From Arenicola marina (lineage: Eukaryota > Annelida > Polychaeta > Arenicolidae), in assembly GCA_964019135.1 (NCBI GenBank), contig OZ025249.1, forward strand, positions 15,153,088-15,217,087: 64,000 bases of DNA, given 5' to 3'. Below, in pieces: positions 1 to 64,000 of this stretch (position 1 is the first letter of the stretch; each line of letters opens with the position of its first letter). The notes beneath the pieces are model-generated. The model ran no database searches. It was not told the origin of the DNA and worked only from the letters and a program-made list of their open reading frames with translations. A program made the translations under genes and the position numbers.

Positions 1-2110
1 GAACGGGACATTCGACAGGAGGCCTGTCGTTGATATCAATCTGAAGCCGCCACGGCTAAATGACTGCGGCAACATCAACGTGAACATTTTAAGGCGATAG
101 CAATACAGATCTTGCTTTAAAACCTACCGAGCACCAGGCATAATAACACACCAAACAGGAGTTCTCCGTCACCGCACAAAGGGGTACAAACTTACCAATG
201 CCTCTGATGTGTTATGTGTCATGCCGTCTTGCACGCCCCCCCCCCCTACTCCATCCCACCCCTGGCTCCGGCCCCCCGCTCGCCCTCGCCCCCGCCCCCG
301 CCCCAGTCCTGCGCCCGACCCGCGCCCGCCCTCCTCAACGACTGCACTACTGAAGCCGGCCGTAATATCCCAATCGCGGGATTTCACAGATTACACAGAT
401 ATCTGTGGTATACATGACACCCGCGGTAAGAAAACCTGGGCGGGTCTCATATTATTAGCGCTTGTATGTCTGCAGTCAAGGGGGGCTGGCTGGGGCGGCA
501 AGTTTGCTGTTTGGTAGGCGTTGGAGGGCGGTAACGGGCGAAAATGAGAGAGCATTGTGATCACCACGGCGGGGTAGAGGAAGACGGTGGTGCAGTGGAG
601 GGGTGTGTGTGAGGGGGGCGGGGGTGAAGGAAGCGATAGGATGGTGAGGGGCGGGGGGGGGGGGGCGGTGGCGGTGGCGGTGGCCGGAGGAGAAAAGCGG
701 GGCTGTGTACCTGATTGCTCATCGCGCCGCGGTCTCTCTTCAGGCTGGTTCCGGGTCGCTGCTGGGGCACGCTCCTCAAAGGCGGCGCTGCGCTCACTGG
801 GGACCGCTGGGACTGCCGTCGGCAACTTGAAAGCACAAGCGAGGTGGCACTTCGCTACTGCATTCCTGTCCCACTACTGAACGTGTCCCTGATTTAGCCA
901 ACCTTGAAGGCTTCCAGAAGCGACTGTCATCCTTTTTTTCTAGCGGTCGGGTAACTGTTATTTTCTGTTTTTATCACAGTGAAACCTTAATCCTCTAGCG
1001 TGACATGTAAATTTGTAATGCCGTTGAACGGCGAACAAATCATACAAATCGATCGCCACTGATACACATCTATCGGGGTGTATACGTCTCGTTTGCTAGA
1101 GTCAGAGTTCCTTCACTGGCACATGTTTCCAATTCCTCGTCGTTCTGATACGAACTAATCCTGTCAGAGACTTCTGTGTAGAAAGTCCGAGGAATATCAT
1201 AGGAGCCTGACTTTTTGCAGCTTTGTACACACCTTCAAAACAAAAACTAAATCATGTCTACAAAAGTTCAACTTGTGGTGCTTTCCATTGGCTGTTCCTC
1301 TCCATGTCATAACGTAGATTGCATTGGGCACTCCCGATTGGATATTTGATGGGTGGATAGATCCCCTATCGACATTCACCTTATATTTTTTGCTCTTGGC
1401 CCTCTGGTCAAGAGCATTCAAGGGAATTATTCCTCAATCGCCCAATCGTGATATGCAACGCTAGGGTTCAAAGACTGGAATTGGTCTTTGTAGCCGAGCC
1501 CATCAGCAGCACAGTCTGATTGTGCCCACTCGGGGTTTTAAATCGTTCCTTCCTCAAACGATGGGAAGTGGAACATCTTCACGAGGCCTTCATTATCGAC
1601 ACGATGGCTTGATGGCGCGGCGGATGATTTTCTTTTACACGTCCACTCCCTTCTTCTTGGCCGCCGCCGATTTCCGGCTTTTGTAAAGTGCCGAATAATG
1701 GTCCCGGATGATCACAGAGAGGGTGGGGACTCCATGTGATTTCACCTTTTCGCCCGGGGGGCAAGCAATCGCGAGGCATACACCTTCTCCATCCAGAGTT
1801 AGCAAAAAAAAAATCCACTGCCTTGGACTCTATTGAAGAGTAAAAGACTTCCAAGTGATCTTCTTCTCATTGGCGGCTGTGCGGCCCCCAATTGGTGAAG
1901 GCCGTGAGCCTCCCGCCCGGAGGGTAATGTGTATAGGTGAGTGGGTAGGTAGGTAGATAGGTAGCGGTTGTCAAGTTGTTAACCGGTGAGCTCCAGCCGG
2001 GGAAAGTCAAAGTGTCGGTGGAGGCGTCTCGCCTTAACGAGGGCGGCGAAACTTCAAAGCGAATTCTTATAAACTCAGGTGTGACGAGTCTGTAGCGTCC
2101 CTTTTTTTAG
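1..2110. other. GC-rich low-complexity sequence, no gene recognised
   Basis: This stretch is rich in homopurine and homopyrimidine runs, including C runs near 237-246, a run of 13 G at 653-665 and a short GGTGGC microsatellite just after it. Several open frames run through the G/C-rich part, but they are Pro/Arg/Gly low-complexity translations without domains. From 901 to 2,110 the sequence is unique and I see no exon, RNA gene or mobile element in it. Confidence 0.6.
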
Positions 2111-3050
2111 GCTAATCAACTGTATCTGGTCGCCGGGCTCCACCCACTGGTCCCGCCAACAGCGCTAAGTGGGTACTGTCAGGGGGGCAGCGGGACAACG
2201 GGCAACCAACGCGGGGAAGGAGGGAAGTCGGAACAGCGGCCGAAAGACAGATGACGAAAGGGAGTAGCGGCAGAAAAGAAAAGATGATGACGGGGGAGAG
2301 GGAGGAGGGCTGGAGGGGGGGGGGAGGGAACAAGAGGTTTTCATGTTTCTGTTTTCTCGTTTCCCTCGCCGCGGGTGGAGAGGCCATTGGGATAGGAGGG
2401 TGTGTGGCGGTGGGATGATGGGGGAATGGGGATTGGAGAGGGGGTTGTGGGAAAGGGGTGGGGGCGCGGGAGGGGGGGGCATTGGGGGGGTGGGGATACT
2501 CTGGTACTATTACCCCGTATGTACATGTCTCCCCTTCTACCCTCGGCGAGCGCGACAGGAAAATTGCCGGCGTAATTACATCTTTTTGAATTGATACATC
2601 GAGAGGTTGATGTAGTTTAATTAAGGGACAAGACTGCGGGATGGATGGTAAGGAAGGGCAAGCATCGGGCCAGAGAGTGACCCTCACAAAGATGGCGGCG
2701 CCCTCCCCCCCCCCCCCCCCCCCCGCCCCCTCTCTCCGCGTCGAGGTCACCTTGGTCGTGTCTTTTAGTGGCTGTAATAATGAGTCAAACATGTCATTTG
2801 GCGGTAAAAAGAACATGACTTGATCACGCAGGGGCACTGGAGCCCCGGAACAACCCTTTCCGTGTCCAGCTCAATTTCATCCCTCCCTCCCTCCCTCCCT
2901 CCACTCTCAAGCCCCACCCCCAACCCACCCCCTCCCCCATCCCCTCCCCTCTCCCTTGCTCCCTACCCCTCAGCATCATCATCACCGCCCCGCCGTCTGT
3001 TGCTATTGGTGACGTGGGTCGGAGTATGAATTAGCCATGATTCGGGCAGC
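2111..3050. promoter_or_regulatory. CpG-rich, strand-asymmetric patch with YY1-type site
   Basis: The patch is strongly purine-rich on one strand and switches to pyrimidine-rich in its second half, with long C runs around 2,705-2,723. It contains AAGATGGCGGC at 2,689-2,699, which matches the consensus bound by YY1, a factor often found at CpG-island promoters. No exon could be tied to it, so promoter activity is only a possibility. The minus-strand open frame of 241 codons here is a Pro/Ser-rich low-complexity translation and is not called as a gene. Confidence 0.3.
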
Positions 3051-6000
3051 ATCCGTCAGACTAGTGGAGTGACGATCAACGTGAAAAGGTAATTTGATGG
3101 ATGCTTACTGCGGAATAACAAGGTATACCAACCACTCTTTGCCGTGATCACCGCGCTACATTGTCCCAACTCTGGCCGTCCATCTATACACGATACCCCT
3201 ACCCGAGGGGTGGTGGAGGGGGATCTGGAACTCAACCAAAGGTCTGGGTCAATTTCCTCGTTATTTGCCATCTGTACCGGCCAATAGAGGGCAATGAAAA
3301 ACAAATCATGAAACCATGAATTGAATTTTACGTCACAACCTCCTGTACCCCAGGACTTGTGCCAGATGGGTTGGGAGTGCCACTCTACTCTTGTCAGGCT
3401 TGCGAAAGCCTATTTATGCTGGCATTCAATTTCAATTCGAGCAGTGGTGATTGCAAGATAATATAAACCCAGATCACGATCACCATTGGGGTGACGTCAT
3501 TAGATATCAAGTACATGTATGTAATAATGTATTAATATTTATGTAAGCTGCTATCCATCTGTCTCTTTCATCATTGAACACTTACCTGTGATTTGAGAGA
3601 AGAGAAAGCTAGATTCGCTCTCGTGATATTGCACATCATTATATAATCACTAGGTATTGAAACACTTGCCCTTCAATCGAACGTCGACCCAACACCCACC
3701 GCCACGCCCACCCCTCATCCCCGCTACGCTCATACCCATTGCCGCCACTCGCTCCACCCCACTGCCCCATACCCCTAGACCCGGCCAAGATCAATCTCGC
3801 CTCATCTGAAACCCCGTTCACAATAAAGTCACTCACTGTAAAGAACCATAGCCCTGAGTCATGACCACGTTTATCTTAAGATTTTCCCAAAGTGGAGTGC
3901 GGGGGCGGGGATTTTGTTATCTGCCAATCACAACTTAAAGGTATAAGTCTTGCGAATCACTTTGTCTTTGCTTGCGGCATTCACCCGTAATGTAAGTAAT
4001 GCTACATGTTATTAGCAGTATCGGCGTCCTCACGGAGTTTTCAGCCAAGTCATGCATGACAGGGGCGCAGCCAAGAATTTGAAAGCTTGCGACCGGGGGG
4101 GGGGGTGTAACCAAATTGCGGGGTCTAAACCGATTGCGACAGAGGGTTTTGGCTACCTAGAGGAGGGGGGGGGGGGAGTCCACGCCTCGAAAAAATTGTA
4201 TATTCGTATAGATATGTATCATATTTAATACTTAAGGAAATCAGGAGGGGCGCGGCTATTTAGTTTAAATATGTATAAACCATGTAATTACATATATATT
4301 GAATCAAATTAAGTATGTTAATTTTTAATTCAACGAGATGTCAAATCGTTTGGCAGAAACTAACGCCCATTTTGGCCATTAGAAGCTCATTTTAGCTCGG
4401 GAATGTCATCTGCGCATCGAGGCAAGCAGCAGTTAAACCAGCTCGGCGCACGAAGAGGTCGCTATGCAAAGTGAATTGTGGTCGGCTACGTCTACCGGCG
4501 GATGGGCCAGATAAGTAGGGGAGATAACGCCTAGAGACGTAATAGGATTCCCCCTGACTTCAAGTGAGTTGTTACCCGGCTCAACAGGGGCCATACATAG
4601 AGCGACGGGAGGGGGGTACGGTGCGGAGGGGGTTCGGGTGAACTCCGAGAAGCCGGGCTATTTCACCCGGGAGGGGGTGAGGTCAAAGATCAAACATAAC
4701 GTTGCCGCCTAATAACAGAACGCCCCCTAGTAGTCAAAGCGGTTCCCACTGTAGGAGACTGTTACAACATGGCGTCTTGTGCTTCGTCCGCTGTCAGCCA
4801 TTTTTAATTTTATAGCGTGGCTTGGCATAAAAATGAAGACACCACAAGACTATCAGTTTTCCGTGACTTTTTGGTGAGGCTCCCTCCGTCATATTCCAGT
4901 GGTTGTTGGAACGTTCTAACAACGAGGTCCCTTTTCATCGCAGCCCAAGCGTAATTGGAGGGCGTTTTTAAGAGGGTCTGAGAACCAACGATTGCGTGAC
5001 TTCATGGTGTCCGCTGCCAAAGTTCAGAAATCAAATATGCGCAGGTCTCCAAATCAATTGTTTCAAGTGTTTGCCTGCAGTCCGAGATTTTGCTCACGTC
5101 GAAAGCGGATAGCTTCTCGCATAGAACAAGACCTCGTTTTCGTCATTATGGGTGAAGGTTGGGTCTCCATTTCAACGTGTATAACTATAACTTAGGGTTT
5201 TGCTGTTGTTGTGTTTTGGGACAGAGGGGTGGGGGGGGCTGGGGGGGCTGAGAGGGGGGGGGGTCCACTCGAGTGTTTTGTAGAAAGATGCGTATCCTAA
5301 AGGCTGGGTTGAAAGTTTCGTTTCACAGCATAAACTAGTGGTTAGCCAGCATTTCGGCATGTTCTTTTAAGTATTCGTCCGTATGACCTTTCTATTTACA
5401 ATATTGAAGGCAAGTGTAGTGGGTGAACTGGATGAATGATGGCCGATAGAGGAAAGGTAAAGTCTTTAGGGGTATGTCTTCCATAATAACAAGTGGATAC
5501 GTGCTCCGTGCCATAGAAGGAAGTTTGACGAGCGGCGCCTTTGTGATAACATTTGAGAAAATTACCTTCGAGTTGATTATGATTAATGGCGCTGTTCTCA
5601 ATCAACGGATTCCTTGTTCGGTCCAGGAGGTATTTTATTAAGGCGCCTTTTAAGATGAAGTTGAAAATTAATTATCAGTCATGCGGCGAGAGGTTCGTGG
5701 AGCTATTTACATGCTGTTATTTACCGTGTCAGGGGACCGGGGCTTTGGAGAGTGATGGGGAGAGGGGGGGGGGGGGCGTGCGGAAGACGTGGTGACGGCG
5801 GCGGGCTTTCACATTGCGTGAAGCTATAGGGAGAGAGAATGTATCTATATATACATATATATAGAGAGAGAGAGCGAGAGCGAGAGTGGGGGTGAAAGCC
5901 GGAGGTAGCTATGGAAAAGGAAACCACGTCGCCACACCACATCCACTACATAGAAAAGCCGTTCGGTTTGTGTGAATCCCTGCCCAACCGTATCCCGGGT

Positions 6001-7099
6001 TGATGTTGATTAATGAGCCCGCGTGGGTAAGTCGAGACTGGTGTTGGGGACCGTGGTTGGGAGTCGAAAATGGGTGTGGGATGACGGGTGGTGGGGTAGG
6101 TTGGGAAGAGAAGAGGGGGGGGGGGTGAAAGGTGTCAGAGGAGGAGTGGGCGGACACGCGGAAGGGGACAACAGTCAGTGGCGTTCTGACTGTGACAAAA
6201 TAAATTAGATAATTAAAACAATCATCATCTCCTGTTACCTGCCTCGGCCGCATGGTGTCGCCTCATGCGGGGCCTCTGTGCGATGGAATGCGCACTCTCT
6301 GCGCGCCGCGACGCGCCCTCCAGTCGCCCATCAATCGCGGTGCATTATGGGGGACCGGTGTCACAGGCAATTACATCCGCTGTAACAACTCACGGTGTCA
6401 AAGAGCGTTTATTTATCACTGTAATAATTGTGCTCACTCGACAGACTCCTGGACCCTGAAAAGCTGACAAAGAGGTTCGCCTTGATACCGCAGCGGCAAC
6501 CCCCCCCCCACCCCCCTCCCACGCCCCCCCCCCCACCCGTAGCCTTGCACCCCCGCCGTTTCCGCAGTGACACGCTGGTGGTAGGTTTTTTTTCTTATTG
6601 ATACCCTGGTCAGAGGATTTCATAGCCACCAAATGTCGACCCCTGGCGCGCCCTGGAGACCCCTGGCTCCCCCAAGCGACCCTCAGATACCTCCCTGGCG
6701 GGACCGACGGGGAGCTCCCTGGGCCACGGCCACCATCCCCGGTGAGGTTCGTGCCCTGTGATATCACATCAAATCGCTATGTGCCAAATTCACACGCATT
6801 AAATTATGCTGCAGTAAGAGGATAACAAAAACAACTGCAATGCCTGAAATATCAGTTAAAGAACTTAGTAGGATAGAATGCTACCCGTCCTTTAATAGGC
6901 TCCGTCGCGCTATGGTTCAGGTACAAGGTCTTTGTGTTGCTATAATGGATTGTTGCTTAATGCCACGTGTGCTCAGATGGGCTACGGCGGGCCCAGCGGG
7001 ACCCCTGAGACAACAGTTCGTTCCTCCATGTTAAGGCGAACCATTGTTTCAGAATAGCTCACGTATTACTCACAGATACTATTAACGACCAGTATACGT
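3051..7099. other. Unique intergenic sequence, no gene recognised
   Basis: Ordinary mixed-composition sequence interrupted by G runs, for example near 4,098, 4,166, 5,230 and 5,767, and by C runs near 6,500-6,530. A perfect CRE octamer TGACGTCA lies at 3,492-3,499. No coding exon with convincing splice sites, no RNA gene and no transposon ends were seen. Confidence 0.6.
5841..5888. repeat. Compound AT / AG microsatellite
   Basis: An alternating TA tract passes directly into a GA tract and then a GAGC-type tract. It is a simple sequence repeat with no evident role. Confidence 0.8.
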
Positions 7100-7210
7100 G
7101 AGCCCTGAGATGGACCAAACAATGAGAAGAAGGGATGAAGCGGTCCTCGGCACAGGTGGGGTTTGAACCCGCAACCAGCTGGTCTACTACTCTTCACATG
7201 GCATACCTTC
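7100..7210 (-). repeat. tRNA-like patch, possible SINE head remnant
   Basis: On the minus strand the sequence GGTTCAAACCC (plus coordinates 7,159-7,169) matches the RNA polymerase III B-box consensus and sits in a T-arm-like context. No convincing A box or full cloverleaf is visible, so this is not called as a tRNA gene. A degraded tRNA-derived SINE is the simplest reading. Chance is the alternative. Confidence 0.25.
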
Positions 7211-7534
7211 CATGTTCTCATTTATGTCAACTATGGATGGTCATAAGACATACTAGGATGATCATGGTTCCCTGATTATATCTAATTATAGCGCCAGGAC
7301 CAAGCTTAAGTTTTGCTGCAATATAGATTCATCGATATCAAGAACTGTGTCTCACTAAGTGACTCATACCTTACTGAAAACCTGTGGACAGACATGGCTC
7401 GCTGGCTATCCATGGGGTCGCCACAATGACAAGGGTCAAGGTCGAAAGGAGCGGGCTATTCTGGTGTAAATAAACCCCCCACGTTTGGGAAGAAAGACAT
7501 GAGAATTTACCTGCATAATACCATATACATATAC

Positions 7535-7605
7535 ATTTGCACAGCGGGGGCTTGAACCCCGCAGCGGCCGCTAAGGTTGGCCTAGCAGAAGCATCATCTG
7601 TCCAT
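7535..7605 (-). repeat. tRNA-like patch next to the first minisatellite
   Basis: On the minus strand, a 5-bp stem closes a 7-nt loop around GGTTCAAGCCC (7,548-7,558), as in a tRNA T arm with a B box. Just 5' of it is a stem of five pairs (one of them G-T) closing a 7-nt loop, like an anticodon arm. No D arm or A box is recognisable. It may be a second SINE-type remnant, about 400 bp from the first and abutting the start of the 56-bp array. Confidence 0.28.
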
Positions 7606-7610
7606 ATATC

Positions 7611-10600
7611 GTATGGTGGGTTAATATTACACGCTATATAGGCCTTGGTGGGTGGTGGGTCTACATTACATGGGGCCCACCACGACACGCTATATAGGCC
7701 TTGGTGGGTCGTGGGTTTACATTACATGGGGCCCACCACGACACACTATATAGGCCTTGGTGGGTGGTGGGTCTACATTACATGGGGCCCACCACGACAC
7801 GCTGTATAGGCCTTGGTGGGTCGTGGGTGGGTTTACATTACATGGGGCCCACCAAGACACGCTATATAGGCCTTGGTGGGTGGTGGGTTTACATTACATG
7901 GGGCCCACCACGACACGCTATATAGGCCTTGGTGGGTCGTGGGTGGGTTTACATTACATGGGGCCCACCACGACACACTATATAGGCCTTGGTGGGTCGT
8001 GGGTTTACATTACATGGGGCCCACCACGACACGCTGTATAGGCCTTGGTGGGTCGTGGGTTTACATTACATGGGGCCCACCACGACACGCTATATAGGCC
8101 TTGGTGGGTCGTGGGTTTACATTACATGGGGCCCACCACGACACGCTATATAGGCCTTGGTGGGTCGTGGGTTTACATTACATGGGGCCCACCACGACAC
8201 GCTATATAGGCCTTGGTGGGTCGTGGGTGGGTTTACATTACATGGGGCCCACCACGACACGCTGTATAGGCCTTGGTGGGTCGTGGGTTTACATTACATG
8301 GGGCCCACCACGACACGCTATATAGGCCTTGGTGGGTCGTGGGTCTACATTACATGGGGCCCACCACGACACGCTGTATAGGCCTTGGTGGGTCGTGGGT
8401 GGGTTTACATTACATGGCCCACCACGACACGCTGTATAGGCCTTGGTGGGTCGTGGGTGGGTTTACATTACATGGGGCCCACCACGACACGCTGTATAGG
8501 CCTTGGTGGGTCGTGGGTGGGTTTACATTACATGGGGCCCACCACGACACGCTGTATAGGCCTTGGTGGGTCGTGGGTTTACATTACATGGGGCCCACCA
8601 CGACACGCTATATAGGCCTTGGTGGGTCGTGGGTGGGTTTACATTACATGGGGCCCACCACGACACGCTATATAGGCCTTGGTGGGTCGTGGGTTTACAT
8701 TACATGGGGCCCACCACGACACGCTATATAGGCCTTGGTGTGTCGTGGGTTTACATTACATGGGGCCCACCACGACACGCTATATAGGCCTTGGTGGGTC
8801 GTGGGTTTACATTACATGGGGCCCACCACGACACGCTATATAGGCCTTGGTGGGTCGTGGGTTTACATTACATGGGGCCCACCACGACACGCTGTATAGG
8901 CCTTGGTGGGTCGTGGGTTTACATTACATGGGGCCCACCACGACACGCTATATAGGCCTTGGTGGGTCGTGGGTTTACATTACATGGGGCCCACCACGAC
9001 ACGCTATATAGGCCTTGGTGGGTCGTGGGTGGGTTTACATTACATGGGGCCCACCACGACACGCTGTATAGGCCTTGGTGGGTCGTGGGTTTACATTACA
9101 TGGGGCCCACCACGACACGCTATATAGGCCTTGGTGGGTCGTGGGTCTACATTACATGGGGCCCACCACGACACGCTGTATAGGCCTTGGTGGGTCGTGG
9201 GTGGGTTTACATTACATGGCCCACCACGACACGCTGTATAGGCCTTGGTGGGTCGTGGGTGGGTTTACATTACATGGGGCCCACCACGACACGCTGTATA
9301 GGCCTTGGTGGGTCGTGGGTGGGTTTACATTACATGGGGCCCACCACGACACGCTGTATAGGCCTTGGTGGGTCGTGGGTTTACATTACATGGGGCCCAC
9401 CACGACACGCTATATAGGCCTTGGTGGGTCGTGGGTGGGTTTACATTACATGGGGCCCACCACGACACGCTATATAGGCCTTGGTGGGTCGTGGGTTTAC
9501 ATTACATGGGGCCCACCACGACACGCTATATAGGCCTTGGTGTGTCGTGGGTTTACATTACATGGGGCCCACCACGACACGCTATATAGGCCTTGGTGGG
9601 TCGTGGGTTTACATTACATGGGGCCCACCACGACACGCTGTATAGGCCTTGGTGGGTCGTGGGTTTACATTACATGGGGCCCACCACGACACGCTATATA
9701 GGCCTTGGTGGGTCGTGGGTGGGTTTACATTACATGGGGCCCACCACGACACGCTATATAGGCCATGGTGGGTCGTGGGTGGGTTTACATTACATGGGGC
9801 CCACCACGACACGCTGTATAGGCCTTGGTGGGTCGTGGGTGGGTTTACATTACATGGGGCCCACCACGACACGCTATATAGGCCTTGGTGGGTCGTGGGT
9901 GGGTTTACATTACATGGGGCCCACCACGACACGCTATATAGGCCTTGGTGGGTCGTGGGTTTACATTACATGGGGCCCACCACGACACGCTGTATAGGCC
10001 TTGGTGGGTCGTGGGTTTACATTACATGGGGCCCACCACGACACGCTATATAGGCCTTGGTGGGTCGTGGGTTTACATTACATGGGGCCCACCACGACAC
10101 GCTATATAGGCCTTGGTGGGTCGTGGGTTTACATTACATGGGGCCCACCACGACACGCTATATAGGCCTTGGTGGGTCGTGGGTTTACATTACATGGGGC
10201 CCACCACGACACGCTGTATAGGCCTTGGTGGGTCGTGGGTTTACATTACATGGGGCCCACCACGACACGCTATATAGGCCTTGGTGGGTCGTGGGTGGGT
10301 TTACATTACATGGGGCCCACCACGACACGCTATATAGGCCTTGGTGGGTCGTGGGTTTACATTACATGGGGCCCACCACGACACGCTATATAGGCCTTGG
10401 TGTGTCGTGGGTTTACATTACATGGGGCCCACCACGACACGCTATATAGGCCTTGGTGGGTCGTGGGTTTACATTACATGGGGCCCACCACGACACGCTA
10501 TATAGGCCTTGGTGGGTCGTGGGTTTACATTACATGGGGCCCACCACGACACGCTATATAGGCCTTGGTGGGTCGTGGGTTTACATTACATGGGGCCCAC

Positions 10601-13600
10601 CACGACACGCTATATAGGCCTTGGTGGGTCGTGGGTTTACATTACATGGGGCCCACCACGACACGCTATATAGGCCTTGGTGGGTCGTGGGTGGGTTTAC
10701 ATTACATGGGGCCCACCACGACACGCTGTATAGGCCTTGGTGGGTCGTGGGTTTACATTACATGGGGCCCACCACGACACGCTATATAGGCCTTGGTGGG
10801 TCGTGGGTCTACATTACATGGGGCCCACCACGACACGCTGTATAGGCCTTGGTGGGTCGTGGGTGGGTTTACATTACATGGCCCACCACGACACGCTGTA
10901 TAGGCCTTGGTGGGTCGTGGGTGGGTTTACATTACATGGGGCCCACCACGACACGCTGTATAGGCCTTGGTGGGTCGTGGGTGGGTTTACATTACATGGG
11001 GCCCACCACGACACGCTGTATAGGCCTTGGTGGGTCGTGGGTTTACATTACATGGGGCCCACCACGACACGCTATATAGGCCTTGGTGGGTCGTGGGTGG
11101 GTTTACATTACATGGGGCCCACCACGACACGCTATATAGGCCTTGGTGGGTCGTGGGTTTACATTACATGGGGCCCACCACGACACGCTATATAGGCCTT
11201 GGTGTGTCGTGGGTTTACATTACATGGGGCCCACCACGACACGCTATATAGGCCTTGGTGGGTCGTGGGTTTACATTACATGGGGCCCACCACGACACGC
11301 TGTATAGGCCTTGGTGGGTCGTGGGTTTACATTACATGGGGCCCACCACGACACGCTATATAGGCCTTGGTGGGTCGTGGGTGGGTTTACATTACATGGG
11401 GCCCACCACGACACGCTATATAGGCCATGGTGGGTCGTGGGTGGGTTTACATTACATGGGGCCCACCACGACACGCTGTATAGGCCTTGGTGGGTCGTGG
11501 GTGGGTTTACATTACATGGGGCCCACCACGACACGCTATATAGGCCTTGGTGGGTCGTGGGTGGGTTTACATTACATGGGGCCCACCACGACACGCTATA
11601 TAGGCCTTGGTGGGTCGTGGGTTTACATTACATGGGGCCCACCACGACACGCTGTATAGGCCTTGGTGGGTCGTGGGTTTACATTACATGGGGCCCACCA
11701 CGACACGCTATATAGGCCTTGGTGGGTCGTGGGTTTACATTACATGGGGCCCACCACGACACGCTATATAGGCCTTGGTGGGTCGTGGGTTTACATTACA
11801 TGGGGCCCACCACGACACGCTATATAGGCCTTGGTGGGTCGTGGGTTTACATTACATGGGGCCCACCACGACACGCTGTATAGGCCTTGGTGGGTCGTGG
11901 GTTTACATTACATGGGGCCCACCACGACACGCTATATAGGCCTTGGTGGGTCGTGGGTGGGTTTACATTACATGGGGCCCACCACGACACGCTATATAGG
12001 CCTTGGTGGGTCGTGGGTTTACATTACATGGGGCCCACCACGACACGCTATATAGGCCTTGGTGGGTCGTGGGTTTACATTACATGGGGCCCACCACGAC
12101 ACGCTATATAGGCCTTGGTGGGTCGTGGGTTTACATTACATGGGGCCCACCACGACACGCTATATAGGCCTTGGTGGGTCGTGGGTTTACATTACATGGG
12201 GCCCACCACGACACACTATATAGGCCTTGGTGGGTCGTGGGTCTACATTACATGGTGCCCACCACGACACGTTAAATAGGCCTTGGTGGGTCGTGGGTTT
12301 ACATTACATGGGGCCCACCACGACACACTATATAGACCTTGGTGGGTCGTGGGTCTACATTACATGGTGCCCACCACGACACACTATATAGGCCTTGGTG
12401 GGTCGTGGGTCTACATTACATGGTGCCCACCACGACACGCTATATAGGCCTTGGTGGGTCGTGGGTTTACATTACATGGGGCCCACCACGACACACTATA
12501 TAGACCTTGGTGGGTCGTGGGTTTACATTACATGGGGCCCACCACGACACGCTATATAGGCCTTGGTGGGTCGTGGGTTTACTTTACATGGGGCCCACCA
12601 CGACACACTATATAGACCTTGGTGGGTCGTGGGTCTACATTACATGGGGCCCACCACGATATGCTATATAGGCCTTGGTGGGTCGTGGGTTTACATTACA
12701 TGGGGCCCACCACGACACGCTATATAGGCCTTGGTGGGTCGTGGGTTTACATTACATGGGGCCCACCACGACACGCTATATAGGCCTTGGTGGGTCGTGG
12801 GTTTACATTACATGGGGCCCACCACGACACGCTATATAGGCCTTGGTGGGTCGTGGGTTTACATTACATGGGGCCCACCACAACACGCTATATAGGCCTT
12901 GGTGGGTCGTGGGTGGGTTTACATTACATGGGGCCCACCACGACACGCTGTATAGGCCTTGGTGGGTCGTGGGTTTACATTACATGGGGCCCACCACGAC
13001 ACGCTATATAGGCCTTGGTGGGTCGTGGGTTTACATTACATGGGGCCCACCACGACACGCTATATAGGCCTTGGTGGGTCGTGTGTTTACATTACATGGT
13101 GCCCACCACGACACGCTATATAGGCCTTGGTGGGTCGTGGGTTTACATTACATGGTGCCCACCACGATACGCTATATAGGCCTTGGTGGGTCGTGGGTTT
13201 ACATTACATGGGGCCCACCACGACACGCTATATAGGCCTTGGTGGGTCGTGTGTTTACATTACATGGTGCCCACCACGACACGCTATATAGGCCTTGGTG
13301 GGTCGTGGGTTTACATTACATGGTGCCCACCACGATACGCTATATAGGCCTTGGTGGGTCGTGGGTTTACATTACATGGGGCCCACCACGACACGCTATA
13401 TAGGCCTTGGTGGATCGCGTGTTTACATTACATGGTGCCCACCACGATACGCTATATAGGCCTTGGTGGGTCGTGGGTTTACATTACATGGGGCCCACCA
13501 CGACACGCTATAGGCCTTGGTGGGTCGTGGGTTTACATTACATGGCCCACCACGACACGCTATATAGGCCTTGGTGGGTCGTGGGTTTACATTACATGGG

Positions 13601-16028
13601 GCCCACCACGACACGCTATATAGGCCTTGGTGGGTCGTGGGTTTACATTACATGGGGCCCACCACGACACGCTATATAGGCCTTGGTGGGTCGTGGGTTT
13701 ACATTACATGGGGCCCACCACGACACGCTATATAGGCCTTGGTGGGTCGTGGGTTTACATTACATGGGGCCCACCACGACACACTATATAGGCCTTGGTG
13801 GGTCGTGGGTCTACATTACATGGTGCCCACCACGACACGTTAAATAGGCCTTGGTGGGTCGTGGGTTTACATTACATGGGGCCCACCACGACACACTATA
13901 TAGACCTTGGTGGGTCGTGGGTCTACATTACATGGTGCCCACCACGACACACTATATAGGCCTTGGTGGGTCGTGGGTCTACATTACATGGTGCCCACCA
14001 CGACACGCTATATAGGCCTTGGTGGGTCGTGGGTTTACATTACATGGGGCCCACCACGACACACTATATAGACCTTGGTGGGTCGTGGGTTTACATTACA
14101 TGGGGCCCACCACGACACGCTATATAGGCCTTGGTGGGTCGTGGGTTTACATTACATGGGGCCCACCACGACACACTATATAGACCTTGGTGGGTCGTGG
14201 GTCTACATTACATGGGGCCCACCACGATATGCTATATAGGCCTTGGTGGGTCGTGGGTTTACATTACATGGGGCCCACCACGACACGCTATATAGGCCTT
14301 GGTGGGTCGTGGGTTTACATTACATGGGGCCCACCACGACACGCTATATAGGCCTTGGTGGGTCGTGGGTTTACATTACATGGGGCCCACCACGACACGC
14401 TATATAGGCCTTGGTGGGTCGTGGGTTTACATTACATGGGGCCCACCACAACACGCTATATAGGCCTTGGTGGGTCGTGGGTGGGTTTACATTACATGGG
14501 GCCCACCACGACACGCTGTATAGGCCTTGGTGGGTCGTGGGTTTACATTATATGGGGCCCACCACGACACGCTATATAGGCCTTGGTGGGTCGTGGGTTT
14601 ACATTACATGGGGCCCACCACGACACGCTATATAGGCCTTGGTGGGTCGTGTGTTTACATTACATGGTGCCCACCACGACACGCTATATAGGCCTTGGTG
14701 GGTCGTGGGTTTACATTACATGGTGCCCACCACGATACGCTATATAGGCCTTGGTGGGTCGTGGGTTTACATTACATGGGGCCCACCACGACACGCTATA
14801 TAGGCCTTGGTGGGTCGTGGGTTTACATTACATGGTGCCCACCACGATACGCTATATAGGCCTTGGTGGGTCGTGGGTTTACATTACATGGGGCCCACCA
14901 CGACACGCTATATAGGCCTTGGTGGATCGCGTGTTTACATTACATGGTGCCCACCACGATACGCTATATAGGCCTTGGTGGGTCGTGGGTTTACATTACA
15001 TGGGGCCCACCACGACACGCTATAGGCCTTGGTGGGTCGTGGGTTTACATTACATGGCCCACCACGACACGCTATATAGGCCTTGGTGGATCGTGGGTTT
15101 ACATTACATGGGGCCCACCACGACACGCTATAGGCCTTGGTGGGTCGTGGGTTTACATTACATGGCCCACCACGACACGCTATATAGGCCTTGGTGGGTC
15201 GTGTGTTTACATTACATGGGGCCCACCACGACACGCTATATAGGCCTTGGTGGGTCGTGGGTTTACATTACATGGTGCCCACCACGATACGCTACATAGG
15301 CCTTGGTGGGTCGTGGGTTTACATTACATGGCCCACCACGATACGCTATAGGCCTTGGTGGGTCGTGGGTTTACATTACATGGCCCACCACGACACGTTA
15401 AATAGGCCATGGTGGGTCGTGGGTTTACATTACGTGGGGCCCACCACGACACGCTATATAGGCCTTGGTGGGTCGTGGGTTTACATTACATGGGGCCCAC
15501 CACGACACGCTATAGGTCTTGGTGGGTCGTGGGTTTACATTACATGGCCCACTACGACACGCTATATAGGCCTTGGTGGATCGTGGGTTTACATTACATG
15601 GGGCCCACCACGACACGCTATAGGCCTTGGTGGGTCGTGTGTTTACATTACATGGTGCCCACCACGACACGCTATGTAGGCCATGGTGGGTCGTGGGTTT
15701 ACATTACATGGGGCCCACCACGACACGCTATATAGGCCTTGGTGGGTCGTGGGTTTACATTACATGGGGCCCACCACGACATGCTATATAGGCCTTGGTG
15801 GGTCGTGGGTTTACATTACATGGGGCCCACCACGACACGCTATATAGGCCTTGGTGGGTCGTGGGTTTACATTACATGGGGCCCACCACGACACGCTATA
15901 TAGGCTTTGGTGGGTCGTGGGTTTACATTACATGGGCCCACCACGACACGCTATATAGGCCTTGGTGGGTCGTGTGTTTACATTACATGGGGCCCACCAC
16001 GACACGCTATATAGGGCTTGGTGGGTCG
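7611..16028. repeat. 56/60-bp minisatellite, about 148 copies
   Basis: Head-to-tail units of 56 bp alternate with units of 60 bp that carry an extra GGGT in the GGGTGGGT segment. Every unit contains TACATTACATGG, GGGCCC, CACCACGACACGC and TATATAGGCCTTGG. Within a unit CCCACCA pairs with the downstream TGGTGGG, and CCACGAC pairs with GTCGTGG, so each monomer can form a hairpin. Copies are very similar. Long blocks recur at exact offsets (1,662 bp and 1,568 bp), showing higher-order duplication. The array runs into an assembly gap, so its true length is unknown. All open frames in it are repeat translations. Confidence 0.97.
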
Positions 16029-16228
16029 NNNNNNNNNNNNNNNNNNNNNNNNNNNNNNNNNNNNNNNNNNNNNNNNNNNNNNNNNNNNNNNNNNNNNNNN
16101 NNNNNNNNNNNNNNNNNNNNNNNNNNNNNNNNNNNNNNNNNNNNNNNNNNNNNNNNNNNNNNNNNNNNNNNNNNNNNNNNNNNNNNNNNNNNNNNNNNNN
16201 NNNNNNNNNNNNNNNNNNNNNNNNNNNN
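16029..16228. other. Assembly gap of 200 N
   Basis: Exactly 200 N characters, probably a placeholder for an unresolved part of the adjoining minisatellite, because the array is intact up to the last base before the gap and absent after it. Confidence 0.99.
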
Positions 16229-17063
16229 ATGGAAAATCAATGGAATGGGGGTATGGGGAGGGAGGCGGGGAGGGGGAGGGGGGCGGGCGCGGGCGCGGGC
16301 GGGGCCACGGCGGATAGTTGGGCGAGGTAGACCTCGCCTGTCAGTGCCCCCCGCCCCTCCCCCCCCCCACTCCCTCCCGGCCTCTCCACTGACAATCACG
16401 GGTGTTCCGTTCTTGGGGCGGGTCCGGACCCTCCCTCTGGCCCACCCACTATCAGCCCCCTCCCCCTCATCACCCACCTCTAGACCATCCCAATCTATGC
16501 CCCCTAAATTGCTAAGCACGTTCCTCGCGTCTATGGAAGAACGTAAATTCATATCACAATTTGTCTTGGTGCGAGCGGAAGGCGATGGGCGGGATGGGGC
16601 GGGTAGGGGGCGGTCGTCGGGGTGGGGGTCAGGGTGCGGCGGTCGTGTGCGGTGGTGTGAAAAGGGGCGGAGCGGGAGGGGTTAGAAGTTGGTGCGGGTG
16701 GGGGGCGTGGTGAGGAGGTGTGGCTGTAAAGGGGTTAGGGCGTTGTCAGTGGGTGCCCCGTGACCAAAGAAGTTGCACTGTATAAGGGCTTAACATAATC
16801 CCTTCTTTTTCTACCCTTTTGCGTTAAATTTGGCTGCATTTATATTATTACCCAACCGGTTCACACGTTTGAAATTTTTATCTATTTGAAATATTTTTAC
16901 CATTATCCCGAGTATGATGCGTTTAGACAGGGAGAAATAGTCAAAGGCGATACTTCGACTTTTCGTGACGTCAATAAACTTTACGATAAAAGAGATGGTA
17001 CGCGATATTCTCCTGCCTGTCTCGCTATATATTCTCTCTTGCCTATTATTAGCATGATCAACC
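16229..17063. other. GC-rich sequence after the gap, no gene recognised
   Basis: Starts with G-rich runs and a short GCGGGC microsatellite, followed by pyrimidine-rich and then mixed sequence. A CRE octamer TGACGTCA lies at 16,966-16,973. Nothing here looks like an exon. Confidence 0.55.
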
Positions 17064-17803
17064 ATTAAAACCTAGCCCAGTGAACTTGACCCTTCTGACA
17101 ACAAGCTGATAGGCAGAAGGGTCAAGCAATACAAATGGTAAAAAAAGTAGTAATGCATAACCAAGCTCACTTCGATGAATGATTGTCGATTATGACAACG
17201 AGCCTGCCTCTTTAACTCGCCGCGACCCTCTTCTTTACACATTACTTGGACCCTAGGATGCATTAATTTTAAAGTTTGCTCTCTATTACTTGCACATGAA
17301 TGATATTTTCATCGGTTGTTAACGGCTTTCCTCTCTGACGCTTCAAATTTGACCAGGCAATAAAACAGACATAATCCGCATGGCGGCGCCGCTAGTTGCG
17401 TCAAAAACGCAGGCACGACTATAGACACACAACAAGAATTAGTGGCGCCGCCATACGGAAACTGTCGGGTGTATTACCTGATGTCAACAAACGAGCCGCG
17501 GCAACCGCCTAGAAAAATTTGAAGCGGCACGGAGGGAAACCGTTAACGACCGACGAAAATATCATTGATGTGCAAGAAGTAGAGAGCAAACTTTAAAATG
17601 AATGCATCCTATGGTCCAAGTAATGTCTAAAGAAGAGGGTCGAGGCGATGAGGAGAGGTAGGTTCGTCGTCACAATCGACAATCATTCATCGAAGCGAGC
17701 TGGGTGATGCAATGCTACTTTTTTGACTGTGTGTATGGCATGGCCCTTACACCCCCGTTAGGGTTGAGGTCGTGAGGGCCATGCGTCAGGGCTAATTAAA
17801 ACC
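17064..17803. mobile_element. Fold-back DNA transposon / MITE with 9-bp target-site duplication
   Basis: The element proper is 17,073-17,794 (722 bp). It is flanked by a perfect 9-bp direct repeat, ATTAAAACC, at 17,064-17,072 and 17,795-17,803. It begins TAGCCC and ends with the complement GGGCTA. Long imperfect inverted arms (about 17,141-17,396 and 17,438-17,724) are separated by only about 41 bp, so the whole element can fold on itself. Between each terminus and its long arm lies a separate small hairpin: 13-bp perfect stems at 17,085-17,097 / 17,114-17,126, and 10-bp perfect stems at 17,738-17,747 / 17,775-17,784. It has no transposase frame, so it is non-autonomous. A 9-bp duplication with long inverted repeats is what Mutator-like (MULE) elements leave, but the family assignment is inference. 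The arms have diverged, so it is not very recent. Confidence 0.85.
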
Positions 17804-19160
17804 CTGCATCAACTTCACTTGGCGAAAAAATGCAATTGGTGCCCGAATTCGTTCAGATTTCGTGTCTAAAAAATGCTGCACTATGAGCCATCGATTTTGC
17901 GCAACCATCCATATTGATTTTATATTTATCCTGCTATTGATAAGTTTACAAATTAATTTACCCAGAAGCTAGCCTTTAAAAAGACGGTTCATAGTTTCCA
18001 GCTTTCTCCTAGGTGTGCAAGGGACACGGTAAACACATAGATACAAGGCGCGCGGCGGTGCCCGGAACTAAGAGAGATAGCTGTGGATATCAGTGACTGT
18101 GCTTGCGCTAGTCATGGCCCCTAGGGTTCGGATTCGCCCCGAAAAGGCAAAACACGCCCCTGGCCCTGGCATCAGCTGCGCATGTTGTACGAGCTGTCAT
18201 GTGCGGAGCATCTCAGATTCCAAATTGGATAGCTTTGGGGCATCCCCCCCAATGTCTCACCACACATCGCGTCAACTGGAGATCTCGCTGACATCTCGCA
18301 ACGGTAAAGGAAATGTTCGATCTGGAAACGTCAGAGGTTTTCGGGGATGTTGTTTTCATCCGTTGCAACGACTTTTGAGTCGCCCGAAAAAGGGAATAGA
18401 CATTGTGGGTTAGGGTGGAGTGGGGTGGGGTGGGGGAGACTCCTTTTCGAATAAAGCTAGCATGGAGAGCATGGTCAATTTCGCCCAGTACAGGCCTACA
18501 TACGGTTTTCTCGCTCGCGGGGGCTTGTTTTGCCTCCCTTGACGCAAGATGGCGCTGAAATAGCTGCTAATCACGGTGCAATTATCCCCAATGGAAAGAA
18601 GAAACTTCCTGGAATTACTCGGCATCTACGGGGGGATAATGAGGCAATTTGGCGCCGCCAGACTGGGGTGGAAAACCAAGAAGGGTGCTGCAAATAGATT
18701 ACAGGAGTGGCACGACCGGCGACACGGCTATCCGTTCTTGTATTACTTTCTCCATCCTCCGCCCCCCCCCCCCCCCTCTTTCCAAGCCCTAGCCCCATTC
18801 CCCTTCCCCGCCACCCCTACCGGACTTACCCCCGAGTGGTATATCCACCCCAACCCCGCCCTGCGCCCCGGTTACCGGTCACACTATAACATCTCGTTGA
18901 GTACATAGTCATCCACTGGAAGGTGCATATCGGGAGACCAAATTGCTGCGTAATGAAGGAAGGTGGACCCTTTTGGCCCTCATCAGCTACTCGGCGGCCA
19001 TTGCGTCAAATGGAATCAAATGGCAGACGATCGCGTCGTAAGAGCGGAAGTTAGGTGATCACTTGTTTGTCATCGTCTGACGTAGACAGCAGACGTAAAT
19101 TGGCTGTTTCGACAGGAAATCACAAATCAGAGAGTGGAGAGGATAAGTAAGTTCATTCTG
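17804..19160. other. Unique sequence, no gene recognised
   Basis: Mixed-composition sequence with a C run near 18,762-18,776. A 106-codon plus-strand frame at 18,093-18,413 has no recognisable domain and no supporting splice or promoter signal, so it is not called. Confidence 0.55.
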
Positions 19161-20566
19161 CGGAAGAGGACAATTAAGGGAGTGTTCCTTTAGTGCGAGA
19201 GGACCACTAAGAGAGTGTTCCTTTAGTGAGAGAGGACCACTAAGGGAGTGTTCCTTTAGTGGGAGAGGACAATTATGAGAATGTTCCTTTATTGAGGGAG
19301 GACAACTAAGAGAGTGTTCCTTTACTGGGAGAGGACAATTATGAGAATGTTCCTTTATTGAGGGAGGACAACAAAGAGAGTGTTCCTTTAGTGGGAGAGG
19401 ACAATTAAGGGAGTGTTCCTTTAGTGGGAGAGAACCATAAAGGGAGTGTTCCTTTATTGAGGGAGGACAATAAAGAGAGTGTTCCTTCAGTGGGAGAGCA
19501 CAAGAGAGTGTTCTTTTATTGACAGAGGACAACTAAGAGAGTGTTCCTTTAGTGAGAGAGGACAACTAAGAGAGTGTTCCTTTATTGAGAGAGGACCACT
19601 AAGAGAGTGTTCCTTTAGTGAAAGAGGACAACTAAGAGTGTTCCTAGATTGAGAGAGGACCACTAAGAGAGTGTTCCTTTAGTGAGAGAGGACCACTAAG
19701 AGAGTGTTCCTTGAGTGAGAGAGGACAACTAAGACATTGTTCCTTTAGTGGGAGAGGACAACTAAGCGATTGTTCCTTTAGTGGGAGAGGACCACTAAGA
19801 GAGTGTTCCTTCGGTGAAAGAGGACAATTAGGAGAGTGTTCCTTTAGTGGGAGAGGACAACTAAAAGTATGTTCCTTTAGTGGGAGAGGACAATTAAGAG
19901 AGTGTTCCTTTAGTGAGAGAGGACCACTAAGAGAGGGTTCCTTTAGTGAGAGATGACAATTAAGAGAGGGTTCCTTTAGTGGGAGAGGACAACTAAGAGA
20001 GTGTTCCTTTAGTGGGAGAGGACAACTAAGAGAGTGTTCCTTTAGTGGGAGAGGACAACTAAGAGAGTGTTCCTTTAGTGGGAGAGGACAACTAAGAGAG
20101 TGTTCCTTCAGTGAGAGAGGACAATTAAGAGAGTGATCCTTTAGTGGGAGAGGACAACTAAGAGAGTTTTCCTTTAGTGGGAGAGGACAATTAAGGGAGT
20201 GTTCCTTCAGTGAGAGAGGACAATTAAGAGAGTGATCCTTTAGTGGAAGAGGACAACTAAGAGATTGTTCCTTTAGTAGGAGAGGACCACTAAGAGAGTG
20301 TTCCTTTAGTGGGAGAGGACAACTAAGAGAGTGTTCCTTCAGTGAGAGAGGACAATTAAGAGAGTGATCCTTTAGTGGGAGAGGAAAACTAAGAGAGTGT
20401 TCCTTTAGTGGGAGAGGACCACTAAGAGAGTGTTCCTTTAGTGGGAGAGGACAACTAAGAGAGTGTTTCTTTAGTGGGAGAGGACAATTAAGAGAGTGTT
20501 CCTTTAGTGGGAGAGGACAAATAAGAGAGTGTTCCTTTAGTGAGAGAGGAAAACTAAGGGAGTGAG
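19161..20566. repeat. 33-bp minisatellite, about 42 copies
   Basis: The unit contains GTGTTCCTTTAGTGGGAGAGG followed by ACAACTAAGAGA, with exchanges between AACTAAG, CACTAAG and AATTAAG. Because 33 is divisible by three, the minus strand reads as an 11-residue repeat (LKEHSLSCPLP-like) without stops. Changes between copies alter the would-be protein freely, which points to non-coding drift rather than a repetitive protein gene. It abuts the next array with no unique spacer. Confidence 0.95.
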
Positions 20567-23500
20567 GGGGAAAGTGGGAGGACTCCATTGGTTTGAGGGG
20601 GACTGTTGGAGGACTCCTTTGGTGTGAGGGGGACTGTGGGAGGAATCCTTTGGTGTGAGGGGGACTTGAGAGGACTCCATTGGTGTGAGGGGGACTGTGG
20701 GAGGAATCCATTGGTGTGAGGGGGACTGTGGGACTCCATTGGTGTGAGAGGGACTGTGGGAGGACTCCTTTGGTGTGAGGGGGACTGTTGAAGGACTCTA
20801 TTGGTGTGAGGGGGACTGTTGGAGGACTCCATTGGTGTGAGGGGGACTGTGGGAGGACTCCATTGGTGTGAGGGAGACTGTGGGAGGACTCCATTGGTGT
20901 GAGGGGGACTGTGGGAGGAATCCATTGGTGTGAGGGGGACTGTGGGGCTCCATTGGTGTGAGGGGGACTGTGGGAGGACTCCTTTGGTGTGAGGGGGACT
21001 GTTGAAGGACTCCATTGGTGTGAGGGGGACTGTTGGAGGACTCCATTGGTGTGAGGGGGACTGTGGGACTCCATTGATGTGAGGGGGACTGTGGGAGGAC
21101 TCCATTGGTGTGAGCGGAACTGTGGGAGGACTTCATTGGTGTGAGGGGGACTGTGGAAGGACTTCATTGGTGTAAGGGTGACTGTGGGAGGACTCCATTG
21201 GTGTGAGGGTGACTGTGGGATGACTCCATTGATGTGAGGGAGACTGTGGAAGGACTTCATTAGTGAGAGGGGGACTGTGGGAGGACTCCATTGGTGTGAG
21301 GGGGCTGTGGGGGACTCCATTGGTGAGAGGGGGACTGTGGGAGGACTCCATTGGCGTGAGGGGGACTGTGGGAGGACTCCGTTGGTGTGAGGGAGACTGT
21401 GGGAGGACTCCATTGGTGTGAGGGGGACTGTGGGAGGACTCCATTGGTGTGAGGGGGACTGTGAGGGGACTCCATTGGTGTGAGGGGACTGTGGGGGGAC
21501 TCCATTGGTGTGTGGGTGACTGTGGGAGGACTCCATTGGTGTGAGGGGAACTGTGGAAGGACTTCATTGGTGTAAGGGTGACTGTGAGAGGACTCCATTG
21601 GTGTGAGGGGGACTGTGGGACTCCATTGATGTGAGGGGGACTGTGGGAGGACTCCATTGGTGTGAGCGGAACTGTGGTAGGAATTCATTGGTGTGAGGGG
21701 ACTGTGGAAGGACTTCATTGGTGTAAGGGTGACTGTGGGAGGACTCCATTGGTGTGAGGGTGACTGTGGGAGGACTCCATTGGTGTGAGGGGGACTGTGG
21801 GATGACTCCATAGATGTGAGGGAGACTGTGGAAGGACTCCATTAGTGAGAGCGGGACTGTGGGAGGAGTCCATTGGTGTGAGGGGGCTGTGGGGGACTCC
21901 ATTGGTGAGAGGGGGACTGTGGGAGGACTCCATTGGCGTGAGGGGGACTGTGGGAGGACTTCATTGGTGTGAGGGGGACTGTGGGAGGACTCCGTTGGTG
22001 TGAGGGAGACTGTGGGAGGACTCCATTGGTGTGAGGGGGACTGTGGGAGGACTCCATTGGTGAGAGGGGGACTGTGAGGGGACTCCATTGGTGTGAGGGG
22101 ACTGTGGGGGGACTCCATTGGTGTGTGGGTGACTGTGGGAGGACTCCATTGGTGTGAGGGGGACTGTGGGAGGACTCCATTGGTGTGAGGGGACTGTGGG
22201 AGGACTCCATTGGTGTGAGGGGGACTGTGGAAGGACTTCATTGGTGTAAGGGTGACTGTGGGAGGACTCCATTGGTGTGAGGGTGACTGTGGGAGGACTC
22301 CATTGGTGTGAGGGGGACTGTGGGATGACTCCATTGATGTGAGGGAGACTGTGGAAGGACTCCATTGGTGAGAGGGGGACTGTGGGAGGACTCCATTGGT
22401 GTGAGGGGGCTGTGGGGGACTCCATTGGTGAGAGGGGGACTGTGGGAGGACTCCATTGGCGTGAGGGGGACTGTGGGAGGACTTCATTGGTGTGAGGGGG
22501 ACTGTGGGAGGACTCCGTTGGTGTGAGGGAGACTGTGGGAGGACTCCATTGGTGTGAGGGGGACTGTGGGAGGACTCCATTGGTGTGAGGGGGACTGTGA
22601 GGGGACTCCATTAGTGTGAGGGGACTGTGGGGGGACTCCATTGGTGTGTGGGTGACTGTGGGAGGACTCCATTGGTGTGAGGGGGACTGTGGTGGGACGC
22701 TATTGGTGTGAGGGGGACTGTGGGGGACGCCATTGGTGTGAGGGGGGCTGTGGGGGGACGCCATTGGTGTGAGGGGGACTGTGGGGGGACGCTATTGGTG
22801 GGAGGGGGGACTCCATTGGTGTGAGGGTGACTGTGGGGGACTCCATTGGTGTGAGGGGCACTGTGGGCGGACTCCATTGGTGTGAGGGGGACTGTGAAGG
22901 TCTCCTTTGGTGTGAGGGGGACTGTAGGACTCCATTGGTGTGAGGGGGACTGTGGAAGGACTCCATTGGTGTAAGGGGGACTGTGGGACTCCATTGGTGT
23001 GAGGGGGACTGTGGGAGGACTCCATTGGTGTGAGGGGGACTGTGGGAGGAATCCATTGGTGTGAGGGGACTGTGGGACTCCATTGGTGTGAGGGGGACTG
23101 TGGGAGGACTCCTTTGGTGTGAGGGGGACCTGAGAGGACTCCATTGGTGTGAGGGGGACTGTGGGAGGAATCCATTGGTGTGAGGGGGACTGTGGGACTC
23201 CATTGGTGTGAGGGGGACTGTGGGAGGACTCCTTTGGTGTGAGGGGGACTGTTGAAGGACTCCATTGGTGTGAGGGGGACTGTTGGAGGACTCCATTGGT
23301 GTGAGGGGGACTGTGGGAGGACTCCATTGGTGTGAGGGAGACTGTGGGAGGACTCCATTGGTGTGAGGGGGACTGTGGGAGGAATCCATTGGTGTGAGGG
23401 GGACTGTGGGGCTCCATTTGTGTGAGGGGGACTGTGGGAGGAATCCATTGGTGTGAGGGGGACTGTGGGACTCCATTGGTGTGAGGGGGACTGTGGGAGG

Positions 23501-26500
23501 ACTCCTTTGGTGTGAGGGGGACTGTTGAAGGACTCCATTGGTGTGAGGGGGACTGTTGGAGGACTCCATTGGTGTGTACGGGGGACTGTGGGACTCCATT
23601 GATGTGAGGGGGACTGTGGGAGGACTCCATTGGTGTGAGGGGGACTGTGGGAGGACTCCATTGGTGTGAGGGAGACTGTGGGAGGACTCCATTGGTGTGA
23701 GGGGGACTGTGGGAGGAATCCATTGGTGTGAGGGGGACTGTTGGAGGACTCCATTGGTGTGAGGGGGACTGTGGGAGGACTCCATTGGTGTGAGGGAGAC
23801 TGTGGGAGGACTCCATTGGTGTGAGGGGGACTGTGGGAGGAATCCATTGGTGTGAGGGGGACTGTGGGGCTCCATTTGTGTGAGGGGGACTGTGGGAGGA
23901 ATCCATTGGTGTGAGGGGGACTGTGGGACTCCATTGGTGTGAGGGGGACTGTGGGAGGACTCCTTTGGTGTGAGGGGGACTGTTGAAGGACTCCATTGGT
24001 GTGAGGGGGACTGTTGGAGGACTCCATTGGTGTGAGGGGGACTGTGGGACTCCATTGATGTGAGGGGGACTGTGGGAGGACTCCATTGGTGTGAGCGGAA
24101 CTGTGGGAGGACTTCATTGGTGTGAGGGGGACTGTGGAAGGACTTCATTGGTGTAAGGGTGACTGTGGGGGGACTCCATTGGTGTGTGGGTGACTGTGGG
24201 AGGACTCCATTGGTGTGAGGGGGACTGTGGTGGGACGCTATTGGTGTGAGGGGGACTGTGGGGGACGCCATTGGTGTGAGGGGGACTGTGGGGGGACGCC
24301 ATTGGTGTGAGGGGGACTGTGGGGGGACGCTATTGGTGGGAGGGGGGACTCCATTGGTGTGAGGGTGACTGTGGGGGACTCCATTGGTGTGAGGGGCACT
24401 GTGGGCGGACTCCATTGGTGTGAGGGGGACTGTGAAGGTCTCCTTTGGTGTGAGGGGGACTGTAGGACTCCATTGGTGTGAGGGGGACTGTGGAAGGACT
24501 CCATTGGTGTAAGGGGGACTGTGGGACTCCATTGGTGTGAGGCGGACTGTGGGAGGACTCCATTGGTGTGAGGGGGACTGTGGGAGGAATCCATTGGTGT
24601 GAGGGGACTGTGGGACTCCATTGGTGTGAAGGGGACTGTGGGAGGACTCCTTTGGTGTGAGGGGGACTTGAGAGGACTCCATTGGTGTGAGGGGGACTGT
24701 GGGAGGAATCCATTGGTGTGAGGGGGACTGTGGGACTCCATTGGTGTGAGGGGGACTGTGGGAGGACTCCTTTGGTGTGAGGGGGACTGTTGAAGGACTC
24801 CATTGGTGTGAGGGGGACTGTTGGAGGACTCCATTGGTGTGAGGGGGACTGTGGGAGGACTCCATTGGTGTGAGGGAGACTGTGGGAGGACTCCATTGGT
24901 GTGAGGGGGACTGTGGGAGGAATCCATTGGTGTGAGGGGGACTGTGGGGCTCCATTTGTGTGAGGGGGACTGTGGGAGGAATCCATTGGTGTGAGGGGGA
25001 CTGTGGGACTCCATTGGTGTGAGGGGGACTGTGGGAGGACTCCTTTGGTGTGAGGGGGACTGTTGAAGGACTCCATTGGTGTGAGGGGGACTGTTGGAGG
25101 ACTCCATTGGTGTGAGGGGGACTGTGGGACTCCATTGATGTGAGGGGGACTGTGGGAGGACTCCATTGGTGTGAGGGGGACTGTGGGAGGACTCCATTGG
25201 TGTGAGGGAGACTGTGGGAGGACTCCATTGGTGTGAGGGGGACTGTGGGAGGAATCCATTGGTGTGAGGGGGACTGTTGGAGGACTCCATTGGTGTGAGG
25301 GGGACTGTGGGAGGACTCCATTGGTGTGAGGGAGACTGTGGGAGGACTTCATTGGTGTGAGGGGGACTGTGGGAGGAATCCATTGGTGTGAGGGGGACTG
25401 TGGGGCTCCATTTGTGTGAGGGGGACTGTGGGAGGAATCCATTGGTGTGAGGGGGACTGTGGGACTCCATTGGTGTGAGGGGGACTGTGGGAGGATTTCT
25501 TTGGTGTGAGGGGGACTGTTGAAGGACTCCATTGGTGTGAGGGGGACTGTTGGAGGACTCCATTGGTGTGAGGGGGACTGTGGGACTCCATTGATGTGAG
25601 GGGGACTGTGGGAGGACTCCATTGGTGTGAGCGGAACTGTGGGAGGACTTCATTGGTGTGAGGGGGACTGTGGAAGGACTTCATTGGTGTAAGGGTGACT
25701 GTGGGAAGACTCCATTGGTGTGAGGGTGACTGTGGGAGGACTCCATTGGTGTGAGGGGGACTGTGGGATGACTCCATTGATGTGAGGGAGACTGTGGAAG
25801 GACTTCATTATTGAGAGGGGGACTGTGGGAGGACTCCATTGGTGTGAGGGGGCTGTGGGGGACTCCATTGGTGAGAGGGGGACTGTGGGAGGACTCCATT
25901 GGCGTGAGGGGGACTGTGGGAGGACTTCATTGGTGTGAGGGGGACTGTGGGAGGACTCCGTTGGTGTGAGGGAGACTGTGGGAGGACTCCATTGGTGTGA
26001 GGGGGACTGTGGGAGGACTCCATTGGTGTGAGGGGGACTGTGAGGGGACTCCATTGGTGTGAGGGGACTGTGGGGGGACTCCATTGGTGTGTGGGTGACT
26101 GTGGGAGGACTCCATTGGTGTGAGGGGGACTGTGGGAGGACTCCATTGGTGTGAGGGGACTGTGGGAGGACTCCATTGGTGTGAGGGGGACTGTGGAAGG
26201 ACTTCATTGGTGTAAGGGTGACTGTGAGAGGACTCCATTGGTGTGAGGGGGACTGTGGGACTCCATTGATGTGAGGGGGACTGTGGGAGGACTCCATTGG
26301 TGTGAGCGGAACTGTGGTAGGAATTCATTGGTGTGAGGGGACTGTGGAAGGACTTCATTGGTGTAAGGGTGACTGTGGGAGGACTCCATTGGTGTGAGGG
26401 TGACTGTGGGAGGACTCCATTGGTGTGAGGGGGACTGTGGGATGACTCCATTGATGTGAGGGAGACTGTGGAAGGACTCCATTAGTGAGAGGGGGACTGT

Positions 26501-29500
26501 GGGAGGAGTCCATTGGTGTGAGGGGGCTGTGGGGGACTCCATTGGTGAGAGGGGGACTGTGGGAGGACTCCATTGGCGTGAGGGGGACTGTGGGAGGACT
26601 TCATTGGTGTGAGGGGGACTGTGGGAGGACTCCGTTGGTGTGAGGGAGACTGTGGGAGGACTCCATTGGTGTGAGGGGGACTGTGGGAGGACTCCATTGG
26701 TGTGAGGGGGACTGAGGGGACTCCATTGGTGTGAGGGGACTGTGGGGGGACTCCATTGGTGTGTGGGTGACTGTGGGAGGACTCCATTGGTGTGAGGGGG
26801 ACTGTGGGAGGACTCCATTGGTGTGAGGGGACTGTGGGAGGACTCCATTGGTGTGAGGGGGACTGTGGAAGGACTTCATTGGTGTAAGGGTGACTGTGGG
26901 AGGACTCCATTGGTGTGAGGGTGACTGTGGGAGGACTCCATTGGTGTGAGGGGGACTGTGGGATGACTCCATTGATGTGAGGGAGACTGTGGAAGGACTC
27001 CATTGGTGAGAGGGGGACTGTGGGAGGACTCCATTGGTGTGAGGGGGCTGTGGGGGACTCCATTGGTGAGAGGGGGACTGTGGGAGAATTCCATTGGCGT
27101 GAGGGGGACTGTGGGAGGACTTCATTGGTGTGAGGGGGACTGTGGGAGGACTCCGTTGGTGTGAGGGAGACTGTGGGAGGACTCCATTGGTGTGAGGGGG
27201 ACTGTGGGAGGACTCCATTGGTGTGAGGGGGACTGTGTGGGGACTCCATTAGTGTGAGGGGACTGTGGGGGGACTCCATTGGTGTGTGGGTGACTGTGGG
27301 AGGACTCCATTGGTGTGAGGGGGACTGTGGGAGGACTCCATTGGTGTGAGGGGGACTGTGGTGGGACGCTATTGGTGTGAGGGGGACTGTGGGGGACGCC
27401 ATTGGTGTGAGGGGGACTGTGGGGGGACGCCATTGGTGTGAGGGGGACTGTGGGGGGACGCTATTGGTGGGAGGGGGGACTCCATTGGTGTGAGGGTGAC
27501 TGTGGGGGACTCCATTGGTGTGAGGGGGACTGTGGGGGGACTCCATTGGTGTGAGGGGGACTGTGAGGGTCTCCTTTGGTGTGAGGGGGACTGTAGGACT
27601 CCATTGGTGTGAGGGGGACTGTGGAAGGACTCCATTGGTGTGAGGGGGACTGTGGGAGGACTCCATTGGTGTGAGGGAGACTGTGGGAGGACTCCATTGG
27701 TGTGAGGGGGACTGTGGGAGGAATCCATTGGTGTGAGGGGGACTGTTGGAGGACTCCATTGGTGTGAGGGGGACTGTGGGAGGACTCCATTGGTGTGAGG
27801 GAGACTGTGGGAGGACTTCATTGGTGTGAGGGGGACTGTGGGAGGAATCCATTGGTGTGAGGGGGACTGTGGGGCTCCATTTGTGTGAGGGGGACTGTGG
27901 GAGGAATCCATTGGTGTGAGGGGGACTGTGGGACTCCATTGGTGTGAGGGGGACTGTGGGAGGATTTCTTTGATGTGACGGGGACTGTTGAAGGACTCCA
28001 TTGGTGTGAGGGGGACTGTTGGAGGACTCCATTGGTGTGAGGGGGACTGTGGGACTCCATTGATGTGAGGGGGACTGTGGGAGGACTCCATTGGTGTGAG
28101 CGGAACTGTGGGAGGACTTCATTGGTGTGAGGGGGACTGTGGAAGGACTTCATTGGTGTAAGGGTGACTGTGGGAAGACTCCATTGGTGTGAGGGTGACT
28201 GTGGGAGGACTCCATTGGTGTGAGGGGGACTGTGGGATGACTCCATTGATGTGAGGGAGACTGTGGAAGGACTTCATTATTGAGAGGGGGACTGTGGGAG
28301 GACTCCATTGGTGTGAGGGGGCTGTGGGGGACTCCATTGGTGAGAGGGGGACTGTGGGAGGACTCCATTGGCGTGAGGGGGACTGTGGGAGGACTTCATT
28401 GGTGTGAGGGGGACTGTGGGAGGACTCCGTTGGTGTGAGGGAGACTGTGGGAGGACTCCATTGGTGTGAGGGGGACTGTGGGAGGACTCCATTAGTGAGA
28501 GGGGGACTGTGGGAGGAGTCCATTGGTGTGAGGGGGCTGTGGGGGACTCCATTGGTGAGAGGGGGACTGTGGGAGGACTCCATTGGCGTGAGGGGGACTG
28601 TGGGAGGACTTCATTGGTGTGAGGGGGACTGTGGGAGGACTCCGTTGGTGTGAGGGAGACTGTGGGAGGACTCCATTGGTGTGAGGGGGACTGTGGGAGG
28701 ACTCCATTGGTGTGAGGGGGACTGAGGGGACTCCATTGGTGTGAGGGGACTGTGGGGGGACTCCATTGGTGTGTGGGTGACTGTGGGAGGACTCCATTGG
28801 TGTGAGGGGGACTGTGGGAGGACTCCATTGGTGTGAGGGGACTGTGGGAGGACTCCATTGGTGTGAGGGGGACTGTGGGAGGACTCCATTGGTGTGAGGG
28901 GGACTGTCGGGGGACTCCATTGGTGTGAGGGGACTGTGGGAGGACTCCATTGGTGTGAGGGGGACTGTGGTGGGACGCCATTGGTGTGAGGGGGACTGTT
29001 GGGGACGCCACTGGTGTGATGGGAACTGTGGGGGAACGCCATTGGTGTGAGGGGGACTGTGGGGGGACGCTATTGGTGTGGGGGGGGGGACTCCATTGGT
29101 GTGAGGGGGACTGTGGAAGGTCTTCTTTGGTGTGAGGGGGACTGTAGGGCTCCATTGGTGTGAGGGGGACTGTGGGAGGACTCCATTGGTGTGAGGGGGG
29201 ACTGTGGGAGGACTCCATTGGTGTGAGGGGGACTGTGGGAGGACTCCATTGGTGTGAGGGGGACTGTGGGAGGACTCCATTGGTGTGAGGGGGACTGTGG
29301 GAGGACTCCATTGGTGTGAGGGGGACTGTGGGGCTCCATTTGTGTGAGGGGGACTGTGGGAGGACTCCATTGGTGTGAGGGGGACTGTGGGAGGACTCCA
29401 TTGGTGTGAGGGGGACTGTGGGAGGACTCCATTGGTGTGAGGGGGACTGTGGGAGGACTCCATTGGTGTGAGGGGGACTGTGGGAGGACTCCATTGGTGT

Positions 29501-30290
29501 GAGGGGGACTGTGGAAGGTCTTCTTTGGTGTGAGGGGGACTGTAGGGCTCCATTGGTGTGAGGGGGACTGTGGGAGGACTCCATTGGTGTGAGGAGGGAC
29601 TGTGGGAGGACTCCATTGGTGTGAGGGGGACTGTGGGAGGACTCCATTGGTGTGAGGGGGACTGTGGGAGGACTCCATTGGTGTGAGGGGGACTGTGGGA
29701 GGACTCCATTGGTGTGAGGGGGACTGTGGGGCTCCATTTGTGTGAGGGGGACTGTGGGAGGACTCCATTGGTGTGAGGGGGACTGTGGGAGGACTCCATT
29801 GGTGTGAGGGGGACTGTGGGAGGACTCCATTGGTGTGAGGGGGACTGTGGGAGGACTCCATTGGTGTGAGGGGGACTGTGGGAGGACTCCATTGGTGTGA
29901 GGGGGACTGTGGGAGGACTCCATTGGTGTGAGGGGGACTGTGGGAGGACTCCATTGGTGTGAGGGGGACTGTGGGAGGACTCCATTGGTGTGAGGGGGAC
30001 TGTGGGAGGACTCCATTGGTGTAAGGGCGACTGTGGGGGGACTCCATTGGTGTGAGGGAGACTGTGGGAGGACTCCGTTGGTGTGAGGGGGACTGTGGGA
30101 GGAGTCTATTGGTGTGAGGGAGGACTGTGGGAGGAATCCATTGGCGTGAGGGGGACTGTGGGAGGATTCCATTGGCGTGAGGGGGACTATAGGGGAACTC
30201 CATTAGTGTGAGGGGTGACTCCATTGGTGTGAGGGGGAATGTGGGGGAGGGGGTGCTCCCATTGGCGTAAGGGGGCTGTGGGGGCCTCAA
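20567..30290. repeat. About 31-bp minisatellite, roughly 310 copies, 9.7 kb
   Basis: The unit contains CCATTGGTGTGAGGGGGACT plus GTGGGAGGACT. Shorter variants of about 28 bp lacking GAGGA are interspersed. A 31-bp period cycles through all three frames, so the minus strand shows very long Pro/Ser/His-rich open frames (up to 873 codons) in two or three frames at once, which is the signature of a stop-free repeat, not a gene. Characteristic variant blocks recur at offsets of about 521-523, 1,536, 2,469 and 4,640 bp, so the array grew partly by block duplication. The last few units before 30,290 are degenerate. Confidence 0.96.
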
Positions 30291-32610
30291 ATGGTGTAAT
30301 TGGGGACTGAAACAATGCAAGACTCACCAATGCTGAAAACATTTGAATGTCAGGCGACACGTCTTAAAGGAAGTCCACTTTGGCCTGACACAGCTATATA
30401 CAGGTATAGACACCTCACTGGATCTATGTACCGTGGTTCCCCCTCAATATTGGTCAAAGCTGGCAGGTGGGGCAAATTACTAGGCTCCTCTTCACCACGC
30501 CAATTCTCTCCCACCCTAGGGGCTGAGGTCAATGGGGAACCGGCCTGTCTACCCCATCATTTTCTCCATTACAAGCTGCAAGGAAGCCGGCGGCTTAGAA
30601 CAGACGACCGAGAGGTGAAACAATCACCCACCTGTCCCCCTTCCGCCTTGCCGTACCTAATGCGAGTTGACAGCCCGGGCGCTCAAAAGCTTTCTTTGGG
30701 GACGCCGAGCCGGCTTTGCGGGGTTTGTGGGCGGGTCTCGAGCCGTTCGCCCGTCTGACCACATAAATGTCGAAGCCCAAACTACTTAAGTAACCGGCAG
30801 CGTCTGTACGGGTTTGTTATTAAATTTTGTTAAGCACTTTGTCAGAAAAACCACGTTGTTGTTTTGTTCGGTGCTGGGGTTTGGGGAGGGGGGAAGGATG
30901 AGTTTTGAGAATGGAAAACGACAAAATATTAGTTTCCGGGGATTTTCGTCCAATCAGGTGCAAGGACACGCGGGTACGTTCTACCGGTGAAGCAATAACG
31001 TGGAACAGTAATGATGGCAACACACAGAACTGTGCTCAGTCGTATATTTGCAGTTATGCGAGGAAAAGCGGGAACGGAAGGTACTAAAAGAGTAACAGCC
31101 TATTCAAAGGAATAGAGCTTTTATAGCTTTTCTATATCAGTGGGGGCTGCATGCATTCCCTCGTCTGTATGTCTCCACCCACCCCCCACCCCCCTCCTCC
31201 CCTCGCAACGTTCGTTTTATCTCTCCTTCTCCTTTAGCTACCGTCTCCCACCACTTGCACACCCCTACACCCCTCTCCCCTACCCTACCCCACCACATCC
31301 CTCACCCCCACTCCCCTCCCCTGTTACGCATGTAGCATGCTCACCAACAAAGCTGACGGAAAATCTCATAAGGTCGAATGACATGATTGAGGGGTGTTAT
31401 CTAAAACGCCGGGCCATGTTGAGTCCGGATTAAAATTAACGACACTCGATTGTCCTAGGTGTGCCGAGTCTGTTGTCGACCAGAGAGGGCCGATTATTGG
31501 CGAGATAATTGGCCGAAACCTGATCTCGGCCTGGCGCAGGGTACGAAGGGACCTGGGTACAATGCTGCGGGGCGGGCGGGCAACCCGGGCATCTAATGGG
31601 CGCTACCGACAAAGAACCGGTTTTACACTCCCACCACCACCACCACCACCACCCTGGCTACCATCCCCAAAGGGTGTGCACCTCGCACCTGGGGTGTGAA
31701 CTACTGGCGCTCGCCAGCTCCCCTTCTACTTACACCCTCCCCCCTCAACACCCCCTCCCCTGTCCCCAACCTCCCGCCACCACCACCCCCCCCCCTCCCT
31801 CTTACCCCTTACCCGACACCTACCCGCAAACTGAGCCCCCCGCTCTTTACTCGTCAAGACGCGGGGAAACAAGCGCGGTGAAATTAGATGGAAGTCCTTT
31901 TAAGCAGAGGTGAAGCGTCCCCTGAACATTTGAGCCGCCTCCAAGCTCCTCGCAACCACACGACAACTATAAAGAGATGGCGTCCGGCGATATCTCGTTA
32001 TTGCTTGTAAAAGGGGCTTATAGGCTTGAATCTTGACCACGCACATTGTATTGTCATTAGGCGATTAAGATACTATAGCGGGAACCGTCACCTTGATGAC
32101 GTCATTAGCTTCTCCCATGGCTTTGGACAAAGCAGTAGCGTGTATTTCATTGACGCTGATGCTCATGCCTGATACTGCTCGGAAAGCTAATCCGCTTTCA
32201 AGTCTATTATAGTTACGCCTAAATAGCATGTTTTTCGGGTTTCAGAAAGCACCCAACGGCTCATCGTTAGTTTTAATCTAATTTTTTGCAAGTTTTTCTC
32301 AACGTGCACATTTATAATGTGTTAGCACTGCAATAATGTGCTAATATTCTTTTGGTCGTCATTTCGTCAAGGTACTGAATGTAACATTTATCAATACTAT
32401 TAGGCTTGTTTTTCTTGTTCGTAATATGCTAATAAAGGTGAAGACACTACAAAGCATCATCCATTGCTACAAATAACTAATGAGACACTGTCTCTTTGCA
32501 ACCGTAGAACAAATATGGCTTTGCGGATATCTTGACCGGGTGCTAAATGTCCTGACGTGTCTTTTGCGGCATTGTCAAAATAAATAAAAAATTAATTCAA
32601 TGACAGAACA
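30291..32610. other. Unique sequence, no gene recognised
   Basis: Contains a CAC/ACC trinucleotide tract near 31,629-31,652 that would read as poly-His, C-rich low-complexity sequence to about 31,850, and a CRE octamer at 32,097-32,104. A 152-codon plus-strand frame at 30,300-30,758 has no recognisable domain. I found no supported exon. Confidence 0.5.
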
Positions 32611-32730
32611 GTTAGGGGTCTGAAATAGGGGGGAGGTCTAGAGTCCAGTATTGATTTTTCAACGTTCTCAAGTGTCGAATGTCGATTCGATGTGTCGCGT
32701 GTCGCCATTTACCCTTTGCAGACCCCTAGC
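32611..32730 (-). mobile_element. 120-bp short inverted-repeat element (unexpanded copy)
   Basis: Bounded by 13-bp terminal inverted repeats with one mismatch: AGTTAGGGGTCTG at 32,611-32,623 and, inverted, AGCTAGGGGTCTG at 32,718-32,730. Read on the minus strand it contains 23 bp (32,692-32,714) identical to 39,628-39,650, then clustered CGACA words, then TGAAAAAT, ACTGGAC, a C run and ACCCCTAA in the order seen at the start of the 45-bp array near 39,785-39,835. It is therefore a relative of the element at 39.6 kb. No target-site duplication is obvious. The transposon family is unknown. Confidence 0.6.
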
Positions 32731-32731
32731 T

Positions 32732-32930
32732 ATCAATAATGCCAGTCTTAGTCTTAGTAACGTCACTGCATATGAAGGATTATTAAAATTTTCAAAGAAC
32801 TAGTCTCAAATACAGTTAAAAACTGGTTTAACATGAAATTTTACCAATCGTATGTATCAACAAAATCAATAATGCCAGTCACACATTATTCCCGGTATTG
32901 TATCAAATACCAGTAAGTGTGTGATTATGA
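32732..32930. repeat. 16-bp direct repeats and a hairpin
   Basis: ATCAATAATGCCAGTC occurs at 32,732-32,747 and again at 32,865-32,880, immediately beside the 120-bp element. The second copy runs into an imperfect hairpin with arms at about 32,878-32,899 and 32,905-32,928 and a loop of a few bases. The direct repeats could be a long target duplication around a 117-bp insert, or simply a local tandem duplication. Confidence 0.45.
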
Positions 32931-34382
32931 AATATTGAAATAAACCAATATGGCTGAAAGTGATGTGTATGTTGCTGCTGATTGGTTACCCTGCCGTGCA
33001 CTGCAGCCTTTCCTATGACAGCGCGGGTTTAAGGTCAACGTTCATCTGTCCAGATACCGAGTGAGACTATGCGGTAACGTACAACTTAATCCTGGTCGCC
33101 GTCTACGTCAAACCGTTCCGGATTAAGGACACGACGCCTCCACATTCCTGGCTTATGGCTCGGATGGACATCATCCGGTGAACCTATTTGAATTACACAA
33201 GACATTGTACAGATCCGTGTTGGACGGTTTTAATTTGACTTAAAGCATATTTTACCAGATATTCCACTGGCCTGTAGCCAGCGACTCTTGAATAACACTA
33301 ATATATAACTAGGAGCTGCTTTTGGGTCAACATCAACCCTTGAAGTCATAAAGAAATATTTGACAATTTAAATATTTAAATATGATTTCTTTGCAACTGT
33401 TTACCAAGTGACCCTCTTTGTCAAAATGATAGCATTTATGCATAAAATATGCTGATATACGCGGCTTCATGTTAAGAGAAAGACTCTGATTGCATTTGGT
33501 TAAACATCGCGTAATCCTTGCACTTTATATTACCGTCGAAATTAATGTGAAGGCATAACACATTCATTGACAAACCTATTATTTAAGAGGCAATCGTCGC
33601 AAAGAAACTGAGTCATTGCATTATTATCCTAATTTAACCACTTACCTCACGCACGTCAGAGAAGCTAGACCCAAAACACGCTAACTTATTTATTTCCTGC
33701 TGACTGAAATATTATATTTCATTACGAACGCGTCCCGCCAAGGCTTCTCTTCATATTCGTTATGCCAAAGCCACATTATGAATCGGCAAATGATTGTTAT
33801 TATCTTCTATGACGAGGCGCGTATATTTAGCAGTCAGCTTTTGATGAAATACGGCATCAAGAATACGGATCCTGTACAATAACAGAATATTACAGTTTAA
33901 TTATTGTACGGCGCTCTCTATCAACAAGACGTGTCTCGGTCAAAACGATGCGTCGAAAAACAATGGTTAATGGTTGTTCTCTACTGTTTGGATTATTTCT
34001 GTCTGCAAAAGGGCAAGTGGACATAAAAGGTATCGTAAGATTGACTGAAGAAAATCTCAACATGTACAGAAATTGTTCTAAACAGAGACCAAACTGACCA
34101 TAATTAAGACTGGGCAAGTAAACGCCCTGTCGTAACTACGGCCACTTCGCTGTCTCTGCACCCACACACACCTACCTCTTTACTGCATGTTTTTGCGTAC
34201 CTGAGACGTTTACAAACAATGTAGGTAAATAATGCCTGAACCGCTGACAGTGATTGGAGCGTTTAGGACGAGACATAGCGAAATAACCTAAAAATACACG
34301 TTACTTGGGTGGCAAGATGTGACGACAGCCTGTCATAACTATAAGGATGGGTTAGTAATGATGAACACATGCTATATTATAT
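32931..34382. other. AT-rich unique sequence, no gene recognised
   Basis: AT-rich intergenic or intronic sequence with many short A/T runs. I see no exon, RNA gene or repeat structure in it. Confidence 0.55.
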
Positions 34383-34634
34383 GAACGATGGTTTTTCGAT
34401 GGTAAACGGTTGAAAGTTTTATCGTCGTATAAATATTTAGGCCTGGTATTAACTAGCACACTTACATGGGCGAACGCTGTTTCTACACTGACTGGTCAAG
34501 CCAACGGAGCATTGGCCTCTATCTACAAGCTTGATAAGAAACTTAACGGTCTACCTATAGAAGCAGCAGTTACTCAAAATCGGCACGATTCTTTAAGTGA
34601 ATGGTATGATTTGCCTCAAGCAACAGAAATGTGA
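34383..34634 (+). mobile_element. LINE fragment (reverse transcriptase C-terminal part)
   Basis: Read in the frame from 34,383, the translation contains ERWFFDGKRLKVL, then SYKYLGLVLTSTLTW and GQANGALASIYKLDKKLNG. The YKYLG[L/V]xLT block followed by an A-rich helix is typical of the region just after the polymerase core (thumb) of non-LTR retrotransposon reverse transcriptases. Only about 65 residues are recognisable, with no polymerase catalytic motif, endonuclease or poly(A) tail nearby. The homology ends around 34,570 and a stop follows at 34,632. This is a short, dead fragment of a LINE. Its clade cannot be assigned from so little sequence. Confidence 0.7.
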
Positions 34635-37600
34635 CAAGGCAGCATCGTGTCATAGTTGTAGGACGTTGTCGTACGCCACGACGTCACCATGACGTCACAC
34701 GTCTTACGTGTCCAATAACTCGGCTTCTACACTTTTGGGCCTTCAACTTTAGTCAAAAGGCATTCTCCGAACTAGGATATATATACACATTTCACGTACC
34801 TTCTTTACTTGTTTTTACTTTCTCTAATCAACACTGGAAGTTTGTACGCAATTGGCCCCTTTGAATTGTACTATTTTACGTGTGTTTCCTATAATCTATG
34901 ACGAGCCTTTTGAAGTTAAACTTTCACTTAAACCGGTATTATGAATAATTATTTATTGTTATTATTAAAGAAATAAAATGCTTATGCTCCAAATAACGAT
35001 AACGTAGTTGGTTTATCATTTATTTGTTATAGCTACATGTTGTTATTTAATTCAAGGGTTAATTTCTTCATTACATTAAATTCATAAAATGCAATGAAAG
35101 TATAATAGAAAAAAACGTTTATGTGATTATCCATATAGGATAATTTGCCTAGACACTGGGTAAGAATGACCGCGGTGAAATAATAACGACTACTTAAACC
35201 ACTTACGATGACAATAAACCGGTGATTTGTCACCGCACCGACTCTATACAATACACTATAAAATGCTACTTACAGAATATAATTACTTTCAACGGAACAG
35301 GTAATTTACCAGTGAGGATGTATGGACGACCTTAATTAATTCAACCTGCCCTCACGCTACGTATATAACGGAAGATGTCAGCAGAGCGCAGTTACCGCGT
35401 CGCCTGAATTCGGCGGGGGAAGCATAACATTATGCTGCTTGACGACAGGTCTCACACCACCAACAAACACGTGGCGTAGAGAACTCCCGACTACCTGGGG
35501 CGTGACACGAGTCTTAATTACCAGTATACAGGTACAGGACATGCCACGACCGGGTAGTCAAACCCGGGACGACCAAGACACGTAATTATAGGTCTGCAGC
35601 CTCTGCTGCCATTACTAGTAGACGTACATGTGTGTAGGGCTGGTTGGTTTATAAGGTATTCATCCGAGCAAGGAAAACAGGTTTGGCTCCGTTTAGTCTA
35701 ATTTGGAAGTATTCCTCGCTGTATATTTAGCAGCGTTTAGGTAGGCTAATCACGAATAATGGTAAAGTAGGTTACTTATAATTATGGTGCATTGCCTAAG
35801 ACCGAGTTCCACGCAATGATCGCTTCATCAGTATTACAAGTGAGTCATGGTTGTAATGCAGATGTGACATTTACCCCATAGTGAATCGACAGGAAACAGA
35901 CATAGAAACCATATAATCAATTACTGATTAGGATACATTGTGTGAGCCGGCAACGATTTCACCTTGTTTGTCCTTGCTGATGTTTCAAATTTAAAATTGG
36001 CACTTAAACAGACGAAGACACCTCACCCCTAAGCTTGTGTTTTACAAGAACATTAACGCATGTATCAGTGTTCCGAAAAATGTACACGTGCGTTAACTAC
36101 AGGTCGTGGAACTAACTATGAAACTATCAAAATGATGTAATTGATATCAAAGGGATCATGTTTGCATGGTATGCATTCTCAGCAGAAGTACTAATATTTT
36201 CGCCACCAACACATTCGCCAGTATATCTATTTGTTTATATTTATTGATACCCTCTAGTATATTATTTTACGACAGGTATATGACGGTAACATTTTATTAT
36301 AAGTTCTTTATCCGAGACATGTGGAAACACATTTGGCAGTGCGTCCGTCGTGTGCGTAGCGTCACTGTTTGTGAGCCACGCAGAATTACATTTCAAAAAG
36401 AGCATAGCGACACAATAGCTTCGTTTTCACTCCATTTGTTTCATTTTCACCAGAAAATCTACCACATTAGCCAAACAGACAACCTGCTGGCCGTGTCGGC
36501 CCCGCGCCGCGCTGCTTCCGTTGCGGTTTCCCCGCGGCCTTGTCCCGGGCACACGCCGATGGGCGGCTGAGAAAGGTAATTTACATTGTCGAGCCACCCT
36601 GGCTGGGGTCAAGGGGAGGGGTAGGGTGCAAAAACAGAGCCCCATATGGTCAATTTTAGTTGCCTCGAGGTGTACTTCATCTGCTTAGAGAAGTCGCCCT
36701 TTGTCGCCCTTTGCTGGAACCTTTTACACTCGGCTGCGCGCGCCTTTAAAACGAGTCCGGATTCCCGCGGTTTTACATGAATTAATGTCTCCTTGTCGTC
36801 TGCTCAAATTGAAGCGCTCTCTGTCGACGTAGTCAATGGCTATCGTGTGTTGGTCTGTATGTAGTAGGAAGGTGGGTGTCAGGGGCAGGGAAGGGGTGTG
36901 GCGGGGGGGCAGGGGGTAGAGTGGGGGAGGGGTGGCGTGGGGGGGTGGAGGGACGGCCATAGAACAGCCCCGAGCCCCAAAGGGGCAGTGGGGCAGGACA
37001 GCTACAGGGGAAGGGGTCACAGCAAGCGGGCCCCGGGTGTACACCCACCCCTCATTTTTCTCCCCCCTTCTGTCAGCCCAACAATAGGATGGCCTGTGGC
37101 TATATTAAATTGCGACGCCGCAAAATTGTTCAGTAATTAATATCAAATATTGGTACCGGTGGAGAACGCGACAAGGTATATTAGCCTAACCCCCCCCCCC
37201 TCCGCCCCCCCCCCCCCTTCACCCTACCAAACAATCAGACCGCCGTTCTTCAGTTGGGCGGGGAGGGGAGAGGGGAGGGCACGGCATGCAGAGAGTCATC
37301 TGCTCATGATTTCAAAATTTTTAATCATCGCAGGCAAACTTCTGTCAAAATGGATTAATTATTACAACATGAGAGCTGTTATCATTGGACCACACGGCCT
37401 ACTGCGCCCCTCTCTCCTACCCCCCAGCTCCCTGCTCCAAACTTTGCTTGCGGCTTCCCAATTTAATTCGATAGTGCACGTCAATGAAATTAATGGAATT
37501 AAGGTCCGTAGAGAATGCTGATCAGGACAAACGTTCAAGGATCATTTGAACCGCGGTGAAATTATATTATCCATTTTCCCTCAAGCTTTGTAGTCTTTCA

Positions 37601-39613
37601 TCGAGCACTGTTGTCCCCGAAATTAGCATCCGTTATAGTTGTCTGCATGTTGGAAAATACATTATTAATGATGAAACTCGGAAGCTCGACGTTCTAAGCA
37701 GTTTGTAGCGTTATATATGATGCTAAATCTCAGGAAGCTTTGCCACTAATATCCAACTAAATATGCCCCCCTCCCCCCCCACTCCAGCCACACATACAAA
37801 CACACACGCGCGCACCTCACCTGTTCTTGCTTTTCCTTTACGTAGAAGACAACCAGGTATTATCTGCGGTAATATTATTATTCTGCACTAAGGAAACGTT
37901 AACAGTTTCAGAACAAGCAGAAGACGTGGCGAAGGAGAAGCGACGTTGACCCTGCAGGCATCGCACCTCAGACATGATATAAAAGACGCGGATAATTTCC
38001 ATTGCCATTACACCCAATGGCCATGTATTATCGCCCAGCGTTGGTCTGTCCACATCAGTGAGTCACATGTCACGGCCCACGGGGACGTTGCCCACGGCGA
38101 CAGCGGCCGGCGGTTGAGCACGTGTTACGTAATATTCGACCCAGTGACCCCGGGCGCAACAGTTTTGTTATGAGGGAGTGGTGTATGTAGTTATGTATGT
38201 ATGCTGTAAGGGGGTTAGCAAAGACGCCGAGCGACGTGCGAAAATAACTGACTTCGGGTCAGTCGAGCAGTCGGGCAGACCACTTGACCAGACATGATGT
38301 GATGTCGGGATGTCTGGCTGGCGGCGATGTTGCAACGAGGGAAGCAACCTGGCACATAACTCCGTCCGATTATTCTGACCCATGACTGGGGCGGAGAGGG
38401 GGGGGGGGGGGGGGAGAGCGTGGCGAAGTAGTTGGCACGCCGGAAGATAATCACGTCCAAAAGTGAGGTTATTTAAATCTGATGATACAGCTGAGGTTTA
38501 GTATCGAAATCATATCCCTTCGGAAAGCCGGCGGCAAAATGCCTCCCCTCAGTAGGCATATTGTAAACATAATGGAAGGGGAGGGGGGCTATTAGGTTTT
38601 TGCATTTACTTCACATAAAGAGGTTACCTACCAACGAGAAAAGAAATTTTGTTGTGCGTAACATATTTATATTGATATCCTTAGTCAGCATTGCTGGTGA
38701 TGGAATTGAATTGGACAGCAATTTTTTTAGAGGTATATTTAAATCCACGGGACAGATTACTGTGGACCAGTTTCATGCCTACTGTCCGGCAGTTTTGCAT
38801 TTATTATTTTACTGGCGCTCCACGAAAATGATTCAGACATGCCGACATTCATCTCATAGATCTGAGAAAACCGAAAAGATTTGATAATGCATTTCCTCCT
38901 ACGTGAGGTACTTCCTGTAGATTTAGCGTACCTATAGCAGTGATAAGGCAGTATCAGATTAAATTGAAAAAAAAAAAAAAAAAATCTCAATAACATTCGT
39001 TCCATATCTAGCAGTGATGACCTCTCATTGATGACAGTTTCCAATGCTCCAGTTTGGTCCGTTATAATATATTCCCACAGTAATAAGAAGAGGCACTTCT
39101 TTTTGTTACTAAACTAAAGACCATATTATATTTTGGCCTGATTCGTACAGGTTTATCGGGGATATACTAGCTTTCTTGCCTAGCATCATCATCAATTATT
39201 TTACAGTCGATTTGGCCATTTAGGATGAATTAACACCAACGATGCGCCCAGTTCCCCTTCTAACACATTTCTTGGGAATGGCAATGTCCAAAAAAGTGTT
39301 GTTTGCGCAGCGTTTAACTAAAACTTACTTGTTAGAAGGCTATATCTGAACCATTCAGTCTTTAAAGACGTGACGTCATTGCCCTTTATGTTAATGGGAG
39401 TAAATTAACGTCCAATCAGCGCGCATATACCTCCAGGGCATGAAGTCACTCCCTCCAATTATAAGCTAGCATTAGTAGATATCACGTAAAAAGGTGTGCA
39501 ACAACATTAAATATGAATATTATATGTGAAATTCGATTCCCTAATTCTTTCAACATATACAAATTATCTATAGACTCTATTTGCCAAGAAATTATGGTCC
39601 CCATTACAAATAC
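34635..39613. other. Unique, mostly AT-rich sequence, no gene recognised
   Basis: Contains CRE octamers at 34,690-34,697 and 39,371-39,378, G/C-rich low-complexity patches near 36,895-36,960 and 37,190-37,220, a G run at 38,400-38,414 and an A run near 38,967-38,984. A weak tRNA T-arm-like hairpin (CCGGGT / ACCCGG) sits near 35,550-35,567. A 134-codon frame at 36,166-36,570 has some hydrophobic residues but no membrane-protein pattern I recognise, so it is not called. Confidence 0.5.
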
Positions 39614-39800
39614 CCGGGGTTTGGAAGGGGTAAATGGCGACACGCGACACAGGGATATTTGAAAAATCGACATTCGACATTGACCTCCAAATTTCGACAC
39701 TGAAGATCTGAAAAGCGATATCGAAACAGATTTTAGAAAAAAAAACGACACTGAACTTAGCCAAACGCGACACGGAACGTCGTGAAAAATGGACACTGGA
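39614..39800 (+). mobile_element. Relative of the 120-bp element, leading into the 45-bp array
   Basis: Shares with the 32.6-kb element, in the opposite orientation, the terminal GGGGTTTG-type segment (39,616-39,623), a 23-bp identical core (39,628-39,650) and ATCGACATTCGACA nearby. Its interior is longer and full of CGACAC / GACACT words. The end that would correspond to the right terminus of the 120-bp element (TGAAAAAT, CACTGGAC, CCCCC, ACCCCTAA) continues straight into the tandem array. It is a non-coding dispersed repeat of unknown family. Confidence 0.6.
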
Positions 39801-41330
39801 CACTGGATTCCCCCTTCCATACCCCTAATATCCATGGGCTGCTGGCACTGGATTCCCCCTTCCATACCCCTAATATCCATGGGCTGCTGGCACTGGATTC
39901 CCCCTTCCATACCCCTAATATCCATGGGCTGCTGGCACTGGATTCCCCCTTCCATACCCCTAATATCCATGAGCTGCTGACACTGGATTCCCCCTTCCAT
40001 ACCCCTAATATCCATGGGCTGCTGACACTGGATTCCCCCTTCCATACCCCTAATATCCATGGGCTGCTGGCACTGGATTCCCCCTTCCATACCCCTAATA
40101 TCCATGGGCTGCTGACACTGGATTCCCCCTTCCATACCCCTAATATCCATGGGCTGCTGGCACTGGATTCCCCCTTCCATACCCCTAATATCCATGGGCT
40201 GCTGGCACTGGATTCCCCCTTCCATACCCCTAATATCCATGAGCTGCTGACACTGGATTCCCCCTTCCATACCCCTAATATCCATGGGCTGCTGACACTG
40301 GATTCCCCCTTCCATACCCCTAATATCCATGGGCTGCTGGCACTGGATTCCCCCTTCCATACCCCTAATATCCATGGGCTGCTGACACTGGATTCCCCCT
40401 TCCATACCCCTAATATCCATGGGCTGCTGGCACTGGATTCCCCCTTCCATACCCCTAATATCCATGGGCTGCTGGCACTGGATTCCCCCTTCCATACCCC
40501 TAATATCCATGAGCTGCTGACACTGGCTTCCCCCTTCCATACCCCTAATATCCATGGGCTGCTGACACTGGATTCCCCCTTCCATACCCCTAATATCCAT
40601 GGGCTGCTGACACTGGATTCCCCCTTCCATACCCCTAATATCCATGGGCTGCTGACACTGGATTCCCCCTTCCATACCCCTAATATCCATGAGCTGCTGA
40701 CACTGGATTCCCCCTTCCATACCCCTAATATCCATGAGCTGCTGGCACTGGATTCCCCCTTTCATACCCCTAATATCCATGAGCTGCTGACACTGGATTC
40801 CCCCTTCCATACCCCTAATATCCATGAGCTGCTGGCACTGGATTCCCCCTTCCATACCCCTAATATCCATGGGCTGCTGACACTGGATTCCCCCTTCCAT
40901 ACCCCTAATATCCATGGGCTGCTGGCACTGGATTCCCCCTTCCATACCCCTAATATCCATGGGCTGCTGACACTGGATTCCCCCTTCCATACCCCTAATA
41001 TCCATGGGCTGCTGACACTGGATTCCCCCTTCCATACCCCTAATATCCATGAGCTGCTGGCACTGGATTCCCCCTTCCATACCCCTAATATCCATGGGCT
41101 GCTGGCACTGGATTCCCCCTTCCATACCCCTAATATCCATGGGCTGCTGACACTGGATTCCCCCTTCCATACCCCTAATATCCATGGGCTGCTGACACTG
41201 GATTCCCCCTTCCATACCCCTAATATCCATGGGCTGCTGACACTGGATTCCCCCTTCCATACCCCTAATATCCATGGGCTGCTGACACTGGATTCCCCCT
41301 TCCATACCCCTAATATCCATGGGCTGCTGG
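39801..41330. repeat. 45-bp minisatellite, 34 copies
   Basis: The units are exactly 45 bp: 1,530 bp equals 34 x 45. Each begins CACTGGATTCCCCC, continues CCATACCCCTAATATCC and ends ATG(G/A)GCTGCTG(G/A). Copies differ at essentially these two positions plus two single changes, so the array is very homogeneous. As 45 is a multiple of three, both strands are open throughout (15-residue repeat LDSPFHTPNIHGLLA on the plus strand, MDIRGMEGGIQCQQP on the minus strand). No promoter, signal peptide or supporting exon is visible, and I do not call a gene. Confidence 0.97.
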
Positions 41331-42615
41331 CCCGACGTACGATTTACTCATCAAAGCAGGCGTGTCTTGTGATTCACTTACCCACACACGGCGATGCCTC
41401 CATCGTGAACTGCTTCCCCTTGCCTTCAGATTTTATGAAGGATATTCTATTTGCTTCGCTGTAGGCGTGCGCCACAAGTCGGAAGACGCCAAGATCCCAT
41501 TCTCGAATCTCACCAGACATCACTGGCGCATTTGTGTTCCACTAGCAGTTTTGTCCTTGATAAAAAAAATATTTTCTTGGCGGCAAAATCTTAGGGCGAC
41601 AGCAACATGAGTACAAGGAGTACATCCCACCCCCATATCCAAGAGCTTCCCTTGTGTCACGATAAACAATGTATGTGGCATTCGCACTGCAGTTGAAATT
41701 ATATTATTCTCCGTTAGATCAGTATGTCTAAATATATGGAGTCCATATGATTTTGTTATTTGCACAACGCGACGATATAATTTCAGTCTTGCAGATGAAA
41801 TGCGACTGAGATGTTTCTTTGCGCATTAGAGTTAAATGCATGTCGCGCTGGGAAATTTTTGCACGCCAAAAAATACAGAATTCGGTAAACAGTCGCCGGT
41901 TTTTTAAGGTATCAATCTCTGGCCACCGTATGGCACGAAAACAGGGAGGGTCGGCCGACAAAACGACAGCGCCATTCGGAGTCGCCGACTACAAGACTAT
42001 TCCGCCGATCTCCGCGTCTTAGAAAACGGGAGCACTGCACAGCCAGGACTAATTATAGAGAACTCGGCAAGGAATTAATAAGAAAGGGAGTTACGCGAGA
42101 ACTAATAGCTGTCAGGTCAAGGGTGAGGTCATAAATTAAAGTCCCTGTTACGCGCTCAGTCTGTTCGGTGCTTGCTGGGGAGAGGTCTAAATCGGTCTGA
42201 GTGCTGGGCGTACCAAAGCAACTGTCAACACCGCCAACGGTAACGACTACCGCACTTGTCATATATCAATAAAACGACCATTTCAGGTGTTTTTGTCTAT
42301 GCCTTATCCATCCGACTGCAAGTCCATTTGGGTTAACTGGGGTGGGATAAGCGAGTGTCCGATGGCTGAGGCACAAGCCGTGACCCGCTTGAGTAATACA
42401 CCTTTACTCGTTCATCACGCTGGGAATGAAAAGAGCCGTTGATATCTGGTTATGACAAGGTGCGATTAACAAACGAGATGGTTCTGAATAATCTGTGCGT
42501 AAAATAAGAAGGGGTGTTAGACGATTGAGGGAAGGAATAGTGAAAGGAAGAGGGGCAAAGCAATGCTGGAGGACACTGAAACATCTATGTGCTAACGCAG
42601 CCGAAAGAGAGGTGA
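41331..42615. other. Unique sequence between arrays, no gene recognised
   Basis: Contains an acceptor-like pyrimidine tract ending in CAG near 41,430, but no matching donor or recognisable protein. Nothing else can be supported. Confidence 0.5.
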
Positions 42616-44526
42616 AGGGAGAGGTGTGCAGTGAGGAGGGTGTTCAGTGTGGATGGTGTACAAAGGGGTGGGGGTGTACAGTTGGAAGAGTGTATAGTTG
42701 GAGGGTGTACAGTGAGGGGTGTACAGTGGGAAGGGTGTGCATTGAGGAGGGTGTTCAGTGTGGATGGTGTACAGAGCGGAGGGTGTACAGTGGGGAGGGT
42801 GTGCAGTGGGGAGGGTGTTCAGTGTGGATGGTGTACAGTGGGGAGGGTGTGCAGTGGGGAGGGTGTACAGTGGGGAGGGTGTACAGTGGGGAGGGTGTAC
42901 AGTGGGGAGGGTGTACAGTGGGGAGGGTGTGCAGTGGTGAGGGTGTACAGAGGGGAGGGTGTGCAGTGGGGAGGGTGTGCAGTGGGGAGGGTGTACAGTG
43001 GGGAGGGTGTACAGTGGGGAGGGTGTACAGCGAGGAGGGTGTTCAGTGTGGATGGTGTACAGAGGGGAGGGTGTACAGTGGGGAGGGTGTACAGTGGGGA
43101 GGGTGTACAGTGGGGAGGGTGTGCAGTGGGGAGGGTGTACAGTGAGGAAGGTGTTCAGTGTGGATGGTGTACAGTGGGGAGGGTGTACAGTGGGGAGGGT
43201 GTGCAGTGGGGAGGGTGTACAGAGCGGAGGGTGTACAGTGGGGAGGTGTGCAGTGGGGAGGGTGTACAGTTTGGTTAAGCTTACTGTGAGGGTGTACAGT
43301 GAGGTTGTTGTACAGTGGCGAGGGTTTACAGTGAGGAGGGTGTCAGTGGAGAAGGTGTACAGTGGGGAGGGTGTAAAGTGGGGAGGGTGTACAGCGAGGA
43401 GGGTGTTCAGTGTGGATGGTGTACAGAGGGGAGGGTGTTCAGTGGGGAGGGTGTACAGTGGGGAGGGTGTTCAGTGTGGATGGTGTACAGAGGGGAGGGT
43501 GTACAGTGGGGAGGGTGTACAGCGGGGAGGGTGTACAGTGGGGAGGGTGTATAGTGGGGAGGGTGTTCAGTGTGGATGGTGTACAGAGGGGAGGGTGTAG
43601 TGTGGGGAGGGTGTACAGTGGGGAGGGTGTGCAGTGGGGAGGGTGTGCAGTGGGGAGGGTGTACAGTGGGGAGGGTGAATAGTAGGGAGTGTGTACAGTC
43701 GGTTAGGTCACAGTGAGGGTGTACAGAGGGGAGGGTGTTCAGTGGGGAGGGTGTACAGTGGGGAGGGTGTTCAGTGTGGATGGTGTACAGAGGGGAGGGT
43801 GTACAGTGGGGAGGGTGTACAGCGGGGAGGGTGTACAGTGGGGAGGGTGTATAGTGGGGAGGGTGTTCAGTGTGGATGGTGTACAGAGGGGAGGGTGTAG
43901 TGTGGGGAGGGTGTACAGTGGGGAGGGTGTGCAGTGGGGAGGGTGTGCAGTGGGGAGGGTGTACAGTGGTGAGGGTGAATAGTAGGGAGTGTGTACAGTC
44001 GGTTAGGTCACAGTGAGGGTGTACAGTGGAGAAGGTGTACAGTGAGGAGGGTGTAAAGTGAAGAGGGTGTATAGTGGGGAGTGTGTACAGTCGGTTAGGT
44101 CACAGTGAGGGTGTACAGTGGGGATGGTGTACAGTGAGGAGGGTGTGCAGTGAGGAGGGTGTAAAGTGAAGAGGGTGTATAGTGGGGAGTGTGTACAGTC
44201 GGTTAGGTCACAGTGAGGGTGTACAGTGGAGAAGGTGTACAGTGAGGAGGGTGTAAAGTGAAGAGGGTGTATAGTGGGGAGTGTGTACAGTCGGTTAGGT
44301 CACAGTGAGGGTGTACAATGGGGATGGTGTACAGTGAGGAGGGTGTGCAGTGAGGAGGGTGTACAGGGGGTAAGGTTACAGTGAGGGTGTACATGGGGGA
44401 GGGTGGGCACTGGCTGTGGACAAAAAGCAACGGGGGCGGTGTACAGGGTAAAAGAGTGTATAGCGAGTTTGGTGTGTACAGTGAAGAGGGTGTCCTGTGG
44501 GGAGGGTGTCAAGTGGGGAGGTGTAT
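42616..44526. repeat. 16-bp G-rich minisatellite, about 119 copies
   Basis: The basic unit is TGTACAGTGGGGAGGG, with TGTGCAG, TGTTCAG and GTGGATGG variants. The period cycles through three frames, giving Val/Gly/Cys-rich frames in all of them, which are not genes. A 300-bp block at about 43,416-43,715 is repeated at 43,716-44,015 and keeps rare variants such as AGTAGGGAGTG and CGGTTAGGTCACAGTG. From 44,015 onward a larger unit with GGTTAGGTCACAGTGAGG recurs. The plus strand carries two G runs per unit. Confidence 0.95.
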
Positions 44527-47500
44527 GTCGAGTGACTGGTTCATACAGATGAGATAAGCCAACAGTGAATGGTTCATACAAATGAGATACGCTAACAGTG
44601 AGTGGTTCATACAGATGAAATACGCTAACAGTGAATTGTTTATACAGATGAGATACGCTAACAGTGAGTAGTTCATACAGATGAGATACGCTAACAGTGA
44701 GTTGTTTATACAGATGAGATACGTTAACAGTGAGTAGTTCATACAGATGAGATACGCTAACAGTGAGTTGTTTATACAGATGAGATACGCTAACAATGAG
44801 TGGTTCATACAGATGAGATACGCTAGCAGTGAGTTGTTTATACAGATGAGATACGTTAACAGTGAGTAGTTCATACAGATGAGATACGCTAACAGTGAGT
44901 TGTTCATACAGATGAGATACGCTAACAGTGAGTTGTTTATACAGATGAGATACGCTAACAGTGAGTAGTTCATACAGATGAGATACGCTAGCAGTGAGTT
45001 GTTTATACAGATGAGATACGTTAACAGTGAGTAGTTCATACAGATGAGATACGCTAACAGTGAGTTGTTCATACGGATGAGATACGCTAACAGTGAGTGG
45101 TTCATACAGATGAGATACGCTAACAATGAGTGGTTCATACAGATGAGATACGCTAACAGTGAGTAGTTCATACAGATGAGATACGCTAACAGTGAGTGGT
45201 TCATACAGATGAGATACGCTAACAGTGAGTTGTTTATACAGATGAGATACGTTAACAGTGAGTAGTTCATACAGATGAGATACGCTAACAGTGAGTTGTT
45301 TATACAGATGAGATATGCTAACAGTGAGTGGTTCATACAGATGAGATACGCTAACAGTGAGTGGTTCATACAGATGAGATACGCTAGCGGTGAGTTGTTT
45401 ATACAGATGAGATACGTTAGCAGTGAGTAGTTCATACAGATGAGATACGCTAACAGTGAGTTGTTTATACAGATGAGATACGCTAACAGTGAGTGGTTCA
45501 TACAGATGAGATACGCTAACAGTGAGTGGTTCATACAGATGAGATACGCTAGCAGTGAGTGGTTCATACAGATGAGGTACGCTAACAGTGAGTGGTTCAT
45601 ACAGATGAGATACGCTAACAGTGAGTTGTTTATACAGATGAGATACGTTAACAGTGAGTAGTTCATACAGATGAGATACGCTATCAGTGAGTTGTTTATA
45701 CAGATGAGATACGCTAACAATGAGTGGTTCATACAGATGAGATACGCTAGCAGTGAGTTGTTTATACAGATGAGATACGTTAACAGTGAGTAGTTCATAC
45801 AGATGAGATACGCTAACAGTGAGTTGTTCATACAGATGAGATACGCTAACAGTGAGTTGTTTATACAGATGAGATACGCTAACAGTGAGTAGTTCATACA
45901 GATGAGATACGCTAGCAGTGAGTTGTTTATACAGATGAGATACGTTAACAGTGAGTAGTTCATACAGATGAGATACGCTAACAGTGAGTTGTTCATACAG
46001 ATGAGATACGCTAACAGTGAGTGGTTCATACAGATGAGATACGCTAACAATGAGTGGTTCATACAGATGAGATACGCTAACAGTGAGTGGTTCATACAGA
46101 TGAGATACGCTAACAGTGAGTGGTTCATACAGATGAGATACGCTAACAGTGAGTTGTTTATACAGATGAGATACGTTAACAGTGAGTAGTTCATACAGAT
46201 GAGATACGCTAACAGTGAGTTGTTTATACAGATGAGATATGCTAACAGTGAGTGGTTCATACAGATGAGATACGCTAACAGTGAGTGGTTCATACAGATG
46301 AGATACGCTAGCGGTGAGTTGTTTATACAGATGAGATACGTTAACAGTGAGTAGTTCATACAGATGAGATACGCTAACAGTGAGTTGTTTATGCAGACGT
46401 GATACGCTAACAGTGAGTGGTTCATACAGATGAGATACGCTAACAGTGAGTGGTTCATACAGATGAGATACGCTAACAATGAGTGGTTCATACAGATGAG
46501 ATACGCTAACAGTGAGTGGTTCATACAGATGAGATACGCTAGCAGTGAGTGGTTCATACAGATGAGGTACGCTAACAGTGAGTGGTTCATACAGATGAGA
46601 TACGCTAACAGTGAGTGGTTCATACAGATGAGGTACGCTAACAGTGAGTGGTTCATACAGATGAGATACGCTAACAGTGAATTGTTTATACAGATGAGAT
46701 ACGCTAACAGTGAGTTGTTCATACAGATGAGATACGCTAACAGTGAGTTGTTCATACAGATGAGATACGCTAACAGTGAGTTGTTTATACAGATGAGATA
46801 CGCTAACAATGAGTGGTTCATACAGATGAGATACGCTGACAGTGAGTGGTTCATACAGATGAGATACGCTACACAGTGAGTGGTTCATACAGATGAGATA
46901 CGCTAACAGTGAGTTGTTCGTACAGATGAGATACGTTAACAGTGAGTGGTTCATACAGATGAGATACGCTAACAGTGAGTAGTTCATACAGATGAGATAC
47001 GCTAACAGTGAGTTGTTCGTACAGATGAGATACGTTAACAGTGAGTGGTTCATACAGATGAGATATGCTAACAGTGAGTGGTTCATACAGATGAGATACG
47101 CTAACAGTGAGTTGTTTATACAGATGAGATACGCTAACAATGAGTGGTTCATACAGATGAGATACGCTGACAGTGAGTGGTTCATACAGATGAGATACGC
47201 TACACAGTGAGTGGTTCATACAGATGAGATACGCTAACAGTGAGTTGTTCGTACAGATGAGATACGTTAACAGTGAGTGGTTCATACAGATGAGATACGC
47301 TAACAGTGAGTAGTTCATACAGATGAGATACGCTAACAGTGAGTTGTTTATACAGATGAGATACGCTAACAGTGAGTGGTTTATACAGATGAGATACGTT
47401 AACAGTGAGTGATTCATACAGATGAGATACGCTAACAATGAGTGGTTCATACAGATGAGATACGCTAACAGTGAGTGGTTCATACAGATGAGATGCGCTA

Positions 47501-48466
47501 ACAGTGAGTGGTTCATGCAGATGAGATACGCTAACAGTGAGTGGTTCATACAGATGAGATACGCTTACAGTGAGTTGTTTATACAGATGAGATACGTTAA
47601 CAGTGATTAGTTCATACAGATGAGATACGCTAACAGTGAGTTGTTTATACAGATGAGATATGCTAACAGTGAGTGGTTCATACAGATGAGATACACTAAC
47701 AGTGAGTGGTTCATACAGATGAGATACGCTAGCAGTGAGTTGTTTATTCAGATGAGATACGTTAACAGTGAGTAGTTCATACAGATGAGATACGCTAACA
47801 GTGAGTTGTTTATACAGACGAGATACGCTAACAGTGAGTGGTTCATACAGATGAGATACGCTAACAGTGAGTGGTTCATACAGATGAGATACGCTAACAA
47901 TGAGTGGTTCATACAGATGAGATACGCTAACAGTGAGTGGTTCATACAGATGAGATACGTTAACAGTGAGTGGTTCATACAGATGAGGTACGCTAACTGT
48001 GAGTGGTTCATACAGATGAGATACGCTAACAGTGAATTGTTTATACAGATGAGATACGCTAACAGTGAATTGTTCATACAGATGAGATACGCTAACAGTG
48101 AGTTGTTCATACAGATGAGATACGCTAACAGTGAGTGGTTCATACAGATGAGATACGCTGACAGTGAGTGGTTCATACAGATGAGATACGCTAACAGTGA
48201 GTGGTTCATACAGATGAGATACGCTAACAGTGAGTGGTTCATACAGATGAGATACGCTAACAGTGAGTGGTTCATACAGATGAGATGCGCTAACAGTGAG
48301 TTGTTTATACAGATGAGATACGCTAACAGTGAGTGGTTCATACAGATGAGATACGCTAACAGTGAGTGGTTCATACAGATGAGATACGCTAACAGTGAAT
48401 TGTTCATACAGATGAGATGCGCTAACAGTGAGTGGTTCATACAGATGAGATGCGCTAACAGTGACA
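44527..48466. repeat. 33-bp minisatellite, about 119 copies
   Basis: The unit reads ACAGATGAGATACGCTA then ACAGTGAGTGGTTCAT, with variants such as TTGTTTAT and TAGTTCAT. Two minus-strand frames stay open for 961 and 781 codons as 11-residue repeats (HLYEPLTVSVS and MNHSLLAYLIC), and the plus strand reads MRYANSEWFIQ until a TAG variant. Blocks recur at exactly 528 bp (16 units; 45,440 and 45,968) and 331 bp (46,879 and 47,210, sharing a GCTACACAGTG variant). I interpret it as a non-coding minisatellite. Confidence 0.96.
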
Positions 48467-49070
48467 TATGAGACAGGTTCGTTGTGTTTGCTTAGAAAAA
48501 TGGTTTACGCAAGTGTCCTGGGTGGAACAGGGATGTCTATGGCAGGCTGTTGTTCACCGAGGAAATGTATCAAAGGCGGAGTGACGCGTACAACATAGAA
48601 GTGACGTTTACGAGTGTTTTCTCTGGAAATGAGTGTCGCTTATGCGAAATATGCTTACACAATGTTGTTTACCAGAGGGGGATGTTTACAAGGAGTGCAC
48701 TGTTACATGTTGCCGGTGTACACGCCATCGATTTCAGACTGATAATCTTTATTACTAAAATACACGTGTGTATGCTTATAGTTACTGGAATAAACAATAG
48801 AAACTGAAACTTAGAACTAATCTCACGCAAGAAAGGATATAGTTTTTTTACCATGCTTTTCTATACCCCCGTGTTACCTATACGGACGTACAATGCGAGG
48901 CCCTTAACCGTTTTACGGCGCTATCAGGCGGAATATTTTAAGGATCTATAGGTGAACATCCTTGCTACACTAACTCACCCCAACCCCCGCCCTACCCCCT
49001 TAGCCGTAGCCCGTTACATTATGTATTGCGCCACACATCTAGAATACCTGTCACCTGTGAACCATAAGAG
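48467..49070. other. Unique sequence, no gene recognised
   Basis: Short stretch between the 33-bp array and the CpG-rich region upstream of the Sp gene. An 85-codon plus-strand frame at 48,550-48,807 has no recognisable domain. Confidence 0.5.
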
Positions 49071-50670
49071 GCCGCGCGGATAATGTCGCAGACCTAATTT
49101 CAGGCACTACGAGGCATCATGTGACCGGTGATGCCCTTAGCCGCCACCGCCGCTCCCGCCGGCCACCGCCGTCGCGGCCGGCGGCCCGCCGTCACTGTCA
49201 CCACCGGCGGCCGGCGGCGGCGGAGGCGGCTAAGGGACATTATCCACGGCGGTAGGGGGCAAAAAGTAGCGCCGCCGCCGACGGTTGGAGGGTGGGTGTT
49301 GGATGGTGGGGAGGGGGGGGGGGTAGGGGGACGGTTGATTAGTGGTGTTAGCATAATGTCCGCCGCGGCCAAAGGGGGGCGCTCCGGTACCTGGTCGTTG
49401 GTTCCGTCAATCAGGGAGGCTGGGGCGCGATAGTCTCAGAGAGGAATCATCATCCTCTCCGCCCCTCCCACCGCCCAGACGCCACTCCCACTCCACCCCC
49501 TCACCCCTACCCTCGACCCACCCACCCCGCCCTCCTCCACCCGTCCCCCCTACGCCTACGCGACTACACCCATTGTTTGTCATGCCATCCCCGTCCACGT
49601 GCTCACGGCGATGGCGGACGGGCTGGAGGGCGGGAGGGCGGCAGAGTGGGTGGGTGGGCGGATTTGATGGGTGGGTGTTGCAGAAGGGGACGGACGGGGG
49701 GAGTGTTGAGACGGGAGAAGATAATGCACCATGCACCAGAGTGAAATGGAGGGCGGTGGGGGGCGGGCAGTGGGTGCGGTGATGGTGGGGGGTTTCAGGT
49801 CGAGCGAGGAGGGAGCCGAGGAGGGTTAGGAGTGTTGGGGAGGGGGTCGTATAGGCGGTAATTCAGCCTACATGGAAGTCTGAAAGGGAATAATGATAAG
49901 TGGATGAACTGAAGTAAACTGGTGGGGAAGGGAGAGGGGCGGCGGGAGGGGGGGGGTGGTCGGTGGTGGGGGGGGGGGCGCGGTTGTGGACTGGGTGAGG
50001 CATCAGTCGGAGCCAGGGGCGGGGCCACCGCCGCCCTTTGCGCGAGTGGTTCCCGCCCGGCCAGCGAGCTACACGCCCGCGACACGCCAGCTCCTACCCG
50101 ACACCACAATGCGGTGACGCCCCTTGTCCGCCAACAACAGGCGGCCCAAAGAGGGGGGCGGCGAGCCCTCCACGCCTCCCCGCTCCTCCCCTCCCCGCCT
50201 CCCTCCGCCCCACCGGGACCGACCGGTCAGCAGAGAGACAGGCAGCCAACCAATCTTCACCCGCCACCGTTTTGCCGTTCTTATAACCGCTAAAGTTGAG
50301 CTTTCCGAGAGGGTTAGCGTTGAACGCGGTTCCTTTGGAGGCCAAAAAGCGACGCTAACCCGCTGAATTTGTTTTATGCATTGAACTCGAATAGAAGACT
50401 AGTTTTACGACAGGTCTAAGGTCTGCCACACAACAACATCCCCCGAGACCGCCATAACTCAAGGCTTCTGATTCGCTGAGGATTTTCTCCGCAACCTGAA
50501 GCCGGCGAAGCCTTGCCGCAACCAGCCAGACGATCCAAGTTGACACTAAAAGGGAAGGGAGGGGGGTGCAGCCGTAGTATACGGCAAAGGGGGGCTGGGG
50601 CAAACATGGAAGGCATTAAGGATCCTTCTGTTTGAAAGTGCTTAGTTCCCATGCGTGGGGCGTCACTGGT
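49071..50670. promoter_or_regulatory. CpG-rich region upstream of the Sp gene
   Basis: Very rich in CpG and GCC/GGC triplets, especially 49,130-49,250 and 49,980-50,260, with long G runs (49,310-49,322; 49,950-49,979). It ends just before the TATA box of the putative Sp promoter and probably serves as its CpG-rich upstream regulatory region. A strong fold-back lies at 49,078-49,245: GGATAATGTC and CCCTTAGCCGCC are mirrored by GGCGGCTAAGGG and GACATTATCC. The open frames here are low-complexity G/C translations. Confidence 0.45.
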
Positions 50671-50675
50671 TTGAA

Positions 50676-50681
50676 TATAAA
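50676..50681 (+). promoter_or_regulatory. TATA box of the putative Sp6-9 gene promoter
   Basis: TATAAA sits in GAATATAAAGGCGTGGCC at the downstream edge of the CpG-rich region. An initiator-like TCAGT follows at 50,714-50,718, about 40 bp downstream, which is a little farther than the usual 28-34 bp. No transcript data are available, so the start site is inferred. Confidence 0.45.
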
Positions 50682-50715
50682 GGCGTGGCCTGCGGTGACT
50701 GGAGAACGCTCTCTC

Positions 50716-51150
50716 AGTGGAGAGTTGTGGCCGGTTTTCGACACATCAGCGACATTGTGAAGAATAACTGATTTCAGACAACGGCATTATATTCATATAG
50801 TCCATCACAGACTCACGCGTTGATATAAAATATTTCATTAAATTCATGGTCCATAATGCGTTGATGCGCACCCGTTGGCAGACATATTCACACAGACCCT
50901 GACTTGGGGGAGATTTAAAGCCCACTTATGGTGGTCCAGGTCTGCCGCCGTGCAGACAGGTCCCTCGCGTGGTGAGGGAACCCCTACGCCCAGAAAGACG
51001 CGCTGACCAAGGACAAGGCAGTGACCTGCCTGGAACCTTCAACAAGAGGGCCCCTCTAGCCTGCCGTCAGCTGCAGGGACAAGTCCCTCTCTGGAGGGCT
51101 TCGAGACAGAGAGAAAAAGAGACAAGAATTCATCTAGCCGTTGCACACAG
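50716..51150 (+). other. Putative non-coding exon 1 of the Sp6-9 gene
   Basis: The stretch ends in a near-perfect splice donor, CACACAG|GTAAGGA, at 51,150/51,151. Spliced to the acceptor at 54,707/54,708, the reading frame entering the coding exon would meet an in-frame TAG about 14 nt before the exon end and no later ATG, so the exon would be 5' UTR and translation would start in exon 2. A leader exon upstream of a large coding exon is usual for Sp8/Sp9-type genes. The alternative is that the donor belongs to some unrelated transcript. Confidence 0.45.
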
Positions 51151-54100
51151 GTAAGGAATATGCTACTCTAAGTCTTGCTTTAAAACCGTCTCTTGTTTGG
51201 GATCGTTTAGGGAAAAATTATCCTATATGTTTGCCACCTTATGTAGATTAGACACATTTATAAAGCGTCTATAAGTAAGATGGGTCTCACGCTATCCTTG
51301 GGGTTAGTTACAGATACCGTCTAAGTGATTTATAATTGATTTACTAATTCATCCTAGTAACTTAAAAACGAAATGAAAACGCATGATTTTAAAGTATTTA
51401 AATTGCTCTGTTATGCTCTGTCCTGAGATTTTAACAACGTAATGCACATTATCTATTTATAACGTATAACCCGTAGAATAAACATCTTAAGTAAAACCAA
51501 ACCGGCACCACTAGATCAGGAGCTGCCATGTACGTATAACGTTTCTGGTAATAAACGGCATCATTACAACATATGTAGTTTTCAATGTTGTAGCCTAACA
51601 GGTATTCGTATATATATAATATCTGTAGGCTGTCATGTTAATAGGCCTCAGAGTTACGCGCCCGGGATAGCTGTTTAAATAATTACACCCCCCCCCACGA
51701 CACACACACTACCAAGCACACATCTTCACATATCATGGACCCCTCCCGTTTCAACAACATGAATACAAGCAAAACCTGTGATTTATTGCCCGACAGTTTA
51801 TTGCCTAACAAAAATGATTATTACAGCCGAAAACAAGTATCACATAAATATGGCCCTAATGAGAGAGCTATAAAGACGGCGTTGGGCGTCATTGTATAGC
51901 GCTTCCGACTGCCAGGGCTGAAAACGCCACTTCCCAGGTAAACAGATATCGGCCGTATACTTGCGTTTTTTTCCTGAGGTAGCAGACAAGTTGCATTACC
52001 CCCGCTGCGTTTTGTGAAAGTAACATCTGCCTTAACTTCGGGGATATATGTGCAGCACTAGATGGAGCCAAGCTAGGAGCGGGTTGTCAGGGTATCAGGG
52101 GGTCATGCATATGGTAGACAGACTTATATATGGATCACGCCAGGAGAGGACTGTCCCGGAAACCGTCCGGGTATTCGGATATGATGTCTCCAAAGTGCAT
52201 GGCTCCAGGGGATGGTCCAAGAGGGTGGCGGTCTGTTAGATCCTCCCTTCAGAGGTGAAAGCGTCTGACTATATATATGAACACTTAGTTCACATACCTG
52301 AGTATATATTATATTATATTACGAGCATTGCGGTCCTGCGGTTTACGCACAACACCAGACACGTCATGTCAAGGTATTTATTTACAGACAAAATATTGCC
52401 CATTAATCAACTAATGCATTGGACAGAAAAAATATCTTCATGTTAATTAATTTTTAACAAGCCATTTTTCTTTTATTAGAGGAGAAGAGTCATATCTATG
52501 CGTGCAATATAATTACATAATGACAATTTGGTAATACAGCTGCATTTATTATTGCCTTGACCATAAAGAACAAAAAATGCGTAAGGCTGACACTAGAGAC
52601 CAAATGAGATAACAATTACAAGTATATTATACAACAAATAACTTTTTTTATTATAATCAGCGGAACAAAATACTTTTCCCCAAGAACGATAAAAAAATTG
52701 TACATTTTGAAATAGGCGTCACCCTTTTCGAGATGGACCCTGCTTGCCAATCGTACCTTACTGCGTGTGGGGTGGGGTGGGGCGGCGTAGGGGGTAGGCT
52801 GGCGAGGGTAGGTGATGGGGTGGAAGGGTGAAGCCGGGTGAACCCCCATTAGGTGCTTGGCGGCGTCAGGCGGGCGGGGGTGAGACGGAGGAGGACCCCG
52901 GGAGGGCCCCGCCATCTGCTGGGTCCGACCCAGGCTTGTAATTATCTCAGTGGCTGGCTCCTCTCATTACCTGAGGCCTGTCCGGCCCGGGGTCCTGACA
53001 CCAGCCACAATAGCCCCCATCACCCACCTACCCATCCACCTCTAGCCCGGCCGGGCTCGACCCCTCCACCCCCAATCCTCACCCCACCCCCTCCCCTTTC
53101 CTCTGCCACCTCGCTCACGCCACCGCCGATCTGCATGCCAGTCTCCTACCTTCTATCAGTGGCTATAGGCCCTTATATAGAGACGCGTGATGTGGGGGGT
53201 TCCTTAGATCTGATATACATGCTGTTCAGCGCAATTGAGTGTAACACGGGGCGGGGGGATCAAGATTGTATAAAACATGACGAGCCCCTCCGTCGGTTTT
53301 TATGCCCCTCCTGGTCGTCAAGGGTCCGCTATTGGTACAAAGGTGTTGCTAGTACGTACAGAGAGTAGCTTGAATTTAATGTCCATTGGCGCAGCGAGAT
53401 GTTTCCCTGTGTAGAGACCGAGTGCGAGTGTGGGGGGTGGGGGGCGTACGTCGGCGGTGGGAAGGAGGGGGTGGAGAAGAGGATGCTAACAGCGGGGTCG
53501 GGAGGGGGGGTGATGGAGGAGCGACGACTAGGGGCGGGGCGGGGCGGGGCAGGGTGTTACACCCCTGGGTGGTGAGTTGATTGTGTTAAGCCACCTATGC
53601 ATGCAGGGTTTCGCACGTAGACTTCCCCGTAACATACACAAACCCCGGGCGGTAAGCGGGCCAGGGCCAGCCAGGTAGGAAACGACTGCGTCGGCGGACT
53701 GTCCACACCCTCCCCCCAGCCCCCCTATTTCCCACACTCCACACACCCACTTTGATGTCTCACTCCCAAGAATGTCCGCCCTTAAACACGTCCAAGGGGA
53801 GCTTCAATCAGTCACGCCGTTCATTAACTGCGGTTACCTACATTCGCTAAATACTCCGAGGGTCATGTGGACCAGGGCCGATGTTACGGTGAAGGTACAG
53901 CGGATGGCTGGACTGTCGCATTCCTTAAAATATTTACCATTTACAGTAAAGATAACAGCAACAGCAAAGCGGGATTCTCGAGAGGACGATAGTACCAGTG
54001 AAACCACCATTCCTTCCGTAGCAGACGGAAGAGTGACGTTAATATGTCAATCAAACATTGTTAATTATTGCTTTAAATCAGCGAAATAAAATGTTCTATG

Positions 54101-54707
54101 TTCCTTTAATCCATCTGAAAATTTTGACTTGACTTTAACGTATTGAAAAACGCACCCTTTAGTCGGGGTGGGCAAGAGGTATTAGCGTTCCTCGTTAATA
54201 AACTGTTCACGGAGAACTGGGAAAGAGGAAGTTAATCCTTCGTTAACTGGGAATGGGGCATATAGAATAAGCCGACCGTCGGGATGAAAAAAACTGGGAA
54301 TTTTAAGATTAAATAACCGTCAATTCAGAAATCGCCAATTTATATAATGTATCCGTCCTTGTTATTGCATGCAGCGAGTTCATCTTTTAATTTTTTGTGA
54401 ACTGTAAATAATGAAATTTATCCTTCGTGATGTGGGAACACGACCCCCCCCCCCTCTCCCTCCCACGTCCGCCATATTGTATACGCCGCTAGAGCCACAT
54501 ATCTCGAACCGCCTGCTTACTATACAATATTATTGTCAAATTAAATTTGTGGTTTGCCTTTGCCTAAAATCTAGCCTCAAGATGTTTGTCACGGATTTTA
54601 TTCTAGATGTAATCGTATTACTGTTGTCTAGCGTGGTTATGCACCCATTTATGCCACCATAACAAAAGTATTAATAATTTTAATATTTGTTATTTGCTTT
54701 CCCGCAG
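51151..54707 (+). other. Putative intron 1 of the Sp6-9 gene
   Basis: An intron of about 3.6 kb between the donor at 51,151 and the acceptor (a TTTGCTTTCCCGCAG tract ending at 54,707). It is AT-rich up to about 52,730 and then has GC-rich patches at 52,750-53,140 and 53,380-53,730. No further exon was found. A 105-codon frame at 53,772-54,089 has no recognisable domain. GC boxes are listed separately. Confidence 0.45.
53531..53550 (+). promoter_or_regulatory. Tandem GC boxes within the Sp6-9 intron
   Basis: Four consecutive GGGGC words form overlapping copies of GGGGCGGGG, the recognition site of Sp/KLF-type three-finger factors. They lie about 1.2 kb upstream of the coding exon, which makes them a candidate auto- or cross-regulatory site for Sp proteins. 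Occupancy cannot be judged from sequence. Confidence 0.5.
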
Positions 54708-54736
54708 AGGGAGAAGTAGATCCACCGGTGACAAAG

Positions 54737-56080
54737 ATGATGAAAGGTATGTTGGCCACGACGGCCATCAAGGTGGAGAAGGGTGCCACGGCCCCTAGTG
54801 AGGCGGTGGACCCCACCCGGGGGTTCCAGCCGTGGCACAAGGCCGGCGGCGGGGGCCTGGGGGGTGTCGGCCCGGGCCACCGCAGCCCCTCGAGCCTGTC
54901 GTCCATGCCCGACTCCCTGCTCAAGTACAGCATGCCCAGCGGGGTGGCCAGCGGGGGAGGGATGGGGATAGGGGCGGGGGTCGGGATAGGTGGCGGCGGT
55001 GGCGGGGTAGGGGGCGTGGGAGGAGGAGGGCTAGGGGACGGGCCCGGGGGTGCTTTGAAACCCTCTGATTTGTGTCCCTGTGCCAATAGCTCGGCGCTGA
55101 CTGATCTGGCTAAAGGTCTCGGGGAGACGGGCGGGTTCGGCCCCCCCTCGGCTCTGTCCTCCATGACGGCGGGCATGTACGCCCGCATGACCTCCCTCGC
55201 CGGCCACCCGTACGAGCCCTGGGGTTTCAACCTGGCGGCCTGCGGGGTCGGCGGCGGGGGCGTGTCCTCCTCAGCCAAGCCCGAGCTGACCACGGTATCG
55301 GCCGCGGGTAACCACCACCCGAACCCCGCTCTCCTCGAGCTCCACGCCGCCCCGGGGTCCGGCGGGTGGGTGCGGGATGTCCACGGGGGGTTCCCCGGCC
55401 AGCTGACTAGCCCGGGGTACGGCCCTGGGGCGGCCGACTACGCCCTGGGGGCGCTGGCGGCGGCGGGCACCCCGTCGTCCCCCCTGATCGGCTCAACCAG
55501 GGATACGTACAAGTCGATTCTGCCCGGAAGTCAGCACGACTTCAACCGGTCGCTGTCGACGTCCTTCCTGGCCGGCATCCCGTCCATCGCGAGCCGATCG
55601 CAGCGCCGCTACCCGGCCAGATCCAACTGCGACTGTCCCGACTGCCAGGAAGCGGATCGGCTGGGCCCCGCCGGGGAGGCACTGCGCAGGCGCAACATTC
55701 ACAGCTGTCACATCCCGGGGTGCGGCAAGGTTTACAACAAGACGTCGCACCTGAAGGCCCACTTACGCTGGCACACGGGGGAGCGACCCTTCGTCTGCAA
55801 CTGGCTCTTCTGCGGCAAGAGGTTCACCCGCTCCGACGAACTGCAGCGCCATCTACGCACGCACACGGGCGAGAAGCGCTTTGCCTGTCCCATCTGCAAC
55901 AAGCGCTTCATGCGGTCGGACCACCTCAGCAAGCACGTGAAGACCCACACGGAAGGCGGAGGCGACGGGTGTGACGACGAGGAGGGGGAGGAGGGCAGCG
56001 ACAACGACATCCCCGTCTCGGAGGCCGACTGTAAGCCGGACATCACCCTCAGGAAATTCCCCATCCCCACCCCAATCTGA
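54737..56080 (+). CDS. Sp6-9: Sp6-9 (Sp8/Sp9-like, buttonhead-family) zinc-finger transcription factor
   Basis: A nuclear transcription factor predicted to bind GC/GT boxes. In vertebrates and arthropods Sp6-9 genes act in limb or appendage outgrowth and nervous-system patterning. All 447 residues lie in one exon after an acceptor at 54,707. Near the N terminus MLATT and, farther on, GFQPWHK match the MLAAT and GFHPWK blocks of Sp8/Sp9. Residues about 73-105 are a glycine tract. The Btd box, [16 protein letters not shown], starts at residue 298. Three C2H2 fingers follow: C324-H346, C354-H376 and C384-H404, with recognition helices KTSHLKA, RSDELQR and RSDHLSK, the standard GC-box set. [10 protein letters not shown] and [11 protein letters not shown] favour Sp6-9 over Sp1-4 or Sp5. 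Finger 1 has KVYNKTSH where most relatives have KVYGKTSH. An acidic tail ends in PIPTPI. The first in-frame ATG is 54,737; ATGs at 54,740 and 54,749 could also serve, the last matching the short Sp8 start. Confidence 0.95.
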
Positions 56081-56720
56081 GCCCTCTGGAGCTGGATCTG
56101 GATCTAAGCATCTCTGCCGTAACACCCCCCCCCCCTCCTACCCAACCCCACATTCCCTCCGTCCTCCAGGATCAAAATGATTTCCTCATTACACTATCGA
56201 CAGCGGGCACTACGGAGCGGTTTTACCGTAATGACAATAAGTGGCCTCTTGCACTGGACATAACGAGGACCATAGTGGTGAAAGTGTGAAAATATATTAT
56301 ACCGTTGTGTTGTGCATGTAAACCCATCTTCTTATTTTCCGAGATCATTATGCGACCGCGCAATACGATAACGCAATATCACCCCCGTGACGTCATCCCA
56401 GTGTTTCAGTCACCAACATGGCAGCTGGTGACAATTATCAGTCGGGTCATATGAAATCCATGTTTGTTTCTTACTCAAGCGACACTTCAATCAATCCGCG
56501 TCTTGATGACGACATACCTTGTGGTGGTAGTGGTGAGTGATGTGGAGTGACGTCATAGCTCGTGAACGCAGTGAAAGTATTTTGGAAACTAGTGACGTCA
56601 TATAGTACGCAAGCTTGATCGGTAGATGTGCGTGCACCCTGCAAGGATGTCGGCATGCTTCTAGTGTCCTATGTTATTGTTGTTGATAACGGGAAATAAA
56701 TTGTTTTTAGTGTTGTTGCA
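56081..56720 (+). other. 3' UTR of the Sp6-9 gene
   Basis: The UTR begins after the TGA at 56,078-56,080 and ends near a T/G-rich stretch after the poly(A) signal. It carries three perfect CRE octamers TGACGTCA at 56,388, 56,548 and 56,593. No open frame of note is present on the plus strand. Confidence 0.6.
56695..56700 (+). terminator. Poly(A) signal of the Sp6-9 gene
   Basis: AATAAA is followed within 20 bases by a T/G-rich stretch typical of the downstream cleavage element. Confidence 0.65.
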
Positions 56721-56818
56721 GGCAATTGTGTGTTTTTTAAAACAGAAAAAAGGACCAAACGTACTCACCGCTTGCGACATTGTCATACATGATCTAAATA
56801 AGCGATAATATATTTATA

Positions 56819-56824
56819 TTTATT
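56819..56824 (-). terminator. Possible poly(A) signal of the minus-strand gene
   Basis: TTTATT on the plus strand is AATAAA on the minus strand, about 240 bp beyond the last recognised exon. It lies only 118 bp from the Sp poly(A) signal, so the two genes would be tail to tail. Confidence 0.35.
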
Positions 56825-57061
56825 CCAAACGCCATACAACACAGAACGACTATTTCTTATACATCTTGTAAACATTTCATATACCCACTAAATACGTCAA
56901 CATAATAAATTTACTATGACTGAGTTGTACTTAGTCATTGCACTGCAGGAAAACGCGATTAAGTAGTTGGAAACACTCGTGGAAGAAATGTCACAGGTTC
57001 ACACATTAATAATACTGAACTTAAAATGCATTGAGAGCCCCCTATCGGGAGGCGGAGGCGC

Positions 57062-57153
57062 CTAGAAGAATGTCAATCGCGTCTGACCTCCACGGAGTCC
57101 TGGCGCTTTCTCGAAGGTCAAGCGTCTCTTCTTAGAGGGCGTCAGCGAGGAAC
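57062..57153 (-). CDS. Unidentified minus-strand gene, probable last coding exon
   Basis: The acceptor TTGACTTCTAG lies just above 57,153. In the frame entered with phase 1 the exon encodes SSLTPSKKRRLTFEKAPGL, then RGGQTRLTFF, then TAG at 57,062-57,064. KKRR is a plausible nuclear localisation signal. The C-terminal QTRLTFF resembles a PCNA-binding PIP box but is one residue short of the canonical spacing. If entered in phase 2, the same exon would encode only FLADAL and stop at 57,132. Which frame is used depends on the preceding exon, whose boundary is uncertain. I could not identify the protein. Confidence 0.35.
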
Positions 57154-58066
57154 CTAGAAGTCAACATAGATTATAGAGATCGAACACACTTTACGACCAG
57201 TATTATATTATGTGCCGAGGCAATATAGCGACATATATCTTGTAGAATTTTCACAACGGGGTTTTTATTTAGAAGTCATTTCTTGATTAGCACCCAAAAC
57301 CGCTCCTTTAATTTCACACAGGTTGTTTTTCTACATCACTATAACCATTAGGACTGATGTTACCATTCCGTTCATCATCGGAATGGTAAATGATACATTC
57401 TTGTTTCATGCACCAAATCCCAGGACGCTGACTTGCGTAAACAAATGATTATCATGTAACATATTTTCTATGGAATAAAGCACGGTTAAATTGTGATGAC
57501 GCTATTTGTTCACCAATATGCGTATCATATTCCTTTATCAACCATGAAAACAATAGCTATAGTCTCTCCGTTGACATTAAGTCGCCTTCTAATTAACCCT
57601 TTCCAGGAATCATTTGCAACGTCACTGTGCATTATTTAGCTTTCCCAGATCAATTACGCCATACAGGGACCCTATGTATCTGTGTTATCTCATCGAAATA
57701 AATGTCAATGGGCTTATTATTTGTAAGCTTTCCGAAATATTAAACAATTCAAGCTCAATTAAAGCACTTCATCAGGTAAAGTAAAAGAGAATGTTTTGTT
57801 AGAATATAAAATACGTGGTGGCTAAAAATGGCCGACCTGTATCCATGGTAACGGCCCTTTCACCGTGACGTCCGGATCCGGCGTGGCTCCAGGAGCGGTG
57901 GACCTGACGGGAAGATACCATCTGGATCAGCCACTAGCTATGCTTCGAGATGAAATTGAAGATGAAATTGAAATAGTTCGAGTCTGTCGATTGTAACATG
58001 TGGATGGTTGCGTTGTGACTAACTCAGCTCTGCTGATATTTATTCGCTTGTAGCCAGAATGTATAC

Positions 58067-58135
58067 CTTTCTTCGAGACTGAACACTGAAGCAGATCGAA
58101 CAATACGTCCAGTTTGTCCAAACAGAAACTGAAGT
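58067..58135 (-). CDS. Unidentified minus-strand gene, tentative penultimate exon
   Basis: The donor is GAAAG|GTATAC at 58,067/58,066. Two acceptors are possible: TAATAG before 58,135 or TTCAG before 58,128. With phase 0 entry at 58,128 the frame reads FLFGQTGRIVRSASVFSLEE and leaves in phase 2. Another open frame, CLDKLDVLFDLLQCSVSKK, would leave in phase 1 and suit the longer C terminus of the next exon. The two readings cannot be separated without transcript data. Confidence 0.3.
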
Positions 58136-58180
58136 CTATTATGCAGACAGCGATATGCTGCTAGAGCAGCTTTAACTCAC

Positions 58181-58281
58181 GGCGCCTTGGGTGTAGTCCG
58201 GGGCGGCGGCGGCACAGGTCGCGCCGAACCTGTCCAGCTCCTCCGGTCCGAAGTCCATTGGCGGCGACGCCCCCAGGTCAC
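58181..58281 (-). CDS. Unidentified minus-strand gene, acidic 101-nt exon
   Basis: The acceptor TACTAG precedes 58,281 and a strong donor, GCC|GTGAGT, lies at 58,181/58,180. Entered in phase 1, as the upstream exon demands, it reads GDLGASPPMDFGPEELDRFG then ATCAAAAPDYTQGA and leaves in phase 0. Of the other two frames, one hits a stop at its first codon and the other gives a Trp/Arg-rich product, so this frame is favoured. The acidic, aromatic PMDFGPEELDRFG would suit a transactivation or docking segment, but that is inference. Confidence 0.5.
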
Positions 58282-58611
58282 CTAGTACGAGCCGAGTGGG
58301 GCCGGGAGCGGGACCAGGGGTGGTATATATGGGGCACATAATGCGATTAGGTTACGCTAAAAATTGTTTAGGGTGGACGCGAGCATGTACCATAATTACG
58401 TTGGACAACGTCAGAAGAAATATAAATTAAAGTTAAACTTGCGTAATTGGTAAAACAAAATATTTAATTATTATAATTTACGATGGCAATCTGCAACAAC
58501 TGTATTTAATAAGGCGAGAAAATGAGCCAAAGTCTGTGGAAAAATAATATTCGTTGTAATAATTATCTTGTTAATGAGGATAAATTACACACAAAAAAAG
58601 CACTAACTAAC

Positions 58612-59838
58612 CTTGTAAAGTATATCGCCGTAGAGGGCGCGCCTTGCCGACGTGGGCCGAGTAGAGGGGCGGTTGGCGTACCCCCGCCCCGCCACCCTCT
58701 CTCTGACCGCAAGGGTAAGTAACCCCCGTCTGGGGATCGTCCTGGGTGGAGCCCAGGGTCAGCGCGCGAAGGGGTCTCCTCCTCACCCTGGGAGTCACGG
58801 GTGCCACCCCGGGCGTGCGAGGGGCGGGCGGCGGCTGCTGAGGGCCACGCCTGGAGTCACCCGACGGATCCCGATGATCCAGAGATGTGGTGAGGGCGGT
58901 GGGGGTGGGGGTTGGATTACCACTCTGGAGCCGTTTGTTGCTGCCGGTGTCCCCCTCAATCATGGATCGTTCGTTGTCGCTCTTATCGCATCCGCGTCCC
59001 CGAGGCTCGTAAGGGATTCCGTCCATATAACGTGTCGGGGGCCGAGCGGCATTCAGCATCCCCGCATCGGTACCCGTATGTAGCGCGATACCAGGTGGCG
59101 CCGCGCCCGCGCCCATCTCACCCCGGTTGGCCATCACCCCGCGAGACGATGAGGATCTCTCGCCGTCGAACTCCGTCCACAACCTGGCGTGCCTGACGCC
59201 CTCGCTGTAGGCCCTATACGCCGCCGACTGACCTCTCTGTACTTCCGCGGCCGGGCGACCACGTGGCGGAGACGACTCTTGGGCGCCGCTGCTATCACAG
59301 GCGACCTGCCGATAAGTCCCCTTCCCCATGCTAGCATCCGGATCCACAGCTCTGGGACGCGCCGCCCGGGGGGCATCTCCAGCAGGTCCAGGGACGGGAG
59401 GCGAGGCCAGGGATGAGGATGAGGGTCCGTTGGTCCTGGATCTCCCTGGATGTTGGAGTTGATGTTGATGACTCCCGCTTGGGGTGTCTCCTATCGCTGT
59501 CAAATCCCGGCGTATGTTGACATCTCCATCTTGGAAATAAGACGTGCCGTGTGCCTCATTCGGCTGACCGCATTGGTGCCCCAAGAGTCCGCTCGGTTGT
59601 CGTGATGCGGTGTTTGTTTGATGATACAGAGACTCTCGGTGTCTGTGTAGGATTAACGGCTCCTTGTTTGAGTTGTATATTCCGTTCCGAGTTATCACCG
59701 GCCCTTGCCGTTCCCACGGCAGATTTCCACCCGAAGCCAGATCATGTCTCTCGCATGAGGTGGGAAGCAGGGGGGCTCGCTTGATCATTAGGGAAGAATT
59801 ACAGAAACCTTGTCCGGGATCTGCCTCGGGATCTCCAC
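58612..59838 (-). CDS. Unidentified minus-strand gene, large 1,227-nt exon
   Basis: A TTTCTGTTTCTGTCAG acceptor precedes 59,838 and a donor, ACAAG|GTTAGT, lies at 58,612/58,611. The exon is exactly 409 codons long, starts and ends in phase 1, and is open throughout in the frame required by its upstream neighbour (GGDPEADPGQGFCNSS...). The product is Pro/Ser/Gly/Arg-rich and probably disordered, with no domain I recognise. Its last quarter is basic (RVRRRPLRALTLG). It is high in CpG compared with the flanking introns, which explains the open shadow frames on both strands. That a 1.2-kb interval is open in the one frame linked by both neighbours is the main evidence that it is coding. Confidence 0.55.
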
Positions 59839-60054
59839 CTGACAGAAACAGAAAACGGACGCCATGATTAAGAGATAAAGTAGTCCAGCTGCCAGCTATT
59901 TGCTCCAATCACACAGAAGACAACAGCCGCCACACGAGCTTGCTTAATCTCAATAGGTTTTACAAAACAGAACGAAAACGAATTACTTCGACAATGAAAA
60001 ACTAAAACCAAATATAACTGTGCAATGCAACCCTTAGCTATGGCACACCTTCAC

Positions 60055-60189
60055 CTTCCCTTGTCATGGGGCGACGACTGATGGTGGACAGGAGGGGGAC
60101 GGCGTTGCAGCTTAACTCCATCTCAGCCTTTGTGTATTCGTTCATCCCCGGCTGGCTCTGGCTGTCGGCCGCAAACGATGGGTCGAATG
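60055..60189 (-). CDS. Unidentified minus-strand gene, 135-nt exon
   Basis: The acceptor CGCTTTTGTAG precedes 60,189 and the donor GGGAAG|GTGAAG lies at 60,055/60,054. The exon is 45 codons long, phase 1 to phase 1, in register with both neighbours. It reads FDPSFAADSQSQPGMNEYT then KAEMELSCNAVPLLSTISRR. I do not recognise a domain. It fits the disordered, Ser/acid-rich character of the rest of the predicted protein. Confidence 0.55.
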
Positions 60190-60496
60190 CTACAAAAGCG
60201 ATGAACCATATTAAAGACATCATACAACAAAAAAGCGGAAGGCCTGAAGCAATGCGTGCAGGAAAATTGCATCTATTAACCAATGTAAAGTAACTATATT
60301 CTCAATGGTCTTATAAGCATTTCGAAGTCTTAAATAAATGTTTCATGCAAAAATTTTGCAAAAAATCTCTCACGCAAAACACTACGTTACGTTAGCTTTA
60401 ACACATATTGGCAAAAATGCGGAGGATGAAGTACGCAGCACATATTTGGCGCTTGTGCTTTCATGTCCGGCTCCATTCTAAAGTATCCAGTTATAC

Positions 60497-60815
60497 CTTG
60501 ACAATCGTCCATATCCAGCTCAAGATTGCTATATAGATCTGGATCAATGCCTGGATAGGAGTCCAACTGATCCGGTCCGTGTCTGGAGTGAGCGTCGCCG
60601 CTGCCGCCAGTCCCACCGCGTGCATCTCTGAACTCTCGGGACACTGCGGGATTTTCTTTCTCAAAGCCTCGGCAGCAGAGATCATCGGTCACGTGACCTT
60701 GATTCTTTGGCGACAGTCCGATGTCGCTGCCACAGTCAGCGTCTCGCTGCAGGATATCCGGGCGTCCCTTCCCGGTGCCCAGGCCGCGAGCCTTCTCGAC
60801 GTAACGGTGGAAATG
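60497..60815 (-). CDS. Unidentified minus-strand gene, 319-nt exon
   Basis: The acceptor GACTGCAG precedes 60,815 and the donor GTCAAG|GTATAA lies at 60,497/60,496. It is entered in phase 0 and left in phase 1, as its neighbours require. It starts HFHRYVEKARGLGTGKG, a probable helix continuing the preceding exon, and ends with the acidic GIDPDLYSNLELDMDDC. The middle is polar and probably disordered. A plus-strand shadow frame of 100 codons covers the same interval but has no splice support. Confidence 0.55.
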
Positions 60816-61322
60816 CTGCAGTCGGACAAGATACACATTGCCACATACAAGCTACACACTGAGATATATACAGGTAATTAAAAAGCACTGGGTTATCGGG
60901 GGAAATTTATGCAGTCATGTACACTTCACAAATCATCGCAAGGGTGCATATAGCTGTTGCATATGCATAAAGTCAGTATTCGCATGATGTTGTTCTTAAA
61001 CAATGACAACTTGTTATCACCCAGTAATTATTACATTTCGCTAGACAGCGGATACAGTTTAGCACAGCGTGATCCATCGTTAGTGTACATGCTTCTTCTA
61101 CAACAGTAAATACGTGGCACAATATATATATATATAGCTACATATATATTATAATACATTAAAGCACTATTGATTTTATCCTGCCTTTATATTATAAAGG
61201 CAACACTAGCCAGCCAATCTCAGCCAATTTCAGGGGGCCAGGCTTCGAATTTGGATGACTAGTTCGCCTTTCCATACAATGTGAACGGAGACGGCTGTAC
61301 ATAAAGGTAAGACAATATCAAC

Positions 61323-61418
61323 CTTAATGGCCTTGTCGGGTAACCATGGCAGCAGTGTCTGGAGCTCAGCCAGGGAGGCTTGGACCATCTCAGGCAATGT
61401 GCTCACGGAGAGCATGAT
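61323..61418 (-). CDS. Unidentified minus-strand gene, 96-nt helical exon
   Basis: The acceptor GGCAGCGCCCAG precedes 61,418, with a branch-point-like CTAAT about 30 nt upstream. The donor ATTAAG|GTTGAT lies at 61,323/61,322. It has 32 codons, phase 0 to phase 0, reading IMLSVSTLPEMVQASLAEL then QTLLPWLPDKAIK, which is clearly helical and amphipathic and contains LQTLL. Joined to the next exon it gives DKAIK-HFHRYVEKARG, so it is likely the end of a folded helical domain followed by a long disordered tail. I could not match it to a named family. Confidence 0.55.
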
Positions 61419-62346
61419 CTGGGCGCTGCCAAGGTCAAGGTCGTTGGTATCATTAGGAACACAATAACAGCATTATAATACGAGAGTAAGCCCAATTTGT
61501 GCTAATTTCATGGCACCTGTATTCCCTTATCTAAATTTGTTATTGATGAATAAATATACATGAGTATTTATGTATTAGCATATTTACAGATATATCAATA
61601 TTTAATGTTAAGCATCAATTAATAAGAACAAACTAAAAAGTTCACAGTAACATAGCAGACATATCCGTTAAAATGGCGAACGACCAAATAACCAAAGACG
61701 ATATGAAATACAGCATAATAATTACATATTAAAGTAAATATAATGTCTTGAAATTGTGTATTCATGTTGACAAATACTGGCACGCTTCCAGCGCTGCTTC
61801 CATTTTAACGGTGGCATGCAGCGTCTGGGATGTAGTAATACAGAATCAATGGGCCTTGCAATCATTAGGCATAACGTAGGCCAGTCACCAAACAAATATG
61901 AGCAGATGTAAGTCACCGTTATAGGATGTTTTCAAGTCATCTCAACAACTATCACTTCATTGTGTGAAGTTTCAATGACACGCGAAATCAAACATAAAAG
62001 TCGTGTGAACGAAAGTGTGAAAATTTATTAAAGTGCAACGTAACAACAAACTAGAGGTTCTATACTACACACAAACCTAATAGAATTGACGCTTGGAATC
62101 GCGAGTAGCTGTCTCTCATGCTGCAATCAGTGACATGGCATTGCAGACAGAAAATGGGGGAGGGTCGGGGCGAGCAATACAAAAATCGCGTAGGATAGGG
62201 TGGTCGTCTAGGGAATACGATGACGGTAACTCATCCTTCAATCAATAAACAAAACACTTCTCACAAAGCTAGTTCCATCGATATTTACATACGCATTTGT
62301 TGTCTGTGACATCGTAAACTAAATAGAGGGGATACGTTCTCGCAAG
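61419..62346 (-). other. Intron sequence of the unidentified gene
   Basis: AT-rich sequence between the helical exon and the 103-bp array, with no further exon seen. A 64-codon minus-strand frame at 61,722-61,916 has no splice support. Confidence 0.45.
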
Positions 62347-64000
62347 TCCTCGTCCCGCCACACACCGCTCGTCTCACGGGCCATCTCACCCATCACACCC
62401 ACTACATACCTGGGACATGTCGGCACAGAGCCAGTCCCTGGTCACCCAGTCCTCGTCCCAACACACACCGCTCGTCTCACGGGCCATCTCACCCATCACA
62501 CCCATTACATACCTGGGACATGTCGGCACAGAGCCAGTCCCTGGTCACCCAGTCCTCGTCCCAACACACACCGCTCGTCTCACGGGCCATCTCACCCATC
62601 ACACCCACTACATACCTGGGACATGTCGGCACAGAGCCAGTCCCTGGTCACCCAGTCCTCGTCCCAACACACACCGCTCGTCTCACGGGCCATCTCACCC
62701 ATCACACCCACTACATACCTGGGACATGTCGGCACAGAGCCAGTCCCTGGTCACCCAGTCCTCGTCCCGCCACACACCGCTCGTCTCACGGGCCATCTCA
62801 CCCATCACACCCATTACATACCTGGGACATGTCGGCACAGAGCCAGTCCCTGGTCACCCAGTCCTCGTCCCAACACACACCGCTCGTCTCACGGGCCATC
62901 TCACCCATCACACCCATTACATACCTGGGACATGTCGGCACAGAGCCAGTCCCTGGTCACCCAGTCCTCGTCCCGCCACACACCGCTCGTCTCACGGGCC
63001 ATCTCACACATCACACCCACTACATACCTGGGACATGTCGGCACAGCGCCAGTCCCTGGTCACCCAGTCCTCGTCCCAACACACACCGCTCGTCTCAGGG
63101 ACCATCTCACCCATCACACCCATTACATACCTGGGACATGTCGGCACAGAGCCAGTCCCTGGTCACCCAGTCCTCGTCCCACCACACACCGCTCGTCTCA
63201 CGGGCCATCTCACACATCACACCCACTACATACCTGGGACATGTCGGCACAGCGCCAGTCCCTGGTCACCCAGTCCTCGTCCAAACACACACCGCTCGTC
63301 TCACGGGCCATCTCACCCATCACACCCATTACATACCTGGGACACGTCGGCACAGAGCCAGTCCCTGGTCACCCAGTCCTCGTCCCAACACACACCGCTC
63401 GTCTCACGGGCCATCTCACCCATCACACCCATTACATACCTGGGACATGTCGGCACAGCGCCAGTCCCTGGTCACCCAGTCCTCGTCCCAACACACACCG
63501 CTCGTCTCAGGGACCATCTCACCCATCACACCCATTACATACCTGGGACATGTCGGCACAGAGCCAGTCCCTGGTCACCCAGTCCTCGTCCCACCACACA
63601 CCGCTCGTCTCACGGGCCATCTCACACATCACACCCACTACATACCTGGGACATGTCGGCACAGCGCCAGTCCCTGGTCACCCAGTCCTCGTCCCAACAC
63701 ACACCGCTCGTCTCACGGGCCATCTCACCCATCACACCCACTACATACCTGGGACATGTCGGCACAGAGCCAGTCCCTGGTCACCCAGTCCTCGTCCCAA
63801 CACACACCGCTCGTCTCACGGGCCATCTCACCCATCACACCCATTACATACATGGGACATGTCGGCACAGAGCCAGTCCCTGGTCACCCACTCCTCGTCC
63901 AGCCACACACCGCTCGTCTCACGGGCCATCTCACCCATCACACCCACTACATACCTGGGACATGTCGGCACAGCGCCAGTCCCTGGTCACCCAGTCCTCG
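62347..64000. repeat. 103-bp tandem array carrying an exon end and its 5' splice site, 16 copies
   Basis: Sixteen head-to-tail 103-bp units run to the end of the window. On the minus strand each unit contains 45 nt reading EDWVTRDWLCADMSQ followed by a good donor, CAG|GTATGT (62,410/62,409 in the lowest copy). The frame leaves in phase 0, matching the helical exon at 61,418. Reading past the donor reaches TGA 22 nt later, and no acceptor with a pyrimidine tract lies inside a unit. The functional exon is therefore probably the first copy on the minus strand, beyond the window, with the others as intronic copies. Copies differ at a handful of sites (CGCCAC/CAACAC/CACCAC, CCCACTAC/CCCATTAC, CAGAGCC/CAGCGCC). 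Confidence 0.9.
62410..62454 (-). CDS. Exon-end copy (DWVTRDWLCADMSQ) of the unidentified gene
   Basis: This is the copy nearest the helical exon and stands for all sixteen. EDWVTRDWLCADMSQ|IMLSVSTLPEMVQ would be the joined product. Whether this particular copy is ever used as an exon is doubtful, because no acceptor is visible next to it. The protein-like character (Trp/acid-rich, in phase with the downstream exon) is why I regard the motif as originally coding. Confidence 0.35.

Follow-up and report, generated by a model that had tools for sequence, protein, structure and literature searches.

Left and right terminal hairpins of a foldback DNA transposon of Arenicola marina as apparent variants of one core

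RESULTS

A foldback transposon with a hairpin near each end

A non-autonomous foldback DNA transposon of Arenicola marina carries a hairpin close to each of its ends and, judged from their letters, the left and right hairpins are old, different variants of one core. The difference between them is largely one of paired changes, and the question of what such ends are kept for leans towards an answer in sequence rather than in shape. The element lies in a stretch of 64,000 nucleotides of contig OZ025249.1 (the window), whose numbering is used throughout:

17064..17072, no strand: left target-site duplication (TSD), ATTAAAACC, 9 bp, identical to 17795-17803; most copies have a duplication of the same kind
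17073..17794, plus strand: non-autonomous foldback DNA transposon, 722 bp, present in full-length copies; boundaries set by the TSDs
17073..17078, plus strand: left terminal inverted repeat, TAGCCC, at which the element starts; inverted match to 17789-17794, retained by most copies
17117..17358, plus strand: left foldback arm, 84% complementary to 17507-17748; takes in most of the 3' arm of the left hairpin
17354..17480, plus strand: central region, in which a further inverted repeat (CATGGCGGCGCCGC...) pairs 17354-17397 with 17437-17480
17507..17748, minus strand: right foldback arm, partner of 17117-17358
17789..17794, plus strand: right terminal inverted repeat, GGGCTA, at which the element ends; inverted match to the left TAGCCC
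17795..17803, no strand: right TSD, ATTAAAACC, 9 bp, the same letters as on the left

Because the two arms, of 242 nt each, are 84% complementary, the element is a foldback; it has the long inverted arms of foldback elements and the long terminal inverted repeats of TIR-MULEs. The arms of the Drosophila FB type consist of internal tandem repeats, whereas a tandem-repeat scan of the window reported none inside 17073-17794. The list of open reading frames contains none of 80 or more amino acids inside the element.

In a search of the genome (867 Mb), 40 of 746 candidates were scored, and all 40, the window copy included, were full-length copies at 96-100%. The pattern TAGCCC(A/T) followed by a gap and CAYAYGGTNAAAAAAGTAG gave 378 genome matches, which include at least one nested match. 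Elements were extracted with both ends as 72 entries, in which L037 appears twice, with two right ends, and the pairing of ends is doubtful for L062, L075, L110, L119 and L122. An exact 9-bp TSD flanked 49 of these 72 entries, and 64 matched at eight or more of the nine positions; an exact fit at 8 bp and one at 10 bp each occurred once. The duplicated targets lean to GG(T)...CC.

Several other arrangements of the element and of the window were seen. At L118 (G000:C3:44494000-44498000) and L038 (C1:17929510-17932753), copies of the element lie within short tandem duplications, the left flank being the same in the two copies. At L047 (G000:C19:922300-925950) the left terminal ~130 bp of the element is iterated in a tandem array with periods of 215 and 292 bp, and the match lists give similar arrays of the left terminus at C19:1218000-1221700 (L048) and C19:1055897-1059222; these arrays are apparently a transposon end that has become satellite. 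Among the matches listed, those to the left arm over G000:C8:24566723-25057370 are fragments spaced 39-87 kb apart in one orientation, which suggests a very long tandem repeat unit. Much of the window is occupied by minisatellite arrays with units of 56, 33, 31, 45, 16, 33 and 103 bp (at 7629-16028, 19165-20564, 20562-30220, 39799-41329, 42617-44405, 44531-48464 and 62345-64000, respectively), and the bases at ~16030-16240, after the first of them, are unknown. A gathering-threshold Rfam search of the window gave no matches, and a known structured RNA was dropped as an identity.

The hairpins at both element ends are real, and beyond chance. They begin 12 bp inside the left end and 10 bp inside the right end:

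17085..17097, plus strand: left hairpin, 5' arm CTTGACCCTTCTG, 13/13 paired with 17114-17126
17098..17113, plus strand: left hairpin loop, 16 nt, nearly conserved in sequence between subfamilies
17114..17126, plus strand: left hairpin, 3' arm CAGAAGGGTCAAG, 13/13 paired with 17085-17097
17738..17747, plus strand: right hairpin, one arm GCATGGCCCT, 10/10 paired with 17775-17784; one mismatch if the arm is taken as 13 nt
17775..17784, plus strand: right hairpin, other arm AGGGCCATGC, 10/10 paired with 17738-17747

As the original prediction had it, both stems pair perfectly, although the right stem extended to 13-nt arms pairs at 12 of 13 positions, ten pairs being followed by a C.A mismatch and two further pairs. 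The predicted homology of the ends was likewise confirmed, both having TAGCCC on the outside and, on the inside, ATACA and AAAAAAGTAG. Scored by its 3'-side base alone, right pair 10, the position of the mismatch, had A in 62 of the 64 typable elements among the 72. Folded as single-stranded DNA, the left hairpin had a z score of -4.7 (0 of 200 shuffles folded as well) and the right hairpin one of -3.0 (2 of 200). A control for the left hairpin alone (an exact 13-bp seed with arms no more than 45 nt apart) found four inverted repeats in 23.2 kb of non-array window DNA, all of them self-overlapping palindromes.

Paired changes between the left and right stems

A structure-free MAFFT alignment placed the two stems in register along both arms, so that they are homologous. 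Over 13 pairs, seven are the same at the left and right ends, four have changed on both sides and are still Watson-Crick (left/right: T-A/A-T, A-T/G-C, C-G/A-T and T-A/C-G), one is broken (T-A/C.A) and one is a wobble (G-C/G.T). In simulations with five changes per arm placed at random, four or more compensated pairs arose with P values of 0.0004-0.0065, the range depending on transition bias. If the right-end state GTGTGAGGG, carried by L125 and L126, is the older, there are five compensated pairs (P 0.000025-0.0007). The base at right pair 10 is G in L125 and L126 and A in L127 and L128, four loci taken because of their odd loops from a genome-wide set of 217 right stems; in the first 50 of those 217 loci it is A in 44 and G in six.

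The two blocks have a common core in inverted orientation, TG(A/G)CCCT...AGGG(T/C)CA. Because the register was obtained without reference to structure and compensated pairs exceed chance, the core observation of the original prediction stands, and the stems appear as variants of one core. Its wording, that the stems had changed on both sides in concert, fits four of the six changed pairs but overstates the extent, seven of 13 pairs being unchanged.

End blocks behave separately from the foldback arms

Four subfamilies (Y, O, T and C) were compared by consensus. One element in the C consensus, L044, had been placed in that class by a private change without being genuinely C-type, and it broke ties toward the Y state. 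Against this consensus the left block of Y or O had no differences in 50 positions, compared with 32/223 (Y) and 30/223 (O) in the left arms; at the arm rate, 0/50 has a binomial P of 0.0007. Because L044 had entered the consensus, we then compared single copies, leaving it out. Relative to Y, L104, L105 and L108 had 0, 2 and 1 changes in the 50-nt left block, each change in one copy, whereas 35-39 of 223 positions (16-17%) had changed in their left arms. All the block changes fell in the loop, so that in these three C-type left ends, the basis of the comparison, the stem is unchanged in three of three and the loop nearly so. In the right block, C (the consensus with L044) differed from Y or O at 4-5 of 52 positions, much like the arms (19-20/223). 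The left block common to the subfamilies could reflect recombination between them instead of constraint.

Left and right blocks are 43-47% different in each of the four subfamilies, while left and right arms differ by 4% in C and by 9-12% in Y, O and T; the blocks therefore behave like separate, older modules. Whatever homogenises the arms leaves the blocks apart, which suggests that the left end and the right end each have a sequence-specific site, and the comparison indicates that the two block versions parted before the sampled subfamilies did. A swap might produce the same picture: were the right block acquired whole from a related element, the concerted change would be an exchange of finished hairpins. 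The contrast between end blocks that are ~45% different and adjoining arms that differ by 4-12% agrees with such an event, as does the divergent end L057, where another block stands between TAGCCC and CATACACATGG. However, the left and right blocks align in register along both arms, so that the donor would itself have been a homologous hairpin and the question is moved one step back; we regard a swap as very improbable.

Mismatched stems have spread

Stem classes were assigned in the 64 TSD-bearing entries (63 without the L037 repeat), one left and one right end being unparsed. Among the right ends, 37 were perfect over ten pairs. An A.C mismatch at pair 6 was the only change in 14 and was accompanied by an additional change in three; A.C at pair 5 occurred in three (one of them L044, by its private change), G.T at pair 6 in two and other changes in four. 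No two of the 17 elements with A.C at pair 6 share a TSD, and two different TSDs occur in each of the G.T and pair-5 classes. These one-sided classes therefore represent separate insertions, and imperfect stems have spread. Stems unpaired in copies that had been mobilised all the same were what the original prediction named as speaking against it, and the A.C and G.T classes, with their distinct TSDs, are such copies.

A right-stem pattern allowing either purine and either pyrimidine at pair 6, the most variable pair of the right stem, matched 217 loci genome-wide (434 rows, the pattern being its own reverse complement). In the first 50 of these, pair 6 was G-C in 25, A.C in 20, G.T in five and A-T in none, so that half of these 50 stems were imperfect there. 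The doubly changed A-T state occurred at five of the 217 loci (ten rows), against ~11 expected if the sides were independent (the 50-locus sample scaled to the genome); since this is below expectation, paired states are not favoured at right pair 6. The divergent right ends (L062, L083 and L125-L128) have G-C at this pair, which is therefore probably ancestral, with A.C and G.T as one-sided derivatives. For the same reason we dropped the idea of a passage from A-T to G-C by way of the two mismatches.

For compensated changes we parsed 97 of the 100 listed rows of the TAGCCC pattern, leaving out one nested match and both ends of a locus that duplicates another letter for letter; three of 45 right ends and two of 52 left ends were unparsed. 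The 50 parsed left ends comprised 36 perfect stems, 14 with one-sided changes and none compensated, and the 42 parsed right ends included one clear compensated case, at pair 2 (GTATG/CATAC; C1:33872056). In the 64 TSD-bearing entries, left stems were perfect in 52 and changed on one side in 11. Five of the 64 elements have G.T at left pair 5, so that the left stem too tolerates wobble. In L058, L063 and L112, which share the same flank and hence are one insertion, matching bases are lost from both left arms (CTTGACCTT/AAGGTCAAG). Thus, by counts and simulations, covariation is positive between left and right and negative within each end, a caution against reading a left/right comparison by itself as covariation.

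L120 (G000:C3:57103500-57106500), a derivative of 328 bp flanked by an exact 9-bp duplication, has its right hairpin cut to GCATG-GCCAT-CATGC and is possibly a copy with a minimal right hairpin.

DISCUSSION

Template switching can turn imperfect repeats perfect. The main rival explanation is that palindrome-directed switching copied imperfect hairpins into perfect ones during replication or repair, giving concerted change without any use of the hairpin. It accounts for the four compensated left/right pairs, for the matching loss from both left arms in the L058/L063/L112 lineage and for the right end at C1:33872056, changed on both sides at pair 2; quasipalindromes are described as hotspots of template-switch mutation in the excerpt of PMC7202029 used here. 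Such correction is rare now, however, with none in 14 changed left stems and the one clear case in 42 right ends, and mismatches have outlasted amplification. Over long times template switching alone could account for the left-right pattern, but we think it rather unlikely to be the explanation.

The original prediction held that the hairpin itself, and not its sequence, was needed. With a transposase or strand-processing step recognising the extruded hairpin, selection for pairing would explain the concerted left-right changes with their low P values (lower still if GTGTGAGGG is ancestral). It would also suit Y, the least diverged and most numerous subfamily in the sample (its copies diverge by 1.6-1.8% on average, those of the A.C subfamily by 3.9-4.3%), which is fully paired over 10 bp. 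Yet mismatch-bearing classes were amplified, the base that breaks pair 10 is carried by nearly all typed elements, the doubly changed right pair 6 is not in excess, G.T recurs at left pair 5, none of the changed left stems is compensated, and the left block is conserved as sequence, its letters unchanged across the subfamily split in the stem. A broken pair in the hairpin has not kept copies from spreading well; a strict requirement for hairpin shape is therefore not supported, and we consider it unlikely. The fuller version, a cut-and-paste transposon with a 9-bp TSD whose ends are recognised partly as extruded hairpins and whose left and right ends co-evolved by paired substitutions into two types, would be structure-based end recognition by a eukaryotic DDE-type system; this we find decidedly improbable.

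The reading that we tentatively prefer, with confidence a little short of even, is that the ends are long-established transposase sites, dyad-symmetric and specific in sequence, and that the element is a Mutator-like, non-autonomous foldback (MITE-like) transposon whose transposase would be supplied elsewhere. Each end consists of TAGCCC and a dyad-symmetric block of ~60 bp. A transposase from elsewhere, most likely Mutator-like given the 9-bp TSD, would move the element by cut-and-paste, binding each end through the two inverted copies of TG(A/G)CCCT as putative half-sites and cutting at TAGCCC/GGGCTA with a 9-bp stagger. The blocks would be read as duplex DNA in a sequence-specific manner, the left and right ends being told apart. 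Use of both half-sites would maintain the dyad while one mismatch was tolerated, and extrusion as a perfect hairpin would be unnecessary for spread. What tells against half-sites read as duplex DNA is that compensation of four of the six changed left/right pairs goes beyond what half-site binding alone demands.

Comparison with the literature, made without sequence search, brought up no recognised published description of the element. The nearest parallel is Tm1, a Mutator/Foldback family of root-knot nematodes. In the portion of that description considered here (PMC3169594), Tm1 has mostly 9-bp TSDs and foldback-type inverted repeats and, like the present element, asymmetric outer terminal motifs, MITE-like non-autonomous copies and possibly acquired sequence between the arms. 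As described there, its repeats consist of variable numbers of 13-15 bp units, some copies encode a Phantom-type MULE transposase, and its hairpin is an internal histone motif; for the present element no such units were reported, no such transposase was found and the hairpins are terminal. The TSDs of our entries are of the ~9 bp typical of Mutator-like elements (MULE/MuDR) and, together with the long arms and the Tm1 parallel, point to a Mutator-like element.

In Helitron2, TSDs are as a rule absent or vary in length, and the 9-bp TSD of the present element (an exact fit for 49 of 72 entries, with single exact fits at 8 bp and at 10 bp) led us to reject membership of that group. Terminal hairpins with compensatory mutations are nevertheless already in print for Helitron2: the section of PMC3627910 drawn on here describes hairpins near both ends, as in the present element, with compensatory mutations preserving the pairing in two related elements. 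The terminal repeats described there are asymmetric, with TSDs of ~7-19 bp in the quoted case, as opposed to 9 bp and a 6-bp terminal inverted repeat here. Merlin, with an IS1016-type transposase, was set aside because its TSD is given as 8 bp (PMC10045372, in part). Tetris, a non-autonomous foldback transposon of Drosophila virilis, has TSDs of 8-10 bp, and its terminal-repeat sequence feeds satellite arrays, with which the C19 arrays may be compared; unlike the present element, it is described, in the part of the account cited (PMC4079207), as having long composite terminal repeats that contain tandem units of 220 bp.

A MULE family search located the domain at no fewer than 103 places in the genome. 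Eight of these loci, taken with ~1.5 kb of flank on each side, did not match the element. Neither these eight nor two loci from the searches for an autonomous partner yielded a complete element in which TAGCCC ends enclose a transposase. The C-type copies L104 and L105 contain an open helicase-like exon of 60 amino acids (LPTGFGKS) with, by eye, an apparent splice donor at its end. The C-type interior occurs as DNA at 13 places, and the exon as protein has at least 150 matches (150 of 219 candidates scored), some in close inverted pairs on C6 (42.16-43.1 Mb). Against Pfam DEAD it scored 15.5 bits, below the cut-off of 26, and a PDB search gave no match at E 0.1; the helicase-like gene may be that of the autonomous partner or may have been captured. 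The same genome holds foldback MULE copies, L055 and L056, with arms of ~515 bp (90-93%) and open MULE-domain frames of 366 and 375 amino acids. They resemble the present element in their long inverted arms and, at L056, in an apparent 9-10 bp TSD (by eye), but differ in their termini, which begin with repeated CTTCCAGTTGGACGAC units, and had no match to it at E below 1.

The family offers a natural test of what preserves palindromic transposon ends, shape or sequence: a single genome supplies matched ends by the hundred, more than one or two amplified classes, and a base pair at which mismatches of both kinds occur. If pairing were shown to matter, this would be unusual for an element with a target duplication of fixed length. 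The answer leans towards sequence-specific sites with tolerated mismatches, in an element of an ordinary kind whose paired difference between left and right is an interesting old feature.
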